A stretch of DNA of 64,000 nucleotides, from contig CAJWGN010000004.1 in the NCBI GenBank assembly GCA_913031035.1, positions 1 to 64,000 on the forward strand, in the 5' to 3' direction. This document shows, in pieces, positions 1 through 64,000 of the stretch. The translations under genes and the position numbers were made by a program. The notes beneath the pieces were generated by a model. The model worked only from the letters and a program-made list of their open reading frames with translations, had not been told where the DNA came from and ran no database searches. The stretch comes from an uncultured Gammaproteobacteria bacterium (lineage in GTDB: Bacteria > Pseudomonadota > Gammaproteobacteria > Pseudomonadales > Pseudohongiellaceae). Positions within the stretch are counted from its first letter, which is position 1. The number at the start of each line of letters is the position of its first letter.

Positions 1-1
1 A

Positions 2-430
2 GAAACAAGCTCTAAATTTCTTGTTAAAAACAAAAAGGTAACGTACGAGATTACTCTAAAAACTGCTTATAATATGAGTACCAATGTCAATGTATATGAC
101 TCTAACAACAATTCCTTAGATAAACAATTAATATATACTCCTCATTATAAATTGGTTTTTAAAAGTCTAATCGCCTACAAAGATTTTTCTATAACCTATT
201 TACATAATTATACAGGATACGTATTTACATCAAGAGATAACGAAAATTATCTTCCTTCCTTTAATTTAGGTAGGCTATTTCTTAGTTTCAAAATTAAATT
301 GAAAAATAACTCTGCAAAAATATTTTACAAGATTAATAACTTGTATAATACCAACTATCAAGTGGTGATGAATAGACCAATGCCCTTAATAAATCACGAA
401 ATAGGAATCAATTTTAAAATAAACAAATAA
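2..430 (+). CDS. TonB-dependent outer-membrane receptor, C-terminal part (gene starts upstream)
   Basis: The reading frame is open from base 2 and has no start or stop before 430, so this is the 3' end of a longer gene; an internal Met at 74 is not the real start. The residues alternate in amphipathic strands (for example a Y-K-L-V-F-K-S-L-I-A-Y strand) and contain the N-L-Y-N-T-N-Y-Q turn that is typical of the last strands of TonB-dependent receptors (established family knowledge). It would form the end of a 22-strand barrel in the outer membrane. The following three exported proteins read the same way with short gaps or overlaps, suggesting one surface operon. The ligand cannot be told from this fragment; a BtuB-like corrinoid receptor is an inference from the neighbours. 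Confidence 0.7.
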   Translation, partial: ETSSKFLVKNKKVTYEITLKTAYNMSTNVNVYDSNNNSLDKQLIYTPHYKLVFKSLIAYKDFSITYLHNYTGYVFTSRDNENYLPSFNLGRLFLSFKIKLKNNSAKIFYKINNLYNTNYQVVMNRPMPLINHEIGINFKINK

Positions 431-440
431 AAAATAAATA

Positions 441-2078
441 ATGAAAAAAATAAATTATCTACTTATCATTCTTTCAATAGCATTTGGAAACCTTAATGCT
501 CAACAAAATGTTGCAGATTTTGAAAACCTAATATTAAGCCCAGAATCTTATTGGGATGGATCAGACTTATCTGGACTTTCTCTAGCAAGTAAATATACGT
601 CAAGTTTTACCGTTGGTGATGTCACTTTAAATAACACTTGGAACAGCAAATGGAGCTATTGGTCAGATGGCTGGATATATTCTAACAATACTGACAGCAT
701 CACATCAGGATTTTCAAATTTATCAAGTTCAATACCAGGTCATGGCGTTAATAATTCATCAAATTATGCAATTGGCATGAGTAACGTTTATCTACATCTT
801 GACACATCTATTACAAACGATCAAATTTCTGGAATATATGTAACCAATACCACATATGCACATAACAGTATGAGAGATGGAGATCAATTTGCAAAAAAGT
901 TCACCAACGCTGATCAAGATTATTATAAACTTACAGTTACATCTATTAACAATGGAACAGATGTTGATTCTGTGGAATTTTTTTTAGCTGATTTTACTCA
1001 CACAGACAGTACTCAAGATTATATTTTAAACGATTGGCAATATATAGACTTAACAACATTAGGTTTTATTGATTCTATAAAATTTTCTCTATCATCTTCG
1101 GATAATGGTACTTTTGGAATGAATACACCAGCATTTTTCGCTCTAGATAATATTATTCATGGAGCATCTATTTATGATTTTGAAAATTTAACTTTAAGTC
1201 CAGATTCATTCTTTGATGGTTCAGATTTATCAGGAACACCAGACAACCCAGATTATTTTTCTGAATTTTCAAGCGGTCCTAATACTCTTAACAACATATG
1301 GAATAGTAATTGGAGCTATTGGAAATCAGGATGGATTTATTCAAACACCACTGATTCAGTAACATCAGGATTTACTAATCTTAGCAGTTCTAAAGCAGGG
1401 AGTGGATATATGGGAAGTGAAAATTATGTAATTGGAAAAAGTAAATCTTACATCACCTATGATTCTCCCCAAGAATTTACCGCTTTCATCTCAAACAATA
1501 CGTATGCAGCAAACAGCATGAGAGATGGAGATGGTTTAGCTAAAAAATTCACTAATGCTGACCAGGATTATTTGAAATTATATTTTTACGGATATTTAAA
1601 CGGAACACTAATTGACAGTTCAATGCTATATTTAGCAGATTTCACACATACTGACAGTACTTTGGATTATATTGTAAATGTTAACCCTGGATTTGGTTGG
1701 CAGTATATTGAAATTCCATCTAATAATGTAGACAGTGTAGTTTTTGAATTAGAATCCAGTGATGTTGGAGCATTTGGAATGAACACGCCAGACTTTTTCT
1801 GTATGGATAACATAGGCAATTACCCATTATCGACAGTTGAAATATCAGAAAATAAATTCTCAATATATCCAAACCCATGTTCGGATTTCATAAATTTAAA
1901 AAGTCTAGAAAATAATGATGAATATTCTATTTCTATATTCGACATATGTGGGAAAGAAATAATTAATAATTTGAAAAATCCAAAACAAATAGATATTTCT
2001 TCTTTTATAAAAGGACAATACTTAATGAAAATACAAACTAAAGATGGTATAATTAATGAAAGATTACTTAAGATATAA
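441..2078 (+). CDS. Exported protein with two DUF4465-like repeats and a T9SS sorting domain
   Basis: A signal peptide ends at about residue 20 (L-N-A-Q). Two homologous halves follow, residues about 25-237 and 246-455. Each begins with a D-F-E-N-L-x-L-S-P motif followed by D-G-S-D-L-S-G, then W-x-Y-W-x-x-G-W-I-Y-S-N, N-S-M-R-D-G-D, K-K-F-T-N-A-D-Q-D-Y and L-A-D-F-T-H-T-D-S. These match my recollection of the DUF4465 family. From about residue 472 a Y-P-N-P motif opens a type IX secretion type A sorting domain, so the mature protein should be displayed on the cell surface. It starts 10 bp after the receptor and overlaps the next gene by 23 bp. The duplicated domain suggests two binding sites; ligand unknown. 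Family assignment is from memory of motifs, not a search. Confidence 0.75.
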   Translation: MKKINYLLIILSIAFGNLNAQQNVADFENLILSPESYWDGSDLSGLSLASKYTSSFTVGDVTLNNTWNSKWSYWSDGWIYSNNTDSITSGFSNLSSSIPGHGVNNSSNYAIGMSNVYLHLDTSITNDQISGIYVTNTTYAHNSMRDGDQFAKKFTNADQDYYKLTVTSINNGTDVDSVEFFLADFTHTDSTQDYILNDWQYIDLTTLGFIDSIKFSLSSSDNGTFGMNTPAFFALDNIIHGASIYDFENLTLSPDSFFDGSDLSGTPDNPDYFSEFSSGPNTLNNIWNSNWSYWKSGWIYSNTTDSVTSGFTNLSSSKAGSGYMGSENYVIGKSKSYITYDSPQEFTAFISNNTYAANSMRDGDGLAKKFTNADQDYLKLYFYGYLNGTLIDSSMLYLADFTHTDSTLDYIVNVNPGFGWQYIEIPSNNVDSVVFELESSDVGAFGMNTPDFFCMDNIGNYPLSTVEISENKFSIYPNPCSDFINLKSLENNDEYSISIFDICGKEIINNLKNPKQIDISSFIKGQYLMKIQTKDGIINERLLKI

Positions 2079-3063
2079 GCTTTCTTTAGTATTTTATTTA
2101 CTGTTAATTTTCACAATTCCAGTAATAGCTCAATTTGCTCCTTCTGCAGGAATTCAAGGAACTACTGCTATCCATAAGGATAGCAGTATCTTTATTAATT
2201 GGGCAACTGCAAGTTCTGTTGTTATTGGACAAGAGGATATTTCTAACCCTCAATCTGTTTTAGCAAGTGCTGGAGACAGTTCAATGGCGATTGGAGCTCC
2301 TGGAAATGGAATTGTAAGTTTAGGAGATGGTGGAGAAGCTATTTTAAGTTTTGACAGATTTATTGAGAATGGTCCCGGATGGGATTTTGCCATTTTCGAA
2401 AATGCATTTAGCGATACTTTTCTAGAACTTGGATTTGTGGAGGTAAGTAGTAATGGAACTGAATTTGTTAGATTTCCACCAACTTCTTTAACTCAGGATA
2501 CTATCCAAATTGATGCGTTTGGCTCTGTAAACCCTATACACATTAATAATCTAGCTGGTAAATACAGAGCTAATTATGGTACTCCATTTGACTTAGAAGA
2601 ACTAATAAACGAACCAAATCTTGATATTAATTCTATATCTCATGTGAAAATTATTGATGTGGTTGGTTCAATTGATTCTAGTTATTGTAACTACGATCAA
2701 TATTTAAATAAAATTAATGATCCCTTTCCTACTCCTTTTCCTTCTTCAGGTTTTGATTTAGATGCTGTGGGAGTTATTTATCAAGCACCTGTGAATATTC
2801 AAGTAGAAAACTATTCTAGTTTTTTAGAAGATTTCAGAATAATAAATGGTTTTATTATGTTTAATTTAAACACCATTAGAACAACTTTAATTAGTACAAA
2901 AATATTTGATTTAACAGGAGAAGTTATTTTACAAAATAATAAAATTCACAATCCTGGAGCAATTCAAAACATAGATATTCGTACTTATAAAAATGGAATT
3001 TATATTTTAAATGTTTCTAATGAAAATCAAAGTATAACTCGAAAATTTTCCTTAAACTATTGA
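2056..3063 (+). CDS. T9SS-secreted cell-surface protein of the receptor locus
   Basis: The predicted start lies within the end of the preceding gene and gives a good signal peptide (hydrophobic core residues 9-24, cleavage after V-I-A-Q), which supports this start. The central region has a G-W-D-F-A-I-F-E-N-A-F motif followed by an E-V-S-S-N-G-x-E-F strand, a pattern I associate with 'cell surface proteins' found beside beta-propeller lipoproteins in Bacteroidota. The last 75 residues, with F-D-L-T-G-E-V and Y-K-N-G-I-Y-I-L-N-V, resemble a type A T9SS sorting domain. Translation is probably coupled to the upstream gene (23 bp overlap) and the next gene starts 1 bp after the stop. Biochemical role unknown; probably part of one capture complex. 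Confidence 0.65.
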   Translation: MKDYLRYKLSLVFYLLLIFTIPVIAQFAPSAGIQGTTAIHKDSSIFINWATASSVVIGQEDISNPQSVLASAGDSSMAIGAPGNGIVSLGDGGEAILSFDRFIENGPGWDFAIFENAFSDTFLELGFVEVSSNGTEFVRFPPTSLTQDTIQIDAFGSVNPIHINNLAGKYRANYGTPFDLEELINEPNLDINSISHVKIIDVVGSIDSSYCNYDQYLNKINDPFPTPFPSSGFDLDAVGVIYQAPVNIQVENYSSFLEDFRIINGFIMFNLNTIRTTLISTKIFDLTGEVILQNNKIHNPGAIQNIDIRTYKNGIYILNVSNENQSITRKFSLNY

Positions 3064-3064
3064 A

Positions 3065-4090
3065 ATGAAAAGGTCTATTAATCTACTAATATTTGGCTTC
3101 TTTATAGTTATATCCTCAAGTTGTGAAAAATTAAACCCCGAAGACAATTCTTCCAACGTAAGTATTAATGGGAATGGGTTAGTTCTAATTGGAAATGAAG
3201 GAAATTTCCAGTACGGTAATTCTTCCATTTCTTCCTACAACAAAAATACTCAAGAAATAGCTACTAATATTTACCAAAATATAAATCAAAGTCCTTTGGG
3301 TGATGTTCTTCACAGTATTTCTCATATAGATCATCAATTATTTTTAGTGATAAACAACTCAAGTAAAATAGTAGTAATCAATGACGAAACATTTCTTTAT
3401 GAATATGAAATAGATAATCTATTATCGCCTAGAAAAATAATTAAAGTAAATAACTCCAAATATTACATAACCGATTTATATTCAAACAGTATTTACATTT
3501 ACAACGCTTACCAGAATACAACTAGTGAAATTGCTGTTAACGGATGGTGTGAAGATATTTTAATGCAAAATGGGAAGGTATATGCATGTAATGTAACTAA
3601 TGACCAGATTTATGTTATTAATTCCGAAGACGATTCTATTTTAGACAGCATAAGTGTAGGACAAAATCCAGTATCTATTAAAGAAGATTTAAAAGGAGAC
3701 TTATGGGTGCTCTGTCAGGGTTCAGTTTCTAATAATGAAAATCCTAGCATTTCAATAATTAAAACGCAGAGTTTACAAATTATTAAAAATTTTAATTTAG
3801 AAAGCAACCAGAGTTATCCATCCTCAATGAATATATTCAAAAACGAGGTGTTTTTTATAAACAAACATGTATACAAGATACCTTCTATAGAAGATACATT
3901 GCAAGAAATCATATGGGAAAACACAGGTAATACGTTCTATAACTTATCAATTGATCCGTATAACAAAGATTTATATATAACAGATGCTAAAGATTATGTT
4001 CAAAATGGATCTTTACTAATAATCGATAGCATCGGAAATTTAAAGAATGAGGTGACTACAGGGATAATACCTAAATCAATCGTATTTTAA
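3065..4090 (+). CDS. Surface lipoprotein with YncE/DUF5074-like beta-propeller (BtuG-like)
   Basis: The N-terminus is a lipoprotein signal with the lipobox I-S-S-S-C at residue 20. The rest is a series of short blades with phrases such as S-K-I-V-V-I-N-D-E, D-L-Y-S-N-S-I-Y-I-Y-N, N-D-Q-I-Y-V-I-N-S-E-D and I-S-V-G-Q-N-P-V-S-I, typical of YncE-type seven-bladed propellers. In Bacteroides the lipoprotein BtuG has this architecture and caps the BtuB receptor to bind vitamin B12 (established); the same receptor-plus-propeller arrangement here makes a BtuG-like capture role a reasonable inference, not a demonstrated one. The 3' end overlaps the convergent SulP gene by 4 bp. Confidence 0.65.
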   Translation: MKRSINLLIFGFFIVISSSCEKLNPEDNSSNVSINGNGLVLIGNEGNFQYGNSSISSYNKNTQEIATNIYQNINQSPLGDVLHSISHIDHQLFLVINNSSKIVVINDETFLYEYEIDNLLSPRKIIKVNNSKYYITDLYSNSIYIYNAYQNTTSEIAVNGWCEDILMQNGKVYACNVTNDQIYVINSEDDSILDSISVGQNPVSIKEDLKGDLWVLCQGSVSNNENPSISIIKTQSLQIIKNFNLESNQSYPSSMNIFKNEVFFINKHVYKIPSIEDTLQEIIWENTGNTFYNLSIDPYNKDLYITDAKDYVQNGSLLIIDSIGNLKNEVTTGIIPKSIVF

Positions 4091-6120
4091 TTATTAAATT
4101 CTTTATTGCTGAAATCAGAAATTTCACTAACACTTTTATAAATTATTCCCCAAAATTTAAAATAATCTTTGTCTAACTTATTTTCATTATTAAAATGAAT
4201 TATTTGATCGTTATTTAAAGATATTAGATTTTGTATTTGATCATCATTACTTAAAGAAATCCATTCTTGATATAACTCATCGTTACTAATAGTACTATCA
4301 ATAATTGTTTTATGAAATTTGCTAAATTCTTTTTTCAATTGGTTGGTGTTTTTTGTGAGTATTGAGCCTTTATAGTAAAAAGAATTTCTGTAAGATTTAT
4401 AATCATCATAAAATAGATTATTTACAAAGAAAATATCTTTTAGCATTTGATTATAAAGAGAAAGAACATCTTCACTTGATGAAGATTTAATTTCATCTTG
4501 ATACCTTTTTAAAATTATAATAGATGTAGCATTTAAAAAGAATCTTTTATTTGACTTGTTTTCTTTAGTGGATAAAAACTTTTCAAATCCAATTAGTTCT
4601 AATTCTATGTTATTTCTTTTACTTGAAATATCTCTAAAATCTTTGATTACTTCCTGAATTTCATTACTCATTGTATGGCATTTTTTAGCACTTATTTTAA
4701 CTTTACTTCCGTTAGGAATATCTTGCAAAGTTTGCATAAGAGCACCTTTATTTAGGAAGGAAACAATTTGTGCAAATGATATAACTGAATTTTTTTCATC
4801 AATATGTGAAATAAAAGCCAACTCATAATTCTTTCTCAACAAAAAGAACATAGATAAAACAAAACCAATTCCAACACCAGAAAGCAAATCAGTAAGTAAT
4901 ACTGCTGTAATAGTCACAACTATTACTAATCCGTTTTCCCAGTCTGTTTTAAAGTATTTTATAATATTTCTAATCTTAACAAGCTTAAATCCTAGTACAA
5001 CTAGAATTGCTGCAAGAGATGCTAGAGGAATTTTCTCTAATAAAGAAGGTAAAACAAATACACTCAACAATAGTAAGATACCATGTAAAATAGCAGATAA
5101 TTGTGTTTTCGCATTTGCATTTATATTGGCTGAACTTCTAACAATAACCATTGTTATTGGTAATCCACCTATTAAACCCGAAATTAAATTCCCAATTCCT
5201 TGAGCTTTTAATTCCTTATTAGTAGGGGAAATATTTTTATCTGGATCCAACTTATCTGTAGCTTCTAGACTTAAAAGAGTTTCAATACTTCCTACCAATG
5301 CTATAGTGATGGCATATATGTATACATCAGGATTGTTAAAAGCAGTGAAGTCAGGAAAAACTAATAGATTTTTATAATCTCCTGTTGAAAGACCATCAGG
5401 AAGATTAACTAAGTGAGTTGGGGCTAGGTAAGCTAATTCCCCAAAATTTCCGCCAATAGAATTAAATAGCTCGTTTAAAGCAGCTCCTAGAACTACAATA
5501 ACTAACGCTATAGGAAAAAATCTAAGAGTTTTATTTTTTCTTATTATAGGAAGTTCCCAAAAAAGAAGAATTATTATTGATAATAAAAAAATAATAAATG
5601 CACCAATTTCTATATTAGAAATACTCTCAAAAATACTAGTTACAGTATTTCCTCCATCTGGCTCTATAAAAGACATATCGCCTTCGGGATCTGAATCTAC
5701 TCCAAAAGCATGAGGTATTTGCTTTAGAATTAAAGTTACTCCAATAGCAGCCAACATTCCGTGAATTACAGATGTGGGTATAAAATAACCTACCACACCT
5801 AATCGGAAAAGACCAAATAAAAATTGAATCGCACCAGAAAGAACGACAGCTAATAGAAATGCTTCAAAACCTAATTCACCAATAGCTGCAACAACAATTG
5901 TTATTAATCCAGCAGCGGGTCCACTAACTCCAAAACGAGAGCCACTAAAAAGAGTGACTACTAAACCTCCGATAACTCCTGAAATAATACCTGCAAAAGG
6001 ATCTGCTTCGGAACCTTGAGCAATCCCTAAACACAAAGGTAAAGCCACCAACCATACTACGATAGATGCAGTAAAGTCATTTTTAAAACTTGAAAAAGTT
6101 AATTTATTACTGTTAAACAT
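4087..6120 (-). CDS. SulP-family inorganic anion transporter with STAS domain and long C-terminal tail
   Basis: About 430 N-terminal residues form 10 or more hydrophobic segments with SulP signatures: L-P-L-C-L-G-I-A near residue 27, G-S-R-F-G-V-S-G-P-A-A-G at 60-71, and a G-S-I-E-T-L-L-S motif near 277. It should carry sulfate, bicarbonate or a related anion across the inner membrane. A STAS-like cytoplasmic domain follows (about 443-515), and then a further 160 hydrophilic residues rich in K, N, S and Y that I do not recognise. In many bacteria SulP genes are followed by carbonic anhydrase; none is seen here. The gene converges with the propeller lipoprotein gene. Substrate cannot be assigned. 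Confidence 0.85.
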   Translation of the reverse strand: MFNSNKLTFSSFKNDFTASIVVWLVALPLCLGIAQGSEADPFAGIISGVIGGLVVTLFSGSRFGVSGPAAGLITIVVAAIGELGFEAFLLAVVLSGAIQFLFGLFRLGVVGYFIPTSVIHGMLAAIGVTLILKQIPHAFGVDSDPEGDMSFIEPDGGNTVTSIFESISNIEIGAFIIFLLSIIILLFWELPIIRKNKTLRFFPIALVIVVLGAALNELFNSIGGNFGELAYLAPTHLVNLPDGLSTGDYKNLLVFPDFTAFNNPDVYIYAITIALVGSIETLLSLEATDKLDPDKNISPTNKELKAQGIGNLISGLIGGLPITMVIVRSSANINANAKTQLSAILHGILLLLSVFVLPSLLEKIPLASLAAILVVLGFKLVKIRNIIKYFKTDWENGLVIVVTITAVLLTDLLSGVGIGFVLSMFFLLRKNYELAFISHIDEKNSVISFAQIVSFLNKGALMQTLQDIPNGSKVKISAKKCHTMSNEIQEVIKDFRDISSKRNNIELELIGFEKFLSTKENKSNKRFFLNATSIIILKRYQDEIKSSSSEDVLSLYNQMLKDIFFVNNLFYDDYKSYRNSFYYKGSILTKNTNQLKKEFSKFHKTIIDSTISNDELYQEWISLSNDDQIQNLISLNNDQIIHFNNENKLDKDYFKFWGIIYKSVSEISDFSNKEFNN

Positions 6121-6190
6121 GATAAAATATATTTTAGTTGGAAAACCAACGAATTACTAATTAAACGAAAGGGTAGAATTATCGATTAGA

Positions 6191-6541
6191 TCAGCAAATA
6201 GGTGGAGGAATATCTACTTCTTTACAGTTAGAAGTCTCAAATAAAATACAAGGATTGTGTAGATTTTTAAAATGTGTATCAAAGTTTGGGTTTGAGTAGG
6301 AAATAAAATAAAATTCATCTGAGTCTTCCGTCTCGGTTTCCCTCTCGTTATCCTCAGGCTCTTCGCTACTATCATGTTCAAAATCTTTTACAAATTCACA
6401 TGTATTGAAATTACTATCTAAATAAGAAGTATAAATATTAGACAAATAATTAGATAAGAATATAAATAGAAATGATAAGAACATAAGTCTTATAAATCTA
6501 AGATTTGGGATTAATTTATATGTTTTAAAATAATTTATCAT
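6191..6541 (-). CDS. Small hypothetical protein with one membrane segment and an acidic stretch
   Basis: A 116-residue protein with a basic start, one hydrophobic segment (residues about 17-33) and then a strongly acidic run (residues about 52-76, mostly D and E with S and T). Three cysteines lie in the C-terminal third, in the motifs N-P-C, N-C-K and P-P-P-I-C at the very end. The layout suggests an anchored or secreted small protein with an exposed acidic patch that could bind cations, but no family is recognised. It lies 70 bp upstream of the SulP transporter on the same strand; cotranscription is possible. Codon use matches its neighbours. Coding confidence rests on length, composition and the membrane segment only. 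Confidence 0.5.
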   Translation of the reverse strand: MINYFKTYKLIPNLRFIRLMFLSFLFIFLSNYLSNIYTSYLDSNFNTCEFVKDFEHDSSEEPEDNERETETEDSDEFYFISYSNPNFDTHFKNLHNPCILFETSNCKEVDIPPPIC

Positions 6542-6842
6542 TACTATTATTAATGTAATTTAACTTATTTAAATGTAAAATGTTACACTTTTAGATATTT
6601 TTAACAATATGCTCACTCTAAATTAACTGCATGTTGATGATAATTTCACATATCTAACACATAATTTAATTGATAAAATTTTAATATTTATTATATATTA
6701 TATGGAATAGTTTGCATAAGAAATAATATTTCACAATTAAATTAAAAATCTTCAATGTTTTTATCGTAAAACGATCAAAAAGGTTTTAAAAATTTCAATT
6801 TTAGATATTTACACGTGAAAGAGTTGATGCCGTTTAATAATT
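6542..6842. other. Intergenic region, very AT-rich
   Basis: About 300 bases of mostly A and T separate the small acidic protein from the pdeM stop codon. It contains several A/T runs that could hold promoters for the small gene and a terminator for the repair operon, but I see no convincing stem-loop, RNA or reading frame. Confidence 0.5.
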
Positions 6843-7490
6843 TTAAATAGAATTAAGTTGGTCTAATAGAAATATTCCATTTTTTGAAATTAAAATAATT
6901 TCATCTCCGTTGTTTTCCAAATGAATATTATGCGTGCCTGTAAATTCTCCAAATGCTGGGAAAATTATATTTTTTCTAGTGATGTAGAAACAAGGAAGCT
7001 TAATTTGTTGTTTCCCTTTTCCTTTTAATAAAAAAGAAGGATGAACATGGCCACATAAATTAAATATTTTTGATTCTATAAAAGGATAATGGGAAAAGTA
7101 AAATGGGGACTTATTCCAATTCTTTAAAATATCTAAATTTTTAATTTTGAAATTTATTGAATCGTGGTTTCCAATTATTAATTTAAATGCAAGTCTAGAG
7201 GATTTAAAAAACAACAACCATTCTTCCCATTCTAAATTATAATCCGAGTGAAACAAGTCCCCTAAAAAAACTACTTGTTTAGGATGATAATCCTCAATAG
7301 CAGATTTTAAAATATTTAAATTATTTAAAGCTGGAAAGGACGGTAGAGATATACCGTTTTTTCTAAAATGAGTTATTTTACCTATGTGTACATCACTTAA
7401 AATTAGAGAAGAGGTTTCTTTCCAAAAAACAACTTTTCTATAGTCAAAAGTAAGCGTTTGATTGTGGATTATTTTCTTTACACTTTTCAT
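6843..7490 (-). CDS. pdeM: Ligase-associated DNA damage response phosphoesterase PdeM
   Basis: A calcineurin-type metallophosphoesterase of 215 residues. The metal-binding motifs appear in order: L-S-D-V-H-I-G (D33, H35), F-L-G-D-L-F-H-S, I-G-N-H-D-S, F-S-H-Y-P and C-G-H-V-H-P. These identify the PdeM family, which in bacteria is encoded beside a DNA ligase, an Lhr-type helicase and an MBL-fold exonuclease and acts in nucleic-acid processing during DNA repair. All three partners are directly upstream here. The start codon overlaps the stop of the helicase gene by 4 bp (ATGA), so translation is coupled. It is the last gene of the operon. Confidence 0.9.
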   Translation of the reverse strand: MKSVKKIIHNQTLTFDYRKVVFWKETSSLILSDVHIGKITHFRKNGISLPSFPALNNLNILKSAIEDYHPKQVVFLGDLFHSDYNLEWEEWLLFFKSSRLAFKLIIGNHDSINFKIKNLDILKNWNKSPFYFSHYPFIESKIFNLCGHVHPSFLLKGKGKQQIKLPCFYITRKNIIFPAFGEFTGTHNIHLENNGDEIILISKNGIFLLDQLNSI

Positions 7491-9925
7491 TTGTATTCTT
7501 CCAACATTTTTTTAACACGATCTTCAAATTTTTCACTACTTAAATTCTCTCTCATTCTATCTGTAATTATAGGAAATGAAAATGGAGATGGATAAGGGAT
7601 TTTTTTCCATATTAGTTTTTGTCTGTTAATCCTTTTTAAAGCGGATCTTAGCCTACCCTCTTCTAACTGATATTCAAAAGTTTCATTAATAGATTGCTTG
7701 TAAAGTAAATTATCTGGTTCATAATCTCTAAAAACATCAAAAAGTAATTGACTTCCAGATTGTAAATCTTTGTTTCCTTTTCTTTTATTTGGCATCCCAG
7801 TAAAAACCAAACCAGAAATAACTGCTATATCTCTAAATTTCCTTCTTGCCATTTCTGAAGTATTAATACTATCGTTAAGGTCTTGATACAAATGAGAATC
7901 GTCCCATAAATTGTTATCTATAATATCTTGCACATCTAAAAACTCATCGCTTAACAGTTCAAATCCATAATCATTATAAGCCAAAGAAAATGTTATTGGT
8001 TTTAATAAGCTTACTCTATAGGCAATTAAGTGACTTAATGCTTCATGAATAAACCTACCCTCAAACGGGTAAAAAATAGTATGAAAGCCATCTTTAGTTT
8101 TAAAAGATTCAATTAGAAATTCATCAGGATTTGGAATAGCTGAAAATTCAAGTTGTTTTTTTGTAAGGTAATTTAATGGGTTTTCTGGATCAGACACTAA
8201 GGATTTATTTAAGTCATATAATTCTGCTCTTAGTAATTCACTCATATAAGAGCTAAAACTCATTCTTCCTCCCATCCAACTTACAATCTTTCCTTTTTTA
8301 GCTTTAGATTTCTTGACAATTACTTCCATATTTTTCATTTGAAAAATTTTATAGTATTGTCCTCCGAATAAAAAAACTTCGCCTTTACTTAATTTTGAAA
8401 CAAACCACTCCTCTATTTTACCAAGTCTTCTTCCATTAATAGATTTTAACTGTAAAAGCGCATCACTAACTATAGTTCCAATTTGAACCCTGTGTCGCAT
8501 AGCAGTTTTCCTACTAGTAACCTTAAAAAGACCATTTTCTAAAATATCTACTCTTTTGTATTCATCGTATGCTTGTAAACTTTGTGATCCAATAGTAATA
8601 TTTCTTAAAACCCACTCCCATTCTTCATTATTTATCATTGAAAAAGCATAAGTTTTTTTAATATAATTCAGGGTCTGCTTTGGATAGAATCCATCTGAAA
8701 CTGCTAAAGAAACTAAAAACTGAATGAGAACATCAAAACTTAACAAATAAGGATTTCTCTGCTCAACAAAATCTTTTTTAACTGCTTTATTTAATGCAGC
8801 AGACTCAATTAATTCAATCGCATGAGTTGGTAAAAAATATATTTTACTAACTTCATTAGGTCTATGCCCACTCCTTCCAGCTCTTTGAATAAATCTTGCA
8901 ACTCCTTTCGGTCCTCCTATTTGAATAATTGACTCTACCGGGTGAAAATCTACTCCTAAGTCTAGACTTGAAGTACAAACTACTACTTTTATTTTTTCAT
9001 TTCTAACAGCATTTTCTACCCATAGTCTAATATTTCTATCGATACTTCCATGATGCATGGCCATGTCTCCAGCCAGCTCAGGCATTTTCTCAAGAAGTTT
9101 CTGGTACCATAATTCACATTGAGATCTAGTATTGGTAAATATTAATGTTGATTTACTTTTTTTTATGATTGGTATTAATTGCGGAGTAAGATTAATTCCT
9201 AAATGTCCTCTCCAAGGCATATGCTTTATTTCTTTTGGAGCAATAGATTTAACCAGTATTTTTTTCTTAATGTTGGATTTAATTAATACGCCATTATTTT
9301 TGTTTTCAATATTCCCCAATAAAACATCTTTTGCTTGCTCAATATTTCCAATAGTAGCAGATATTCCCCAAATTGAGGTGCTTGAGTTAAAATACCTTAT
9401 TGCTGCTAAGCATAATTCTACTTGAACTCCTCTTTTAGAACCTATTAATTCATGCCACTCATCTACTACCACTGTTTTGAGAAATGAAAATTTTTTCTTC
9501 CAATCCTTTGACGAAATTATTAGCTGTAAACTCTCTGGTGTGGTTACTAAAATATTGGGAAGTTTATTACGCTGCTTATTTCTTTCTTTAGTTGAAGTAT
9601 CACCGTTTCTCACTCCTATAGTAAGATTTAAATTATTTTCATGTAAAAACTCTTCAATTGAAATTTTAATTTGTTGTGATAACGACCTAAGTGGAGTAAT
9701 CCATAAACAAATTAAATGATTGGTTTTTTTAGAATTGTCTAAAGTAGGCCAAACAATTGCTGGTATTAATGAAAGTGTTTTTCCAGATCCTGTAGGTGCA
9801 TTAATTAACCCTGACTGTCCTTTCAATACTTCCTTCCATGCTTCAGACTGAAACTTTTGTGGTTTCCAATCCTTAGAATCCATCCATTTTAAAATCCAAT
9901 TATTGAAATTCGTGTAATCACTCAT
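7487..9925 (-). CDS. Ligase-associated DNA damage response DEXH-box helicase (Lhr-like)
   Basis: An 812-residue superfamily 2 helicase. Walker A is A-P-T-G-S-G-K-T at residues 43-50, the Walker B box is D-E-W-H at 155-158, and motif VI is seen as Q-R-A-G-R-S-G-H-R. Motif III is S-A-T-I and motif Ia is T-P-L-R-S-L. The C-terminal half carries the Lhr-type winged-helix and core extensions that are usual in this roughly 800-residue 'ligase-associated' group. It should unwind DNA or RNA-DNA hybrids 3' to 5' during damage repair. It overlaps the ligase gene by 8 bp and the pdeM gene by 4 bp, so the four proteins are probably made together. Confidence 0.93.
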   Translation of the reverse strand: MSDYTNFNNWILKWMDSKDWKPQKFQSEAWKEVLKGQSGLINAPTGSGKTLSLIPAIVWPTLDNSKKTNHLICLWITPLRSLSQQIKISIEEFLHENNLNLTIGVRNGDTSTKERNKQRNKLPNILVTTPESLQLIISSKDWKKKFSFLKTVVVDEWHELIGSKRGVQVELCLAAIRYFNSSTSIWGISATIGNIEQAKDVLLGNIENKNNGVLIKSNIKKKILVKSIAPKEIKHMPWRGHLGINLTPQLIPIIKKSKSTLIFTNTRSQCELWYQKLLEKMPELAGDMAMHHGSIDRNIRLWVENAVRNEKIKVVVCTSSLDLGVDFHPVESIIQIGGPKGVARFIQRAGRSGHRPNEVSKIYFLPTHAIELIESAALNKAVKKDFVEQRNPYLLSFDVLIQFLVSLAVSDGFYPKQTLNYIKKTYAFSMINNEEWEWVLRNITIGSQSLQAYDEYKRVDILENGLFKVTSRKTAMRHRVQIGTIVSDALLQLKSINGRRLGKIEEWFVSKLSKGEVFLFGGQYYKIFQMKNMEVIVKKSKAKKGKIVSWMGGRMSFSSYMSELLRAELYDLNKSLVSDPENPLNYLTKKQLEFSAIPNPDEFLIESFKTKDGFHTIFYPFEGRFIHEALSHLIAYRVSLLKPITFSLAYNDYGFELLSDEFLDVQDIIDNNLWDDSHLYQDLNDSINTSEMARRKFRDIAVISGLVFTGMPNKRKGNKDLQSGSQLLFDVFRDYEPDNLLYKQSINETFEYQLEEGRLRSALKRINRQKLIWKKIPYPSPFSFPIITDRMRENLSSEKFEDRVKKMLEEYK

Positions 9926-11519
9926 GAATTAGACTTTTTAAATCATTGATAGAATTGGCATCTTTTATTGTTTTGTCTTGTCTCCACCTTAAAATTCTAG
10001 GAAATCTTACAGCAACACCAGATTTATGTCTTGAGGAATTTGCAATTCCTTCAAAAGCTATTTCAAATACTAATTTAGGTTGGACACTTCTTACTGGTCC
10101 AAATCTTTCCAAAGTATTTTTCTTTATAAAAGAATCTACTTTTTTAAACTCTTTATCTGTTAAACCAGAATAAGCTTTGGCAAAAGTTACTAATTCTCTA
10201 TCGCCATTATCATTTGTTTTCCAAAGGGCAAAAGTGTAGTCTGTAAATAAATTGGCTCTCCTACCATGTCCCCTCATAGCATATGTTAAAACAGCATCAA
10301 TTGTTAATGGGTCTACCTTCCACTTCCACCAATCTCCTTTTTTTCTACCAACTTTGTAAAATGCATTTATATTTTTAATCATCAATCCCTCGCTTTTATT
10401 AATCCTAGATTGACTGTGAGCTTCTTCTACATCATTCCAATTATTAAAAATATAATATTCAGAAAGTTGAAGCTTTTCATTATTAAGAAACAATACTAGT
10501 TTTTTTAGAGGTTTTCTTCTGTCTATATATTTCAGATTTCTTATATCTAAATCATTAGATTCTAATAAATCGTAAGCTTTTAAAATTACAGGGTTATTTT
10601 CAAGAGTAGTTTTTCCAACATTTTTACGCCCCAATCTTTTCTGTAAATCATTAAAAGAGCCTATTTTACCATTCTTAAATGGAAGTATTTCACCATCGAT
10701 AACAGTGCCATTACTTAAAAATTTTCCCATTTCTATAAGTTCAGGGAATTGTTTGCTAATTAGCTCTTCTCCTCTAGACCAAATCATTATTTCGTTGTTT
10801 CTTTTTATTAATTGAGCTCTTATCCCATCCCACTTATTTTCATAAACCCACTCTGAACAGGAGCCTAATTTTCTCAAATCTTGATCTAAAGGATTTGCTA
10901 AATAAAAAGGATAAGGTTTGTAAATGAAATCTTCTTTACTTGGTGATAAAATTAATTGGTTGTAAGTAGTTTCTTCCGGATCCCAGTCACCCATGATTTG
11001 ATAAGCTATTGTATCTTGGTCTATTCCAGTAACATTGGCTATAGATTTTGTCATTAACTTTTGACTAACACCAATACGAAAACCACCTGTAATAAGTTTA
11101 TTAAAGACAAATTTTGAATAATAATTTAAATGACTCCATCGATTTGTTAAATAGGCCTTTTGCTTTACTTCATCTAATTTTTTCAAATCTTTTATCTCTC
11201 CAATTAGTTGTGTTAAAGTTGGAGGTTCAATGCTTTGTTTAGATTCTGGAACTAAAAGTGCAATAGTTTCTGCTAGGTCGCCAACAATATGATAACTTTC
11301 TTCAAAAAGCCATAATGGTATTTCGGCTATTTCTGCTGCATAAACCCTTAAATCGGATGTTTTAACTGATCTTTTAGGTCTTTTAGAAGAAAATAAAGCA
11401 ATAGCCCAAACCTTATCTTCATCTGATGCACTGGAAAAAAACTTTTCTAACGCTTCAACTTTTAGATTGGTTTTATTGGTTTTGTCAATCTGCTCAACTA
11501 AGTCTGCAAAATCAAACAT
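9918..11519 (-). CDS. ATP-dependent DNA ligase of the ligase/Lhr repair operon
   Basis: A 533-residue ATP-dependent ligase. The nucleotidyltransferase motif I is K-W-D-G-I-R with the AMP-accepting lysine at residue 229. Motif III is seen as V-I-D-G-E-I-L, motif IV as S-E-G-L-M-I-K, and motif V as W-W-K-W-K. About 200 N-terminal residues form the DNA-binding domain and about 110 C-terminal residues form the OB-fold. Bacteria of this kind use an NAD-dependent ligase for replication, so this enzyme is taken to act in repair (family knowledge). It overlaps the exonuclease gene by 8 bp and the helicase gene by 8 bp. Confidence 0.93.
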   Translation of the reverse strand: MFDFADLVEQIDKTNKTNLKVEALEKFFSSASDEDKVWAIALFSSKRPKRSVKTSDLRVYAAEIAEIPLWLFEESYHIVGDLAETIALLVPESKQSIEPPTLTQLIGEIKDLKKLDEVKQKAYLTNRWSHLNYYSKFVFNKLITGGFRIGVSQKLMTKSIANVTGIDQDTIAYQIMGDWDPEETTYNQLILSPSKEDFIYKPYPFYLANPLDQDLRKLGSCSEWVYENKWDGIRAQLIKRNNEIMIWSRGEELISKQFPELIEMGKFLSNGTVIDGEILPFKNGKIGSFNDLQKRLGRKNVGKTTLENNPVILKAYDLLESNDLDIRNLKYIDRRKPLKKLVLFLNNEKLQLSEYYIFNNWNDVEEAHSQSRINKSEGLMIKNINAFYKVGRKKGDWWKWKVDPLTIDAVLTYAMRGHGRRANLFTDYTFALWKTNDNGDRELVTFAKAYSGLTDKEFKKVDSFIKKNTLERFGPVRSVQPKLVFEIAFEGIANSSRHKSGVAVRFPRILRWRQDKTIKDANSINDLKSLIHE

Positions 11520-12516
11520 TATTTCCTGTTATTTCTTCTTCTTCAAAAGGTGTGTTTTCTATAAAAGAATTGTACCCATTCTCGTTTAAATATTTGGAGA
11601 AAATATTCTTATAACCGTGAGTACAAACAATATTTTTTGCTTCGGTATCTTTAATAGTTTGAATTAAATCTTTCCAATCTACATGATCTGAGAGAACAAA
11701 TCCTCTGTCTATAGCTCTTCTTCTTCTAGCTCCCCTAAAAGTCATCCAACCACTCGATGATGAGGTGACATAAGGAACCATTTTTTTAAGCCATGAAGAA
11801 CCATGTGTACTAGGTGGTGCAATTACCAAATTACCAATCAGATCTTCTTTTTTAGTTTCTCTAGTAACTCTGTAAGTTTTGGGCAAATTTTTATAGCTTC
11901 TTATTACCTCATTTAAATTTTCTACAGCTCCATGGGTATATATTTTTCCAATATCAAGATTTAAATTGGCAATAAGACGTTGTGCTTTTCCTAAACTGTA
12001 AGCAAATATTACTGCTGTTTGATGGTTAGATTTACATTCTTCCCAAAAATCATTAATCTCATTAATTACGATCTCTTGTTTTTCCCAATTAAAAGCAGGC
12101 AATCCGAAAGTACATTCGGTTATAAACGTATTGCACTTAACAGGTTCAAAAGGTGTTGAAATACCATCATTTTCTCTTTTATAATCTCCACTATATACCC
12201 AAACATCTCCTTTATATTCCACTCTTACTTGAGAAGAGCCAATGATATGTCCTGCAGGATGTAAGGAAAATTGTACTCCGTTAATAGTGAATTTCTCTCC
12301 CCACTCTTTGCTTTCTATATTTATATTTCCTAATCTATGTTTTACAATAGGAACACTGTTAGGATGGGTTAAATAGTGTTTATGACCATTTTTAGAATGG
12401 TCTGCATGAGCATGGGAAATTATAACCTTATCTACCGGTCTCCAAGCATCCATGTAAATTTTAGCTATAGGACAATAAATACCATTTTGATTAAATACCA
12501 ATAGAGGTTTTTTCAT
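11512..12516 (-). CDS. Ligase-associated DNA damage response exonuclease (MBL/beta-CASP fold)
   Basis: A 334-residue metallo-beta-lactamase-fold nuclease. The metal motif is S-H-A-H-A-D-H-S with H35, H37, D39 and H40. Further signatures are P-A-G-H-I-I-G-S-S-Q, Y-S-G-D-Y-K, the E-C-T-F-G motif and the late L-S-D-H-V-D-W and C-T-H-G-Y motifs of the beta-CASP group (SNM1/CPSF73-like). It is the first gene of the four-gene repair operon and its end overlaps the ligase start by 8 bp, so the ligase ribosome site lies in its coding sequence. It should trim DNA ends before ligation. Upstream lies an AT-rich region of about 100 bases and then a tRNA on the same strand. Confidence 0.92.
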   Translation of the reverse strand: MKKPLLVFNQNGIYCPIAKIYMDAWRPVDKVIISHAHADHSKNGHKHYLTHPNSVPIVKHRLGNINIESKEWGEKFTINGVQFSLHPAGHIIGSSQVRVEYKGDVWVYSGDYKRENDGISTPFEPVKCNTFITECTFGLPAFNWEKQEIVINEINDFWEECKSNHQTAVIFAYSLGKAQRLIANLNLDIGKIYTHGAVENLNEVIRSYKNLPKTYRVTRETKKEDLIGNLVIAPPSTHGSSWLKKMVPYVTSSSSGWMTFRGARRRRAIDRGFVLSDHVDWKDLIQTIKDTEAKNIVCTHGYKNIFSKYLNENGYNSFIENTPFEEEEITGNNV

Positions 12517-12621
12517 TAACTAAATTTATACTTTTTTTAAAAAAAGCTTAATAATCGTTTAATATTTAAATAAAACCTGGACCTGAAAGTATTGTAATAA
12601 AAATTGAGAAATAATTTAAAG

Positions 12622-12695
12622 TGGCGCGGGGGGGAATCGAACCCCCGACCTCAGGGTTATGAATCCTGCGCTCTAACCGTCTGAGCTACCGCGCC
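12622..12695 (-). tRNA. tRNA-Met (anticodon CAT)
   Basis: On the minus strand the 7-bp acceptor stem is perfect (G-G-C-G-C-G-G with C-C-G-C-G-C-C), followed by a D arm starting T-A-G-C-T-C-A-G, an anticodon loop T-T-C-A-T-A-A and a T arm with G-G-T-T-C-G-A-T-T-C-C. The anticodon is CAT. The last pair of the anticodon stem is an A-C mismatch. The 3' CCA is not encoded. The standard acceptor pair G1-C72 argues against an initiator tRNA, so this is probably elongator Met; a tRNA-Ile2 with modified C34 cannot be excluded from sequence alone. Confidence 0.93.
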
Positions 12696-12847
12696 AATTA
12701 AGGCGACAAATATAGATAAATTTAGAAAATTAGTACCCAATAAATAATTCTATTATTAAATAATAATTTGAGGATTTGTTCTGTTATATAAACATTGTAT
12801 TTTATTTTTTCTATATTGGCCGTAATAAGTAAAGAATACACATCGAC

Positions 12848-13183
12848 ATGAGCAAAACAAAATCAGAATTCGAATATATTATAAATACATCCCCTATTAT
12901 TTTATTTACCTGTTTGAGTACAGCAAGTGGCTTATCTGAATGGTTTTGCGACGATGTTAATCTCAAAGACAATAAGTTTACTTTTTTCTGGGATGGCAGT
13001 GAAGAAACTGCTACTCAAAAAAATGTAAAAAAAGGAGAATCTGTTAAATTTCAATGGGATGATGATGAAGGAGAAGATTACTATTTTGAAATGGCCATAA
13101 GAATTGATGACCTAACTAAAGAAGTTGGCCAAATTGCTAACATGACAGACCGCTTTTTCTTTGTATTCAAGAAGCCCGAATAG
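12848..13183 (+). pseudogene. START-like domain gene, broken at the junction between two genomes
   Basis: Residues 1 to about 93 match the short START-like domain protein common in flavobacteria: T-A-S-G-L-S-E-W-F near residue 27, then F-x-F-F-W-D-G-S-E-E, V-K-F-Q-W and a closing L-T-K-E-V. Family members normally continue about 35 residues more with an acidic segment and a W-x-x-Q-I helix. Here the frame instead runs into G-Q-I-A-N-M-T-D-R-F-F-F-V-F-K-K-P-E and stops, and the surrounding base composition changes. I therefore read the last 18 codons as foreign, probably the 3' end of a gammaproteobacterial gene that happens to be in frame. The protein as written probably does not exist. Confidence 0.65.
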
Positions 13184-13204
13184 GATAAGAAGCAGCAAGA
13201 AACG

Positions 13205-13240
13205 AAAAGCTGGGCTCTTGTTGAGGCCAGCTTTTTTTTT
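13205..13240 (+). terminator. Rho-independent terminator
   Basis: Arms 13205-13213 and 13227-13235 are complementary over nine pairs (A-A-A-A-G-C-T-G-G with C-C-A-G-C-T-T-T-T). One G-G mismatch is followed by three more pairs (CTC/GAG) and a 5-base loop, and a T run follows. It lies 22 bp after the stop codon at 13183 and probably ended the gammaproteobacterial gene whose 3' end was joined to the START-like gene. Confidence 0.8.
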
Positions 13241-13659
13241 GAGCGAAATTAATGTCGATCTATTTGTTATGCGAGCCAGCAAGATTAGGTGGTATTTGCC
13301 GCGCGTGCGTGATGGCCTAGGCCATAGTTTGTCGTCTATTCAAGAGAGCGCGAATAAAGAGTAAGGAAACTCGCCGTTAGTAAATAGCGATGTGCATGAA
13401 GACGATTTTGAGCAGGTATTTGGCGGGTTTAAGGAATTTAAAAAATCGAGCATTCAAATTATCCTTACTAAGTGAGGTGGCGTGACATTTTAATAAGATG
13501 ATCAGTTACTTAAACCGTTGACCAAAATGCTTTTTATTTATATGGTTATGAGGCGATGTTGTTGAAAGTCGCGTTTTAACCATAGACTTTCCAGCAATTC
13601 AAAGGCTGACGGCGCCCTCTGGTATCACAAATCAACTATTTTTTAGTAAGGAGAGAGTA
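13241..13659. other. Intergenic region before the redoxin-cytochrome fusion gene
   Basis: No supported gene is seen. Short open stretches have no recognisable homology. The last 15 bases hold a strong ribosome site, T-A-A-G-G-A-G-A-G-A, just upstream of the ATG at 13660. The promoter should lie here but I cannot place it. Confidence 0.5.
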
Positions 13660-15372
13660 ATGAAAACAATAAGCTTTCTAAAAACATCTGTTTTGTCGCT
13701 TCTATTGGTACCAGCCATCAGTAATTCCGCTGAAAGGGTCGGTGATTTTTCGCTGCTAGACCACGACGGTTACCACCACAGCATGAGTTGGTACGATGAC
13801 CATCAAGCGATCGCTTTGTTAGTTCAGGCCAACGGTGATGAAAGTGCTGCAGCTTCAATGCCGGCGTTTGAGCGCCTGAAAGCTGAGTACGATAGCCAAG
13901 GCATCGAATTCATGATGATTAACCCTCTAGGTAAAGGTGACCGTGAGGCAGTTCAGGCTCAGGTGGTTCAATATGGCGTGGACACGCCGGTCCTTATGGA
14001 CGATACCAGACTTATTTCTGAGGCATTGGGCATCGCTCATATTGGTGAGGTTTTATTGTTCGATCCAAAATCTTTCACTGTTGAGTATCGCGGTGCGATC
14101 GCTGGGGTTGAATCAGCGATTAAAGATATCCTCGCCGGAAATGATGTAATCGCTGCAGAAGTGCCTTCAGTGGGAACCGCTGTATCTTACGTAACCACCG
14201 AAGCCCCCTCATACACAGCTGACATTGCACCGGTCTTAGCAGAACAATGTGCCTCTTGCCACCGAGAGGGCGGAGTTGCGCCCTTTGCCATGGACAGCCA
14301 CGCCATGGTTCAAGGTTGGTCACCCATGATTCGTGAAGTGTTGATGACTCGTCGTATGCCCCCTGGGCAGATTGATGGTCACATTGGCGAATTTATTAAT
14401 GATCGTCTCGTGGATAACCAAGACGTACGCAACATTATTGCCTGGGTTGAAGCCGGTGCAATTAAAGATGGAGATGCTGATCCGCTATCCTCACTGGTAT
14501 GGCCTGAGTCGAGGTGGGCATTTGGTGAGCCAGACATGGTTCTCGATATCCCGGCCACTACTGTTCCTCCCACAGGCAACGGCGTTTTTGTCAATGTTGA
14601 GGTAGCCTTTGACATGGAGAGCGACCGTTGGGTGCGCGGTAGCCAAATTATAGCGGGTGATCGTTCCGTACTTCACCACACAGTAAACAGGTTAGACTTT
14701 CCTGAAGAAATCGGGAAAAAAGCTGGCCGATTCTTAGGGCGAGGTCACCCAGATAAGGCCAGTATTACAGCCTATATCCCAGGAGATACGCCAGACCTAG
14801 CGCCACCCAATACCGGCGGTCTGCTTAAGGCAGGGTCAGTCCTAACGTTAAATATGCACTACACACCCAATGGCCGCGAAACAGTCGATAATAGTCAGTT
14901 AGGTGTCTGGTTCTACCCTGAGGGTGAAGTTCCTGAGGAGAGAATGTCAGGACAATGCGCCTGTGTGTTCCCTAACACTTGGACTACCATCCCAGCTTAT
15001 GATCCTGCATTCGAGCAGTCGGCCACGATCACAATTACGGACGATTCCAACATCCACAGTTTCCTTCCTCATATGCACTTTCGCGGTAAGCGGATGCGCT
15101 TCTATGCTGACTACCCAAATGGCACTAGCGAGGAATTAATTAATGTCGCAAAGTACAATTACAATTGGCAGCTCAGTTACACCTACGAAGAGCCGAAATT
15201 CATGCCTGCAGGAACAAAAATTACGGCAGTAGCGGCGTGGGATAATTCAGCACAAAATCCAGCGAACCCAAATCCAGCACGCAATGTTGACTGGGGGAAT
15301 GAAAGCTGGGATGAGATGTTTTTCGGTGCGGTTCGGTGGAAAGTAATAGACCAATCTGGTGGCAAAGACTAA
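13660..15372 (+). CDS. Exported redoxin / c-haem / copper-monooxygenase-like fusion protein
   Basis: Signal peptide to about residue 24. Residues about 25-160 resemble a peroxiredoxin/redoxin-fold domain (F-S-L-L-D-H-D-G-Y start), but no catalytic Cys is present in the usual active-site position, so it may be structural. A haem-binding C197-A-S-C200-H201 follows in a P-V-L-x-x-x-C-A-S-C-H context with a later M-P-P as a likely axial-Met region. Residues about 290-560 resemble the PHM/DBH copper type II monooxygenase fold: V-L-H-H (H339, H340), L-N-M-H-Y (H400) and L-P-H-M-H-F-R-G (H471, H473) align with the CuH and CuM histidines. A clear CuM methionine was not placed. Substrate unknown. A paralogue without the redoxin domain lies at 41066-42433. 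Confidence 0.8.
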   Translation: MKTISFLKTSVLSLLLVPAISNSAERVGDFSLLDHDGYHHSMSWYDDHQAIALLVQANGDESAAASMPAFERLKAEYDSQGIEFMMINPLGKGDREAVQAQVVQYGVDTPVLMDDTRLISEALGIAHIGEVLLFDPKSFTVEYRGAIAGVESAIKDILAGNDVIAAEVPSVGTAVSYVTTEAPSYTADIAPVLAEQCASCHREGGVAPFAMDSHAMVQGWSPMIREVLMTRRMPPGQIDGHIGEFINDRLVDNQDVRNIIAWVEAGAIKDGDADPLSSLVWPESRWAFGEPDMVLDIPATTVPPTGNGVFVNVEVAFDMESDRWVRGSQIIAGDRSVLHHTVNRLDFPEEIGKKAGRFLGRGHPDKASITAYIPGDTPDLAPPNTGGLLKAGSVLTLNMHYTPNGRETVDNSQLGVWFYPEGEVPEERMSGQCACVFPNTWTTIPAYDPAFEQSATITITDDSNIHSFLPHMHFRGKRMRFYADYPNGTSEELINVAKYNYNWQLSYTYEEPKFMPAGTKITAVAAWDNSAQNPANPNPARNVDWGNESWDEMFFGAVRWKVIDQSGGKD

Positions 15373-15513
15373 GCGATCACTTAGCTTGTAGTCCTAGGTA
15401 AAACGCGGTTGCTCGGCACAGTGAGAAAATTTTTCACGAGGCATGGGGTGGCTACCCTTAGGTGCTGAGATCCTAGGTCAGTGCGAGGGGAGGATCAATA
15501 AGAGGTGATGTAA

Positions 15514-16911
15514 ATGACGGCACCTGATCGCTCAGAAAGCACAGCTCAGGCCAGCGCCGATGAGAGTGCTATTTCCCCCTATCCCCGCGAGGCCTATAGC
15601 TGGTACGTGGTTGGCATCCTAATGATCGTCTATGTATTTTCCTTCATGGATAGGCAGATACTAGCCTTGTTAGTAGACCCGATCAAAGCAGATCTAGATA
15701 TTTCTGACACCCAAATTAGTTATCTGGGAGGCTTTGCATTTGCGCTGTTTTATACTTTGTTTGGCATTCCTATTGCGCGTATGGCAGACAGCAAAAATCG
15801 AAAAGTAATCATATCGGCAGGCTTGGCCACATGGAGCTTATTTACCATGCTATGTGGCACAGCAAATCGTTTCTTGTCATTCGCGCTTTTCCGTATGGGT
15901 GTGGGGGTTGGCGAAGCCACCTTATCGCCTTCTGCCTATTCGATGATTTCAGATATGTTTCGGCCGGAAAGAATGGCGATTGCCATCAGCATTTATTCCG
16001 CCGGTATTTATATTGGTACTGGGCTGTCTAACATCTTCGGCGGCTTGGTCATTGGCTATGCCGAGTCTATGGATAATCTGAGCCTACCGATTATCGGTGC
16101 GGTAGAGTCCTGGCAATATGTTTTTTTTGCCGTTGGTTTTCCCGGCTTGTTATTCACCTTGGTGATGCTCTCAGTTAAAGAGCCAGTCCGACGCGTTAGC
16201 ATTGGTGCCGGTGAATCTCAGCAGAAATCAATCCCGTTAGATCAGGTCGTGGACTATATCCGCGCCAATCAAAAAACGTTCCTTTATCACAACGTGGGCT
16301 TTGCTCTGTGCTCTTTCATTTCCTACGGTGGGGCCTATTGGATTCCCTCTTACCTGATTCGAATTCATGAGTTGACGCGCCAAGAAGCTGGTCTTTATTA
16401 CGGCAGCATTGTGATGGTATTTGGTACTGCTGGTATTATTTTTGGCGGTTGGCTATCCGATAGATTGTCGCAGAAAGGGCAAGTGGACTCAAAAATTAAA
16501 GTGGGTATGCTGGCTGCGATGCTGCATATTCCCTTTGGTATTGTTTATCCGTTGATGCCTGATGCCAACTGGGCTTTGTTGCTGCTGTGTCCTGCGGTGT
16601 TCACCGCAGCGATGCCGTTCGGTGTTGCTCCGGCGGCTATTCAACAAATGATGCCTGCTAGAATGCGTGCCCAAGGGGCCGCAGTTTATTTGTTCGTAAT
16701 CAATTTGATTGGTTTGGGCTTAGGGCCAACTGCCGTGGCTTGGTTCACTGACTATGTTTATGGTGACCCTAACAAAGTGCACATGTCATTATTGTGGGTG
16801 AGTACTCTTTTTGGAGTAATAGCAGTATTTTTGCTTTGGAAAGCATCCGAGCATTTTCAAAAAAGTTTAGATTATCTAAGGGTATACGAAGAAAAAGTGC
16901 GGGGTTCATAA
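15514..16911 (+). CDS. MFS transporter
   Basis: A 465-residue protein with about 12 hydrophobic segments. The signature loop between segments 2 and 3 is seen as G-I-P-I-A-R-M-A-D-S-K-N-R-K, and D-R-Q-I-L-A-L in the first segment resembles spinster-like and aromatic-acid permeases. The middle cytoplasmic loop lies near residues 225-250. A good ribosome site (A-G-A-G-G-T-G-A) precedes the ATG. It follows the copper-monooxygenase-like fusion by 141 bp on the same strand and ends convergently with the MarR gene, so it may import or export the compound that the neighbouring oxidases handle. No substrate can be named. Confidence 0.85.
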   Translation: MTAPDRSESTAQASADESAISPYPREAYSWYVVGILMIVYVFSFMDRQILALLVDPIKADLDISDTQISYLGGFAFALFYTLFGIPIARMADSKNRKVIISAGLATWSLFTMLCGTANRFLSFALFRMGVGVGEATLSPSAYSMISDMFRPERMAIAISIYSAGIYIGTGLSNIFGGLVIGYAESMDNLSLPIIGAVESWQYVFFAVGFPGLLFTLVMLSVKEPVRRVSIGAGESQQKSIPLDQVVDYIRANQKTFLYHNVGFALCSFISYGGAYWIPSYLIRIHELTRQEAGLYYGSIVMVFGTAGIIFGGWLSDRLSQKGQVDSKIKVGMLAAMLHIPFGIVYPLMPDANWALLLLCPAVFTAAMPFGVAPAAIQQMMPARMRAQGAAVYLFVINLIGLGLGPTAVAWFTDYVYGDPNKVHMSLLWVSTLFGVIAVFLLWKASEHFQKSLDYLRVYEEKVRGS

Positions 16912-16963
16912 GCTGCACGGCCTCTTTTGTGCCCCTTGGATTTTGTAATTGAACACTGACCAC

Positions 16964-17446
16964 TTAATTCTCTGCTAACTTTCCCGCATGGTCATAAAGT
17001 CGATCTACCAGCACACTAAATAGCTCTTGTTCCTCTTTATTAAAGCAAGCAAGTAACTCCTGTTCCATTTTATAAGCTACCGGCACAATTTCCTCATAAA
17101 CAGACAATCCTGTCTCAGTCAGGTTCAACATCGAGCGCCGCTTATCAGAGGGATTAAACTCTCTGGCAACTAGATGCCGACTGAGCAATTTAGTGATCGC
17201 TCTGCTAAGAATTGATTTTTCTATCTGGGTTTTAAAAGACACTTCATCAGCTGAAACGCCAGGATACTCACCTAACACCGCCATGATTCTCCACTCGGTA
17301 ATTGAGAGCGCAAACTTATCGCTGTAGGTTTGAGCGATCATGCTGCTGACTTTGTTAGAAAGTATAGAAAGTCTATATGGCAGGTAGCGCTCTAGGTTAA
17401 GAATACTGGATTCGGCGGGCTGGTTTTTCTTGTTTGATTGGTTCAT
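16964..17446 (-). CDS. MarR-family transcriptional regulator
   Basis: A winged-helix regulator of 160 residues. I choose the Met at 17446 because translation from the upstream Met at 17503 would read through both operator palindromes and because M-N-Q-S-N-K-K begins the conserved region. The helix-turn-helix and wing lie in W-R-I-M-A-V-L-G-E-Y-P through L-S-R-A-I-T-K-L-L and D-K-R-R-S-M-L-N-L-T-E-T-G, typical of MarR. It is divergent from the HPPD-type dioxygenase gene, and two palindromes lie between them. A ligand-relieved repressor of the dioxygenase and itself is the simplest inference. Confidence 0.9.
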   Translation of the reverse strand: MNQSNKKNQPAESSILNLERYLPYRLSILSNKVSSMIAQTYSDKFALSITEWRIMAVLGEYPGVSADEVSFKTQIEKSILSRAITKLLSRHLVAREFNPSDKRRSMLNLTETGLSVYEEIVPVAYKMEQELLACFNKEEQELFSVLVDRLYDHAGKLAEN

Positions 17447-17464
17447 GACTCTAGTTTGATTGAC

Positions 17465-17486
17465 ATTAGTTGCAATAGCAACTAAT
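17465..17486. promoter_or_regulatory. Operator palindrome 1, probably MarR site
   Basis: Perfect inverted repeat with 9-bp arms and a 4-bp spacer: A-T-T-A-G-T-T-G-C, AATA, G-C-A-A-C-T-A-A-T. It sits between the divergent MarR and dioxygenase genes. The centre is 22 bp, two helical turns, from palindrome 2, which fits two dimers bound on the same face of the DNA. Confidence 0.85.
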
Positions 17487-17487
17487 G

Positions 17488-17507
17488 TTAGTTGCGTTAG
17501 CAACTAA
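17488..17507. promoter_or_regulatory. Operator palindrome 2, probably MarR site
   Basis: Perfect inverted repeat with 8-bp arms and a 4-bp spacer: T-T-A-G-T-T-G-C, GTTA, G-C-A-A-C-T-A-A. It shares the core T-T-A-G-T-T-G-C with palindrome 1 and lies just upstream of the ribosome site of the dioxygenase gene, so occupancy would block transcription of that gene. Confidence 0.85.
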
Positions 17508-17532
17508 TTTATTTCGACGCTCGGAGAGTTAC

Positions 17533-18615
17533 ATGCTGGATACTATTAATAACCCAATGGGCCTAGATGGCTTTGAATTTGTGGAGTTTTCTGCGCCGGA
17601 GCGAGGAATCCTTGAGCCTGTCTTCGTCATGCTTGGATTCACCCATGTTGCCAATCACCGCTCTAAGGATGTCTCTTTGTTTCGTCAAGGTGAAATTAAC
17701 TTTATTATTAATTATGAGCGTGACTGCTACGCCGGTTACTTCTGTGACGAGCATGGGCCGTCTGCCTGCGGCATGGCGTTTCGCGTGAGGGATTCGCAAC
17801 AGGCTTACTCGCGAGCACTGGAGTTAGGCGCCCAGCCTATGGACATTGAAACAGGCCCAATGGAGTTACGGCTTCCCGCAATAAAGGGGATTGGCGGTGC
17901 GGCACTTTACCTTATCGACCGCTACAGCGAGGGCAATTCAATCTATGATATCGACTTTGTATTTATCGAAGGAGTCGATCGTCATCCGCAGGGCTGTGGA
18001 TTCAATCTAATCGATCATCTGACCCATAATGTGTACCGGGGGCGGATGGATTACTGGACAGGCTTTTACGAGAAAATTTTCAATTTTAGAGAGGTACGCT
18101 TTTTTGATATCAAAGGTGAATACACCGGCTTGTTGTCGCGGGCCATGGCTGCACCGGATGGGAAAATTCGAATTCCCTTAAACGAAGAGGCAACCCAAGG
18201 CGGACAAATAGAGGAATTTCTGATGGCCTACAACGGAGAGGGAATACAGCATATTGCGTTTTCCACCGACGACCTCTTTGAAAGCTGGGATCAGCTGAAA
18301 AAGCTGGGTATCCCGTTTATGACTGCGCCGCCAGAAACCTACTATGAAATGCTTGAAGAGCGCCTTCCAAATCATGGTGAGCCAATCGATGCGCTAAAGT
18401 GCAGAGGTATTTTATTGGATGGCTCTACTCATCAAGGCGATCCGCGTTTGCTTCTGCAAATATTTTCCGGAGCTCTTATTGGCCCAGTTTTTTTCGAATT
18501 TATTCAACGTAAAAAAGATGAGGGTTTTGGCGAAGGAAATTTCAAAGCGCTGTTTGAATCAATAGAGCGTGATCAATTAAATCGTGGTGGTGTCAATCTT
18601 CAACAGGCTAGTTAG
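17533..18615 (+). CDS. hppD: 4-hydroxyphenylpyruvate dioxygenase (HPPD)
   Basis: The enzyme converts 4-hydroxyphenylpyruvate to homogentisate in tyrosine catabolism. From the ATG at 17533, which has the ribosome site C-G-G-A-G-A-G, the protein is 360 residues, the normal length for proteobacterial HPPD. The iron ligands are in place: H162 in D-H-L-T-H, H240 in I-Q-H-I-A-F and E322 in F-F-E-F-I-Q-R. An upstream in-frame ATG at 17485 would overlap the operators and is not used here. It is divergent from MarR and followed 9 bp later by a VOC enzyme. No homogentisate dioxygenase is seen in the window, so a related 2-oxo acid dioxygenase is possible. Confidence 0.9.
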
Positions 18616-18624
18616 GAGAACGCT

Positions 18625-19137
18625 ATGAACCTTCAAGGTATTCATCATGTGGCTTATCGCTGCAAGGATGCCAAGCAAACCGTTGCTTTTTACCGTGATA
18701 TTATGGGCATGGATTTTCAGCTGGCGATTGCCGAAGATGAGGTGCCGTCCACCGGCGAGCCAGATCCCTACATGCATATTTTTATGGATGCAGGTAATGG
18801 CAACGTACTGGCTTTCTTTGAAATCCCAAACTCTCCCGCCATGGGAAGAGATCCAAATACCCCCAGTTGGGTTCAACATATTGCATTCAAGGTGGAGGAC
18901 ATGGACGCATTACTCGCGGCCAAGAAACGTCTGGATACCGCTGGAATCGATGTGCTCGGCCCGGTGGATCACACCATATTTAAATCCATTTATTTTTTCG
19001 ACCCAAATGGTCATCGGCTCGAACTTGCAGTCAACACGGCCAAGCCCGGGGTGTTGGATAAACTGCACGACATTGCCGAGGACATGATCGAAGAATGGAG
19101 CGAAACCAAGCGTGCCCCTCAAGCAAGATCGCGTTAA
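18625..19137 (+). CDS. VOC-family metalloenzyme (glyoxalase/dioxygenase type)
   Basis: A 170-residue vicinal-oxygen-chelate protein with two beta-alpha-beta-beta-beta units. All four metal ligands of a glyoxalase-like site are visible: H8 (I-H-H-V-A), E66 (F-F-E-I-P), H85 (V-Q-H-I-A-F) and E133 (R-L-E-L-A). It starts 9 bp after the dioxygenase stop with a T-A-G-G-A-G-A ribosome site, so it is cotranscribed and presumably under the MarR operators. It may act on a product of the upstream enzyme, but VOC proteins cover isomerases, lyases and dioxygenases and the reaction cannot be fixed. It converges with the DPP-IV gene 10 bp downstream. Confidence 0.85.
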   Translation: MNLQGIHHVAYRCKDAKQTVAFYRDIMGMDFQLAIAEDEVPSTGEPDPYMHIFMDAGNGNVLAFFEIPNSPAMGRDPNTPSWVQHIAFKVEDMDALLAAKKRLDTAGIDVLGPVDHTIFKSIYFFDPNGHRLELAVNTAKPGVLDKLHDIAEDMIEEWSETKRAPQARSR

Positions 19138-19147
19138 ATTATCTCGA

Positions 19148-21418
19148 TTATTTTGGCCCTGCGGGTAAGTGCTTTAAAAAATATTCTGTTCTCAGTGTTC
19201 CAAGATGCAGGGTTGTTCCATCAGCACTGCCGCTAATGCGATGATTGCGATTAGGGTAGACCATTAGATCAAACTGTTTGTTCAGGGAGACGAGTTTGTT
19301 AATGAGTCGCTCTGTTCCTTGGTAGTGAACATTGTCATCGCCTGTGCCGTGAACTAAGAGGAGTTTCCCTGCCAAACCCTCGGCATGATTAATTGCTTTA
19401 GTTTCTTCATATTGCAAGGCGTCTTCGGGCAAGACTCCTGAGTAGCGCTCTTGATAAATTGAATCATAAAGTGTGATGTCAGGCACCGGGGCTTGGGAGA
19501 CGCCGACATGATACATTTCCGGATAGCGAAACATGAGGTGTAGGGTTGATGTGCCGCCACCGGAGTGGCCCCAAATTCCTACTCGCTGAGTATCTAAATA
19601 AGGCTTCTGTATCATCAGCGCCTTGGCGCCAAGCATCTGGTCTTTCATATTGGTTGTGCCCAGTTCTCGGTAGATCGACTTGCGCCATTCTCTGCCTTTG
19701 GGCGCTGGTTGGCCGCGATTGTCCAGGGTGGCAGTGACATAGCCTTTTTGACTCATCATGATATGCCAAAGGTTTCTGCTGCTCCATTGATCCCTAGCAG
19801 TTTGCCCTGCAGGTTCGCCATAAACATAAAAGATCACGGGATACTTTTTGCTGGGATCAAAATCCGGAGGCAAGCGCAGAAAGCCTTCCATAGTGATTCC
19901 TTCTTCACTGGTGACTTCAAAGAACTCACTAGTTCCATAATCCAGCGCAGCAAGTGTTTTTTGCACTTGGCCGTTGTCAGTGAAAAGCTGCAGGCGCTCA
20001 TGGCCTGGTAGGCTCACCAGATCAATTGTTGTTGGCGTGTCGCGGGTCGAATACCAATGCACCGCATAGCGTGAGTCTTTGGCCACTAGGTAGCGATGGT
20101 CTCCCGGTTGGTCTGCAGGGGTCATTCGCTCGAGCTCTCCGCTGCCATCGAGAGGTGCGCGGTAGAGATAACGTCTTTGTGGATCATCAGGGGAGGCGAT
20201 GAAATACACATAACCATCTTCTGCATCGGCATGAAGTATGGAGATAGCATCATAACTTCCGGGAGTTAGCAGTGTTTCGCTGCGGCCGTCGCGACTTACA
20301 AGAAAAATCTGACGCCAGCCATTTTTATCACTTACCCACAGAAAAGACCGCCCTTCGTCGAACCACTGGAAATCAGTTACCGGATCTAGCCAAGCTTGAT
20401 CTGTGTCGGTGAGGATATTTTGAATTTTTCCGGTGGATGCGTTAGCTAGCTCTAATTTATTAATATTTTGCCGTCTGTTTAACTGTTGAATAACCAGCTC
20501 ATCGGAATTTTCCGCCCATTCCATGAAAACGGGGTAGTGCTGGCGAGGGTCACCGTCAAGTTGTATCCAGGTGGTGGGGCCGCCTTTAGCATCAAGCACG
20601 CCGAGTCGCGCAGACGAGTTAGTCTCGCCAACCTTAGGGTAGGGAAACTGACTCAGCTTTGGGTATAGAGTGTCTGTATTATTAATTAGGGTGAAGGCTT
20701 CCACGCCTTCAGAGTCTAATTGCCAGTAGGCAATTCGACTTCCGTCCGGACTCCAACGAAATCCATTACGCAGCCCAAACTCTTCTTCGTAAACCCAGTC
20801 GAAAGTACCATTGATGAGGTTGGTGGAACCGTCATTGGTAATCTGTGTCACCTTGCTTGAGGAGAGGTCTTCTACGTAGATATTGTTTAACTGAACATAG
20901 GCGATACGGGTGTCATCAGGTGAGAAGGTGGCAAACATTAAACTCGATGCTGGAAAGTCACTACCTATCTGAGACAGCGCGCCGCTGACTAAATCGAGCA
21001 CCCAATAGTCGCCTCGAGAATTCGTACGCCATACCCGTTGAGAATTTGTATAGATCAGCACTTTGCTGCCATCGGCGGACCAGCTGTAGTTTTCAATCTT
21101 TAGGGTCTCATCGCTCATTGCTGGCTGCAGTTGGGATGCAGTGACTAAAATTTCACGATCGTTAGTCTTTGGGTCGTACCGAACGATGTCTTTTCTATCT
21201 TGAACTGCGTTTGAATCTTCCAGCAAGGTATAGCCGCTGCCATCGCTCAGCCACCGTGCGGGGCCAAAACTCTCAAGATCAAATTCTTCTGAGTTAAATA
21301 GTCGCTCTAGACTGAGCTGTGACTGCTCAGTGCTTTCTTGTGCTGTTGCTATAGTGGCGAACAGCGCTAAAAAAGAAGCTGGCATCAGCGATGAGAGAAG
21401 AGAGCCAAACGGTTTCAT
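19148..21418 (-). CDS. Dipeptidyl peptidase IV (S9B family), exported
   Basis: A 756-residue secreted serine peptidase that removes dipeptides, usually X-Pro, from peptide N-termini. A signal peptide ends near residue 27. The beta-propeller half carries the S9B double-glutamate motif D-W-V-Y-E-E-E-F, which binds the substrate amino terminus. The catalytic triad is S619 in G-H-S-G-G-G, D694 in G-T-G-D-D-N-V-H and H726 in N-R-N-H-R. The usual nucleophile elbow is G-W-S-Y-G-G, so G-H-S-G-G-G is a variant but keeps the serine. It likely serves peptide scavenging in the periplasm. Converges with the VOC gene. Confidence 0.92.
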   Translation of the reverse strand: MKPFGSLLSSLMPASFLALFATIATAQESTEQSQLSLERLFNSEEFDLESFGPARWLSDGSGYTLLEDSNAVQDRKDIVRYDPKTNDREILVTASQLQPAMSDETLKIENYSWSADGSKVLIYTNSQRVWRTNSRGDYWVLDLVSGALSQIGSDFPASSLMFATFSPDDTRIAYVQLNNIYVEDLSSSKVTQITNDGSTNLINGTFDWVYEEEFGLRNGFRWSPDGSRIAYWQLDSEGVEAFTLINNTDTLYPKLSQFPYPKVGETNSSARLGVLDAKGGPTTWIQLDGDPRQHYPVFMEWAENSDELVIQQLNRRQNINKLELANASTGKIQNILTDTDQAWLDPVTDFQWFDEGRSFLWVSDKNGWRQIFLVSRDGRSETLLTPGSYDAISILHADAEDGYVYFIASPDDPQRRYLYRAPLDGSGELERMTPADQPGDHRYLVAKDSRYAVHWYSTRDTPTTIDLVSLPGHERLQLFTDNGQVQKTLAALDYGTSEFFEVTSEEGITMEGFLRLPPDFDPSKKYPVIFYVYGEPAGQTARDQWSSRNLWHIMMSQKGYVTATLDNRGQPAPKGREWRKSIYRELGTTNMKDQMLGAKALMIQKPYLDTQRVGIWGHSGGGTSTLHLMFRYPEMYHVGVSQAPVPDITLYDSIYQERYSGVLPEDALQYEETKAINHAEGLAGKLLLVHGTGDDNVHYQGTERLINKLVSLNKQFDLMVYPNRNHRISGSADGTTLHLGTLRTEYFLKHLPAGPK

Positions 21419-21721
21419 GAGTACACCTTAGTTTAGTTGCAGTAAGAAAAGCAGAGCAATGGTTTTAAGCTGCTTAAAGATAAAGCCCGCTTCACAGGAG
21501 GTCAATTAGAATAAAAGGGCGAGGGGGTCAAGCCCTGCAAAGGTTAAGTCAGTGATAGGGGTTTCAGCGATGCGTGTCTGAAGCCTAAGTGAGCGTACGT
21601 TGAAAACCACCGGCATGCATGCCCCGCAAATATGCTGACTCTGGGTAAAAGAAAGCGGTAATTCAGTGCAAACGACGTTATATTTAGTTTGAACTCATTA
21701 TTCTTTTGTTGGAATTTCACT
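21419..21721. other. Divergent intergenic region
   Basis: About 300 bases between the divergent DPP-IV and MBL-hydrolase genes. Promoters for both should be here. I see no clear operator, RNA or reading frame. Confidence 0.5.
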
Positions 21722-22711
21722 ATGAAATCAGTCCCAGCTCGCATTCATCATCTTGTTTTTCTCGTTAGCGTAATCGCGGCTTCATTCTTTTCGGCCAACG
21801 TGTTTGCTCAAAGGGCTGTGGCTGGAGATGTTAGCGTGACCGTTTTATCGACAAATTTAGCCAATGGGGCTGCTATCGGAGAATGGGGGTTGTCAGCTCT
21901 AGTTGAAGTTGACGGCAACTGTATCTTATTCGACGCAGGGCGCTATCCGGATACGGTGATTCGAAATGCAGCGGTTCTAAATGTTGACTTATCCTGCGTG
22001 ACGGACGTGGTATTGAGTCATTTTCACTTTGACCACACCACCGGCTTATTGCCGCTAATAGAAAATATACGCGGCAAAAACCCACAAGCTATTCAGCGTG
22101 TTCATGTTGCTTCAGGCTTTTTCTCGTCTCGCCAGCGAGCCAGTGGTGATGATGCCGAAATGAATCAGATGCTTGCCCTGCGGGAAACCTTTGACGGGCA
22201 GGGTGTAGAGTTTTTAGTGCATAGCCAGGCTACAGAAATTTATCCGGCGGTGTGGGTTTCCGGTCCGGTAGAGCGCCGGCACCCAGAGCAAAACTACTCT
22301 GCTGCTTTAAAAGTCGACTTTGAAGGCGATTGGGTTCGAGACTTCGTTCCCGAGAGTCAGGCGTTGGTTATAAGAACAGCTGAGGGACCAATTGTCCTGC
22401 TTGGCTGTGGCCATTCTGGTGTGGTGAATGCTTTGGACCATATTCAAGACACTATTCATGATGGGCCTGTGTATGCCTTGATGGGTGGCTTGCATTTATT
22501 CGCAGCCGATGACGAGACTTTAGATTGGACGGCGGCAAAGCTATTGGAAATTGGTGTAAAAAACCTAATGGCTGGGCATTGCACGGGCATAGAGCCCATG
22601 ATGAGACTGCGTGCGGGATTAAATCTAAGCAGGAAAACGGCTGTTGTCGGGGCGGTGGGTTCAAGATTTGTCCTAGGGGAGGGCATCCATCCGACCGTCA
22701 TAGCTATGTAG
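21722..22711 (+). CDS. Exported MBL-fold metallohydrolase
   Basis: The Met at 21722 gives a clean signal peptide ending N-V-F-A-Q at residue 30 and is preferred over an upstream Met at 21689. The protein has the metal motif S-H-F-H-F-D-H (H100, H102, D104, H105), then G-C-G-H-S-G, G-G-L-H-L-F and G-H-C-T-G. These later motifs resemble the methanopterin-pathway-like MBL group (dihydropterin-dependent annotation is common), which in bacteria are poorly characterised hydrolases. Export to the periplasm makes a pterin synthase role unlikely. It stands alone, divergent from DPP-IV. Confidence 0.85.
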   Translation: MKSVPARIHHLVFLVSVIAASFFSANVFAQRAVAGDVSVTVLSTNLANGAAIGEWGLSALVEVDGNCILFDAGRYPDTVIRNAAVLNVDLSCVTDVVLSHFHFDHTTGLLPLIENIRGKNPQAIQRVHVASGFFSSRQRASGDDAEMNQMLALRETFDGQGVEFLVHSQATEIYPAVWVSGPVERRHPEQNYSAALKVDFEGDWVRDFVPESQALVIRTAEGPIVLLGCGHSGVVNALDHIQDTIHDGPVYALMGGLHLFAADDETLDWTAAKLLEIGVKNLMAGHCTGIEPMMRLRAGLNLSRKTAVVGAVGSRFVLGEGIHPTVIAM

Positions 22712-22779
22712 GGGCATGCTGAACCAATTAGAAAATGATTAACTAAGTCATAGCCACTGAGCTGACACTGTTGCTTTCG

Positions 22780-23572
22780 GCGCAAATGCTGTCGATTGCT
22801 TGGTTAATTCATCGTTACAACCCACCACGTTTGGGCCTGTTTCTTAAGTTTTTTCTAGCGGTGGTGTTTGCGATTAACGCTTAATCTTTGGCTGTTCAGC
22901 TATCCGGCAGATGTACGCTGGTCATTTTGGACTTGCGGGGTTGCCACCGTACTTGCGGCACTCAGTTCTTGGCGACTCCGAGATAAGAAGACCTTAGGAA
23001 ATGTTTAGAATTGGCGTCTTTGCATTCATTGGTACTAACTCTCTGGGCTGAGACTCGGTATTTTATTTATGATGGTGATATTTTTTGATAACCGTTTGAC
23101 CTAGTTGAATTTTCCATAAATACAGTGGATTGGTCTTCGTTAGTGCTAGTTTATTTCCTACGCCACAAAGTCATCCAAATTTAAAGCTTTTGTACCTTTT
23201 GGCCTCTAAAGTTCTGCTGGTTATGGGTTTTACCAGCTTTCTAATAGTTTTAATTTTTTTGAACCGCCGTTCTGGACTGGGGATGCAACTTTAAAGGCCC
23301 CAGTTTTCAATATTCTACTCCTAGGCTGAGGCTGCCTATGTTGTTTTCGATGCGACTGTACCGGGTTTACGATCAAGCAATGAAAAAAAAGATCGGCGTA
23401 TTTGTTACACTTTCGGCTTTTGTTTTTATCAGCAATGAAATCGAACACGTGTGGTCGTGACTGATGTCAATCGACGTCGACCCGTCTAATGGTGAGCGGT
23501 ACACCTACGCTATTGGTAAATTCGATGTTCAGTTTGTGCCTCAGAAAATCTACTGTCTATCGGCCTAGAAAT
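22780..23572 (+). pseudogene. Decayed membrane-protein gene, DUF2339-like remnant
   Basis: No intact frame exists, but translation of the plus strand in changing frames gives protein-like pieces in order: an A-W-L-I-H-R-Y-N piece near 22797, L-W-A-E-T-R-Y-F-I-Y-D-G-D-I-F near 23040, hydrophobic L-Y-L-L-A-S-K-V-L-L-V-M-G-F near 23190, T-L-K-A-P-V-F-N-I-L-L-L-G near 23290, I-S-N-E-I-E-H-V-W near 23430 and G-E-R-Y-T-Y-A-I-G near 23497. The repeated E-x-R/E-x-E-H and P-V-x-N-x-L-L-L-G patterns match my memory of the C-terminal half of DUF2339 multi-pass proteins. Several frameshifts and stops make it nonfunctional. The family call is tentative. Confidence 0.45.
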
Positions 23573-23669
23573 CCCCCTAATGTCCACACTGGTTTTTGAT
23601 GATCACATTTTTAAAACCTGAGGCAGGGGTGAAATTGCTCATTTCACCTCCCACCGAGGCTTTTAAATA

Positions 23670-24389
23670 TTACATAGCCGGAGCATAGCTTTTAACTTGC
23701 GCGGCAATATTGCGCGAAATTACCGTTCTTATGTCTGACACTTTAGAATTAAACCTTGCGAACCCTCGGCTTGTATTTATAGGATCGTTCATGAGATCGG
23801 CCATGTTCCTAGCGCTAATCATCAGATTGTGAGTGGCTCCTCGCTCGCCATCCGCTACGATCGTTATCAACTGTGTGTAAACCTTTTCGCTTTGGTATTC
23901 TTCGGCGAGTTCCATCCAGGCATCAACATACTTTTCTGGATCGGTTATATCCATCATTATATATTGGCTCACGTAATTTGGCGAAGCAATGATAGACTGA
24001 TCGCCTACGGTGATTCCTGAGGCCTGGTAAAAAAGTTCTCCTGAGAGAGTCGCGGCAGCAGCCATTTCTGCTTGAAATATAATCCAGTCTTGTGAATTGG
24101 CATTTACTGCATTGAAATTATCTAATGCTTCCAAAGAAGGAAATATTGTTACTATATTGTGAGTAGCAGGGTTTTCACCATTAACGACGTATCGATTTAA
24201 TACTGGGTATCCTGCTCTGTTTTGCGCGTTAATCGAGGCATTGTATTTGTCAAGTGCAGAAACTACTGCCGCAGGGTTTGTCACGACGAAATCAAATCCC
24301 ATTCCTACGAATGACTGCGCAAATGTTTGGCCGCTAAAACTGAGGCCTAGTATGGCAAAAAATGTAGTTATTCTTCTTGATATTTTCAT
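23670..24389 (-). CDS. Exported protein of two similar alpha/beta repeats, unknown function
   Basis: A signal peptide ends Q-T-F-A-Q near residue 25. The mature part seems to be two related units of about 100 residues. Unit 1 has N-P-A-A-V-V-S-A-L-D-K-Y, a strand V-L-N-R-Y-V-V-N-G and A-T-H-N-I-V-T-I-F. Unit 2 has D-P-E-K-Y-V-D-A-W-M-E-L, a strand V-Y-T-Q-L-I-T-I-V and A-T-H-N-L-M-I-S-A. This helix-strand-strand pattern resembles tandem dimeric alpha/beta-barrel (ferredoxin-like) domains. No catalytic motif is recognised. It stands alone between a gene remnant and a long noncoding stretch. Confidence 0.75.
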   Translation of the reverse strand: MKISRRITTFFAILGLSFSGQTFAQSFVGMGFDFVVTNPAAVVSALDKYNASINAQNRAGYPVLNRYVVNGENPATHNIVTIFPSLEALDNFNAVNANSQDWIIFQAEMAAAATLSGELFYQASGITVGDQSIIASPNYVSQYIMMDITDPEKYVDAWMELAEEYQSEKVYTQLITIVADGERGATHNLMISARNMADLMNDPINTSRGFARFNSKVSDIRTVISRNIAAQVKSYAPAM

Positions 24390-25081
24390 TGACTTTTTCC
24401 TTTAATGTTATTTTTTATTTTAGAGATAATCGCACGCAGTAATTTTCCTATTACTTACTCTGCTTGCTGCCAAAAAATACTCTTAGAATATTTCGCTTTT
24501 TACCGCTCTAGGTAATTTATTGTAATTTTTTACTTATTAACCGTCCGTTTAATAATTAGGAGTGTGTTGATACCGTTCAGATTGCCTCAGATGATTTTTA
24601 TTTATGAACAATCTTTTACGAGTTGTAATTAGTTCCTAATTTTTGGCTGGCTTAGGTAGCGGCGTGAATAGCATTTCTACAGTTTAAAACTTCTTTTAAT
24701 TTTATATTCGGCGCGTTGAGAACCAAAAACTAAATCGTACTGCATTCATTTATAAACTGGGGCAAAGAATAAACTGGGCGATCAGAACTCATCTATGTTC
24801 ACATTGACCGTGAATCTTGGTTTTTAATGTTTATTTCATGAGCCTGATTTTAGTGCTTAGATTAATGAAAGTTTCGGAATTCATTTTTAAGCTATTTCCA
24901 ACTCGTGAATCCAGTAATGTAGTGCTGGAAAATTCTATGCGGCAGGCGATATTGGCTGGCTTCACCAATCTATCGAATAAATTTATATAAGAAACTCTTG
25001 AACTTCTGAGGAGTGATATAGAGAGTCCGTGGGTTTTTTTCAAGCTATGACTAAATCTAAAATTACAGTGTGAACTTTGCG
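24390..25081. other. Long AT-rich intergenic region
   Basis: Nearly 700 bases without a supportable gene. A 70-residue open frame on the minus strand (24831-25043) has no ribosome site or homology I can see. More AT-rich than the flanking genes. No repeats or RNA recognised. Confidence 0.5.
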
Positions 25082-25873
25082 TTATGGCGTGCGCAACCGT
25101 TTAACATCAGCCCGTTGTTCAAGCGGATAAACAGCGGGACCAAATTGATTGTAAATGGCTACATCGGCGGCATCTCTTCCAAACCCTACCGCTACATATC
25201 CACCCTTGCTAGCTGACTGTACTGCATCGAATGTATACCATCGGTCTCCAACGTATGCTTCAAACCAAGCGTGCATATCCATAGGTTCGAGCTTGTAGCG
25301 ATAGCCTACGACTAGACGGGCTGGAATGCTGAGGCTTCGGCACAGGGCGATACCCAAATGAGAAAGATCTCGGCAAACACCGGTTTGTCGTTGGTTTACC
25401 TCGATAGCAGAGACGGGCACATCACTGCTGCCAGGAATATAACTTATTCTATTCGCCAGCCATTGCTCTATGGCAAAAACTTGATCATAGCCTAGAGCTT
25501 GGCCTGCAGTGATTTCGGTTGCCATCTGCCAGAATCTATCCGATTCGCAAAATCTACTTGGTAACAGATAGTCGAGCACGGCATTGGGTAGATTTTGAAC
25601 TTCTACAAAAGGGGCACCTGGCGCTTTATCCAAAGAATCAGTTACAGAAACCTCTGTTCCTGTATGAATAGAAAATGCTCCGGCTGGCGCTACTAAGCGC
25701 TGACATAAATTCCCGTATCTGTCGGTGTATTCAAACGCAGGAACTGACGGGGAGATTTCATAGTGTTCCCTGCTGATCCATTGTTCTGAGTTGCTTTTAG
25801 GCCGTAGCATTAAGATGAATGGAGTCGGGGTAATTATCTCAAAAGACAAATCGCAGCTGGTATAAAGAAGCAT
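25082..25873 (-). CDS. Transglutaminase-like (papain-fold) protein
   Basis: A 263-residue cytoplasmic protein. An N-terminal beta-rich domain of about 100 residues precedes a transglutaminase-like core. The triad is C167 in T-G-V-C-R-D-L-S-H, H201 in D-M-H-A-W-F-E-A-Y and D216 in Y-T-F-D-A. These are the hallmarks of bacterial transglutaminase-like proteases or amidases. No signal peptide is evident. The next gene upstream on the same strand is a glutaredoxin 38 bp away, so they may form a small operon. The substrate is unknown. Confidence 0.88.
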   Translation of the reverse strand: MLLYTSCDLSFEIITPTPFILMLRPKSNSEQWISREHYEISPSVPAFEYTDRYGNLCQRLVAPAGAFSIHTGTEVSVTDSLDKAPGAPFVEVQNLPNAVLDYLLPSRFCESDRFWQMATEITAGQALGYDQVFAIEQWLANRISYIPGSSDVPVSAIEVNQRQTGVCRDLSHLGIALCRSLSIPARLVVGYRYKLEPMDMHAWFEAYVGDRWYTFDAVQSASKGGYVAVGFGRDAADVAIYNQFGPAVYPLEQRADVKRLRTP

Positions 25874-25911
25874 GGCAAACCTTAGTTAGATGTTAGTGTA
25901 GGCGCTGCCGG

Positions 25912-26175
25912 TTATCGTGGGGCGAAACTCAGCAGTTCATCAAACTTGCCAGTTGATACTGCCTCAGCTAGCTCCATATAGCCACCTACAGAGATTTCAC
26001 CAATAAATATTTGTGGAACTGTGCTTTGGCCGGAACGTTTTTGAATGTCGGCTCGGGTGACAGAATCTCCATCGGTGGCAATTTCAATAAACTCATAATT
26101 CTTGCTAGTAAGTAAGTGCACCGCGGCCGTGCAATAACCGCAGTATTGACGAGTGTAAATAGTGATCTCAAGCAT
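25912..26175 (-). CDS. grxC: Glutaredoxin (GrxC type)
   Basis: An 87-residue thioredoxin-fold protein with the active site C12-G-Y-C15, the T-V-P-Q-I-F cis-proline motif and the G-G-Y glutathione-binding turn. It reduces disulfides or glutathione adducts in the cytoplasm. GrxC normally has C-P-Y-C; Gly in place of Pro should shift the redox potential but keeps both cysteines. It lies 38 bp upstream of the transglutaminase-like gene on the same strand. Confidence 0.9.
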   Translation of the reverse strand: MLEITIYTRQYCGYCTAAVHLLTSKNYEFIEIATDGDSVTRADIQKRSGQSTVPQIFIGEISVGGYMELAEAVSTGKFDELLSFAPR

Positions 26176-26297
26176 TCCAACCTCTTCGCAAGCTTAACCT
26201 TGCTAATAAAGTCATCGAAGTACGTCAATGACGGTAACAGATAATACAGGACGAATTTTACAGCCGCACTCTAAAGATCGGTTTTAAATGCTGGAGT

Positions 26298-27198
26298 TTA
26301 TTTTTGCCTCCCAACGGTAATTGTACGGTAACCAACTGGCGCTGCCTTTTTATTTAGTGGCTCCGATACAAAATGTCTTTCCTTATGAGCGATGGCCTCT
26401 GATTTAGAATGGTGTTTGGCAGTCATAGCTTCCAGAATGGTGCCCACCATTACAGTTAAAAATATAAAGGCGGTAAGGAAAACAAATGATAGATGAAAAG
26501 TGAGCTCAATGGATTGGCTCCCATTGTTTCATACATCAGATTAGTCCAGTCTTCGAAAGTGGTGACTCTAAAAAGTGTCAACATGGCAATCGATACGTGA
26601 CCCCAACGGCATTCATATACGCCGTTAAAAACCAATGAGCCTGTTGCACCGTGAAGCTAGCAAATAATAAACATCAGCGAAACGATCTAGCGGCATGCGC
26701 GAAATAGCGTTAGGCGACGTATTAATGAGCAAGAGTAACTCAGTCACGGCAGATACTAAACGTAATGCTCTGAACACTCATAGGAGCCTGCCGAGCACGG
26801 CTTGTGCGTTTGCTATAGGGACCACGCTGCCGATGAATATGAGTGGGGCAATAGATTCCAGCCATCGTTGAAAAACCACGGTGATCTTGGCGTGCGCTGA
26901 AGCGCAGTATAATTTTAGCTAGAAAAGAAATCGTTATTTCCCCGTCCAAAATAGATGTCGCCTACACAAAAAGAGGCGGTACATCATAGGTTTTGGCGCC
27001 AATAGAGATGGCGAAAAGCGCTACGATAAAGATGACGGAGCCTAGAGACAGCGGGCTGGCCTGAATTCGAGTCACGAACGAATCGGCTTTGACGGTTGCC
27101 GAAAGCTCTTGTGCTAGAGCGTCATTTTTAGAGTGTGAGCCGTGCGCTTGATGCGATGCGTCGGAGTCAGGGCTTGGATATGTTTCTGGGAATGCCAT
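26298..27198 (-). pseudogene. Decayed voltage-gated-type ion channel gene
   Basis: The minus strand begins with an intact 78-residue frame from 27198 ending in a hydrophobic S1-like segment (G-S-V-I-F-I-V-A-L-F-A-I-S-I-G). After an unreadable middle, one frame gives H-V-S-I-A-M-L-T-L-F-R-V-T-T-F-E-D-W near 26560-26620, the pore-loop and selectivity-filter pattern of bacterial Ion_trans channels, and a shifted frame gives F-L-T-A-F-I-F-L-T-V-M-V-G-T-I-L-E-A-M, the S6 helix, then a basic tail ending V-G-R-Q-K at 26298. Order and content match a single channel gene destroyed by frameshifts and probably deletions. Homology is by motif, not by search. Confidence 0.65.
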
Positions 27199-27390
27199 GC
27201 TGATTTTAGCCTGGAAAATGATTGGCGATCACACTGATCACTGGCCAGCCTTTCAACTGTATTTTTACCGGTAAGGAGTGCAGGCTTGTTGTTTCAGCCG
27301 GTGGTGAGGGTTTAAAGATGGGTTATAACATCTGCCTTAAAACGGTATATTGATTGAAAATTAATTATAAGCTTCCGACAGGAGCAAAAT

Positions 27391-28443
27391 ATGCCGGATT
27401 TTAAGAATCGTTTAACGAAGCCACTTAGCAAATTATGGCTACTAGCCTTAATGGCGCTAGCCGCCCCGAGTTCGGGTGTTGCCGCTGATTGGACTCTATC
27501 TTATACAGCAGACGGCCAGCCTGATATCGAGGGTATATGGAGTAACGCTACTCAAACGAGATTGGAGCGGGCGACTGATTTAGGGGATAAGCGCAGCTAC
27601 ACCAACGCTGAGGCCGCCGCCTTAGAAACCCGCGTAAAAGCAGGGATGGAAAGGTCTATGGCCCCCAGCGATGCCAATCGGGCGCCACCTGCAGATGGCA
27701 ACGTGGCTAGTGCATACAACTCGTTTTGGCTGGAGCGAGGAAGCAATATCACGCTGATCGATGGCGAGTATCGCACGTCGATGATTGTTGAACCCAGTAA
27801 CGGACAAATACCCTGGCGGCCTATCAATGAGCGCAGGCCGAGTCAGTTATCACGTTGGCTGGCTATGCCGGGTGTGGAGCCTTTTGATGGGCCAGAATTA
27901 CAAACTATAGGTGAGCGTTGCTTATTATTTTGGGACTTTCGAACATCTAATTCTAGTGCGGGGCCGCCAATGATGCCGATGATCTACAATAATAATTACC
28001 AAATAGTGCAATCCCCGGGCTATGTTCTCATCTATGCTGAAATGATGCATGACGCCCGTATCGTGCGTTTGGATGCGCAGCACCGAGCCCCGCATATGGT
28101 GCAGTGGATGGGTGATTCGGTAGGGCACTGGGAAGAAGATACGTTAGTCGTCGTCACTAAAAATATGCATCCGCAGCAATCACACTTTGGCTCCAGCGAG
28201 AATATAACCATCACCGAGCGGTTTCAGCGCACCGGGGAAGACGATATTGTGTACAGTTTTACAATGGATGACCCGTCGGTTTATCGTGAGCCTTGGACAG
28301 CCCAAATGCAGATGAAGCAGAGGCCCGAAGATAGAATTTATGAGTATGCCTGTCACGAAGGAAACTATGCTTTGGGCGGAATCTTAGGTGGGGCAAGAGT
28401 GCAAGAAAGAGAGTCCTCGGAGGGGACGCACGCGGATCGGTAG
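27391..28443 (+). CDS. Exported protein of unknown function, start of the quinoprotein gene set
   Basis: A 350-residue protein with a signal peptide ending S-S-G-V-A-A near residue 31. The mature part starts D-G-Q-P-D-I-E-G-I-W-S-N and ends with a Y-E-Y-A-C-H-E-G-N-Y-A-L-G-G-I-L-G-G-A motif. I recognise this ending from many uncharacterised marine and acidobacterial exported proteins but know no function. A ribosome site (A-C-A-G-G-A-G-C) precedes the ATG. It lies 128 bp upstream of the cytochrome and PQQ-dehydrogenase genes on the same strand, so a role in the same periplasmic oxidation is plausible but unproven. Confidence 0.75.
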   Translation: MPDFKNRLTKPLSKLWLLALMALAAPSSGVAADWTLSYTADGQPDIEGIWSNATQTRLERATDLGDKRSYTNAEAAALETRVKAGMERSMAPSDANRAPPADGNVASAYNSFWLERGSNITLIDGEYRTSMIVEPSNGQIPWRPINERRPSQLSRWLAMPGVEPFDGPELQTIGERCLLFWDFRTSNSSAGPPMMPMIYNNNYQIVQSPGYVLIYAEMMHDARIVRLDAQHRAPHMVQWMGDSVGHWEEDTLVVVTKNMHPQQSHFGSSENITITERFQRTGEDDIVYSFTMDDPSVYREPWTAQMQMKQRPEDRIYEYACHEGNYALGGILGGARVQERESSEGTHADR

Positions 28444-28571
28444 ATGCGATTGAAGGTGGTTTTAGTACAGACGATTCGTCAATCAATTTAATCAAGTCGC
28501 CAATTCAGAAGTTGAACAAATGAACGACTAAAAAGTCGATTTAGGTTTAGACGCAAACGAGAATAATAATA

Positions 28572-29348
28572 ATGAAATTAAACACTCTTTTTAAACCAAT
28601 CACCGCACTGCTTGTCTCGATTGTGGCTGCTCACAGTTCAGCTCAAGATGATACGGACCATCAATATACCAGCGAGGCGGTTGCTGCAGGGCTGCGGGTT
28701 TACACACAGCAATGCGCTCTTTGTCATGGTCCTGAGGGCGGATTGGTCGATGGTATAAATTTAAGCCGAGGTGAGTTTCGCAATGCCTCATCAGATGCTG
28801 ACCTACGGGACGTAATTGCAGGTGGCGCTGCCGCCGGCAGGATGCCTGCGTTTAGTTTAAGTATTGAAGAGCTAAGCGGCGTTATAGCTTACATAAGAGC
28901 GGGCTTTGACCCAGAAGGCGTCGCGATAAAAATCGGCGATCCAGAGCGAGGTAGGGCGCTATTTGAGGGTAAGGGCGAATGTGCAGAGTGCCATCGAGTC
29001 AATGGCTCTGGTCCTTACACCGCGCCAGATTTAACCTCAATTGGGTCGCTAAGAACGCCGGCATCATTGCAGCGAAACTTATTGGATCCGGCTTCGGCCA
29101 TACTCCCAATAAACAGACCGGTACGGCTGGTTACGCGAAACGAAGAAACGGTTGCCGGGCGCAGGTTAAACGAGGATACCTACACCGTGCAAATGGTGGA
29201 TTCACAAAATAGGCTTCGCTCATTTGTGAAGACTGATTTAGTCAGTTATGAAATAAGTATGGAACCTAGCAAAGGGCCAACAAACTTATCAAGTGAGGAA
29301 GTTGCCGATGTGATCGGTTACTTGCTAACGCTGCGAGGTAAAAAATAA
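28572..29348 (+). CDS. Dihaem c-type cytochrome
   Basis: An exported 258-residue protein with a signal peptide ending S-S-A-Q near residue 25 and two haem-attachment motifs, C48-A-L-C51-H52 and C137-A-E-C140-H141. Each lies in a cytochrome c domain: the first closes with G-R-M-P-A-F and the second ends near V-I-G-Y-L-L-T-L. The second domain is related to the cytochrome-like domains that follow G-R-A-L-F. The stop codon overlaps the start of the PQQ dehydrogenase (TAATG), so the two are translationally coupled and this is probably its electron acceptor in the periplasm. Confidence 0.9.
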   Translation: MKLNTLFKPITALLVSIVAAHSSAQDDTDHQYTSEAVAAGLRVYTQQCALCHGPEGGLVDGINLSRGEFRNASSDADLRDVIAGGAAAGRMPAFSLSIEELSGVIAYIRAGFDPEGVAIKIGDPERGRALFEGKGECAECHRVNGSGPYTAPDLTSIGSLRTPASLQRNLLDPASAILPINRPVRLVTRNEETVAGRRLNEDTYTVQMVDSQNRLRSFVKTDLVSYEISMEPSKGPTNLSSEEVADVIGYLLTLRGKK

Positions 29349-31006
29349 TGTTAAAGGCAAAAACTGTTTTTTATAATTTCTTGTTAGGGACTATTTTTTA
29401 CCCGGCATTGGCTGTAGCTCAAGTACCATTTGAGCGGGTTTTAAATGCGGCAGATGAGCCAGAGAATTGGCTAACCTATAACGGTGGATACTCTAGTCAG
29501 CGATACAGTGAGCTTGATCAGATATCGGCTGAGAATGTTGATGAGCTTGAATTGAAATGGGTGCTGCAGAATCAGGTGTTTGGCGCGTGGCAATCCAATC
29601 CTATTGTTGTTGATGGGGTTATGTATGTCACCGAGCGGCCCAACAGTGTGATCGCATTGGATGCGATCACCGGGCGGGTGTTTTGGAAATATAAACATAC
29701 TCCTGATGAGCGCTCGCGGGTTTGCTGCGGAGCCAATAATCGTGGTGTAGCGGTTTTAGATGATCGTGTGTTTATGGGAACCCTTGATGCCCGTTTGGTC
29801 GCTCTCGATAGGATTAGCGGAGAGGTACTTTGGGATGCCGAAGTAGGCGATGTTAGTCGTGCCTATTCGGTAACGATGGCGCCACTGGTGGTCAAAGACA
29901 AAGTCATTGTTGGGGTCGGCGGCGGCGAGTATGGGATTCGAGGCTATGTTGCCGCTTATGATGCAGCAACTGGAGAGGAAGTTTGGAAGACCTACACGAT
30001 CCCCGGACCTGGGGAGCCTGGTCATGATTCCTGGGAAGGGGATGATTGGCAATACGGTGGAGCGCCAGTATGGATTACCGGCTCATTTGATCCAGAAACC
30101 AATCTCACCTTTTGGGGAGTGGGTAATCCTGGGCCAGATTGGAACGCGGGTCAGCGGCCAGGAGATAATTTGTACTCTGACTCGGTTATAGCCTTGGATG
30201 CTGATACCGGAAAGCTTGATTGGTATTTTCAGTTTACTCCTAACGATGCGTACGACTACGATTCAGTGCAGGTTCCAGTGTTAGCCGATATCGATTGGCG
30301 AGGAACTCCCACCAAAGTGATGATGTGGGCAAATCGCAACGGTTATTTTTATGTGCTAGACAGAACCAACGGTAAGTTTTTGGTGGGCGAGCCTTACGTT
30401 CGAGTTAATTGGTCGAGCGGCTTAGATGAGATGGGGCGGCCTATTCCAACCCCGCAGCCTGAAGGGATGCCGACCTATCCGGGCAATCAGGGCGGAACGA
30501 ATTGGTATCCACCTTCATTCAGCCCCCGCACCGGCTTATTTTATTTCAGTGCTTGGAAAGACTACGCCACTATCTATCGCCCAGAAGAGTCTGAGTACGA
30601 GCCAGGCAAAGCCTTTCTCGGTGGCGGCTTTTCAGTGTTAGCTCCTTCCCCTGGGGCGCCAACAATTGGAATTGGCAGAACTAATCCGATTAACAATTGG
30701 ACCAGCGAAGTAGGGCATGCGTCTTTAAAAGCGATGGATCCGAATACAGGCAAAGCGGTTTGGGAATATGACCAGTTTGATGTGAGCGACAGTGGCATGT
30801 TAACCACCGCCAGTGATTTATTGTTTACCGGTGGCCGGGAAGGTTATTTTCACGTGATTGATGCAGTTAATGGCGATCTGTTGTGGAAGGTGAGCTTAGG
30901 CGGTCAGGTGGTTATGGCGCCGGTTACTTTTATGGTGGAGGGCATCCAGTATGTCTCAGTGATCTCGGGTCACGCCATGTCAACTTTCGCCCTCAGAAGC
31001 CCATAA
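29348..31006 (+). CDS. PQQ-dependent alcohol dehydrogenase with lanthanide-type ligands
   Basis: A 552-residue exported eight-bladed quinoprotein of the methanol/ethanol dehydrogenase family. The vicinal cysteines C126-C127 form the disulfide ring typical of this family. Metal ligands are E194 (G-G-G-E-Y), N260 (G-V-G-N) and D303, and an extra D305 two residues later (Y-D-Y-D). In XoxF and PedH this extra Asp marks lanthanide-dependent enzymes, whereas calcium enzymes usually have a small residue there (established). W-rich docking motifs are seen throughout. It is coupled to the upstream cytochrome. Substrate is an alcohol or aldehyde, not further defined; no PQQ synthesis genes are in the window. 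Confidence 0.88.
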   Translation: MLKAKTVFYNFLLGTIFYPALAVAQVPFERVLNAADEPENWLTYNGGYSSQRYSELDQISAENVDELELKWVLQNQVFGAWQSNPIVVDGVMYVTERPNSVIALDAITGRVFWKYKHTPDERSRVCCGANNRGVAVLDDRVFMGTLDARLVALDRISGEVLWDAEVGDVSRAYSVTMAPLVVKDKVIVGVGGGEYGIRGYVAAYDAATGEEVWKTYTIPGPGEPGHDSWEGDDWQYGGAPVWITGSFDPETNLTFWGVGNPGPDWNAGQRPGDNLYSDSVIALDADTGKLDWYFQFTPNDAYDYDSVQVPVLADIDWRGTPTKVMMWANRNGYFYVLDRTNGKFLVGEPYVRVNWSSGLDEMGRPIPTPQPEGMPTYPGNQGGTNWYPPSFSPRTGLFYFSAWKDYATIYRPEESEYEPGKAFLGGGFSVLAPSPGAPTIGIGRTNPINNWTSEVGHASLKAMDPNTGKAVWEYDQFDVSDSGMLTTASDLLFTGGREGYFHVIDAVNGDLLWKVSLGGQVVMAPVTFMVEGIQYVSVISGHAMSTFALRSP

Positions 31007-31338
31007 AATTGGCAGCGCAGTGGTTTGTCTCAGACCCTGGCCGGCGTTCATAAGCCTGCCGAGGTCGTGCGCTCTGGCTATGCTTGGTCAGTCAAAATAA
31101 TCCCTTTGCTTCACAGTATTCAAGAGCTAAGGCATGCAATTAAGCTTTTAGAGCTCGTTAATTGATGCAATGCCTTATTAATTGGGCGAATTGACACAAT
31201 TTGAAGCAGATTTGCGCAGCCGTTTCGTGCACAATCCGGTGTTCGATTTAAATACCCCGGTCAGACGCAGTTACACTATTTTTTTTCATTATTTTATTGC
31301 ACTGATTTTGCATTATAAAAAAGAGAGAGGAGAAATCC
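31007..31338. other. Intergenic region between the two quinoprotein genes
   Basis: About 330 bases with no supported gene. It ends with a strong ribosome site (A-G-A-G-A-G-G-A-G-A) before the ATG at 31339, which suggests that the larger quinoprotein has its own promoter. No operator or terminator hairpin stands out. Confidence 0.5.
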
Positions 31339-33348
31339 ATGAAGATTTCAATACTAGGAAGGCTTTTTCTGACGCTTTTGTTGGCCCCCACCTTGGTGAG
31401 TGCTCAAAGTTCAGATGAGTGGTTAACCCTAGGTAATGACCATGCTCATACCCGGTATTCGCCAGCTGCTGAAATTACAGCCGAAAATTTCGAAGAACTG
31501 GACGTGGCATGGCAATGGGATGGCGCCAGTTTTGGAGCGGTCAGCGGTCGTTCTACACCAACCATGGTTGACGGCATTCTTTATACCGTTGCAGGCAACA
31601 AGCGCTACGTTGTTGCTATTGATGCAAAAACAGGCAGCACACTTTGGACTTACCGTGAACCCGACACTCCCCGTGCAGAATATTCAATGCGTGGCGATTA
31701 TGGGAAAGGTGTTGGTTTTGCAAAGATTGACGGTCGCGGCGTTGTCTACATCGTTTCTCCTGGGTTTTTCTTGACTGCATTAGATGCCAAGACAGGAATT
31801 CCATTAGAAGATTTCGGAAAGCCAGTTCCTATTGACGGTTTCCCGCAAACGGGAGTTGTTGATCTGTTAGCTGATCTTGGTCATCCTTACGACCCTTATG
31901 AAGGTATCCCTGTAGAGACCGGTTATATTACTTCATCGGCGCCTCCGCTAGTGGTTAACGATACTATCGTTGTTGGTAACTCAGCAGAGCAGGGCTATCA
32001 CCAGGCTCGTATCGAGAACGTGCCAGGTGATATTTTGGCTTATGACGCGCGCACAGGCGCTTTCAAATGGAAGTTCAATGTTATTCCCAAGCCCGGTGAA
32101 TACGGTCATGAGACTTGGGAAAATGATGCTTGGCAGTGGACAGGAGACGTTTCCTCGTGGGCTCCGCTTTCTGCTGATCCAGCCAACAACCTAGTTTATA
32201 TTCCAACTAACAGCGCCACTATTGATTACTACGGCGGTTTCCGCCCGGGCGACAATCTTTACGGCGCGTCGCTAATTGCACTTGATACTCGCACTGGCGA
32301 GCGTAAGTGGCATTTCCAGATGGTTAAGCACGAAATCTGGAACTTTGATAACCCCACAGCACCTGTTTTAATGGATTTAGAAATGCCTGGTCGTGGCACG
32401 GTGCCAGCTGTTATTCAAGCAACTAAGCAGTCATGGGCTTATGCATTTAACCGCATCACCGGCGAGCCACTGTGGCCAATCGTTGATCGCCCAGTAGAGC
32501 AGTCTATTGTCCCAGGCGAAGTATTGTCTCCGACTCAGCCTTTCGTAACCAAGCCAGCGCCTTATGATATGCAAGGTCTTAGCATTGATGATCTTGTGGA
32601 TTACACGCCTGAGCTGCGGGCTGAAGCAATTGCTGTACTAGATGACTACGTATTGGGCGGATTATTTAATCCACCAATTCACGCGGATAATCCAATGGGT
32701 AAATATGCCGCCATGAACTGCCCAGGTGGTGCCGGTGGTGCAAACATTACCGCGCCTGCGGTTGCTGATCCAACAACAGGCAAGTTCTATGTGTCTTCGC
32801 ATACGGCTTGTTTCGCGCTTCGCTTGATTCCCGGTGAGGAAGCAGATTTATTGTTCCCTGATTCAACTGGTGTCACTACAGCTCGTTACGCAAACGGTGT
32901 TCGCGGTGCAACAGCGCGAACACCACGTCTTAAGTCGGGTATTCCTATTTGGAAGCCGCCTTATAGCCGCATCACTGCTATCGATATGACTACTGGTGAT
33001 CATTCTTGGATGATTCCAACGGGTGAAACGCCAAATCGAATCAAGAACAGCCCAGCGCTTGCCGGTATAGATATAGGCAACACTGGCACTGGTGCACTAG
33101 TGCCAATGGTTGTGACTGCGAATATGTTGATCTATTCAGATGCGGCCAGTGATGGCACGCCAATGCTTTACGCTATTGATAAAGCAACCGGTGAGATCAT
33201 GAGCGAGATTGAAGCGCCGGATCGCAGCAGCTATGGGATGAGCTCTTGGACCTTGGATGGACATCAGTATGTCTTACTTCAAACTAGCTCTTCATTAACG
33301 GCGTTGGCGTTGCCGGCAGCGTTGAGTGATGACGATGGTGGCCACTAA
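31339..33348 (+). CDS. Large PQQ-binding-like quinoprotein dehydrogenase
   Basis: A 669-residue exported protein with a signal peptide ending T-L-V-S-A-Q near residue 23. Propeller repeats include W-x-W-D-G, A-x-D-A-K-T-G-S-T-L-W-T and A-Y-D-A-R-T-G-A-F-K-W-K-F. The length, the H-E-I-W-N-F-D-N-P segment and the absence of vicinal cysteines place it nearer to quinoprotein glucose/sorbitol-type dehydrogenases than to methanol dehydrogenase. In membrane glucose dehydrogenase this segment reads W-D-M-D; here the first Asp is Asn, so catalytic activity should be tested. No N-terminal membrane helices beyond the signal. A strong terminator follows the stop. Confidence 0.85.
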   Translation: MKISILGRLFLTLLLAPTLVSAQSSDEWLTLGNDHAHTRYSPAAEITAENFEELDVAWQWDGASFGAVSGRSTPTMVDGILYTVAGNKRYVVAIDAKTGSTLWTYREPDTPRAEYSMRGDYGKGVGFAKIDGRGVVYIVSPGFFLTALDAKTGIPLEDFGKPVPIDGFPQTGVVDLLADLGHPYDPYEGIPVETGYITSSAPPLVVNDTIVVGNSAEQGYHQARIENVPGDILAYDARTGAFKWKFNVIPKPGEYGHETWENDAWQWTGDVSSWAPLSADPANNLVYIPTNSATIDYYGGFRPGDNLYGASLIALDTRTGERKWHFQMVKHEIWNFDNPTAPVLMDLEMPGRGTVPAVIQATKQSWAYAFNRITGEPLWPIVDRPVEQSIVPGEVLSPTQPFVTKPAPYDMQGLSIDDLVDYTPELRAEAIAVLDDYVLGGLFNPPIHADNPMGKYAAMNCPGGAGGANITAPAVADPTTGKFYVSSHTACFALRLIPGEEADLLFPDSTGVTTARYANGVRGATARTPRLKSGIPIWKPPYSRITAIDMTTGDHSWMIPTGETPNRIKNSPALAGIDIGNTGTGALVPMVVTANMLIYSDAASDGTPMLYAIDKATGEIMSEIEAPDRSSYGMSSWTLDGHQYVLLQTSSSLTALALPAALSDDDGGH

Positions 33349-33383
33349 TTAATTAGGCCTAAATCCTATCAGTGAAAACTAAA

Positions 33384-33416
33384 AAACCGGAAGCATGTAG
33401 CTTCCGGTTTTTTTTT
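33384..33416 (+). terminator. Rho-independent terminator after the quinoprotein gene
   Basis: Perfect 11-bp stem (A-A-A-C-C-G-G-A-A-G-C with its complement), a 5-base loop ATGTA and a long T run. It lies 36 bp after the quinoprotein stop and ends this transcription unit. Preceding A residues make it usable in the other direction as well. Confidence 0.95.
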
Positions 33417-33927
33417 GATTAGCAGGTTTTGAAACCAAAATAATCTATAATCTTGCTGTAACTATGGTGGGGCCAAAACTGGCCATAGGCTTGCTTACAA
33501 ACGATTTTTTGCGTCGACTTTTTACGCTGGGGTTTATTAGGCAGCGCTTGAAAGCCGAAAAGGGGGGCGGACTACAGCGCTATTTAATGGCGGCGAATTG
33601 AGCCTTAGCGGTTTGAATCAGGACAGTTCTACCGTGTAACTAAGCGTTACTATCCCAGTGCCGCTAAAGGGCCCTGTAAGCGCGAAAGAAAGACGCCTAC
33701 CCTAATGTCGCCTCCGTTCGCGCATTTCCTTTAACAGCTGTTTTAGTCCGGCCTGTGATTTAAGAATAGGGCTTTTCAATGTTGTAATTTAATTCCAGTG
33801 CTTATTAGGTTTAGAAGCCTTCAGACTTAGACTTTTGGAAGGAATTTGTCTCTATTACTTACAGTAAACTTACTCCTCGTGTTATGGTTTTCGGATAATG
33901 AATAGCAATGCTCAGCAGGAGTTTTTT
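33417..33927. other. Intergenic region, possible unrecognised gene remnant
   Basis: About 500 bases with no intact gene. Short frames are interrupted by stops and none gives a recognisable motif. Near its end A-G-G-A-G at 33917-33921 is the ribosome site that decides the next start. Confidence 0.45.
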
Positions 33928-34866
33928 ATGATTTCTCACCCTAACTATTTTGTGCACATTGGTTTTAAAACACTGGTATCGGTAGCTGCGGTTCTTTTAC
34001 TTATGGCCCCTCTGACGGTGTTGCGCGGAGCCGAACTCGTTGAACACACTGTCTACTCTGACGGCCATCCCCTTACTCTGTGGGAAAAATCGGTTGGCAA
34101 TCCAAAAGGGTATATCATTTTACATCATGGTCGCACTTGGAGTTCATTGCCAGATTTCGATTTGCAGGTAGCTGGGGAAGATCTATCACTAATGGACGGT
34201 TTCAATAACGCGGGCTACAGTGTTTGGGCTCTTGATGCCCGTGGCTACGGTGGAACTTCTCGTGACGTGTCAGGCTGGAACACTCCAGACAAAGCGGCCA
34301 AAGATTTAGCCGCGGCGCTGGAATGGTTGCAATCGCGCAATGATGCAAAGACTCATGTCTGGGGCTGGTCCTATGGCTCGATGGTGGCTCAGTTAACGGC
34401 TCAGCGCTACCCAGAAAATATGTTGAGCGTGACTTTGTTTGGGTATCCGGTGGATCCGGATCGGCCATATAGTGGCGGCGATGACGGAGCTTCACCTCCT
34501 GAGAACCCAACCACTGCAGAGGCCGCAGCATCGGATTTTATCGTGCCCGGATCAATAAGCCAAAATGCTATTGACGCGTATGTAAGGCACGCCATTAAAG
34601 CTGATCCAGTACGGGCAGACTGGAACCAGTTACAGCAGTGGAATGCCTTAGATGCCGGCGCAGTAAGGTTGCCAACCCTTCTGCTGCAGGCAGAATTTGA
34701 TCCCTTGGCGCGTACCGAAGCCCATGCCAGCGTTTTTTCTAATATTGCCAATCCTAACAAGCAGTGGATTGTTCTCGCAGGGGGAGATCATGCCGCGCTG
34801 TTAGAGGCATCTAGAGCGAAGTTAATTAAAGCATCGGTAGATTTTATAGAGTGGTTAGACGAGTAA
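33928..34866 (+). CDS. Exported alpha/beta hydrolase
   Basis: Translation most likely starts at 33928, six bases after A-G-G-A-G; an upstream ATG at 33898 has no such site. The 312-residue protein has a signal peptide ending near L-R-G-A-E. The nucleophile elbow is G-W-S-Y-G with S148, the acid is in the E-F-D-P-L motif and the base in G-G-D-H-A-A. An H-H-G-R-T-W oxyanion-loop motif is seen near residue 66. It is a lysophospholipase- or lipase-like hydrolase acting outside the cytoplasm. The following 2OG oxygenase gene begins directly after its stop. Confidence 0.85.
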   Translation: MISHPNYFVHIGFKTLVSVAAVLLLMAPLTVLRGAELVEHTVYSDGHPLTLWEKSVGNPKGYIILHHGRTWSSLPDFDLQVAGEDLSLMDGFNNAGYSVWALDARGYGGTSRDVSGWNTPDKAAKDLAAALEWLQSRNDAKTHVWGWSYGSMVAQLTAQRYPENMLSVTLFGYPVDPDRPYSGGDDGASPPENPTTAEAAASDFIVPGSISQNAIDAYVRHAIKADPVRADWNQLQQWNALDAGAVRLPTLLLQAEFDPLARTEAHASVFSNIANPNKQWIVLAGGDHAALLEASRAKLIKASVDFIEWLDE

Positions 34867-35571
34867 GTGAATTTTGACAAGCGCTTTGCCAGCCTAGATT
34901 GGGATGCGGTGAACTCCGGACTGTTGGCTAGGGGCTATGAGGTTATAGGCGAGCTATGCTCTGATATAGAGTGTGAGGGCTTGCTAGAGCAGTATGATCG
35001 ACCTGAGCTTTTTCGTAAAACGGTCAATATGTCCCAGAAAAATTTTGGCAATGGTCAGTATAAATATTTCGCTTACCCATTACCTGACTTGGTGCGGCAG
35101 ATTCGGTTTAAATTTTACGGGCCTTTGGCAAAGCTGGCTAATGAATGGGCCAAGCTATTGGGTGATGCGCAGGTATGGCCCGATAAGCAGCAAAACTTTT
35201 TAGACCAATGTGCGAGCGCAGGGCAGACAAAGGCCGCTCCGTTGATGTTGAAATACGTCGAAGGTGATTACAACCGATTGCATCAAGATTTGTATGGGCA
35301 AGTGACCTTTCCTTTTCAAGTAATCATCCTGTTGAGTGAGCCCGAAGTGGCTTTTAGCGGAGGTGATCTAATTCTCGTTGAAAAAACTCCCGGCATGCAA
35401 TTGCGCGCTCATTCGCCAAAGCTTAAAAAAGGCTCTGCTGTAATAGTGCCGACTCAAGATAGGCCGGTTAGGGAGGCGAGTGGTTGGGAAAAGGCAGAAA
35501 TGCAACATGGAGTGACTGAGTTGTTAACAGGCGAGCGGCTAACCTTGGGGATTATTTTCCATGATGCTTAG
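34867..35571 (+). CDS. 2OG-Fe(II) dioxygenase (PF09859-like)
   Basis: A 234-residue cytoplasmic protein that appears to start with GTG immediately after the stop of the hydrolase gene, so translation is coupled. The double-stranded beta-helix iron site is complete: H139 and D141 in R-L-H-Q-D-L-Y, H214 in M-Q-H-G-V, with R224 in E-R-L-T-L as the 2-oxoglutarate anchor. The pattern fits the 'oxygenase NA' 2OG family found widely in proteobacteria. It should hydroxylate or demethylate an unknown substrate using O2 and 2-oxoglutarate. No in-frame ATG near the beginning gives a better start. Confidence 0.85.
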   Translation: MNFDKRFASLDWDAVNSGLLARGYEVIGELCSDIECEGLLEQYDRPELFRKTVNMSQKNFGNGQYKYFAYPLPDLVRQIRFKFYGPLAKLANEWAKLLGDAQVWPDKQQNFLDQCASAGQTKAAPLMLKYVEGDYNRLHQDLYGQVTFPFQVIILLSEPEVAFSGGDLILVEKTPGMQLRAHSPKLKKGSAVIVPTQDRPVREASGWEKAEMQHGVTELLTGERLTLGIIFHDA

Positions 35572-35577
35572 AAAATT

Positions 35578-36945
35578 TTAGGCAGTATCAGTCGCTAGCA
35601 GGGGTTTAAGCACGCTCACTAAATCATCCGTCGGCTTCTGTTTGCTGAGGCGTTCTAGGGCTTTGTGAAGTTCTTTCTGCTGGCGCTCATTTAATTTTGA
35701 AATCTTATTTTGCAGTTTTCCTTCAGTCACTTGAACACTATCTCTGCGTGCATGAGTGCGATTTTGCAAAATTTCCTCTAGGTGAAGAAACCGGCCTAAC
35801 AGAACATAGGGGAAATTCCGATTCTGCATTGGCCCCTGCTGGGCAGCATAACCTCCCACTGGCAGTCCTTTGAGTTTGAAGCCAGCCAGCTTTTCAGCAC
35901 CGAACCATGCGCTAGTGGCGGCTAACGTGCCCCCTCCTAGTGCGCCCAAAAAGAGACTGCTGCCAACTAAGCTAAGATCAGCTATGGCCCCTGCAGCTGC
36001 GCCTGCCATTGCTGCCGCTACGGTCAATTGTTTTCGGTTTAGCCCCCAAATAACCCATTTTTCAGTATCAAACAGGTTTCCAGAATCTGGTAAGTCATCA
36101 AGGTTGCTTTTCAAATGGTGATAAAACAGTGAGGACTTTAGAGATTCATGATGAGCTTGTTCAATGTCCGCCAAATCTTTGAAATAGCGGATTTCTAATA
36201 CTTGCTTGAGGGCAGTGGCTTGCTCCTGAGTTAATGCTTTTTGACTTACCCGGTAAGCACAGGCTTTGGTCAGTAACGCCGCCAGTAATTCAGCTGTATC
36301 GTCCTGTCTTTGTGCTGAGCGCTCTCTATAGGCGTTGACAAGGTCGGCAATCGCACTTTTCCAATCGTCGCGTAATTGGGAAAAAGCCTGCAAAACCGAT
36401 AGCTGTTTTTCTAGCTCGGCTTGCACAGCATTGAATACCTTGACGACTTTGAAGTATTGCCCCAGTGCATGCTGCCACTGAATAATATGATTTTCATTTT
36501 CGATTGGATTAATGAGAGCTAAGCTTGCCTGTCCGGTCCAGCGCAGTATCTCCATCTCGGCTTCATACTCTGAGCCGTAGGGCCTTGAGCCATCTACAAC
36601 ATAAATAATCGCAGCACCATCGATAATAGGGGTTAACAGTTGGATTTCATCTGGAAAGAGTCGCTGGCAGTCCTGATCTACTAAAAACGATTTAACGGCG
36701 TCTATGCGTTTATCTGCGGACGAGGCGCGCTCCTGCAGCCACGCTAAGACGCGAGTGGGGCGTTGAAATCCTGGGGTATCAATCAGGCTATAGCCAGCTT
36801 TGCCAATTTTTACGTCTATTTGCTGGCATTGCTTGGTGGTTCCACTTTGAGTGGAAATAGCAATACTGTCATTTTGTGCAAGAGTGGCTACGATTGATGA
36901 CTTGCCTTTGTTTGGGTGCCCGACAACCGCGAAGCGAGGGGTCAT
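35578..36945 (-). CDS. Membrane-associated GTPase, DUF3482 family
   Basis: A 455-residue protein starting at 36945, where ATGA overlaps the stop of the DUF2868 gene; a Met 20 codons upstream would intrude further into that gene. The G1 loop is G-H-P-N-K-G-K-S (residues 9-16), switch I has G-T-T, and G3 is D-T-P-G (56-59). The middle contains a glycine- and alanine-rich pair of hydrophobic segments (A-A-A-M-A-G-A-A-A-G-A and the L-F-L-G-A-L-G-G-G region), like YcjX/Era-type GTPases that insert in membranes. DUF2868 and DUF3482 genes are a conserved pair in gammaproteobacteria. Function unknown. Confidence 0.9.
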   Translation of the reverse strand: MTPRFAVVGHPNKGKSSIVATLAQNDSIAISTQSGTTKQCQQIDVKIGKAGYSLIDTPGFQRPTRVLAWLQERASSADKRIDAVKSFLVDQDCQRLFPDEIQLLTPIIDGAAIIYVVDGSRPYGSEYEAEMEILRWTGQASLALINPIENENHIIQWQHALGQYFKVVKVFNAVQAELEKQLSVLQAFSQLRDDWKSAIADLVNAYRERSAQRQDDTAELLAALLTKACAYRVSQKALTQEQATALKQVLEIRYFKDLADIEQAHHESLKSSLFYHHLKSNLDDLPDSGNLFDTEKWVIWGLNRKQLTVAAAMAGAAAGAIADLSLVGSSLFLGALGGGTLAATSAWFGAEKLAGFKLKGLPVGGYAAQQGPMQNRNFPYVLLGRFLHLEEILQNRTHARRDSVQVTEGKLQNKISKLNERQQKELHKALERLSKQKPTDDLVSVLKPLLATDTA

Positions 36946-38054
36946 GACTGCTCTCCTGGCTGCAAGATTCCCCAGTTTGAAAGTGTGGCAGCAAAGCGCT
37001 GCCATTCGTTCAAGTGAATTGGACTAGGAACATTGACAGCTGACTCTCCCCAATCCAAAGGAAGAATGTATTTAGGCTGATTACCATTAAGGGTCGTGAG
37101 GATATCTTTTAACTCACCTAGAGGGGCGTTCCAACTTTTTACTAAAACCACTATTGAATTAGACTCTTCGCTGTTTACGGCTTCTGGAAACCCCAGCGGG
37201 GAAAGCTGAATGAGAGCGATGGGTTTGCCAAAAGATTTGGTAATGAAGCTTTGGCAATGAGGCGGTGTATGGCTCCAATCCAATAGCTGATATCTATTGG
37301 GTAAGGTATAAGCGATGGGGGCAAGCAGAGAAGGATTATCTGCGCTGAGATTGTTTTTCTTAGTTTCAGATTCACTGGGCTTTAGTTTGTTATTCAATCT
37401 CACTGCGGCTGCGTATTGCCAGCGCGCAATTAGCAATAAAAACATCCTAGGTATTAAGTTGTAACTTAATTGGGCTGCCAGAATGAACTGCCACCAGTTT
37501 TCTGAATAGGCACTAAGCTGCCCGGCGATACGTGAGTTCTGTGATTGCTGCAAGAGTTGCAGGCTAGGCTGAGCATCTTGCCAAAATAACCAGGGCGAAG
37601 ATATTAGCTTTAAAGCAGGCAAGAGATCGGTAGAGTTTAGTAATGTGCTGCGCCAGACGAAGTTTACATCTGTTCCTAAAAGCAGTGTGAGAAACGCCAA
37701 AATGCTTCCCAGTGCGAATGCCAGACTAAACACTTGAGATTGAAAAAAGAGCCAAAGCCGCCGTTGGCGCCCGGCTTCAAGTCGGAGTGGGCTCGGAGAT
37801 AGGTCTGCAGGCCAGAATCGTGAGCTAACAATAACGGCGGTCAGGCTATTTAGTTTGATAGAGGCCAGTACAAGGCTTAACACAAGGCTTAAAACAGGTA
37901 GAAAGGCGAAAACTAAGAGTAGAAATAAGAGGTTTACACGGCCTTGCTCATCACCAGATAAAGCGCCGGCACCCACCAGCACGCCAACCGATATGCCCAA
38001 AAAGGCAAGTGTGGCAGTGGTTCTTGTGCCGATGCTGTGAGTGGGGTTCGTCAA
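36942..38054 (-). CDS. DUF2868 membrane protein
   Basis: A 370-residue protein with several hydrophobic segments (about residues 12-32, 40-66, 107-130, and one near 190-210) and an R-Q-R-R-L-W-L-F-F-Q-S-Q-V-F-S motif that I associate with DUF2868. The C-terminal 110 residues are soluble and Rossmann-like. It overlaps the DUF3482 GTPase gene by 4 bp and must be made with it; the two probably form a membrane complex. No function is established. Confidence 0.85.
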   Translation of the reverse strand: MTNPTHSIGTRTTATLAFLGISVGVLVGAGALSGDEQGRVNLLFLLLVFAFLPVLSLVLSLVLASIKLNSLTAVIVSSRFWPADLSPSPLRLEAGRQRRLWLFFQSQVFSLAFALGSILAFLTLLLGTDVNFVWRSTLLNSTDLLPALKLISSPWLFWQDAQPSLQLLQQSQNSRIAGQLSAYSENWWQFILAAQLSYNLIPRMFLLLIARWQYAAAVRLNNKLKPSESETKKNNLSADNPSLLAPIAYTLPNRYQLLDWSHTPPHCQSFITKSFGKPIALIQLSPLGFPEAVNSEESNSIVVLVKSWNAPLGELKDILTTLNGNQPKYILPLDWGESAVNVPSPIHLNEWQRFAATLSNWGILQPGEQS

Positions 38055-38155
38055 AGCCGAGGATCCATGATGCTGAGCGCTTAGTATAGCGTAATCTAAA
38101 TTAACAATTAGTTCTTTTAGTGGTGCATAAATAGCAGGCTAACTAAGAGACGCAG
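38055..38155. other. Short intergenic region
   Basis: About 100 bases upstream of the DUF2868 start and downstream of the broken PAS gene, both on the minus strand. Probably holds the DUF2868 promoter; no motif is convincing. Confidence 0.4.
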
Positions 38156-38596
38156 CTAACCAGGTTCGGCAATAAGCTTGAGGACAAAAATCGAATAATC
38201 TGAGCTGTTGTGAGAAACGCTTTTCAAGCGGACATCCACCATGAAAGACCTGCCTTCGATGCTTTCCATACCAGCGTGAAACTCGTCAACGGCCCCAAAA
38301 ATCTCATCGGAGGCGTCGTTTCCAAACATATCTTCCATGGGGATTTTGCCAATGGCCTGCTCCTTGGAATAACCAAAAACTTCTTTAGCTTTAGTGCCCC
38401 AAGATTGTAGTTAGCCAGTGTTATCGACAATTAAAATTATGTCCAGTCCGTTGACTGCAATGAACTGTAGATCCTGTTCTGACTGTGTTGCATCTGCTAG
38501 CAACACTTTAACTTTGCGATTTGAATACTCTACTTCGTAAAGAATCGATGCTGTAAGTATCATGGAGAATGAGAGATATTCCATGTAATAAAGCAA
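38156..38596 (-). pseudogene. Short PAS-domain gene with a single in-frame stop
   Basis: One reading frame runs from an ATG at 38596 to a stop at 38156 and is interrupted only by TAA at 38411-38413. Before the stop the protein reads an N-terminal hydrophobic segment, then D-L-Q-F-I-A-V-N-G-L-D-I-I-L-I-V-D-N-T-G. After it reads L-Q-S-W-G-T-K-A-K-E-V-F-G-Y-S-K-E-Q-A-I-G-K, the standard middle of a PAS domain, and ends after a V-D-V-R-L-K-S-V strand. The lost codon sits between the G of N-T-G and the conserved aromatic. It is a small PAS sensor killed by one point mutation or an assembly error. No kinase or cyclase domain follows. Confidence 0.7.
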
Positions 38597-38745
38597 ACAT
38601 CGAATTTAGTCCTAAATAAACCATTTGGTTTTAACAAGTTAAAAAGGATAATTAACCTAGCGCGTGCTGGGCGTTAGCGGGTTATCCTATTTGCTGGAAA
38701 TTGTGTAGGATATGGCGATTCAAATCCCTTATAAGAATTACAACA
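38597..38745. other. Divergent intergenic region
   Basis: About 150 bases between the broken PAS gene and the NosR-like gene. A plausible start of the latter at 38701 would use most of it, but 38746 is preferred. No clear regulatory site is seen. Confidence 0.4.
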
Positions 38746-40767
38746 ATGTCCAATGTAGCGTCTGGTTATTGCAAGTTTTCAGGATTTAAGCAACGTTTCT
38801 CTTTTCAAATAGTAGCTTTGATAATTTTAACCGCGCTCTCCTCAATTGGTCGTGGCCAATCTGGCCTTCAAGTCACGCCAGAGCTAATGATGGGTGTCTT
38901 TCCTCAAGCCACTCGTTTTTCTGACAAGTCTGGTTCTCCCCCTGTCATTAAAGCCTATGCAGGCTCAGCGGACGGCGAGCAAGTGGTGGGGTATTTATTT
39001 GAAACAAAGGACTACCCGCCAGAAGAGATTGGATACAGCGCTCCCATACAAGTTATCGCTGGATTGGATATGACTGGAACTCTGACTGGAATCAAAGTTC
39101 TTTTTTATCGCGAGTCTTATAAAAGTATAAGAGGAGATTTTCTAGCGACCGAGGGATTTCCTAATCAGTTTGAAGGGAAAAATGTCGTTGATGGATTTAG
39201 GGTTGGGCGGGACATTGATGGGGTGTCTAGAGCTACTATTACCAGCTGGGCTGTATCTCGCGGACTCAGGAATGCCAGTAGAGAGGTTGCTCGCGCCTAT
39301 TTGCCAAGCTTTTCACAGGGCAGTGCAAGCAATAACGAAGACTATGCGCTAGCGCAATTGGGGGCTAAGTCTTGGCAGGACTTAAAGGCAGAGAATTTTG
39401 TTACTGAGCTGATAGTGCCTCAGTCCGATGGGTCTTTTCTAATCCTAAACTTCGTTTTTGTAGGGCACGATGGCCTAGGAGAATTAATTCTGGGGATTGC
39501 TGATTACTCGGGTGCAGACCGTGAGGCAAGTAGTCGTGTCTCAGAAGGTAAATTGATGGTGGTCGGTATTGACGGCAACACGCAGAAGCCATTTCGTCAG
39601 GAACGTTTGGCGATAGAACAGGGTGGGGAGCGTTTTCGAGTTAGCCGAAATAGATTCGTTTACGCCGGCAGTGCTGATGACGGATTAATCGCCAATCAGG
39701 TTCGCTATGCAGGAGCATTAGTGCTTGCGCCAGAGGTAGATCTTAACCTCCCTTTTAAAATACTCTATGACATGAGCGAAGAGCTCGGCAGCTTTGTTTC
39801 CTCTGTCGAAGCGCGCTATCAAATCCCCCCGCTGGCTTTAGCGTTGACTACAGGCAGTAGTATTCCCGCCGAATATCAGCCGGTTATCAATGACGTAATT
39901 GAGTTTGATGTTGAAGGAGGTGTTTTTGCTAATCTTATTTTTAATGCTCCGTGGCTAGAAGTTATTGCTCTGCTAGTTTTACTCGTCCTTGTTAGTACCG
40001 CATTTTTTCTCAAGCAAGCAACTATTCGCTGGATAGCTCTATCGTTCACGCTGGTTTACCTTGGGTTTATGGATGGAGGCTTTGTTTCTGTCTCCCACAT
40101 CACTAATGGTTTGAAGCTAGGTCCTTCGATGTTTCTAAATGACTTGCCGTTACTATTAATAATCAGTTTTACTGTCATCACTACTTTATTTTGGGGTCGG
40201 GTATTTTGCTCATCTCTGTGCCCATTCGGTGCGCTGCAAGATTTTATAACTCGCCTTGTACCCAAAAAGCTCCAGCTTAAAATCCCTCAAGCCATTCATG
40301 ATTTAGCGATTTATATTAAGTATGTGTTTCTGGTATTTCTGGTGGTCATGTCGTTAACTTTCAGTGAGCTGAGTTTGTTTCAGTATTTTGAACCGTTTGG
40401 TACTGTTTTTTACTTTAGCCAGTCTTTAGCGCTGTGGCTTATTTTGTTGGCGTTTATCGTTGGGGCAGTGTTTGTGCCTCGATTTTATTGTCGCTATGCC
40501 TGCCCGTTGGGTGCGGCACTAGGGGTGGCCTCAATTCTTTCGCCCTTTAAAATAAAGAGAGTTGAACAGTGCCAAGTATGTAAAGTGTGTGAACACAGTT
40601 GTCCCACCGGTGCTATTCGCGGCGCTGATATAGATTTTAAGGAATGCGTGCGATGCGATATTTGCGAAATCAAATTAATCGATAAAGGGGGTGTTTGTAA
40701 GCATGATATTGGTGTGGTTAAGAGTCGTGTAAAAGAATGGCAGCCAATTACTGTTGGGGCCTATTAG
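38746..40767 (+). CDS. NosR/NirI-like flavoprotein with polyferredoxin domain
   Basis: From the ATG at 38746 the protein has 673 residues and a signal-like helix ending near G-R-G-Q-S. A periplasmic FMN-binding domain follows with D-G-V-S-R-A-T, whose Thr would carry covalently bound FMN attached by ApbE. Several membrane helices lie between about 400 and 590, with C-S-S-L-C-P-F and C-R-Y-A-C-P-L half-motifs, and the C-terminus has two 4Fe-4S clusters (C-Q-V-C-K-V-C-E-H-S-C-P and C-V-R-C-D-I-C). This is the NosR/NirI electron-transfer architecture. No nosZ or nir gene is in the window, so it probably moves electrons across the membrane to another periplasmic enzyme. Confidence 0.88.
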   Translation: MSNVASGYCKFSGFKQRFSFQIVALIILTALSSIGRGQSGLQVTPELMMGVFPQATRFSDKSGSPPVIKAYAGSADGEQVVGYLFETKDYPPEEIGYSAPIQVIAGLDMTGTLTGIKVLFYRESYKSIRGDFLATEGFPNQFEGKNVVDGFRVGRDIDGVSRATITSWAVSRGLRNASREVARAYLPSFSQGSASNNEDYALAQLGAKSWQDLKAENFVTELIVPQSDGSFLILNFVFVGHDGLGELILGIADYSGADREASSRVSEGKLMVVGIDGNTQKPFRQERLAIEQGGERFRVSRNRFVYAGSADDGLIANQVRYAGALVLAPEVDLNLPFKILYDMSEELGSFVSSVEARYQIPPLALALTTGSSIPAEYQPVINDVIEFDVEGGVFANLIFNAPWLEVIALLVLLVLVSTAFFLKQATIRWIALSFTLVYLGFMDGGFVSVSHITNGLKLGPSMFLNDLPLLLIISFTVITTLFWGRVFCSSLCPFGALQDFITRLVPKKLQLKIPQAIHDLAIYIKYVFLVFLVVMSLTFSELSLFQYFEPFGTVFYFSQSLALWLILLAFIVGAVFVPRFYCRYACPLGAALGVASILSPFKIKRVEQCQVCKVCEHSCPTGAIRGADIDFKECVRCDICEIKLIDKGGVCKHDIGVVKSRVKEWQPITVGAY

Positions 40768-41001
40768 TCGAAAGCTGCCAATTGATGCCGCGGGTGTCAT
40801 TGGCGCTGGTTTTGCGATGAGAGTTTCTATGATGGCCTGATAGGGCTGTCGATAAAGAATAGCCTGCGCTATTACGCGAGATTGTTCAGATCTTCTGAGT
40901 CTGATGGCTTCACAAAATTGTTTGCAAAAAACTTCTCATAAAAATTCCAGAAAAAGTCCCTAACCCCCCACCCCTAAAAAATCACCAAAACGCCACAAAA
41001 A

Positions 41002-41035
41002 AAGGAAGTCACTTAAAAAGTGCCTTCCTTATCTT
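41002..41035. terminator. Bidirectional terminator
   Basis: Seven plus five base-pair stem (A-A-G-G-A-A-G and C-A-C-T-T with their complements) with one T-C mismatch and a 3-base loop, A-rich on the left and T-rich on the right. It sits between the convergent NosR-like and copper-monooxygenase-like genes and could serve both. The rest of 40768-41065 shows no gene. Confidence 0.85.
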
Positions 41036-41065
41036 TTAGCCTTGCTCAACAGCCAGCCTATGAAA

Positions 41066-42433
41066 TCAAGGACTATCTTCTGTCAGCCAAGTAAGGTCGT
41101 CTTTTGAAAGGTCCAAAAGCTCTGTTCGCGCTCGTCTGGTATCTTCAGCGAGCCTGGCTTTACTAAGAACATCCGCGGGAATTGGATCGCCTACTACAAT
41201 TCCTCGGGTCTTAGTTGGAGCATAGTATATTCTTGCATTGGCCATTTCATCGGTTGTCGCAGGTCCATATACGACGTCTTTGGTATGGTCTGGATTGAAT
41301 CTGTTTTCCTTGGAGTTGTCGAACCACCAGCTCATATGCATTTTCGAACCGGCAGGAACAAACTTAGGCACCTCGTATTCATACAAAAACTGCCAATTGA
41401 AGTCGTAGTCTGGAACCCAAAGAAGCGTTTCTATCTCGCCATCGGGGTATTCCAGATCATAGCGCATCGCTTTGCCTCGGTAGTGCATATGCGGGCCCAT
41501 TGAAAGCAAGTATATGTCCTCGTCTATGTCATAGCTGTTATTGACTTCAAAGTTTGGATCTCCGGCGGGAATAGTCCAGCCTCGGTGGGGTAGGAGGTTC
41601 GTTTCCACTACGTGGTCAATGACATCACCATCTTCATAAAATACAAAGCCGGCGCGGGTCATATCGGTCACCGCCGTTCCTTCCCCCGGATTTTTGTGGT
41701 AATGCATGTTGACGGTGATAAATGGATCTTCCGGCATTAGCACCCCCCATCCTGCGGGGTAAGTGAAAGGGCCTCGACCTGGCACTCCCACTCCCATATG
41801 GCTTGAAACAATGTGGTGAACCCAGGGGCCGCCTGGATCGAGCTCAGCTTTAGATACCCAGCGAGGTTCTGTGTGGGCGCCTTCAGGTACCGGCATTTCG
41901 ATGGTTGGCTGCCAATCTTCAACTTCATCTGGCACATAAAGCGGCCGATCAAATTGCACCACTAAATCAGGGTCGCCGATCCACCAGCCCGAATCTGGCA
42001 AGACCGTCCCGCCGGCTTGTGTCTGATTGCTTACTTGAACAGCGTCGGAGGGATTTCCTTCTAAGGCGCCACCGTCTACCCACGCTATGAGTAGTTCCTT
42101 TTCTTGCTCGCCGATGTATCGTTCGCCCTTAAATTCCCCTCTATGCCGGTCGTGGGCTCCCCAGGGAGGCATATAGCCGGTAACCAGTGCATTCTTAATA
42201 AGCGGCGCCCAGATTTTGGCTTGATCAAAAGCCATCAATGACATGGGTGCCGATATCCCCCCAACATCTGGCCCTTCAGGCTGGTGACACGCCACGCAAT
42301 TTTTTTCAAACACTGGCAGGGCGTCAGCATAAAAAGTTGGAGTATCGGTCTGTGCTGCTACTTCTGCGGCCAGGCCAAGCAACAGCGTGCTTGAAACTAG
42401 CAGAGTTGGAAGTTTTGAGATGGGGAGCGTCAT
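41066..42433 (-). CDS. Exported c-haem / copper-monooxygenase-like protein (short paralogue)
   Basis: A 455-residue exported protein with a signal peptide ending E-V-A-A-Q near residue 28. A haem motif C46-V-A-C49-H50 is followed by a short cytochrome-like segment with Y-M-P-P-W. The rest resembles the PHM/DBH copper fold: V-H-H-I-V-S-S-H, N-M-H-Y-H-K-N and M-G-P-H-M-H-Y-R-G. These align with the same histidine motifs in the fusion at 13660-15372, but the redoxin domain is absent. Both end with a W-x-x-D-N-S-x-x-N motif. Function unknown; copper and haem together suggest an oxidase or oxygenase in the periplasm. Confidence 0.82.
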   Translation of the reverse strand: MTLPISKLPTLLVSSTLLLGLAAEVAAQTDTPTFYADALPVFEKNCVACHQPEGPDVGGISAPMSLMAFDQAKIWAPLIKNALVTGYMPPWGAHDRHRGEFKGERYIGEQEKELLIAWVDGGALEGNPSDAVQVSNQTQAGGTVLPDSGWWIGDPDLVVQFDRPLYVPDEVEDWQPTIEMPVPEGAHTEPRWVSKAELDPGGPWVHHIVSSHMGVGVPGRGPFTYPAGWGVLMPEDPFITVNMHYHKNPGEGTAVTDMTRAGFVFYEDGDVIDHVVETNLLPHRGWTIPAGDPNFEVNNSYDIDEDIYLLSMGPHMHYRGKAMRYDLEYPDGEIETLLWVPDYDFNWQFLYEYEVPKFVPAGSKMHMSWWFDNSKENRFNPDHTKDVVYGPATTDEMANARIYYAPTKTRGIVVGDPIPADVLSKARLAEDTRRARTELLDLSKDDLTWLTEDSP

Positions 42434-42764
42434 GGGTTCACCTGTTTATTATTGGCCTGTTTGTTATTGGGCTTCTGTTTTAGGACTTCTTGTCTTTGGG
42501 CAATACCTGATTTGAATTTTTTAGGTTACCGAAGACTAATTCTAAAGTTCTGTTTTGTCTATGGTTCTGCGCTGGGCACTGGAGTGAAAAGTGTGGCTTA
42601 AAGGGCTAAAGGTATCGGTTTTTACGAAGCAGCTGGCGTTAATCCATAAAATGATCGTAATTTCCGATTATTGCTATCGCTATAAGCCGTTTTACCGATT
42701 ATCAGCTTGTGCGTATTATGTTACTGCAATACAAGAAATTCACTTACAGAACAGGAAAGCAGAA
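42434..42764. other. Divergent intergenic region
   Basis: About 330 bases between the divergent copper-protein and peroxiredoxin genes. A frame open upstream of the peroxiredoxin start is not supported as coding: its residues are unlike any peroxiredoxin. The A-G-G-A-A-A ribosome site lies just before 42765. Confidence 0.5.
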
Positions 42765-43301
42765 ATGGCTAACGAAGTACCTACTACAATACCGCAGGTT
42801 GTATTCAAAACTCGAGTAAGAGATGAGAGCCTTGCAGGCGACAACCCCTTTAGCTGGTTAGACGTGCCCAGCGACACAATATTTTCGAATCGTAAGGTCG
42901 TTATTGTGGCATTGCCTGGTGCTTTTACGCCAACGTGTAGCAGTACGCACCTGCCTGGTTATGAAGCGAAGTATGATGAACTCAAAAGCTTAGGTGTGGA
43001 TGAGGTTTATTGTGTCAGCGTCAATGATGCGTTTTCAATGTATCAGTGGAGCAAGCAGCTAGGCGTGAAAAACGTCAAGATGTTGCCCGACGGTAATGGT
43101 GAATTCACTAAAGAAATGGGCATGTTGGTAAAGAAAGAAAACCTTGGTTTTGGCGATCGTTCATGGCGCTACAGCATGCTTGTTGAAAACGGACAGGTCA
43201 GCAAAGTTTTTGCCGAGCAAGGCAAAGAAGACAACTGCGAATCTGACCCTTTTGAATACAGCGATGTAAATACTATGCTGAACTTCTTAAAAACAGCTTA
43301 A
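42765..43301 (+). CDS. Peroxiredoxin (Prx5 group)
   Basis: A 178-residue cytoplasmic thiol peroxidase that reduces hydroperoxides. The peroxidatic cysteine is C58 in P-G-A-F-T-P-T-C-S-S-T-H-L-P-G-Y. The F-G-D-R-S-W-R-Y-S-M motif and the length are those of the Prx5 group, which usually takes electrons from glutathione and glutaredoxin or thioredoxin. I choose the ATG at 42765 because of a good ribosome site and because homologues begin there; an open frame of 58 codons upstream is unrelated. A second Cys in D-N-C-E-S may be the resolving residue. A strong terminator follows. Confidence 0.93.
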   Translation: MANEVPTTIPQVVFKTRVRDESLAGDNPFSWLDVPSDTIFSNRKVVIVALPGAFTPTCSSTHLPGYEAKYDELKSLGVDEVYCVSVNDAFSMYQWSKQLGVKNVKMLPDGNGEFTKEMGMLVKKENLGFGDRSWRYSMLVENGQVSKVFAEQGKEDNCESDPFEYSDVNTMLNFLKTA

Positions 43302-43307
43302 TCCTGT

Positions 43308-43357
43308 AGAGCGGCCAACGTTTTAGATTCTTGTTTTAGTTGGCCGCTCTTCTTTTA
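43308..43357 (+). terminator. Terminator after peroxiredoxin, possibly bidirectional
   Basis: A perfect 12-bp stem (43308-43319 with 43339-43350) with a 19-base loop, followed by T-C-T-T-T-T. It begins 6 bp after the peroxiredoxin stop codon and lies before the convergent FAD oxidoreductase gene. Confidence 0.85.
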
Positions 43358-43376
43358 ATTAAAGTGTAAGTCCTAC

Positions 43377-44501
43377 TCAGCCCCAAGGGTCTCTCATCGC
43401 TTTGAAAAAAGCGCTTTGTTCCCGAATAATGCGCTGTGTTTCTGCAGGATCAGGAGTTAAGTCCCAATTATTGTATTCAAAAGTCCCGCCTAGCAAAATA
43501 CCATCGCTTCTCGGAAACATGTAAGTACTGTCGGTTATGGTTATATAGTCTATTTCTTTTTGAGGGAGAATGAAGCTCAGCTGGCCCTTAATGGGAAAAA
43601 GTAACTCATCGTCAAATAAGTCTCGGGCACCCAAGCCCGTACAATTAATGATAACGGGCTCTTCTAAGGTGAGTACTTCATCGAAATCTTGAAATCCTTT
43701 AACTCTAATTTTCCCGCCGGCGCCATAAAAATCCTCCATCAGTTGATTTAGAAATATAGCCGGTTCGATAAGCATCGTATCGTAGTGGGTCGCAAAGGGC
43801 AGAGGGAAAGGATGCTCGCCCGGACCGAGAATGCTTAGCTGTGGGTACATGCTTGCATAATTATGGGGCAGGTCATCAGTGGGTCGCGGCTTGCTTGAAA
43901 ACTCATAATTGCTAATCCAACGGACCCCATATTTGGGGCCAACTAAATTTTGAAAATAACGATAAGAAAGCTTCATAGCTTCCCCGAACTGTCTTTGGAA
44001 CTGAGGTGTCAGTGATGCGTCTTCATAAACCGAAGCAGGAGACCATTGGCCACCTGCGATGTTTGAGGTTGTGTGTGGAGGCAGCGCTTTAGCATAGATC
44101 GTCACATCCCAGCCCTGATCTTGGAGCAGACGAGCACTGGTCAATCCCATCACGCCACACCCCAGTACTGCGCATTTTTTATGTGCAGTTTGCTGAGCGA
44201 TTTGCATGGCTAAGTGAGACGTTCCCCAAGACAGCGTTATGCCGCCGCCGCCATGGCCGTAATTATGCACGACAGTCTTGTCACCTAGACGTTCACCTTT
44301 GACTACAAAACCTTCTCTGCGGAAAGGGCGTAAGCCTGAGACAGTTCTAATAACCCTCGACTCCGAGACGTTTACCCGCCGCAGGGGTAATCCAGATGGG
44401 GTGTAATTGATGCTGGAGGTCGAACTTGCCGAATTAATGGTAGAACAGGCACTAACGACCGGTAGCACGGCCATTGCTTGGAGGAGTGATCGACGACTAG
44501 T
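43377..44501 (-). CDS. Tat-exported FAD-dependent oxidoreductase (D-amino-acid oxidase type)
   Basis: I choose the Met at 44501, which gives a twin-arginine signal T-S-R-R-S-L-L-Q-A followed by a hydrophobic stretch ending V-V-S-A-C, possibly a lipobox. The FAD-binding motif is A-V-L-G-C-G-V-M-G-L-T-S-A-R-L-L and I-A-G-G-Q-W-S-P continues the DAAO pattern, with N-C-T-G-L-G-A-R-D-L further on. Length (374 residues) and order are those of D-amino-acid or glycine-oxidase-like enzymes. Folded export through Tat agrees with a bound cofactor. An upstream Met 16 codons earlier has no signal. No amine transporter is adjacent. Confidence 0.85.
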   Translation of the reverse strand, partial: TSRRSLLQAMAVLPVVSACSTINSASSTSSINYTPSGLPLRRVNVSESRVIRTVSGLRPFRREGFVVKGERLGDKTVVHNYGHGGGGITLSWGTSHLAMQIAQQTAHKKCAVLGCGVMGLTSARLLQDQGWDVTIYAKALPPHTTSNIAGGQWSPASVYEDASLTPQFQRQFGEAMKLSYRYFQNLVGPKYGVRWISNYEFSSKPRPTDDLPHNYASMYPQLSILGPGEHPFPLPFATHYDTMLIEPAIFLNQLMEDFYGAGGKIRVKGFQDFDEVLTLEEPVIINCTGLGARDLFDDELLFPIKGQLSFILPQKEIDYITITDSTYMFPRSDGILLGGTFEYNNWDLTPDPAETQRIIREQSAFFKAMRDPWG

Positions 44502-44629
44502 CATTAGCAAACTCTTATTGGGAATAAGAGATTTAGAATACCCTAGCAATACACTTTTGTTAATCTCTAGCCGTTAACAACTTAGTCATATACGGCTAGT
44601 TTTCTGTATTTAGCTGTGTCTTACGTGGT

Positions 44630-46186
44630 TCACAGACGGTCTAAGTTTTTCAAATTTAACTTGGCAGTGTTGATGATTTCATTGCGCTCACCTTCGTCTT
44701 TGCGGTCCCAGTTACCGTAAAGCATTCCAATCCTAGGGTTTTTTGAAAGCTGCTGACGGTGATCGATCATAAATTTCCAGTAAAGGCTGTTGAATGGGCA
44801 AGCCTCCTCACCGCTTTTCAGTTTGACTGTGTAGTGGCACTGTCCACAATAGTCGCTCATTTTATTAATGTAGTTGCCACTGGCCGCGTAAGGTTTTGTT
44901 GCGATATAGCCGCCATCTGCAAATTGAGACATACCGCGGGTGTTTGGTAATTCAACCCACTCAATTGCATCCACGTAAATGCCGAGATACCAGCTGTCAA
45001 CCAAGTCTGGATCAATGCCGGTTATTAGGCAAAAGTTGCCGGTTATCATAAGTCTTTGGATATGGTGAGCGTAGCTGGTCTCTAGAGATTGGCCAATGGC
45101 CTCGGACATGCATTTCATTTTCGTGTCACCAGTCCAAAAAAACTCAGGCAGCTTTGCCTTTGCTTTAAAGTGATTGAGGTTTTTATAGTGGTCTCCATTC
45201 ACCCAGTAGACACCGCGGACAAATTCTCTCCATCCAAGTATTTGACGGATAAAGCCTTCCACTTGAGCTAGGTCTATTGTGCTGTTCGCCTTTTTGAACG
45301 TCGCTATGGCCGCTTCAATAACTTCCAAAGGAGAGAGCATTTTGCTGTTCATGGCAAAAGAGAGCCGGGAATGATAAAGAGACCATTTTGACTCACTTTG
45401 ATAGGTCATTGAATCTTGAAATTTGCCAAAATTTGGCAGTGCTTCGCGACAGAACCAGTGCAGCAATTCGAGAGATTGATCCCTCGATGTTGGCCACATC
45501 AACTGATCGTGTGGAGTTCCAAAGGTGTCAATATCATGTGCTTTAAGCCTGTTGAGGATCTCGGTCACCGAGTTACTAAAGACCAGGGGTTCTGGGATGT
45601 CCGGAATATCTGCTTTTTTAAGCTTGTTTCTATTGTCGCTGTCGAAATTCCAGCGGTCACCGGTAGGCTCACTGCCGGTCATTAGGATATTGAATCGTTT
45701 TCGCATTTTGCGATAGAAAGACTCAAGGCGGTTGTGCTGCCTTGGTTTGACATAGGTTGATAGCTCTTCAAAGGGGAGCAGGAAATGCTCGGTATCATAC
45801 TCTTTGATTTTTAGCGCGGTTGGCAGATTCATGCCGCGCAGTTGATTCAGAAGTCTCAGTTCGTCAGGTCTTTGGTAATGAAATTCCTGAGCTTGGTATT
45901 GAACGCTAAGCTTCGCGATAGCTGATTCTAAATTTGTGAATTCGGATGTGGCATCTAAATTTAAGTAGAGAACATCATGGCCTTTGGACTTAAGATGCTG
46001 AGCGAATTCCTGCATTGCTGCAAAAAAAGCACAAACCTTCTGTATATGGTGGCGGGTATAGTCTGTTTCCTGACGAAGTTCAGCTATAACGAACAACGTT
46101 TCAGGGTTGGGGGTGGCCAGCCAGCTATGTTGATAATTGAGTTGGTCACCAAGAATCCAGGCTAGGGTTTTATATTTTTTCTTCAT
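44630..46186 (-). CDS. Iron-sulfur photolyase / cryptochrome (FeS-BCP, PhrB type)
   Basis: A 518-residue FAD protein that repairs (6-4) photoproducts with blue light in characterised homologues. The start has A-W-I-L-G-D-Q-L as in the family. Four cysteines are spaced exactly as the 4Fe-4S ligands of Agrobacterium PhrB (350, 438, 441, 454): here C359, C447, C450 and C463, with steps 88, 3 and 13. The W-x-x-M motifs and F-A-D-G-G-Y-I-A-T-K-P-Y-A-A-S-G substrate region match. It probably forms a light-response group with the divergent DUF3429, DCC and SDR genes. Confidence 0.94.
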   Translation of the reverse strand: MKKKYKTLAWILGDQLNYQHSWLATPNPETLFVIAELRQETDYTRHHIQKVCAFFAAMQEFAQHLKSKGHDVLYLNLDATSEFTNLESAIAKLSVQYQAQEFHYQRPDELRLLNQLRGMNLPTALKIKEYDTEHFLLPFEELSTYVKPRQHNRLESFYRKMRKRFNILMTGSEPTGDRWNFDSDNRNKLKKADIPDIPEPLVFSNSVTEILNRLKAHDIDTFGTPHDQLMWPTSRDQSLELLHWFCREALPNFGKFQDSMTYQSESKWSLYHSRLSFAMNSKMLSPLEVIEAAIATFKKANSTIDLAQVEGFIRQILGWREFVRGVYWVNGDHYKNLNHFKAKAKLPEFFWTGDTKMKCMSEAIGQSLETSYAHHIQRLMITGNFCLITGIDPDLVDSWYLGIYVDAIEWVELPNTRGMSQFADGGYIATKPYAASGNYINKMSDYCGQCHYTVKLKSGEEACPFNSLYWKFMIDHRQQLSKNPRIGMLYGNWDRKDEGERNEIINTAKLNLKNLDRL

Positions 46187-46447
46187 AATTTTGGAGCCTG
46201 TTTTAGAGCGTGATTTTATTCGATAATTTGCCGCGTAGTTTGAAGGCTCGTTTACCCTGAGTCTGGCCGCAGCGAGCTAGTGTGCGCCGACTTAACGCCT
46301 GTTACCGCTTTGGTGTGCGCGATGCATCTTTGATAGTATGCTTCCAAGCCACGGGCTAGGAATACGCCACAGGCTACGTTTTAGATTAGCTAAAGACCCA
46401 AATCTGATCAGTGGTCGTATAAATCGAAAAGCACAGAGTTTCACGTG

Positions 46448-46936
46448 ATGTCAGTAATACGAATAACCACAGCTCTTGGTTTTGCTGGTTTGTTACCATT
46501 TATTGGAGCATTGCTGGCTCTGGTGCTTAACGTCGATCTGCCATTTAAGGCTGAGCAAGTTTTTGTTTTTTACAGTGCCATTATTTTGAGTTTTTTATGC
46601 GGTGCTATTTGGGGAAGCCTACTCAACACTAATTTTGTAGCTCCCGATCTTGCTGGGACCGACTTTACAGAGGTTCATTTTACAAAAAAAGCTTCTGCTT
46701 TATTTATTGTGTCAAACCTTGTCTCTTTGACGGCATGGGTCTCGCTTTTAATTTATAACAGGCACCTAGATCTATCGTTAGGACTGCTAACTTTGGGTTA
46801 CACGGTGGTTTTTGCCGCTGAATATGCGATGAGAGAATCACTCTATAAACAAGTTTATCGCGGCTACCTAAACCTGCGAAGCTGGCTCACGGTTTGTGTT
46901 GTGACACTCCATCTAGGAATGCTGATCATTAGCTAA
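46448..46936 (+). CDS. DUF3429 small membrane protein
   Basis: A 162-residue protein with about five hydrophobic segments beginning F-A-G-L-L-P-F-I-G-A-L and including L-S-F-L-C-G-A-I-W-G, the DUF3429 pattern as I recall it. I choose the ATG at 46448 over an overlapping GTG three bases earlier. It is divergent from the FeS photolyase by about 260 bp and followed by the DCC and SDR genes, an arrangement often seen near photolyases in marine gammaproteobacteria. Function unknown; it may take part in photoprotection at the inner membrane. Confidence 0.8.
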   Translation: MSVIRITTALGFAGLLPFIGALLALVLNVDLPFKAEQVFVFYSAIILSFLCGAIWGSLLNTNFVAPDLAGTDFTEVHFTKKASALFIVSNLVSLTAWVSLLIYNRHLDLSLGLLTLGYTVVFAAEYAMRESLYKQVYRGYLNLRSWLTVCVVTLHLGMLIIS

Positions 46937-46961
46937 ATAATTTGGCCATAAAAGGAACGCA

Positions 46962-47366
46962 ATGAAACTTACATTATTTTACGACAGCTACTGTCCGCTA
47001 TGTGCGACTGAGATGGATATGCTGAGAGATTTAGACACCAAAGGTAATCTATCATTAGTTGATATACACGATGACGACTTCGCTACTAGGTTTCCAACTA
47101 TTGACCCGGTTGCCGCAGATAGAGTTTTGCACGGGCTTTATGATGATGGGACCATGATATATGGTCTTGATGTCACCCATCAGGCGTGGCGAGCTGTAGG
47201 CAAGAAGCCTTGGTTGGCAATGTTGCGTTTGCCAATTATTCGGTGGTTTGCCGATATGGGCTATCTGGTTTTTGCCAATAACCGCTACACGATTTCATGG
47301 CTTTTAACAGGGAAAAAGCGCTGTGAACCTTGCGCGAAAAACCCTTCTTCTCAATGCGAACTGTAG
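46962..47366 (+). CDS. DCC-family thiol-disulfide oxidoreductase-like protein (DUF393)
   Basis: A 134-residue protein with the DCC signature D8-S-Y-C11-P-L-C14 after a first beta-strand (T-L-F-Y-D), typical of DUF393. It is thioredoxin-like and presumed to act on disulfides, but no family member's substrate is firmly known. A later C-x-x-C pattern (R-C-E-P-C-A) lies near the C-terminus. It starts 25 bp after the DUF3429 gene with A-A-A-G-G-A-A as ribosome site and ends 6 bp before the SDR gene, so the three are one operon. Confidence 0.88.
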   Translation: MKLTLFYDSYCPLCATEMDMLRDLDTKGNLSLVDIHDDDFATRFPTIDPVAADRVLHGLYDDGTMIYGLDVTHQAWRAVGKKPWLAMLRLPIIRWFADMGYLVFANNRYTISWLLTGKKRCEPCAKNPSSQCEL

Positions 47367-47372
47367 ACGAGA

Positions 47373-48134
47373 ATGACTAATATTATCCAAGTCGAAGACA
47401 GCTCTGCAAATATTGCAATCGTCATCGGTGCCAGCAGTAAAATTGCTATTGCTCTTATTCAACGCCTCTCCGGAGCTAATGCCTCACCAAATGTTGTGGC
47501 GATTAGTCGCCAATTTTCCGCTACTGCGCGCGCGGATTTTGATAGCAATGTAACGCTTCTGCAAAGCGACTACACCGATAAATCGATAAGAGAAATTTGT
47601 GAGCAGCTAAAGCCCCACAAAGGGCAAGTTAGCCACGTGTTCATTTGCAATGGGATGCTCCATGATGCTGACATTTCCCCAGAAAAAAGGGTGGACGACG
47701 TCAGCGGAGACAACTTGCACGGGGTTTTCCAAGTCAACGCGGTGATCCCGATGCTTTGGGTCAAATACCTTAAACCTGTTCTGGCAGGTAAGCGAAACTG
47801 CGTAGTCACAGCTTTCAGCGCAAGAATTGGTAGCATAGAAGATAATCAGCGGGGTGGTTGGTATTCTTATCGTGCATCAAAAGCAGCATTAAATATGCTT
47901 TTGAAAACTGCGGCTATTGAATACACAAGGATCGCGAAAGGAGTTCGCTTTTTAGTTTTCCATCCTGGAACGACAGATACGCCCTTGTCCAAGCCCTTTC
48001 AAAAATTCGTCAGTGAAGGCAAATTATTCACGCCAGAATTTGTTGCTGGTCGACTACTAGATCTAGTGGAAGCAGAGACAGTTGATAATAGTATTCGATT
48101 CATAGATTGGGATGGAAAATCAATTCCTTGGTAG
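47373..48134 (+). CDS. Short-chain dehydrogenase/reductase (C-factor-like)
   Basis: A 253-residue Rossmann-fold protein. The cofactor loop is V-I-G-A-S-S-K-I-A from residue 17, an N-G pair lies in I-C-N-G-M-L-H, and the catalytic pair is Y166-x-x-x-K170 in Y-R-A-S-K-A-A-L-N. It ends with a V-F-H-P-G-T-T-D-T-P-L-S-K-P-F motif, which is characteristic of the CsgA/C-factor-like SDRs seen next to photolyase and cryptochrome genes. It is the third gene of the DUF3429-DCC-SDR operon. Substrate unknown. It converges with the DUF1080 gene. Confidence 0.9.
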   Translation: MTNIIQVEDSSANIAIVIGASSKIAIALIQRLSGANASPNVVAISRQFSATARADFDSNVTLLQSDYTDKSIREICEQLKPHKGQVSHVFICNGMLHDADISPEKRVDDVSGDNLHGVFQVNAVIPMLWVKYLKPVLAGKRNCVVTAFSARIGSIEDNQRGGWYSYRASKAALNMLLKTAAIEYTRIAKGVRFLVFHPGTTDTPLSKPFQKFVSEGKLFTPEFVAGRLLDLVEAETVDNSIRFIDWDGKSIPW

Positions 48135-48154
48135 AGTTAAGCTCTTTTAGAGTG

Positions 48155-48970
48155 TTAATCTAAAACCCTTAACTCAATCTTCCGAAATTGAATTGGATGG
48201 CTCTCAGCCTGTATGGATATGTATCCTTCTGCCAGTTCAATTGCAGCGCCATTTTGGATCAAGGCTTTTGCGTCAGGGTCGGTGGTATCCAACTGAATGT
48301 CTTGATATTCCATTACGGTTACGCCATTAACAATTTGGCTAATACTCTCGCTGCCGCGCACGATCATTTCCATTTTTACCCACTGATCTCCGTGAAATGT
48401 TTCAGAGTTTGAGTTTGTACAGTGGCGAGTGACCAGTGCTCCAGCCATTGCCATATGTGTTCCCGGTGTGCAGACGTTTCCCGTTGGACGGGGATCTGTC
48501 CCATTGCCGCCTAACATTTGAGCCTCTATAGAAGCTGGAAATGCTTGATCAAAAGTCATCGACTCTGGTGCCTGACTATGCAGCATCATGCCATTGTTTC
48601 TGAAAGCCCATGCCGGCCCGTTGGCTACTTGTTCCCCTATAAAGCGATACTCAATTCTTAACTCATAGTGCGAAAAGGATTGGTCATAGAACATGTGGCC
48701 AAACTCGTTGTTGAAGTCAGGCCAGTTGTCATAGGAGACGGTAAGAAGTCCATCAACTACCTTGAAGGTGTCACGGTAATTCTCGCCGAGTTCGAAGCCG
48801 GTGAATTTAATTTTCCAGTTGTTTAAATTTTCACCATTAAAAAGCTGAATCCACTCATTACCCTCATTTGACTGGGCCTGCAAAAAACTAGGCGTGATAA
48901 GTAGGGCTGTACTGAAAAGAATCTTAGCTGCTCCTCGTATTGACATATTTATAATGTTCATGGTTTTCAT
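48155..48970 (-). CDS. Exported DUF1080 (3-keto-disaccharide hydrolase-like) protein
   Basis: A lectin-like jelly-roll domain of about 200 residues: W-I-Q-L-F-N-G-E-N-L-N-N-W near the start, then F-S-H-Y-E-L-R-I-E-Y-R-F and A-W-A-F-R-N-N-G-M-M-L-H. These are the hallmarks of DUF1080, a family including glucosidase-like 3-keto-disaccharide hydrolases. A signal peptide ends S-F-L-Q-A-Q. The start is uncertain among Mets at 49009, 48970 and 48961; I give 48970 because it keeps the signal and trims an unlikely extension. C-terminus ends R-K-I-E-L-R-V. Confidence 0.85.
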   Translation of the reverse strand: MKTMNIINMSIRGAAKILFSTALLITPSFLQAQSNEGNEWIQLFNGENLNNWKIKFTGFELGENYRDTFKVVDGLLTVSYDNWPDFNNEFGHMFYDQSFSHYELRIEYRFIGEQVANGPAWAFRNNGMMLHSQAPESMTFDQAFPASIEAQMLGGNGTDPRPTGNVCTPGTHMAMAGALVTRHCTNSNSETFHGDQWVKMEMIVRGSESISQIVNGVTVMEYQDIQLDTTDPDAKALIQNGAAIELAEGYISIQAESHPIQFRKIELRVLD

Positions 48971-49028
48971 AACGTTTAGCTCTAATGATAAAAAGTTTAG
49001 CGGTAACATAGCATTGTTCTCAATAGGC

Positions 49029-49667
49029 TTAATAAGCGAAGTCGACGGTGGCTTTAAGTTGATCCCAGATTAGCACTAGACTTCCTTTGCCGTCTTTGAT
49101 GTTTGTGAACTGCCACGACAGCTGATCAAAAGAAGTGTCTGCAGCGCTTAGTGTCATTGGGCTGCGTACAACATCTTTCTCCGAAGTGTACTCATAAGCG
49201 CCCCATAGTGCTGATTTATTCTCATAGTCATAGTTGAGCTGTACCGGCCAATTGGAGAGTATAAATGTCCAGGATTGCTGTGCGGCTGCTGACTCACCAA
49301 AGTCGATAAACACAGAGTATTCACCCGGTGGCACAACAACATCAGCAAACGTTAGCTCGACCTGAGTTCGGAGACGGGTAGAGATATTAGCGCCGGCTCT
49401 CCAAACTGGGGCTCCGTCCAATAGGGCTTCACGCCAATCTGGCAGATTAAAGAGGTTTCGTTCTCGCTTTAGAGGCCGGCCGAATAGAATCTCTATCCAT
49501 TGACCGTCTACATAGCCCGTGCGTTGGTCATAGCTTCCTAGAACCTGTGTGGCTGAATGTCCCGGAGGGCTCGCAATAGGGCGGTCTTGAGCGCTCGTGT
49601 TAGAGATTAGAGGCGCGGGAGAGATTAAGCAAAACCAAATGAGCAAGCATCTAGGATGTATGCTCAT
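49029..49667 (-). CDS. Exported DUF2911 protein
   Basis: From the Met at 49667 the protein has 212 residues with a signal peptide ending S-N-T-S-A-Q. Family motifs are S-P-P-G-H-S-A, I-L-F-G-R-P-L-K-R-E-R-N-L-F, V-W-R-A-G-A-N-x-S-T and P-P-G-E-Y-S-V-F, the DUF2911 pattern; no enzymatic activity is established. A Met at 49718 would overlap the upstream esterase gene and break the signal, so I reject it. The gene follows the esterase by about 30 bp on the same strand and they may be cotranscribed. Confidence 0.85.
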   Translation of the reverse strand: MSIHPRCLLIWFCLISPAPLISNTSAQDRPIASPPGHSATQVLGSYDQRTGYVDGQWIEILFGRPLKRERNLFNLPDWREALLDGAPVWRAGANISTRLRTQVELTFADVVVPPGEYSVFIDFGESAAAQQSWTFILSNWPVQLNYDYENKSALWGAYEYTSEKDVVRSPMTLSAADTSFDQLSWQFTNIKDGKGSLVLIWDQLKATVDFAY

Positions 49668-49698
49668 TTGGGTGAGATGGAGACTCAAATTGCAGGGC

Positions 49699-50595
49699 TT
49701 AGTCGGAATAGCTGGCACTAGTTTTTGGGTGCGCGTATAGCCATTCCACTACCTGTTCGCTGAAGGTCGATGACAGTGGCGGTACATGTGATCCTTCGGC
49801 GATAGTCCAAAGCTCGGATGAGCCGCCTACTTGACAGCCTTTTTTGAATGATAGGACGCTAGATTCATGGCCTTCTATGCGGGCATCTAGATCGCGAAGC
49901 TCGCGTTCGTCACCGTCAGTGCTACAACCGTTGTAAGCCGCCCACGTGGTAACAGAATCCAAAGCACTCGGGTATTTGTTGCCCTGAATCTCCGAGCCTT
50001 CATAGGCGATGGTGTCATCGGCGGTGCCATGAATTTGAAGGATATGAACGGGGTTAGAGGGAGCTGATCTCTCATCAATATGGCTGGCACCTGCCAAGCT
50101 AGCTATTGCGGCAATCGTACTCGAGTGATCATAGGCCGCTCTATAGGAGAGAAAGCCTCCGTTGGAGTGTCCAATTAAATAGACTCGATTAGGGTCAATA
50201 TTAAAATCTGCCTTGATGCTGTCAATGATGCTTAGCACATAGCTGGAGTCATCAACTTCAGTGCTGTAAAAGTCACAGCATGCAGGTGAGGCATTCCAGA
50301 ACCGACTTTCGTTGCCGCCTGGCTCTTTATCGCCATCGGGCGCGATAAATAGATAACCATATTTTTCAGCTAGCTTGCTGAATCCCATGTAAGAGTCTTG
50401 TTGAGTGCCGCTTGACGTGTAGCCATGCAGTAAAACAACCAACGGGGTTGGGGTTTCTGCATTGTAGTTTTGAGGGACAGTTAAGGGCAATTCGCCACGG
50501 CCAAGGTCGATTGATTGTGCCTTCGCTGTTGCAGTCAAACCAATGAGAAAACTCACGTTAAGTAACGTGAGAATTATAGATTTAGTTTTGAGCAT
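49699..50595 (-). CDS. Exported alpha/beta hydrolase of the PHB-depolymerase/feruloyl-esterase type
   Basis: A 298-residue exported esterase with a signal peptide ending A-K-A-Q near residue 27. An L-L-H-G-Y motif forms the oxyanion loop and the nucleophile is S144 in I-G-H-S-N-G-G. The acid is likely in I-H-G-T-A-D-D and the base in E-G-S-H-V. The C-C-D-F pair in the middle is typical of LpqC-like esterases. Probably hydrolyses a polyester or aromatic ester outside the cytoplasm. The DUF2911 gene follows closely. Confidence 0.85.
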   Translation of the reverse strand: MLKTKSIILTLLNVSFLIGLTATAKAQSIDLGRGELPLTVPQNYNAETPTPLVVLLHGYTSSGTQQDSYMGFSKLAEKYGYLFIAPDGDKEPGGNESRFWNASPACCDFYSTEVDDSSYVLSIIDSIKADFNIDPNRVYLIGHSNGGFLSYRAAYDHSSTIAAIASLAGASHIDERSAPSNPVHILQIHGTADDTIAYEGSEIQGNKYPSALDSVTTWAAYNGCSTDGDERELRDLDARIEGHESSVLSFKKGCQVGGSSELWTIAEGSHVPPLSSTFSEQVVEWLYAHPKTSASYSD

Positions 50596-50673
50596 ATTAA
50601 TATCCTGACCTTGCGGTTGAAAAATTTTATGTTTTATTTAATTGTCGACTACCTAGGTTTATTAAGCGTCTTG

Positions 50674-51642
50674 TTAAGGGTTGAGAATTATTTTACCTGT
50701 AGTTGCTCTGCCTTCCAATGCGGTATGGGCACTACTCGCTGCTGAAAGCGGATAACAATGCTCTAGTCGAAGCTTAAGCTTACCCTGTGCTATCCAGCGA
50801 AACAAATCACCACTTCTCCATTCCAAGGTTTCTCGATCTGAGAGGTAGTCAAATATTGTTGGACGGGTTAGGAATAAGGACCCTTTAGGGCCTAGGCTGC
50901 CTGGGTTGAACTGTGTAACTGGGCCACTGGCATTGCCGTATAAAACCATGGTGCCAAGTGGTTTAAGGCAATTTATACTTCTCTCAAACGTGGTTTTGCC
51001 TACAGAGTCGAAGGCTACGTTCACCCCTTTGCCATCGGTTAAAGCATTCACTTCTTCCTCAAAATCGGTTTCGGTGTAGAGAATTGTATGATCGGCACCG
51101 GCCGCTTTTGCTAGAGCCGCTTTGGCTGGCGTAGATACTGTTGCTATAACGGTTCCGCCGAGCATTTTTATCATTTGCGTCAGCAATAGACCCACCCCGC
51201 CAGCAGCAGCATGAACTAAGCAGATATCGCCTAGTTTTACCGGGTAGGTGGAATGGCAAAGAAAGTGGGATGTACAGCCTTGTAGCAAGATGGCTGCGCC
51301 TTCGTTAAAGGGGACCGTTTCTGGAAGAGCCAGCAATTTATCTTCAGGGACGGCTGCAAACTCAGCGTAGGAGCCCGGTATGTTGGTATAGGCAACTCGG
51401 TCACCCTTCCTAAATCGGGTGACTTCCTCACCAACGCTGTCGACTATGCCGGCACCTTCTAAGCCTAGAGTTGAGGGAAGCGGGATTTTATAAAGGCCTG
51501 AACGCTGGTAGGTGTCGATAAAATTAACGCCGACAGCTTCTATTTTAACCAGCACATCATTTGCCAAAACTGCAGGGGTCGCAATATCCTCAAAAATGAG
51601 AACTTCTGGGCTACCTTGAGAATGTACTCGAACTGCTTTCAT
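50674..51642 (-). CDS. NADPH:quinone oxidoreductase (medium-chain, zinc-free)
   Basis: A 322-residue enzyme of the quinone reductase group of the medium-chain dehydrogenases. Near the start is the family motif G-V-N-F-I-D-T-Y-Q-R-S-G-L-Y, then G-x-E-G-A-G-I-V and a Rossmann motif H-A-A-A-G-G-V-G-L-L. No structural zinc cysteines are seen. It reduces quinones with NADPH in the cytoplasm and so guards against redox cycling. It stands alone between the esterase and the carboxylase gene. Confidence 0.92.
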   Translation of the reverse strand: MKAVRVHSQGSPEVLIFEDIATPAVLANDVLVKIEAVGVNFIDTYQRSGLYKIPLPSTLGLEGAGIVDSVGEEVTRFRKGDRVAYTNIPGSYAEFAAVPEDKLLALPETVPFNEGAAILLQGCTSHFLCHSTYPVKLGDICLVHAAAGGVGLLLTQMIKMLGGTVIATVSTPAKAALAKAAGADHTILYTETDFEEEVNALTDGKGVNVAFDSVGKTTFERSINCLKPLGTMVLYGNASGPVTQFNPGSLGPKGSLFLTRPTIFDYLSDRETLEWRSGDLFRWIAQGKLKLRLEHCYPLSAASSAHTALEGRATTGKIILNP

Positions 51643-51747
51643 AGACCTATTACCGATTCATGTCCTAGCAAAGGGGTGTTTATTCCAGAAGTGGAGAAGT
51701 TTGGCAACAGGTAACAGGACGAGCTTCATTTTTTTAAGGTTTGTCAC

Positions 51748-53307
51748 CTAGGGTCTTGTGGTTCGTGATTTAGGGCCTAATTGAGTAGGGATGATTTCAT
51801 ATGCCAAAGCAACCCAGTCACATAGGATTGCGCGAGTGTCACGAGGATCAATTACTTCTTCTATGCCAAAGGCTTCCGCCGTTCGTAAGGGCGATCGATA
51901 TTTCTCAAGATTAGCTTCTATTTCTCTGCGCCGTGCGTCAGGGTCTTCTGAGGCTTCTATTTCTCGGCGATAAGCTGCCTGCACTCCGCCCTCTATTGGA
52001 AGCGAGCCCCAGTCAGCTGATGGCCACGCGTAGCGGAGATTGAGGCGATCAGAATTTCCATGCCCTGCGCCTGCGACGCCATAGCAGCGTCGAATAATGA
52101 TTGAAACCCAAGGCACTGTTGCCTGCAAGCAGGCCATTAATGCACGGCTGCCTAATCTAACGGTGCCTTCGTTTTCTGCTTGCACGCCGATCAAGAAGCC
52201 GGGGTTGTCTACAAGGTTAACAACAGGCAGATGAAAGGTGTCACAAAGATCCACAAAGCGCATCATTTTGTCTGCCGCAGCGGCATTAACAGCGCCACCT
52301 AGATGCATCGTGTCATTAGCCATTATTCCAACAGGATGGCCGTTAAGTCTAGCAAGTCCAACCGCTAGTGATTTTCCATAGCCTGGGTTAAGTTCGAAAA
52401 AAGATTCGCTGTCGACTACGCCAGAAATAACATCCCTCACTTGGTATACCTGACGCCTATCTTTAGGTATGACAGAAATTAGAGATTCATCTCTGCGGTC
52501 GGCGGGGTCAGTGCAGGGGGCTTTAGGTGGTGCCTGCCAAACATTCTGGGGAAGGTAGGATAGGAACTTTTTAATTGCCGCAAACGCCTCGAGCTCGGTC
52601 TCAACTTCGTTATCGACAGCGCCGCTGCCGTAGGCGTGAATCTGCGACCCGCCGAGTTCGTTTTTCTCCACAGGTTTTCCGAACCCTCGTTCCACGATAG
52701 GTGGGCCGGCAACGAAGAGCTGGCTGGTGGTTTTTATCATTAGTGAGAAATGTGAGATGGTGACTCTAACCGCGCCTAAGCCGGCAACTGAGCCCATACA
52801 CGCGCAGACCACGGGGACGTGGCCCAGCAATTTCATTGTGGTTTCGAAACCTTGTAATTCTGGTATGTAAGAGTGGCCAACCATTTCCAAGGTTTTAACG
52901 CTGCCGCCGCCGCCACTGCCATCAATAAGGCGAATTAACGGAACTCGCATTTCCAATGCATATTGTTCTGCATAACCAGATTTGTTTCCGACCTTGGCGT
53001 CCGCAGAACCGCCCCGGACGGTAAAATCATCTCCACCTATGACGACTCTGCGGCCATTTAGGTCAGCGGTTCCTAGAACAAAGTTAGAGGGGGTGAAAGA
53101 ATTGAGTTCTCCGGAGTCTGAATATTCTGCTTTCCCTGCCAGCGCGCCGATTTCATGGAAGGAATTTTGGTCGGCTAGTTTATTGATGCGCTCACGGACT
53201 GTCAGACGGCCATTATCTCTCTGTCGCTGTATTCGCTCCGCCCCACCCATCTTTTGAGCAAGTTTCTCTCGTTTACGAAGTTCATCTATTTCTTTTTGCC
53301 AGGACAT
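51748..53307 (-). CDS. Acyl-CoA carboxylase carboxyltransferase (beta) subunit
   Basis: A 519-residue crotonase-superfamily carboxyltransferase, the PccB/MccB length. N-terminal motif K-M-G-G-A-E-R-I-x-R-Q; a glycine-rich G-S-G-G-G-G-S-V acyl-CoA loop; and a second G-x-M-A-N-D. It transfers a carboxyl group from carboxybiotin to an acyl-CoA. The biotin-carrying alpha subunit is usually adjacent but is not seen here, so it is either elsewhere or this is an orphan. Which acyl-CoA (propionyl, methylcrotonyl or longer) cannot be decided. Confidence 0.9.
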   Translation of the reverse strand: MSWQKEIDELRKREKLAQKMGGAERIQRQRDNGRLTVRERINKLADQNSFHEIGALAGKAEYSDSGELNSFTPSNFVLGTADLNGRRVVIGGDDFTVRGGSADAKVGNKSGYAEQYALEMRVPLIRLIDGSGGGGSVKTLEMVGHSYIPELQGFETTMKLLGHVPVVCACMGSVAGLGAVRVTISHFSLMIKTTSQLFVAGPPIVERGFGKPVEKNELGGSQIHAYGSGAVDNEVETELEAFAAIKKFLSYLPQNVWQAPPKAPCTDPADRRDESLISVIPKDRRQVYQVRDVISGVVDSESFFELNPGYGKSLAVGLARLNGHPVGIMANDTMHLGGAVNAAAADKMMRFVDLCDTFHLPVVNLVDNPGFLIGVQAENEGTVRLGSRALMACLQATVPWVSIIIRRCYGVAGAGHGNSDRLNLRYAWPSADWGSLPIEGGVQAAYRREIEASEDPDARRREIEANLEKYRSPLRTAEAFGIEEVIDPRDTRAILCDWVALAYEIIPTQLGPKSRTTRP

Positions 53308-53456
53308 AGTGTTTCCGAATTAATAGCAGCTGCTTAGGCTGGCTACCATAATTCAATCACAGGCATGGTTCAATACGTTGCAGCAAATCATGCGTCGCTA
53401 GGAATTGCAGCGGCGCCGGATTGAATGCGGTTCGATAATCAAAACTGGTGTCTAGA

Positions 53457-54314
53457 TTATTTTCTGGGTAAAGGAACCAGCGAGGAAGTAATCGATATAT
53501 AACGCTGATACTTAGGGTCTGATCCCCATCTTTCGAGGCCGCTTTTTTCTAACATAGGAATGCCACTGACCTTGGTTAATAAGAAAAATACGAACACAGG
53601 TGAAATCAATGCTGCTAGCTGCCAGCCAACCAACACAGGGGCTGACATCACTGCAATTCCAAGCCAGAGAATTATTTCTCCAAAGTAATTTGGATGGCGT
53701 GAATATTGCCATAAGCCAGTGGTGATAAACTTTTCAGCGTTGGCTGCTTGGCGCCTGAAGCTTGTTTTCTGGCTGTCTGCAACTACTTCCAAACCAAACC
53801 CCAGTACCCAAAGAGTGGTGCCAATAAAAAATGGAATGCCGACGGCCTGTTGCGTCGTAGATGTCATTGCGGCGAGGCCCGCTGCCATTGTTATAAATAC
53901 CCAGGCGCCGCCCAGAGTCCACGTGAACATGTAACGAAAGAAGCGGGTTTTAATTTCATTGAAACGTCTATCTTTACCTGCTTTTTTGACTCGGGCAAAT
54001 AAGAAGCTACCAAGGCGAACGGCCCACACCGCGATCATTACTGAGATAATAAGGCCTCGAGTATCCATACCGGGATGCAAGGCTACAGTCAATATAACTG
54101 TGCCAATGTACGAGGCTGATCCAATCAGGTCGAAGTAGTGTTCGGTTTGATAAGCGAATGCCGGGATAAATGCTAACCAATGCAACATAAACCCAACACT
54201 TGCGCAGATTATGAACAGCGGCAAACCGCTGAACACAACACTACCTTGATTGCCTGCAACAGCAAGCGCTGCGCTAAATGCTATGATAGCTAGGATGCCA
54301 ATGATGGGCTTCAT
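53457..54314 (-). CDS. DUF1295 membrane protein (steroid 5-alpha-reductase-like fold)
   Basis: A 285-residue protein with about seven hydrophobic segments. The hallmark R-H-P-N-Y-F-G-E-I near residue 207 with a W-x-x-S-x-H-P-N-Y pattern, and F-F-L-L-T-K-V-S-G-I-P near the end, are those of the 3-oxo-5-alpha-steroid dehydrogenase/DUF1295 superfamily, usually isoprenoid or lipid reductases or methyltransferases. NADPH-dependent reduction of an unsaturated lipid in the inner membrane is plausible. The 13-bp tandem repeat lies directly upstream. Confidence 0.88.
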   Translation of the reverse strand: MKPIIGILAIIAFSAALAVAGNQGSVVFSGLPLFIICASVGFMLHWLAFIPAFAYQTEHYFDLIGSASYIGTVILTVALHPGMDTRGLIISVMIAVWAVRLGSFLFARVKKAGKDRRFNEIKTRFFRYMFTWTLGGAWVFITMAAGLAAMTSTTQQAVGIPFFIGTTLWVLGFGLEVVADSQKTSFRRQAANAEKFITTGLWQYSRHPNYFGEIILWLGIAVMSAPVLVGWQLAALISPVFVFFLLTKVSGIPMLEKSGLERWGSDPKYQRYISITSSLVPLPRK

Positions 54315-54330
54315 AATAAAATTCTCTTTG

Positions 54331-54361
54331 TTCTAAGTTTTGGTTCTAAGTTTTGGTTCTA
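54331..54361. repeat. 13-bp tandem repeat
   Basis: The unit T-T-C-T-A-A-G-T-T-T-T-G-G occurs 2.4 times between the DUF1295 start and the end of the propeller protein gene. Its last base includes the stop codon of the latter. It looks like a slippage repeat with no known role. Confidence 0.8.
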
Positions 54362-55438
54362 AAAATCTACTCTTGCGAGGGCGATGCCGCTTTCTCCAGC
54401 GACGGCATACAACATGTACACCACATCATCCTCTACGAACAAAGCAGGATCTCTTAACTGGTTAACCTGTCCATACGCTGTACTTCGCACAGATGGTTCA
54501 ATTAAAGCGTTAGCACCTTCCCAATCATGCTCTGGTTTTAAGACGACGCGCTCCCCTATGTGTTGCCAAGCCATCCAGTCCGGTTTTAAATCGATGGTGC
54601 TGAGCATGATGCTTTCGGGGGCGTCTCCAACGCGGGTCCAGAAAACGATTAGGCTGTCATCCCTCACCATTACAGCTGAATGCCGCATTGTTGGTTCGAA
54701 CAGTCTAGGGCCAGATTCAAAGCCGGTCTTGCCATTTCTGGAACGATAGAACTGGCCCGGCATGGCGATGGCATAGGTAATTCCGGCATAGTCGAATTTT
54801 CGGAAATAAGTAAGCCCAATATTTTCATTGTTAGCCTGAAAATCTATGCCATTGTCAGAAGTGGCAACCCGTGAATGTTGAAATGCAGCATCTTCTAGTC
54901 CGTGATAGTACATAACAATTTTTTGATTAGTATTGTCCACATGCACATCAGGTGACGCGATATGTGGCTCGGTGAGTTCTTTTGCATAGTCGTGCGAGAC
55001 ACGGACACCGCTGGCGATTCGGGTCGCAACTAATTTAGTTAGGCGAGCTTCGGATATTGCTGGGCGGGTCGGTGCGAAAAACGAATCTTTAATATGCAAG
55101 CTGCCGGCTTCATGTATTTTCCAGGGTCCTAAAAGATTGTCAGCATAGGCCAGTCGGATATACAGGCCTTTGTGATCAGCAAAATAAAGGTAGTATTTTC
55201 CGAGAGGGTCAGTAACCCATTCCGGCACCTTGATCAGAGAAGGACCTTGGATATTTTTGCCAATACTTGGATGGATGCCCGACTCAATAATGGGGCCGTG
55301 ACCTAGGCGAGTAACAGTGATTTTTTCAGGATCGGTTTGCTGTGCGACTAAAGTATTAGTCAGTGCCAGATTTAAAAATAGGCAATATTTTAAAAGCCAA
55401 AAAACGTGACCGACGAAGCGCGTGTTGACACTTTTCAT
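54359..55438 (-). CDS. Exported five-bladed-propeller protein, GH43-like
   Basis: A 359-residue protein with a signal peptide ending N-T-L-V-A-Q-Q near residue 34. Blade-like motifs are seen: G-P-S-L-I-K-V-P-E-W-V, Y-Y-L-Y-F-A-D-H, L-A-Y-A-D-N-L-L-G-P-W and Y-M-L-Y-A-V-A-G-E-S-G-I-A-L-A. These resemble GH43/GH32-type glycoside hydrolases, with a D-P-x-x-Y-Y pattern, but I cannot place the catalytic acids, so enzymatic activity is uncertain. It lies 44 bp upstream of the DUF1295 gene on the same strand. Confidence 0.75.
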   Translation of the reverse strand: MKSVNTRFVGHVFWLLKYCLFLNLALTNTLVAQQTDPEKITVTRLGHGPIIESGIHPSIGKNIQGPSLIKVPEWVTDPLGKYYLYFADHKGLYIRLAYADNLLGPWKIHEAGSLHIKDSFFAPTRPAISEARLTKLVATRIASGVRVSHDYAKELTEPHIASPDVHVDNTNQKIVMYYHGLEDAAFQHSRVATSDNGIDFQANNENIGLTYFRKFDYAGITYAIAMPGQFYRSRNGKTGFESGPRLFEPTMRHSAVMVRDDSLIVFWTRVGDAPESIMLSTIDLKPDWMAWQHIGERVVLKPEHDWEGANALIEPSVRSTAYGQVNQLRDPALFVEDDVVYMLYAVAGESGIALARVDF

Positions 55439-56116
55439 GGGTGAATTTCCGATACTTTATTTTTATTATTTTGATAAGAATAAATTTGCTGGTGGTAAAA
55501 GTCTAATGATAATTCTACGAGGGTTTGAAGTTTTCTACTTAGAGATTACAGTCTGGGAATAGGCCCGCCCCCGCCAATCGTAATCCTCCGGTATTTTTTG
55601 AACCTATTACATCGCCACTATTAGGCGATAGGAGGAGTGATTTTCGCGCTGTTTGTTCGATTTTATTTTGCTGCTTCTGCTTTTTATCATAGTGGCTGTG
55701 GCGGGAAAAATGAAATCAAATGGAGAGAAGGGCCTTGGCGGCAGCTTGCTAAGGTAGGATTTTAGCGTTCAGCCAGTGTCTTGTCTAAATCGGGGTGGTT
55801 GCGGTGTTTGTCCGCCCAAGACAGTTGTGGATCTATTCTAAGTGGGTCTATGTGAGCGGGTCCATCCCTAGTTGTTATATTTTAATTGGTTCTAGTGGCT
55901 GGTGGTCTATTGAAGATTGGTCTGGTGAAGAAGGGCGGGCTAGCGGCTAGCGGTACAGGATTCAATGCTCTGTTTGTCTTCCATATCTTACCTTTTTCTA
56001 GCGCTGGCCTTTTAGCGGCTCAGCGCTTACCTATTTTCCTTTGCTATTTTCCCTCGACTATCAGACCTTCTGTGCAAAAGGAGGGTGTTGTCTGAACGTC
56101 ATTTTCACAGAGATGA
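55439..56116. other. Intergenic region without a supported gene
   Basis: Almost 700 bases. A 69-residue plus-strand frame (55886-56095) is open but has no ribosome site, no homology and no neighbours to support it. Other frames are broken by stops. Possibly the remains of a lost gene. Confidence 0.5.
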
Positions 56117-56974
56117 TTAGTTGGCGAGCTTTCTTTTTATGGGGGGCAGGTCAACAAAATCACCGGCTCTTTTTTCGCCTGCGGCTTGCATTGCCTCTTG
56201 AACTTCATCGTGTTGCAACATGCTAGCATTCCAAATGCTGATGTAGTCGAGACCGTCCGCTGTACTGTGGTCCCGTGCATAGTTAATTATGCGCTTGCTG
56301 CCGTAAATCGCCAGAGGTGCTTTACTGGCGATTTGTTTAGCTAACTCCATTACGCCAGTAATGAGAGCTTCATGGTCTTCAAAAACTTGGTTAACCAATC
56401 CCAGACTCTTAGCTTCGTCGGCGTGCATCCTGCGACCGGTAAAGGCAAGCTCTTTTACAACGCCTTCCGGGATAAGTTTACAGAGCCGAGGAAATGTCCC
56501 AACATCGGCAGTCATGCCTATGTTAATTTCAAAAATCGTTAAAAAGCTATCTTGTGTCATATAGCGCATATCGCAGGCCGTTATAAGATCAACGCCTCCA
56601 CCTATGGCGCCGCCTTGGATTGCCGCTAATACAGGCACTCTGCAGTTTTCTAAACAGGAAAACGTTTTCTGCATATGGGCTACGGTTTCATAAAACTTTA
56701 CGCCTTTCAAACGGGCCAGTTTCTCTGGCGTCATCGTGTCATCTTTGTTTTGTATAGTGCTGCCAAATGCAGAGGTATCTAAACCGGAAGTAAAGTGTGG
56801 GCCGGTTGATGATATAACGATGACTCTCGCTTGTGCTTCGGTTTCAATTTTTTCAATTATTTTTGGCAGCTCATCCCAAAACTCAGGAATCATACTGTTG
56901 CGACGCTCTGGTCGGATGAGTTTGATGTGTGCAATATGATCAGATATTGATAGATCGAAACAGGTATAAGTCAC
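56117..56974 (-). CDS. Dienoyl-CoA isomerase-type crotonase (ECH1-like)
   Basis: A 285-residue crotonase. The acyl-CoA oxyanion loop is I-Q-G-G-A-I-G-G-G-V-D. The acidic residues D129, E149 and D157 in G-G-G-V-D, T-I-F-E-I and M-T-A-D-V-G-T have the same 20 and 8 residue spacings as the active-site Asp176, Glu196 and Asp204 of rat delta3,5-delta2,4-dienoyl-CoA isomerase (established). It therefore most likely shifts double bonds in polyunsaturated fatty acid oxidation rather than hydrating. It stands upstream of the small exported protein gene on the same strand. Confidence 0.9.
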   Translation of the reverse strand: MTYTCFDLSISDHIAHIKLIRPERRNSMIPEFWDELPKIIEKIETEAQARVIVISSTGPHFTSGLDTSAFGSTIQNKDDTMTPEKLARLKGVKFYETVAHMQKTFSCLENCRVPVLAAIQGGAIGGGVDLITACDMRYMTQDSFLTIFEINIGMTADVGTFPRLCKLIPEGVVKELAFTGRRMHADEAKSLGLVNQVFEDHEALITGVMELAKQIASKAPLAIYGSKRIINYARDHSTADGLDYISIWNASMLQHDEVQEAMQAAGEKRAGDFVDLPPIKRKLAN

Positions 56975-57007
56975 AGCGTATTCCTTTGCTAATATTTTTT
57001 GTTTAGG

Positions 57008-57646
57008 TTACCGAGCTGGGCCGCAGTGAAAAGTCACAGCTTCAGCGCCACTTCGGACATTCTGAGTTGCTATGCCCGTTGTCACAGCTCCAGCATTTGC
57101 CATTCGCCGACGGCGATCATTCATATAAGTGTTGAATGATAATAGGGACTGTTCAGATAAGCCATATTGAATATCGCTGAGGACAGTTGCGTAGAAGTTA
57201 GCTATAAACCTTTTAGTAAAGCCATTTCGCTTTTCATAGGCATTAAGTGCCTCGTTGATACGGTCCTCTCCAGAGGCAGTGGAGTGGTTCCACGCCTGAC
57301 ACATGACGCGAACGTTCGCCATTTCATTGGTATTGATAAATGTCCGAGCATTGGACAATGTGATGAAAATGTCTTGGAGTTTGTTGTCGTCTAAAGCGAA
57401 GCGAGTTTTTAGTGACTCGGGATTGTGGGCGATTGTTTGCAAAAGTCTGTTGAGAACCGCCGGGTCTATTTCCTCCGCCGATAAGGTCGGGGCTAAAACC
57501 TTCAGCTCCCTCCCTGTTTGATTTTTAATTGTTTTTTTTGTCGAATTAAGATCTATCGTGTTATCCCCAATTGGCTCCTGAGAAAAAGCTAATGAGCTCA
57601 ACAGCAAACCGGATAGGAATAAGCTATGGATTAGCCTATAAATCAT
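57008..57646 (-). CDS. Small exported protein of unknown function, coupled to the M20-type hydrolase gene
   Basis: A 212-residue protein with a signal peptide ending L-A-F-S-Q near residue 23. The mature part is mostly helical (L-N-R-L-L-Q-T-I-A-H-N, A-N-V-R-V-M-C-Q-A-W) and has two cysteines, one near residue 117 and one in the final H-C-G-P. No family is recognised. Its ATGA start overlaps the stop of the M20 gene, so the two are made together; it may be a partner of that hydrolase. Codon use is like its neighbours. Confidence 0.65.
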   Translation of the reverse strand: MIYRLIHSLFLSGLLLSSLAFSQEPIGDNTIDLNSTKKTIKNQTGRELKVLAPTLSAEEIDPAVLNRLLQTIAHNPESLKTRFALDDNKLQDIFITLSNARTFINTNEMANVRVMCQAWNHSTASGEDRINEALNAYEKRNGFTKRFIANFYATVLSDIQYGLSEQSLLSFNTYMNDRRRRMANAGAVTTGIATQNVRSGAEAVTFHCGPAR

Positions 57647-59247
57647 AACGGATTTCTCTGAATTACTGTGGGTTCGAATTGGGGATATTCGATTCCAAGC
57701 TGATCAAGATAAGTGTCAAAGCGCGATGGCTCGTAATAGAGCTCTTCGAGTCGGTCTTTGAAAAGGGCCATAATTTCGGCATTTTTCTCGATAGCAGGTG
57801 CGTCGTCAGGGCCGATAAAAGGCACATACTTAACATCCGCTGTTTGTACATCGTCGAAATAGCTTAGTGCGTCGCCTATGAGAGATTTGTTTTGGATCAG
57901 ATCGAGCATAGTGGTTGCGACTACTTTGGCGCCGGCAACAGCACCTTTATGGGCAATGGGTGTTGCCATAGCCATTGCGCTGGACCAGTGGTGCCCTTGA
58001 AGCCGTCCAACATTTGCGGGATAGCGCAGGGTTACGGTTGGCACGTTCCAGGAAATGTCGCCAATATCGTCAGAGCCTCCGGAAACAGGTGAGGGTAGTG
58101 GTTCGCCGATGCCGGACAGATTTGTAGCCAGACCAATAGGCCTATCTGCACCCATTAAAGTTTGCAATGCTTTAGCGAAGCGCTGATCATCCTCGGACCA
58201 CGTTGGTAACCCTATTTTTTTTATGTTTTCATCCATGGCTAACGCTATCGGGCGATTGAAATGCCTTGGCCATGCCGCACCGATAATCCTGCGACTTACG
58301 GTAGTGTCCGTCATCATTGCGGCACCTTCTGCTACGCGCTGGAGAGTGTCGAAGTTTTCACGAATTCCCTCTGCAGTAATTTCTCGAATGAAGTACCAAA
58401 CGCTTGCGTAAGAGGGAACTACATTGGGCTGATCACCGCCGCTACTAATGACATAGTGAGAACGCTGCAAGGGGTGCAGATGCTCCCGACGAAAATTCCA
58501 ACCTACATTCATTAATTCAACTGCATCTAACGCGCTTCGGCCTTTCCACGGATCGCCGGCGCCATGGGCAGCCACACCATCAAATAAATATTCAACCGAC
58601 ACCAAGCCAGTTCCACGGCTGTCTCCCCAGCTGACTGTCATATTGTTATCGACATGTGTGAAGATAACAGCATCGACGTCATCGAACAGGCCATCTCGTG
58701 CATACCATGCTTTGGTAGCGAGGAGTTCTTCAGCAATACCCGGCCATAGAATTAGCGTTCCCGGTAAATTTTCTCTTTCCATGATTTCTTTAACGGCAAG
58801 GGCGGCGACAATGTTCACGGCCTGACCAGAGTTATGGCCCTCACCGTGGCCCGGAGCTCCTTCAATCATTGGCTGCCTATAGGCAACACCGGGCATTTGA
58901 GAGGCTCGTGGAATCCCATCTACATCAGAGCCAAGCGCAATAACTGGTTCTCCGCTTCCCCAGCTGGCCCACCAGGAGGAGGGAATGCCAGCAACACCAA
59001 GTTGAATGTCAAAATCATTGTCAGCCAAAATCTCTGTCAGATAGGCCTGGGTTTGAAATTCTTGAAACCCTAGCTCAGAAAACGAAAATAGGCTGTCTAC
59101 AATTTCCTGAGTTAATTTTGTCATGGATTCGACTGATTCGACGGCATCGGCTTTTAAGCCGGTGAAGCCGACTGTTTGTGCAGTTAATAAATTACTAATT
59201 CCCAAACCGACAAAAAAACCGAAAAGGACGGGTTTGTATCTCTGCAT
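57643..59247 (-). CDS. Exported M20-family amidohydrolase (AbgB/aminobenzoyl-glutamate type)
   Basis: A 534-residue metallohydrolase with a signal peptide ending L-L-T-A-Q near residue 24. Metal motifs are L-G-S-D-V-D-G-I-P, G-H-G-E-G-H-N-S-G and the F-T-H-V-D turn; the lid and dimerisation domain starts near A-H-G-A-G-D-P-W-K-G-R. Architecture and length match AbgB-like p-aminobenzoyl-glutamate hydrolases, although those are usually cytoplasmic and about 480 residues; export here is unusual. The small unknown exported gene follows with a 4-bp overlap. Confidence 0.9.
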   Translation of the reverse strand: MQRYKPVLFGFFVGLGISNLLTAQTVGFTGLKADAVESVESMTKLTQEIVDSLFSFSELGFQEFQTQAYLTEILADNDFDIQLGVAGIPSSWWASWGSGEPVIALGSDVDGIPRASQMPGVAYRQPMIEGAPGHGEGHNSGQAVNIVAALAVKEIMERENLPGTLILWPGIAEELLATKAWYARDGLFDDVDAVIFTHVDNNMTVSWGDSRGTGLVSVEYLFDGVAAHGAGDPWKGRSALDAVELMNVGWNFRREHLHPLQRSHYVISSGGDQPNVVPSYASVWYFIREITAEGIRENFDTLQRVAEGAAMMTDTTVSRRIIGAAWPRHFNRPIALAMDENIKKIGLPTWSEDDQRFAKALQTLMGADRPIGLATNLSGIGEPLPSPVSGGSDDIGDISWNVPTVTLRYPANVGRLQGHHWSSAMAMATPIAHKGAVAGAKVVATTMLDLIQNKSLIGDALSYFDDVQTADVKYVPFIGPDDAPAIEKNAEIMALFKDRLEELYYEPSRFDTYLDQLGIEYPQFEPTVIQRNPL

Positions 59248-59943
59248 GATGCAGCTCCAAATAAATTGTCTAAGACAAGATTACGGTGTTTTGAAGAGCT
59301 GTGCTACAGCGCGATTTAATTTGGAGGGGAGGGCATAGTTGGATATTTAGTGATGCCCTGATTAAGTGCAAAAAAGGGGTGAAAAAGTAAAAAATCCAGC
59401 TGATTCACCTCAACAGTCCTCTGGCTGCTAGTCCTTGGCGCGGAGGCTTGTTGGAAAATCTAGAGGGAGAGCCAAATGTCAGATACTAGAAAAAGGTCAG
59501 CAGGTGCAATAGCAACCAAAAGAATTAAGCAGGTATTTTGATTAAGGCAGCTCGATGATCTTGAGCAAACCTTTCAGCAAGATCAAAATCCTTAATGCTC
59601 TGCCGTTAGCGGCGTATAAGCTGTTACGATGCACCTAAGCTGCTTTTAGATGAAAAAGATTAGCGCAGGGCCATCAAAGGTCCGCCCTTGCTGGAAGATT
59701 CGTTAAGCGTGCCTTTGAAGCAAGCTAGTACTCAAGGATAGCTGGTCATCGTGCAGTAGCCATAAGCCCCATTCCTCATCATGCTATTACATTCGTCGAA
59801 ATCACCTAGCTCTGCTTCATATAAAAAATATAAAGAACAAAAAATCATGGTATTTTTGTGTATGGAACGTGGCATTTTTTTATAATTTCTCTCTTTACTA
59901 AATTACTTAACTAAATCACTCAGCTAAATTACAGGCAGACTCT
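59248..59943. other. Divergent intergenic region
   Basis: About 700 bases between the divergent M20 and YncE-like genes. No supported gene; a short minus-strand frame near 59745-59840 shows C-containing peptide but no start or homology. Promoters for both flanking genes should be here. Confidence 0.5.
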
Positions 59944-60933
59944 ATGAAATATTTCCTCGCCATAGGCATGCTCTTTTTAGGGGGCAGCATAAGTGCCGCT
60001 TTCGCCGAAATTCCGAATGGACTCACCGGTACGCTCATAGTGCTGAATAAAAATAGCAACAATGCCAGTTTTATAGACCTCGCGTCTGGCCTCACCATTG
60101 CTACGTTGCCAACCGGTGAGGGGCCTCATGAACTAGTTGTCAGTGATGATGGGCTAATGGCTGTGGGCACCGACTACGGCGGTGGCGACAGTTTGACGGT
60201 ATTTGATGTTCAGAATCTGAAGGTGGCGCGTACTATCGACCTTGGCGGCTATCCGCGTCCTCACGGCATTCAGTTTTTGCCCGGTCAGGCGGAGGTGGTT
60301 GTGACCTCAGAGACAAACGGTGAGTTGGTGGTAGTCAATTTACTAAGCGGTTCTATACTTGGCTCGGTGGCAACGTCAGGGCGAGGTTCACACATGGTTG
60401 CATTGGGGCAAAGCGGTGAATTAGCATTTACCAGTAACCTCGAATCTAGCAACGTTTCAGTTATTAACCTTAGCCGTGGACGAATGCAGACCGCGTTTCG
60501 AGTGCCGGGTCGGCCGGAAGCGATTACGGTAAACAAGGAAGCCACTGAAATTTGGGTCGGTAGCAATGAGGAAGGTGTGGTCTCTGTTATGAATTCTGTA
60601 ACTGGAAAAGTTACAGCACAGTGGTCTGATTTTAGTTGGCCGTACCGGGTTTTACTGAGCAACGATGAACAGCTCGCCGTCATTCCCGATATGGACAACA
60701 ATGACCTTAGGTTTATCAATGCAGTAAAAAAGCAAGAAGTTGGCAAGATAGAGCTAGGGGACGCAAGTCCTCAGGGAGTCGTTTTTCATCCTAATGACCA
60801 AGTTCTTTTTTTATCACTGGCAAACAAGAATAAAGTCCTAGTGATAGACAGAAAAAGTCGAGCAGTATTGGGAGAGTATGAAACAGGATCAGCACCGGAC
60901 GGGATCGGGTATTCATCTCTGATCCTTAATTGA
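59944..60933 (+). CDS. Exported YncE-type beta-propeller protein
   Basis: A 329-residue protein with a signal peptide ending S-A-A-F-A-E near residue 22. Seven blades are suggested by repeats such as L-I-V-L-N-K-N-S-N, I-A-T-L-P-T-G-E-G-P-H, L-V-V-V-N-L-L-S-G-S and V-L-V-I-D-R-K-S-R-A-V. It is a YncE or lactonase-like propeller; ligands and activity are not known. Unrelated in sequence context to the propeller in the Bacteroidota part. It ends 18 bp before the convergent TIGR01777 gene. Confidence 0.88.
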   Translation: MKYFLAIGMLFLGGSISAAFAEIPNGLTGTLIVLNKNSNNASFIDLASGLTIATLPTGEGPHELVVSDDGLMAVGTDYGGGDSLTVFDVQNLKVARTIDLGGYPRPHGIQFLPGQAEVVVTSETNGELVVVNLLSGSILGSVATSGRGSHMVALGQSGELAFTSNLESSNVSVINLSRGRMQTAFRVPGRPEAITVNKEATEIWVGSNEEGVVSVMNSVTGKVTAQWSDFSWPYRVLLSNDEQLAVIPDMDNNDLRFINAVKKQEVGKIELGDASPQGVVFHPNDQVLFLSLANKNKVLVIDRKSRAVLGEYETGSAPDGIGYSSLILN

Positions 60934-60951
60934 ACTTTTGGTAAAAATTCT

Positions 60952-61863
60952 TCAAGTGTTGGTATCTAGGAGATGTTTGAGCGCTGCTTCCAATTCAGGA
61001 TGTTGCAATTCAAATACCATCTCATCGTGTTTGGTGGACCGAACGTCGCTACTGGCAAGTAGTGCTGCGTCGGCCATCTCTCCAAACATAAGTCTTGCTA
61101 CGGGTGCGGGTACAGTTGGCAGACGAAAACGCTTACTGGCACTGCTTAGAGCGATAGCAAAATTATTACTTGTGACAGCGCTATTAGAGACAAAATTAAT
61201 AGGGCCCTTCAGTTTTTCATCGGTTAAGCCGAGCTCAATTAAGCGCATAACGTCGTGAATGCTCATCCAACTTATCTTTTGCTGTCCGCTGCCTATTGCG
61301 CCGACAACTGCCAGTCGCATGGGTAGGAGAAAGTTTTTCAATACCCCGCCGGTAACGCTAAGTACAATACCAAAACGCATGTTGATCGTCCGAATGCCTG
61401 CGTTGGAGGCAGCTGCTGTTGCGTTTTCCCAGCGTATAGCGACTTCTGCGAGAAAGTCAGAACCTGCGGGACTAGCTTCTGTGGCATAGCTTGAGGGAGT
61501 AGGGCCGTAATACCCAATAGCAGACCCAGACATATACACTGCAGGTTTTTTGATTTGTTTGGCAAGGCTCTCGCTTAAAGCCTTGGTCAGTAATTCTCTG
61601 CTTAAAATAATTTCTTGTTTGCGAGCATCGTTCCAACGTTTGTCGGAGATATTAGCGCCGGCAAGGTTAATAACGCCGTACAGAGGGATGTCAGGATCTT
61701 GGTGGACCACTCCCGCTTGCTCATCATAGTAAAAAGGGCCGTCTAACTTGCCTCGTAGCAAGGGGTAAGTTTTGTAGCCGGATTTTGATAAAGACTTACC
61801 TAGAGCTCTGCCAATCATTCCAGAGGAACCGGTTATAAGAATATTCTTCTGCTGGTTTGGCAT
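60952..61863 (-). CDS. TIGR01777-family SDR epimerase (YfcH-like)
   Basis: A 303-residue extended-SDR protein. The cofactor motif is G-S-S-G-M-I-G-R-A-L near residue 12, with N-L-A-G-A-N-I-S-D-K-R-W, Y-M-S-G-S-A-I-G-Y-Y-G and S-W-M-S-I-H-D-V. These are the signature of the TIGR01777 (YfcH, sulA-like) family, whose reaction is not well defined. The C-terminus contains the E-M-A-D-A-A-L-L-A-S-S-D-V family motif. Start at 61863. It converges with the YncE-like gene and lies upstream of the SOUL gene's end by 47 bp. Confidence 0.9.
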   Translation of the reverse strand: MPNQQKNILITGSSGMIGRALGKSLSKSGYKTYPLLRGKLDGPFYYDEQAGVVHQDPDIPLYGVINLAGANISDKRWNDARKQEIILSRELLTKALSESLAKQIKKPAVYMSGSAIGYYGPTPSSYATEASPAGSDFLAEVAIRWENATAAASNAGIRTINMRFGIVLSVTGGVLKNFLLPMRLAVVGAIGSGQQKISWMSIHDVMRLIELGLTDEKLKGPINFVSNSAVTSNNFAIALSSASKRFRLPTVPAPVARLMFGEMADAALLASSDVRSTKHDEMVFELQHPELEAALKHLLDTNT

Positions 61864-61910
61864 CTGGCAGTCTCGCTCTTTAAGTGAACGTAGTCATTTT
61901 TGGTGGCAAG

Positions 61911-62573
61911 TTAACCTCCGGGATGGTTGCTAACTTCAAACATCACCTCGTTGCGTCGCATGAAAGCAGGCATGAAAGGTGGATTATACACGGCTGACTC
62001 TGCCGCTGATATTTTTTCAATGCCCTGACTTTCAATGAACGAGCTCAGCAGTTGCGCCTGCTTATCGAAATTTTTCTGTGTCCACCTTCCGGAATACCTT
62101 ATCACCGCCATTAATCTTGACGGAACTTGCCTAAGTGAGATTTCTTCGCTGCTTGGCATTGGCGCTGTATCAAGTTCGAACTTGCTTGGGAGCATGAAAG
62201 CCACTGTCCAGCCTGAATCAGTCTTGCTTTGCTGGACCGGAGCGGTCATCGCTATTTTTTCGTTTACAACTTTTCCAGCCGAAGAAGTTTGTTGTACCGG
62301 GGCGGTCATATCAATTGATGTTTGGCTTACATTGTCTCCGCTGATATAGCCGAACAGACGCATAAAGCCGCTACTGGCAGCCCTACCGTAGCTATTGGTT
62401 TCTGTGACAGTGGTTTCAGCTACTAGATAGCTAGCGTACAGCCGATATTCAATTTTTCCTTCGGCATGTAAGACTTCGTACTTTGGTTTCTCTATTGCCA
62501 CTGAGTTGCTGCTCATAATGGTAGTTACGCATAGGGCGGTGAACGCCACGAACAATTTAGAAAGCGAATACAT
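61911..62573 (-). CDS. Exported SOUL-family haem-binding protein
   Basis: A 220-residue protein with a signal peptide ending in the S-N-S-V-A-I region near residue 27. SOUL/HBP motifs are Y-E-V-L-H-A-E-G-K-I-E-Y-R-L-Y, then M-T-A-P-V-Q-Q twice (residues near 87 and 107), I-A-M-T-A-P-V and F-M-L-P-S-K-F. Such proteins bind haem or other tetrapyrroles. The gene is on the minus strand, starting at 62573, upstream of the TIGR01777 gene on the same strand. Confidence 0.9.
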   Translation of the reverse strand: MYSLSKLFVAFTALCVTTIMSSNSVAIEKPKYEVLHAEGKIEYRLYASYLVAETTVTETNSYGRAASSGFMRLFGYISGDNVSQTSIDMTAPVQQTSSAGKVVNEKIAMTAPVQQSKTDSGWTVAFMLPSKFELDTAPMPSSEEISLRQVPSRLMAVIRYSGRWTQKNFDKQAQLLSSFIESQGIEKISAAESAVYNPPFMPAFMRRNEVMFEVSNHPGG

Positions 62574-62822
62574 TGTTTTTTTCTCTAAGACATTTGCGCT
62601 GGGGTTTCAGAGCAAATTAATTTTATAGGTTAACAACAACAATAACGTCATATTTAGGTTTTTGGATCAGTCTTCTTTAAAAAATGCTTAGAAGTGCTTT
62701 ATTACAAATTATTCGTGAACAAGTTTCCTTTTTGTTGTGATCCGTAAAAATCATCTCCCCGTATATACAGTGGCTACCATTTACTTATTTATTATCATTT
62801 TACTAAATCATTGGGGATATAC

Positions 62823-63308
62823 ATGTTGAATATTAGACGTTTTGCTTTTGCACTGCTTGCTGTTCTTCCGATCGCTTTTAGCTCATCTTTAGTCAAGGCT
62901 CAAGACATAGTCGATACCGCCATCGCTGCTGGCCAATTTGAGACACTTGTCGCTGCCGTTCAAGCTGCCGGCTTAGTTGAGACTTTGAAAGGCGAAGGTC
63001 CATTCACAGTATTTGCGCCTACAGACGAAGCTTTTGCCGCGTTGCCTGCTGGAACCGTTGCGGATTTGTTGAAGCCAGAAAACAAGGATCAGCTAATTGC
63101 TGTACTTACCTATCACGTGATTCCGGGTGCTGTAATGGCTGCTGATATAGCCGGCAAGAAACTCGAAGTGACCACAGTTCAAGGTAGCGACGTATCGATC
63201 GACGCTACCATGGGTGTAAAAGTTGATAGCGCGACCGTAGTTACGGCCGACATCAAAGCAAGCAACGGTGTGATTCATGTAATCGACCAAGTAATTTTAC
63301 CGAACTAG
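62823..63308 (+). CDS. Exported fasciclin (FAS1) domain protein
   Basis: From the ATG at 62823, preceded by T-T-G-G-G-G-A-T-A, the protein has 161 residues and a signal peptide ending S-L-V-K-A-Q. A single FAS1 domain has the motif [35 protein letters not shown] and [12 protein letters not shown]. Bacterial single FAS1 proteins are surface or periplasmic adhesion proteins. An upstream in-frame TTG at 62811 is not preferred. A terminator follows 28 bp after the stop. Confidence 0.93.
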
Positions 63309-63335
63309 TTATACCCAGTTTACCCTAGAGGCTTT

Positions 63336-63363
63336 AGGCTAACTTATGTTAGCCTTTTTTTTG
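63336..63363 (+). terminator. Rho-independent terminator after the fasciclin gene
   Basis: Perfect 8-bp stem A-G-G-C-T-A-A-C with its complement, loop TTAT and a run of eight T. It ends transcription of the fasciclin gene. Confidence 0.93.
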
Positions 63364-63872
63364 TCTGAATTTTAACAACCATAAAAGCCTCGAGCCCTGC
63401 TATTGGTTTGTGAGTTATGTGAATTATCGCTAGTAAATCTTCTAATGCTTGCCAGCTTATTTTTCTCTTTTCTCTTTTCTCTTTTCTCTTTTATCCGCTC
63501 TATCGTTTGCAATAACGCAACCTCCTTGGTTCATGGTCACATGCTTTCGGTTTTAAGCTCTGATTTTTCTTCTCGAGAATTACTTTTTCGGTGGTCGTTC
63601 GGTAGTCGCTATAAAGCTCAAATCATCGCTCCTCCAAGATCATAAAAATCCCCTAACTCGCCTTTGGCATTTGCTCAAGGTGGTCCGAGTTTTAATGGAT
63701 TTAACAGCAGGTATCTGCAATTTTGCAATAGAGCAAAACTAAGACGGTTATAACTAAACTAATACTATGGTGGTTTGCTCAGAAACGGTTACTAAAAAGT
63801 GGACAACGTCTGAGTTGATTAGGCTTGTTGGCTAGCATATCCCCAGCATTAGCATGGGGCCGAAATTAATAG
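63364..63872. other. Intergenic region with a heptanucleotide repeat
   Basis: About 500 bases without a supported gene. A frame at 63403-63645 is low-complexity and overlaps the simple repeat at 63461, so I do not call it. No RNA or operator is evident. Confidence 0.5.
63461..63492. repeat. Simple heptanucleotide repeat
   Basis: After T-T-T-T the unit C-T-C-T-T-T-T is repeated four times. Such repeats can slip during replication and might vary between strains. Confidence 0.85.
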
Positions 63873-64000
63873 CTAGGTATTTGAAGATGTGGCGAATGCA
63901 ATTGCCGAGGCGGCATGAATCGCCGTCGTGTCATACAAAGGGACACAGGTGTGGGTCTGCTGAACTAACAGTGGAATTTCGGTGCAACCTAAAATGATAG
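63873..64000 (-). CDS. Aspartate/glutamate racemase family, C-terminal end (gene continues past the window)
   Basis: On the minus strand the window edge opens into a frame reading I-I-L-G-C-T-E-I-P-L-L and later V-P-L-Y-D-T-T-A-I-H-A-A-S-A-I-A-F-A, ending at a TAG at 63873. G-C-T-E is the second catalytic cysteine motif of the Asp/Glu racemase family and D-T-T-x-I-H-A-x-A is its closing helix. Only 41 residues are visible, so substrate cannot be told (aspartate racemase and related maleate isomerase or hydantoin racemase are possible). Confidence 0.85.
   Translation of the reverse strand, partial: IILGCTEIPLLVQQTHTCVPLYDTTAIHAASAIAFATSSNT

Follow-up and report, generated by a model that had tools for sequence, protein, structure and literature searches.

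The window analyzed here (bases 1 to 64,000 of contig C4, which is 66,422 bp long) joins parts of two unrelated genomes at positions 13105 to 13127. The contig belongs to a 3.96-Mb MAG (307 contigs) that is 92.5% complete and 1.8% contaminated, and whose organism we refer to as the host. Positions 1 to 13104 represent a Flavobacteriales (Bacteroidota) stretch that forms the end of the contig, leaving one of its two borders visible, while the sequence to the right of the join is that of the host. Judging from sequence comparisons, the join is very probably a metagenome misassembly of the short-word (de Bruijn) type and not a biological event. The first-pass annotation had located a boundary between a Bacteroidota and a gammaproteobacterial genome within 13100 to 13200 and had favored an assembly chimera over lateral integration; the points at which homology ends and starts now place it at 13105 to 13127, and the preference for a chimera gains strong, if indirect, support from an apparently shared word, the contig-end position, and the lack of any relative with the join among the genomes searched.

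The left piece encodes proteins with T9SS sorting tails, a sulfate-permease-family protein, a tRNA-Met, ligase-associated DNA-damage-response genes (PdeM, DEXH helicase, ATP ligase, and exonuclease), and the 5' part of a START_2 gene. When genome contigs were scanned with the exonuclease gene (11512 to 12516) as the query, three loci with 93% protein identity were recovered, in Bacteroidetes bacterium MED-G20 (L049), an uncultured Flavobacteriales bacterium (L050), and Flavobacteriales bacterium BS301-5m-G31 (L051). At the DNA level, L049 is continuous with the window over 6871 to 13127 (86.5% identity) and L051 aligns over 7533 to 13127 (89.4% identity), and in both the homology stops at 13127. 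A further genome of the same Flavobacteriales family (L212) matches 6865 to 13127 at 88% and 1776 to 6608 at 78% with the order kept, and window positions 2 to 1150 have 71 to 72% identity in three genomes (G040, G058, and G039). Identity to Flavobacteriales contigs is 86 to 89% overall for 6.9 to 13.1 kb and 67 to 79% farther left, which bears out the earlier reading of the upstream T9SS and ligase-associated genes as those of a Bacteroidota member. On these alignments and family matches, the left piece is an ordinary native Flavobacteriales block, including its tRNA-Met (12621 to 12695, reverse strand). In one relative (G057, C30:17766-19051), the ligase-associated repair block beside the START gene seems to be missing, judged from distance alone (∼1.3 kb compared to 6.3 kb for window positions 6590 to 12848).

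Within the 3.96-Mb bin, two T9SS sorting tails were found, both on C4 (1863 to 2072 and 2869 to 3051); of 14 control genomes, two (Deinobacterium chartae and Bacteroides ihuae) also match this family, one of them above the cutoff. A single START_2 domain was found in the bin, at the join, and the same family matches 1 of the 14 control genomes (Bacteroides ihuae). The permease-like gene that lies 3' of START in L051 has a best match of 21% in the bin.

Sequence composition changes at the same place. In 1-kb steps, GC content ranges from 0.246 to 0.334 over the first 13 bins (ending at 13000), is 0.420 in the bin holding the join, and lies between 0.363 and 0.517 over the remaining 50 bins, which begin at 14001. 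A maximum-likelihood estimate within 1 to 40000 puts the GC change point at 13126. Tetranucleotide z-scores of 1 to 13127 correlate at 0.69 with four Flavobacteriales reference stretches and at 0.43 with twelve stretches from other contigs of the bin, the former value being favored by two of the four references (L202 and L203) that contain the homologous region; for 13128 to 26254, the correlations are 0.34 and 0.75, respectively. In 4-kb pieces, which are noisier, all three that end by 12 kb resemble Flavobacteriales more and the 13 from 12001 resemble the bin more, the piece at 12001 to 16000 including the join. Composition on the host side is uniform up to contig position 66422 (L201). The contrast between an AT-rich upstream and a less AT-rich downstream sequence, seen in the first look at these letters, thus holds in GC bins, change point, and tetranucleotide profile alike. 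Two of the checks proposed at that time, the composition profile along the window and the comparison of each side with other genomes, have been run; both profiles change at the join, and the comparisons yielded Flavobacteriales on the left and the genus of the bin on the right. A local GC dip (0.363) occurs at 24001 to 25000, near a 239-amino-acid (aa) ORF without a Pfam match (23670 to 24389).

The crossover itself can be read closely. Over 13062 to 13104, 13105 to 13127, and 13128 to 13170, identity to the window is 82%, 83%, and 22% (about chance) in 18 Flavobacteriales rows, while in 11 host-genus rows it is 25%, 82%, and 78%. The Flavobacteriales rows are 18 of 20 loci listed, excluding L179 and L180, whose matches end before the join; the host rows are L182 to L188, L003, L131, L132, and L134, excluding L129, L130, and L133 (the same places as L003, L188, and L187) as well as more distant rows with 30 to 56% identity over the tail. 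The nearest relatives thus switch sharply at one point, with a different lineage on each side, as in an assembly chimera. Positions 13106 to 13126 translate to DDLTKEV, a motif that is present in L049 and L051, where it is followed by ALIVTDF, and that occurs exactly or nearly so in the same frame in the host genus (DDLTKEVGEIPNMTDRFF in L132 and L133 and DDLSQEVGQ in L003). The exact 22-mer of 13106 to 13127 occurs in a Flavobacteriales relative (L163), where the START gene that contains it is intact (125 residues) and has downstream of it the permease-like gene also seen in L049 and L051. Among the fetched host-genus loci, no copy of the exact 22-mer was found besides that of the window itself, and identity over 13105 to 13127 is 74 to 91% in the 11 rows.

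The ORF that spans the join (12848 to 13183, forward strand, 111 aa) runs in frame from the N-terminal part of a START_2 domain, up to residue 93, into the C-terminal tail of a methyltransferase-like host protein. Its residues 2 to 94 match positions 3 to 94 of the 126-position PF19569 START_2 profile (86.9 bits), whereas the intact START homolog in L051 reaches position 125; the ORF therefore shares the N-terminal part of this family and falls short of the full-length domain (∼126 positions), with the C-terminal quarter swapped for an unrelated tail. In L049 and L051 the START gene runs to 125 residues (counted from the same ATG in L049), and it is followed by what we take from the sequences to be a permease-like gene, two glycosyltransferase-like genes, and a RibBA-like gene. 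The earlier observation that the START-like protein loses its C terminus at about residue 93 proved exact, with V93 ending at 13126. A frameshift or sequencing error truncating START was rejected, as the sequence past 13127 matches another gene family, and a true domain fusion was rejected in view of its absence from all homologs seen on either side. The ORF is not a real protein.

The tail (13128 to 13183, forward strand) is the 3' end of a host gene lacking its 5' part, with 85.9% identity to L182 (genome G132) from 13106 onward. A paralog of the tail gene in the bin itself (C71:17403-18194) has 83.3% identity over 13105 to 13176, and relatives of this paralog occur in G012, G015, G011, G004, and G014 at 62 to 72% protein identity. 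Compared to the C71 protein, the ORF retains a tail in which the 26 C-terminal residues are 73% identical and lacks ∼90% of the protein, from the N terminus. We call the gene methyltransferase-like tentatively; the sole PDB sequence match of the protein is a putative type 11 methyltransferase (E value, 0.07), and there was no Pfam or NCBIfam match at an E value of 0.01. A terminator-like hairpin with a T run, read by eye, follows at 13205 to 13240 (forward strand).

From 13660 to 64000 the window is host genome by its composition and its matches to the host genus, beginning with an AhpC/TSA-domain protein (13660 to 15372) for which G015 has a counterpart with 81% identity. Positions 13128 to 33127 have matches in all five host-genus genomes searched, albeit scattered ones. 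By such matches, the sequence right of the join is that of the genus of the bin, a host that is probably proteobacterial; of the earlier description of this side as gammaproteobacterial, the part that stands is that it belongs to another lineage than the left piece, while the class was not established by these comparisons. When two host proteins were compared to plasmid records, the best match of one was to Azoarcus (73%) and that of the other was to Parabacteroides (48.5%), followed by Pseudoalteromonas (44 to 45%), a mixed outcome that settles nothing on the class of the host. Positions 13191 to 13660, which separate the 13660 gene from the tail, had no match in the fetched loci or in the genus, and in all three loci listed for relatives of the 13660 gene (L030 of G015, L031 of G011, and L002 on C31 of the bin) a different gene lies upstream, which is presumably inositol-monophosphatase-like and not methyltransferase-like. 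Continuity of the host side across 13184 to 13660 is therefore unconfirmed by synteny, and this speaks mildly against simple continuity. A second join just right of 13183 was considered and dropped; composition alone speaks for a host side free of further joins.

Two sequences on the host side recur widely in the host genus. The AhpC/TSA-domain protein has 12 to 38 matching stretches in each of 24 same-genus genomes searched, compared to a single stretch in total across 13 genomes from elsewhere in the order, a striking family expansion, with some genes yielding two stretches. At 28335 to 28370, within an ORF of 350 aa that has no Pfam match, a stretch of 30 to 40 bp (encoding ...YEYACHEGNYALGGILGG...) recurs with 85 to 97% identity at many places in four of five host-genus genomes searched (G011, G012, G015, and G132); it perhaps encodes the conserved C-terminal motif of a protein family that has expanded in this lineage.

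No other genome searched was found to carry the join. In the Flavobacteriales family, 31 of 39 genomes match window positions 12840 to 13240, with matches ending at 13125 to 13127 in 21, earlier in 8, at 13130 in one, and at 13135 in one, such that no alignment in the 39 genomes extends past 13135. In the host genus, 20 of 84 genomes match 12840 to 13660, counting that of the window itself, a lower bound given that G011, G014, and G015 carry the tail yet count as misses; homology in the other 19 starts at 13102 to 13106 in 14 and at 13119 to 13121 in 5, and in none of the 83 other same-genus genomes does it extend left of 13102. In both searches, only part of the first-look candidates were scored per genome. 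Absence of the join from the independent genomes of either lineage that were searched is likewise as expected of an assembly chimera. The exact junction 55-mer also had no match in IMG/VR, which is weak evidence, as it is hardly expected in a viral collection.

We propose that the two parents were organisms of one sample, namely, a member of the Flavobacteriales near FRAM18_bin196 (MED-G20) and BS301-5m-G31 and the host of the bin. Both genomes would contain the word (T)GATGACCTAACTAAAGAAGTTG, in one inside the START_2 gene and in the other inside the 3' end of the methyltransferase-like gene. The assembler would have entered along the Flavobacteriales genome, passed the shared word, and left along the host genome, and the binner would then have assigned the 66-kb contig, 80% of which is host, to the bin of the host. 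That the host strain itself carries the exact word would follow from relatives that are 74 to 91% identical, since its uninterrupted gene is not in the bin: the C71 protein has eight matches there, of which only C71 (the query itself) is close, the others being C97 (40% identical), the tail on C4 (the junction itself), and five at 24 to 35%. The missing partner edges were presumably of low coverage or cut. By extrapolation from 218 shared 14-mers, genomes of such kinds with sizes of 1.8 and 3.96 Mb are expected to share 2.2 to 7.8 words of 22 bases and 0.6 to 2.3 words of 23 bases by chance. Many current assemblers finish with a k larger than such a word of 22 to 23 bp, which counts against a misassembly. 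The join also keeps the reading frame; a translocation under selection for an open frame might do so too, but no selection is needed for this, since two genes that share a coding word in one frame would yield the same.

Similar artifacts have been described. According to PMC8172020, assembly from k-mers can yield paths that match no real genome, and in the mock-community tests reported there the chimeric sequences were always at contig ends and joined two closely related genomes. The contig examined here likewise joins two genomes, in all probability falsely, has its foreign part as the contig end, and sits in an otherwise ordinary MAG; it differs from the mock chimeras described in that source in that its parents are unrelated and have only a short word in common.

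The same short word could also have guided recombination in a cell, and the fused frame is open, as would be compatible with the real integration of a Flavobacteriales chromosomal fragment of ≥13 kb into the host by illegitimate recombination at 22 to 23 bp of microhomology. Several observations speak against this, and we regard it as extremely unlikely. The recipient gene would be reduced to its last few codons, the left piece has the composition of the donor and is an ordinary Flavobacteriales block, it lies at a contig end with one boundary visible, and the join was not found among the other genomes searched. No integrase, transposase, or other mobile-element protein was found among nine left-piece proteins (74 to 13183) scanned against Pfam or NCBIfam, the ORFs at 74 to 430 and 6191 to 6541 having been scanned against PADLOC only, and six left-piece proteins had no match to defense systems in PADLOC. 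Ten families of direct repeats of ≥18 nucleotides (nt) occur in 1 to 14000, none with a copy right of 12575 or touching the join, and repeats at the join were accordingly dropped as an explanation; a flanking repeat at the other end of the left piece, which lies off the contig, would escape view. The first-pass statement that no integrase, insertion sequence, direct repeat, or tRNA-adjacent att pair is visible thus holds for mobility genes in these nine proteins and for ≥18-nt repeats at the join within 1 to 14000. A tRNA-Met does lie nearby but is native to the Flavobacteriales block. Integration beside this tRNA was rejected, as the tRNA is also present within the corresponding aligned block of three Flavobacteriales loci. 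It is barely credible that the host recently acquired a Flavobacteriales chromosomal segment of ≥13 kb that carries an entire ligase-associated DNA-repair block, through microhomology-guided recombination and without a mobile element.

The crossing would have taken place in software rather than in a cell or, with much lower probability, in the tube: a ligation or amplification molecule may have joined the two DNAs before assembly. Amplified DNA is known to contain artifacts of template switching at short homologies, and the sequence by itself cannot separate such a molecule from a graph error. A single chimeric molecule would normally not dominate a well-covered assembly, however, and the chance supply of shared 22-mers already explains the join, which makes a laboratory origin very unlikely. 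If true, it would have the same consequence as the misassembly that we favor.

This contig provides a clean worked example of such a join, in that both parent genes have intact relatives and the breakpoint can therefore be read to within the shared word. Annotation of the window should be split at 13105 to 13127, and no argument from gene context should be carried across it. For the biology of the host, this means that the T9SS-tailed proteins, the sulfate-permease-family protein, and the ligase-associated repair genes encoded in 1 to 13104 should not be credited to it.
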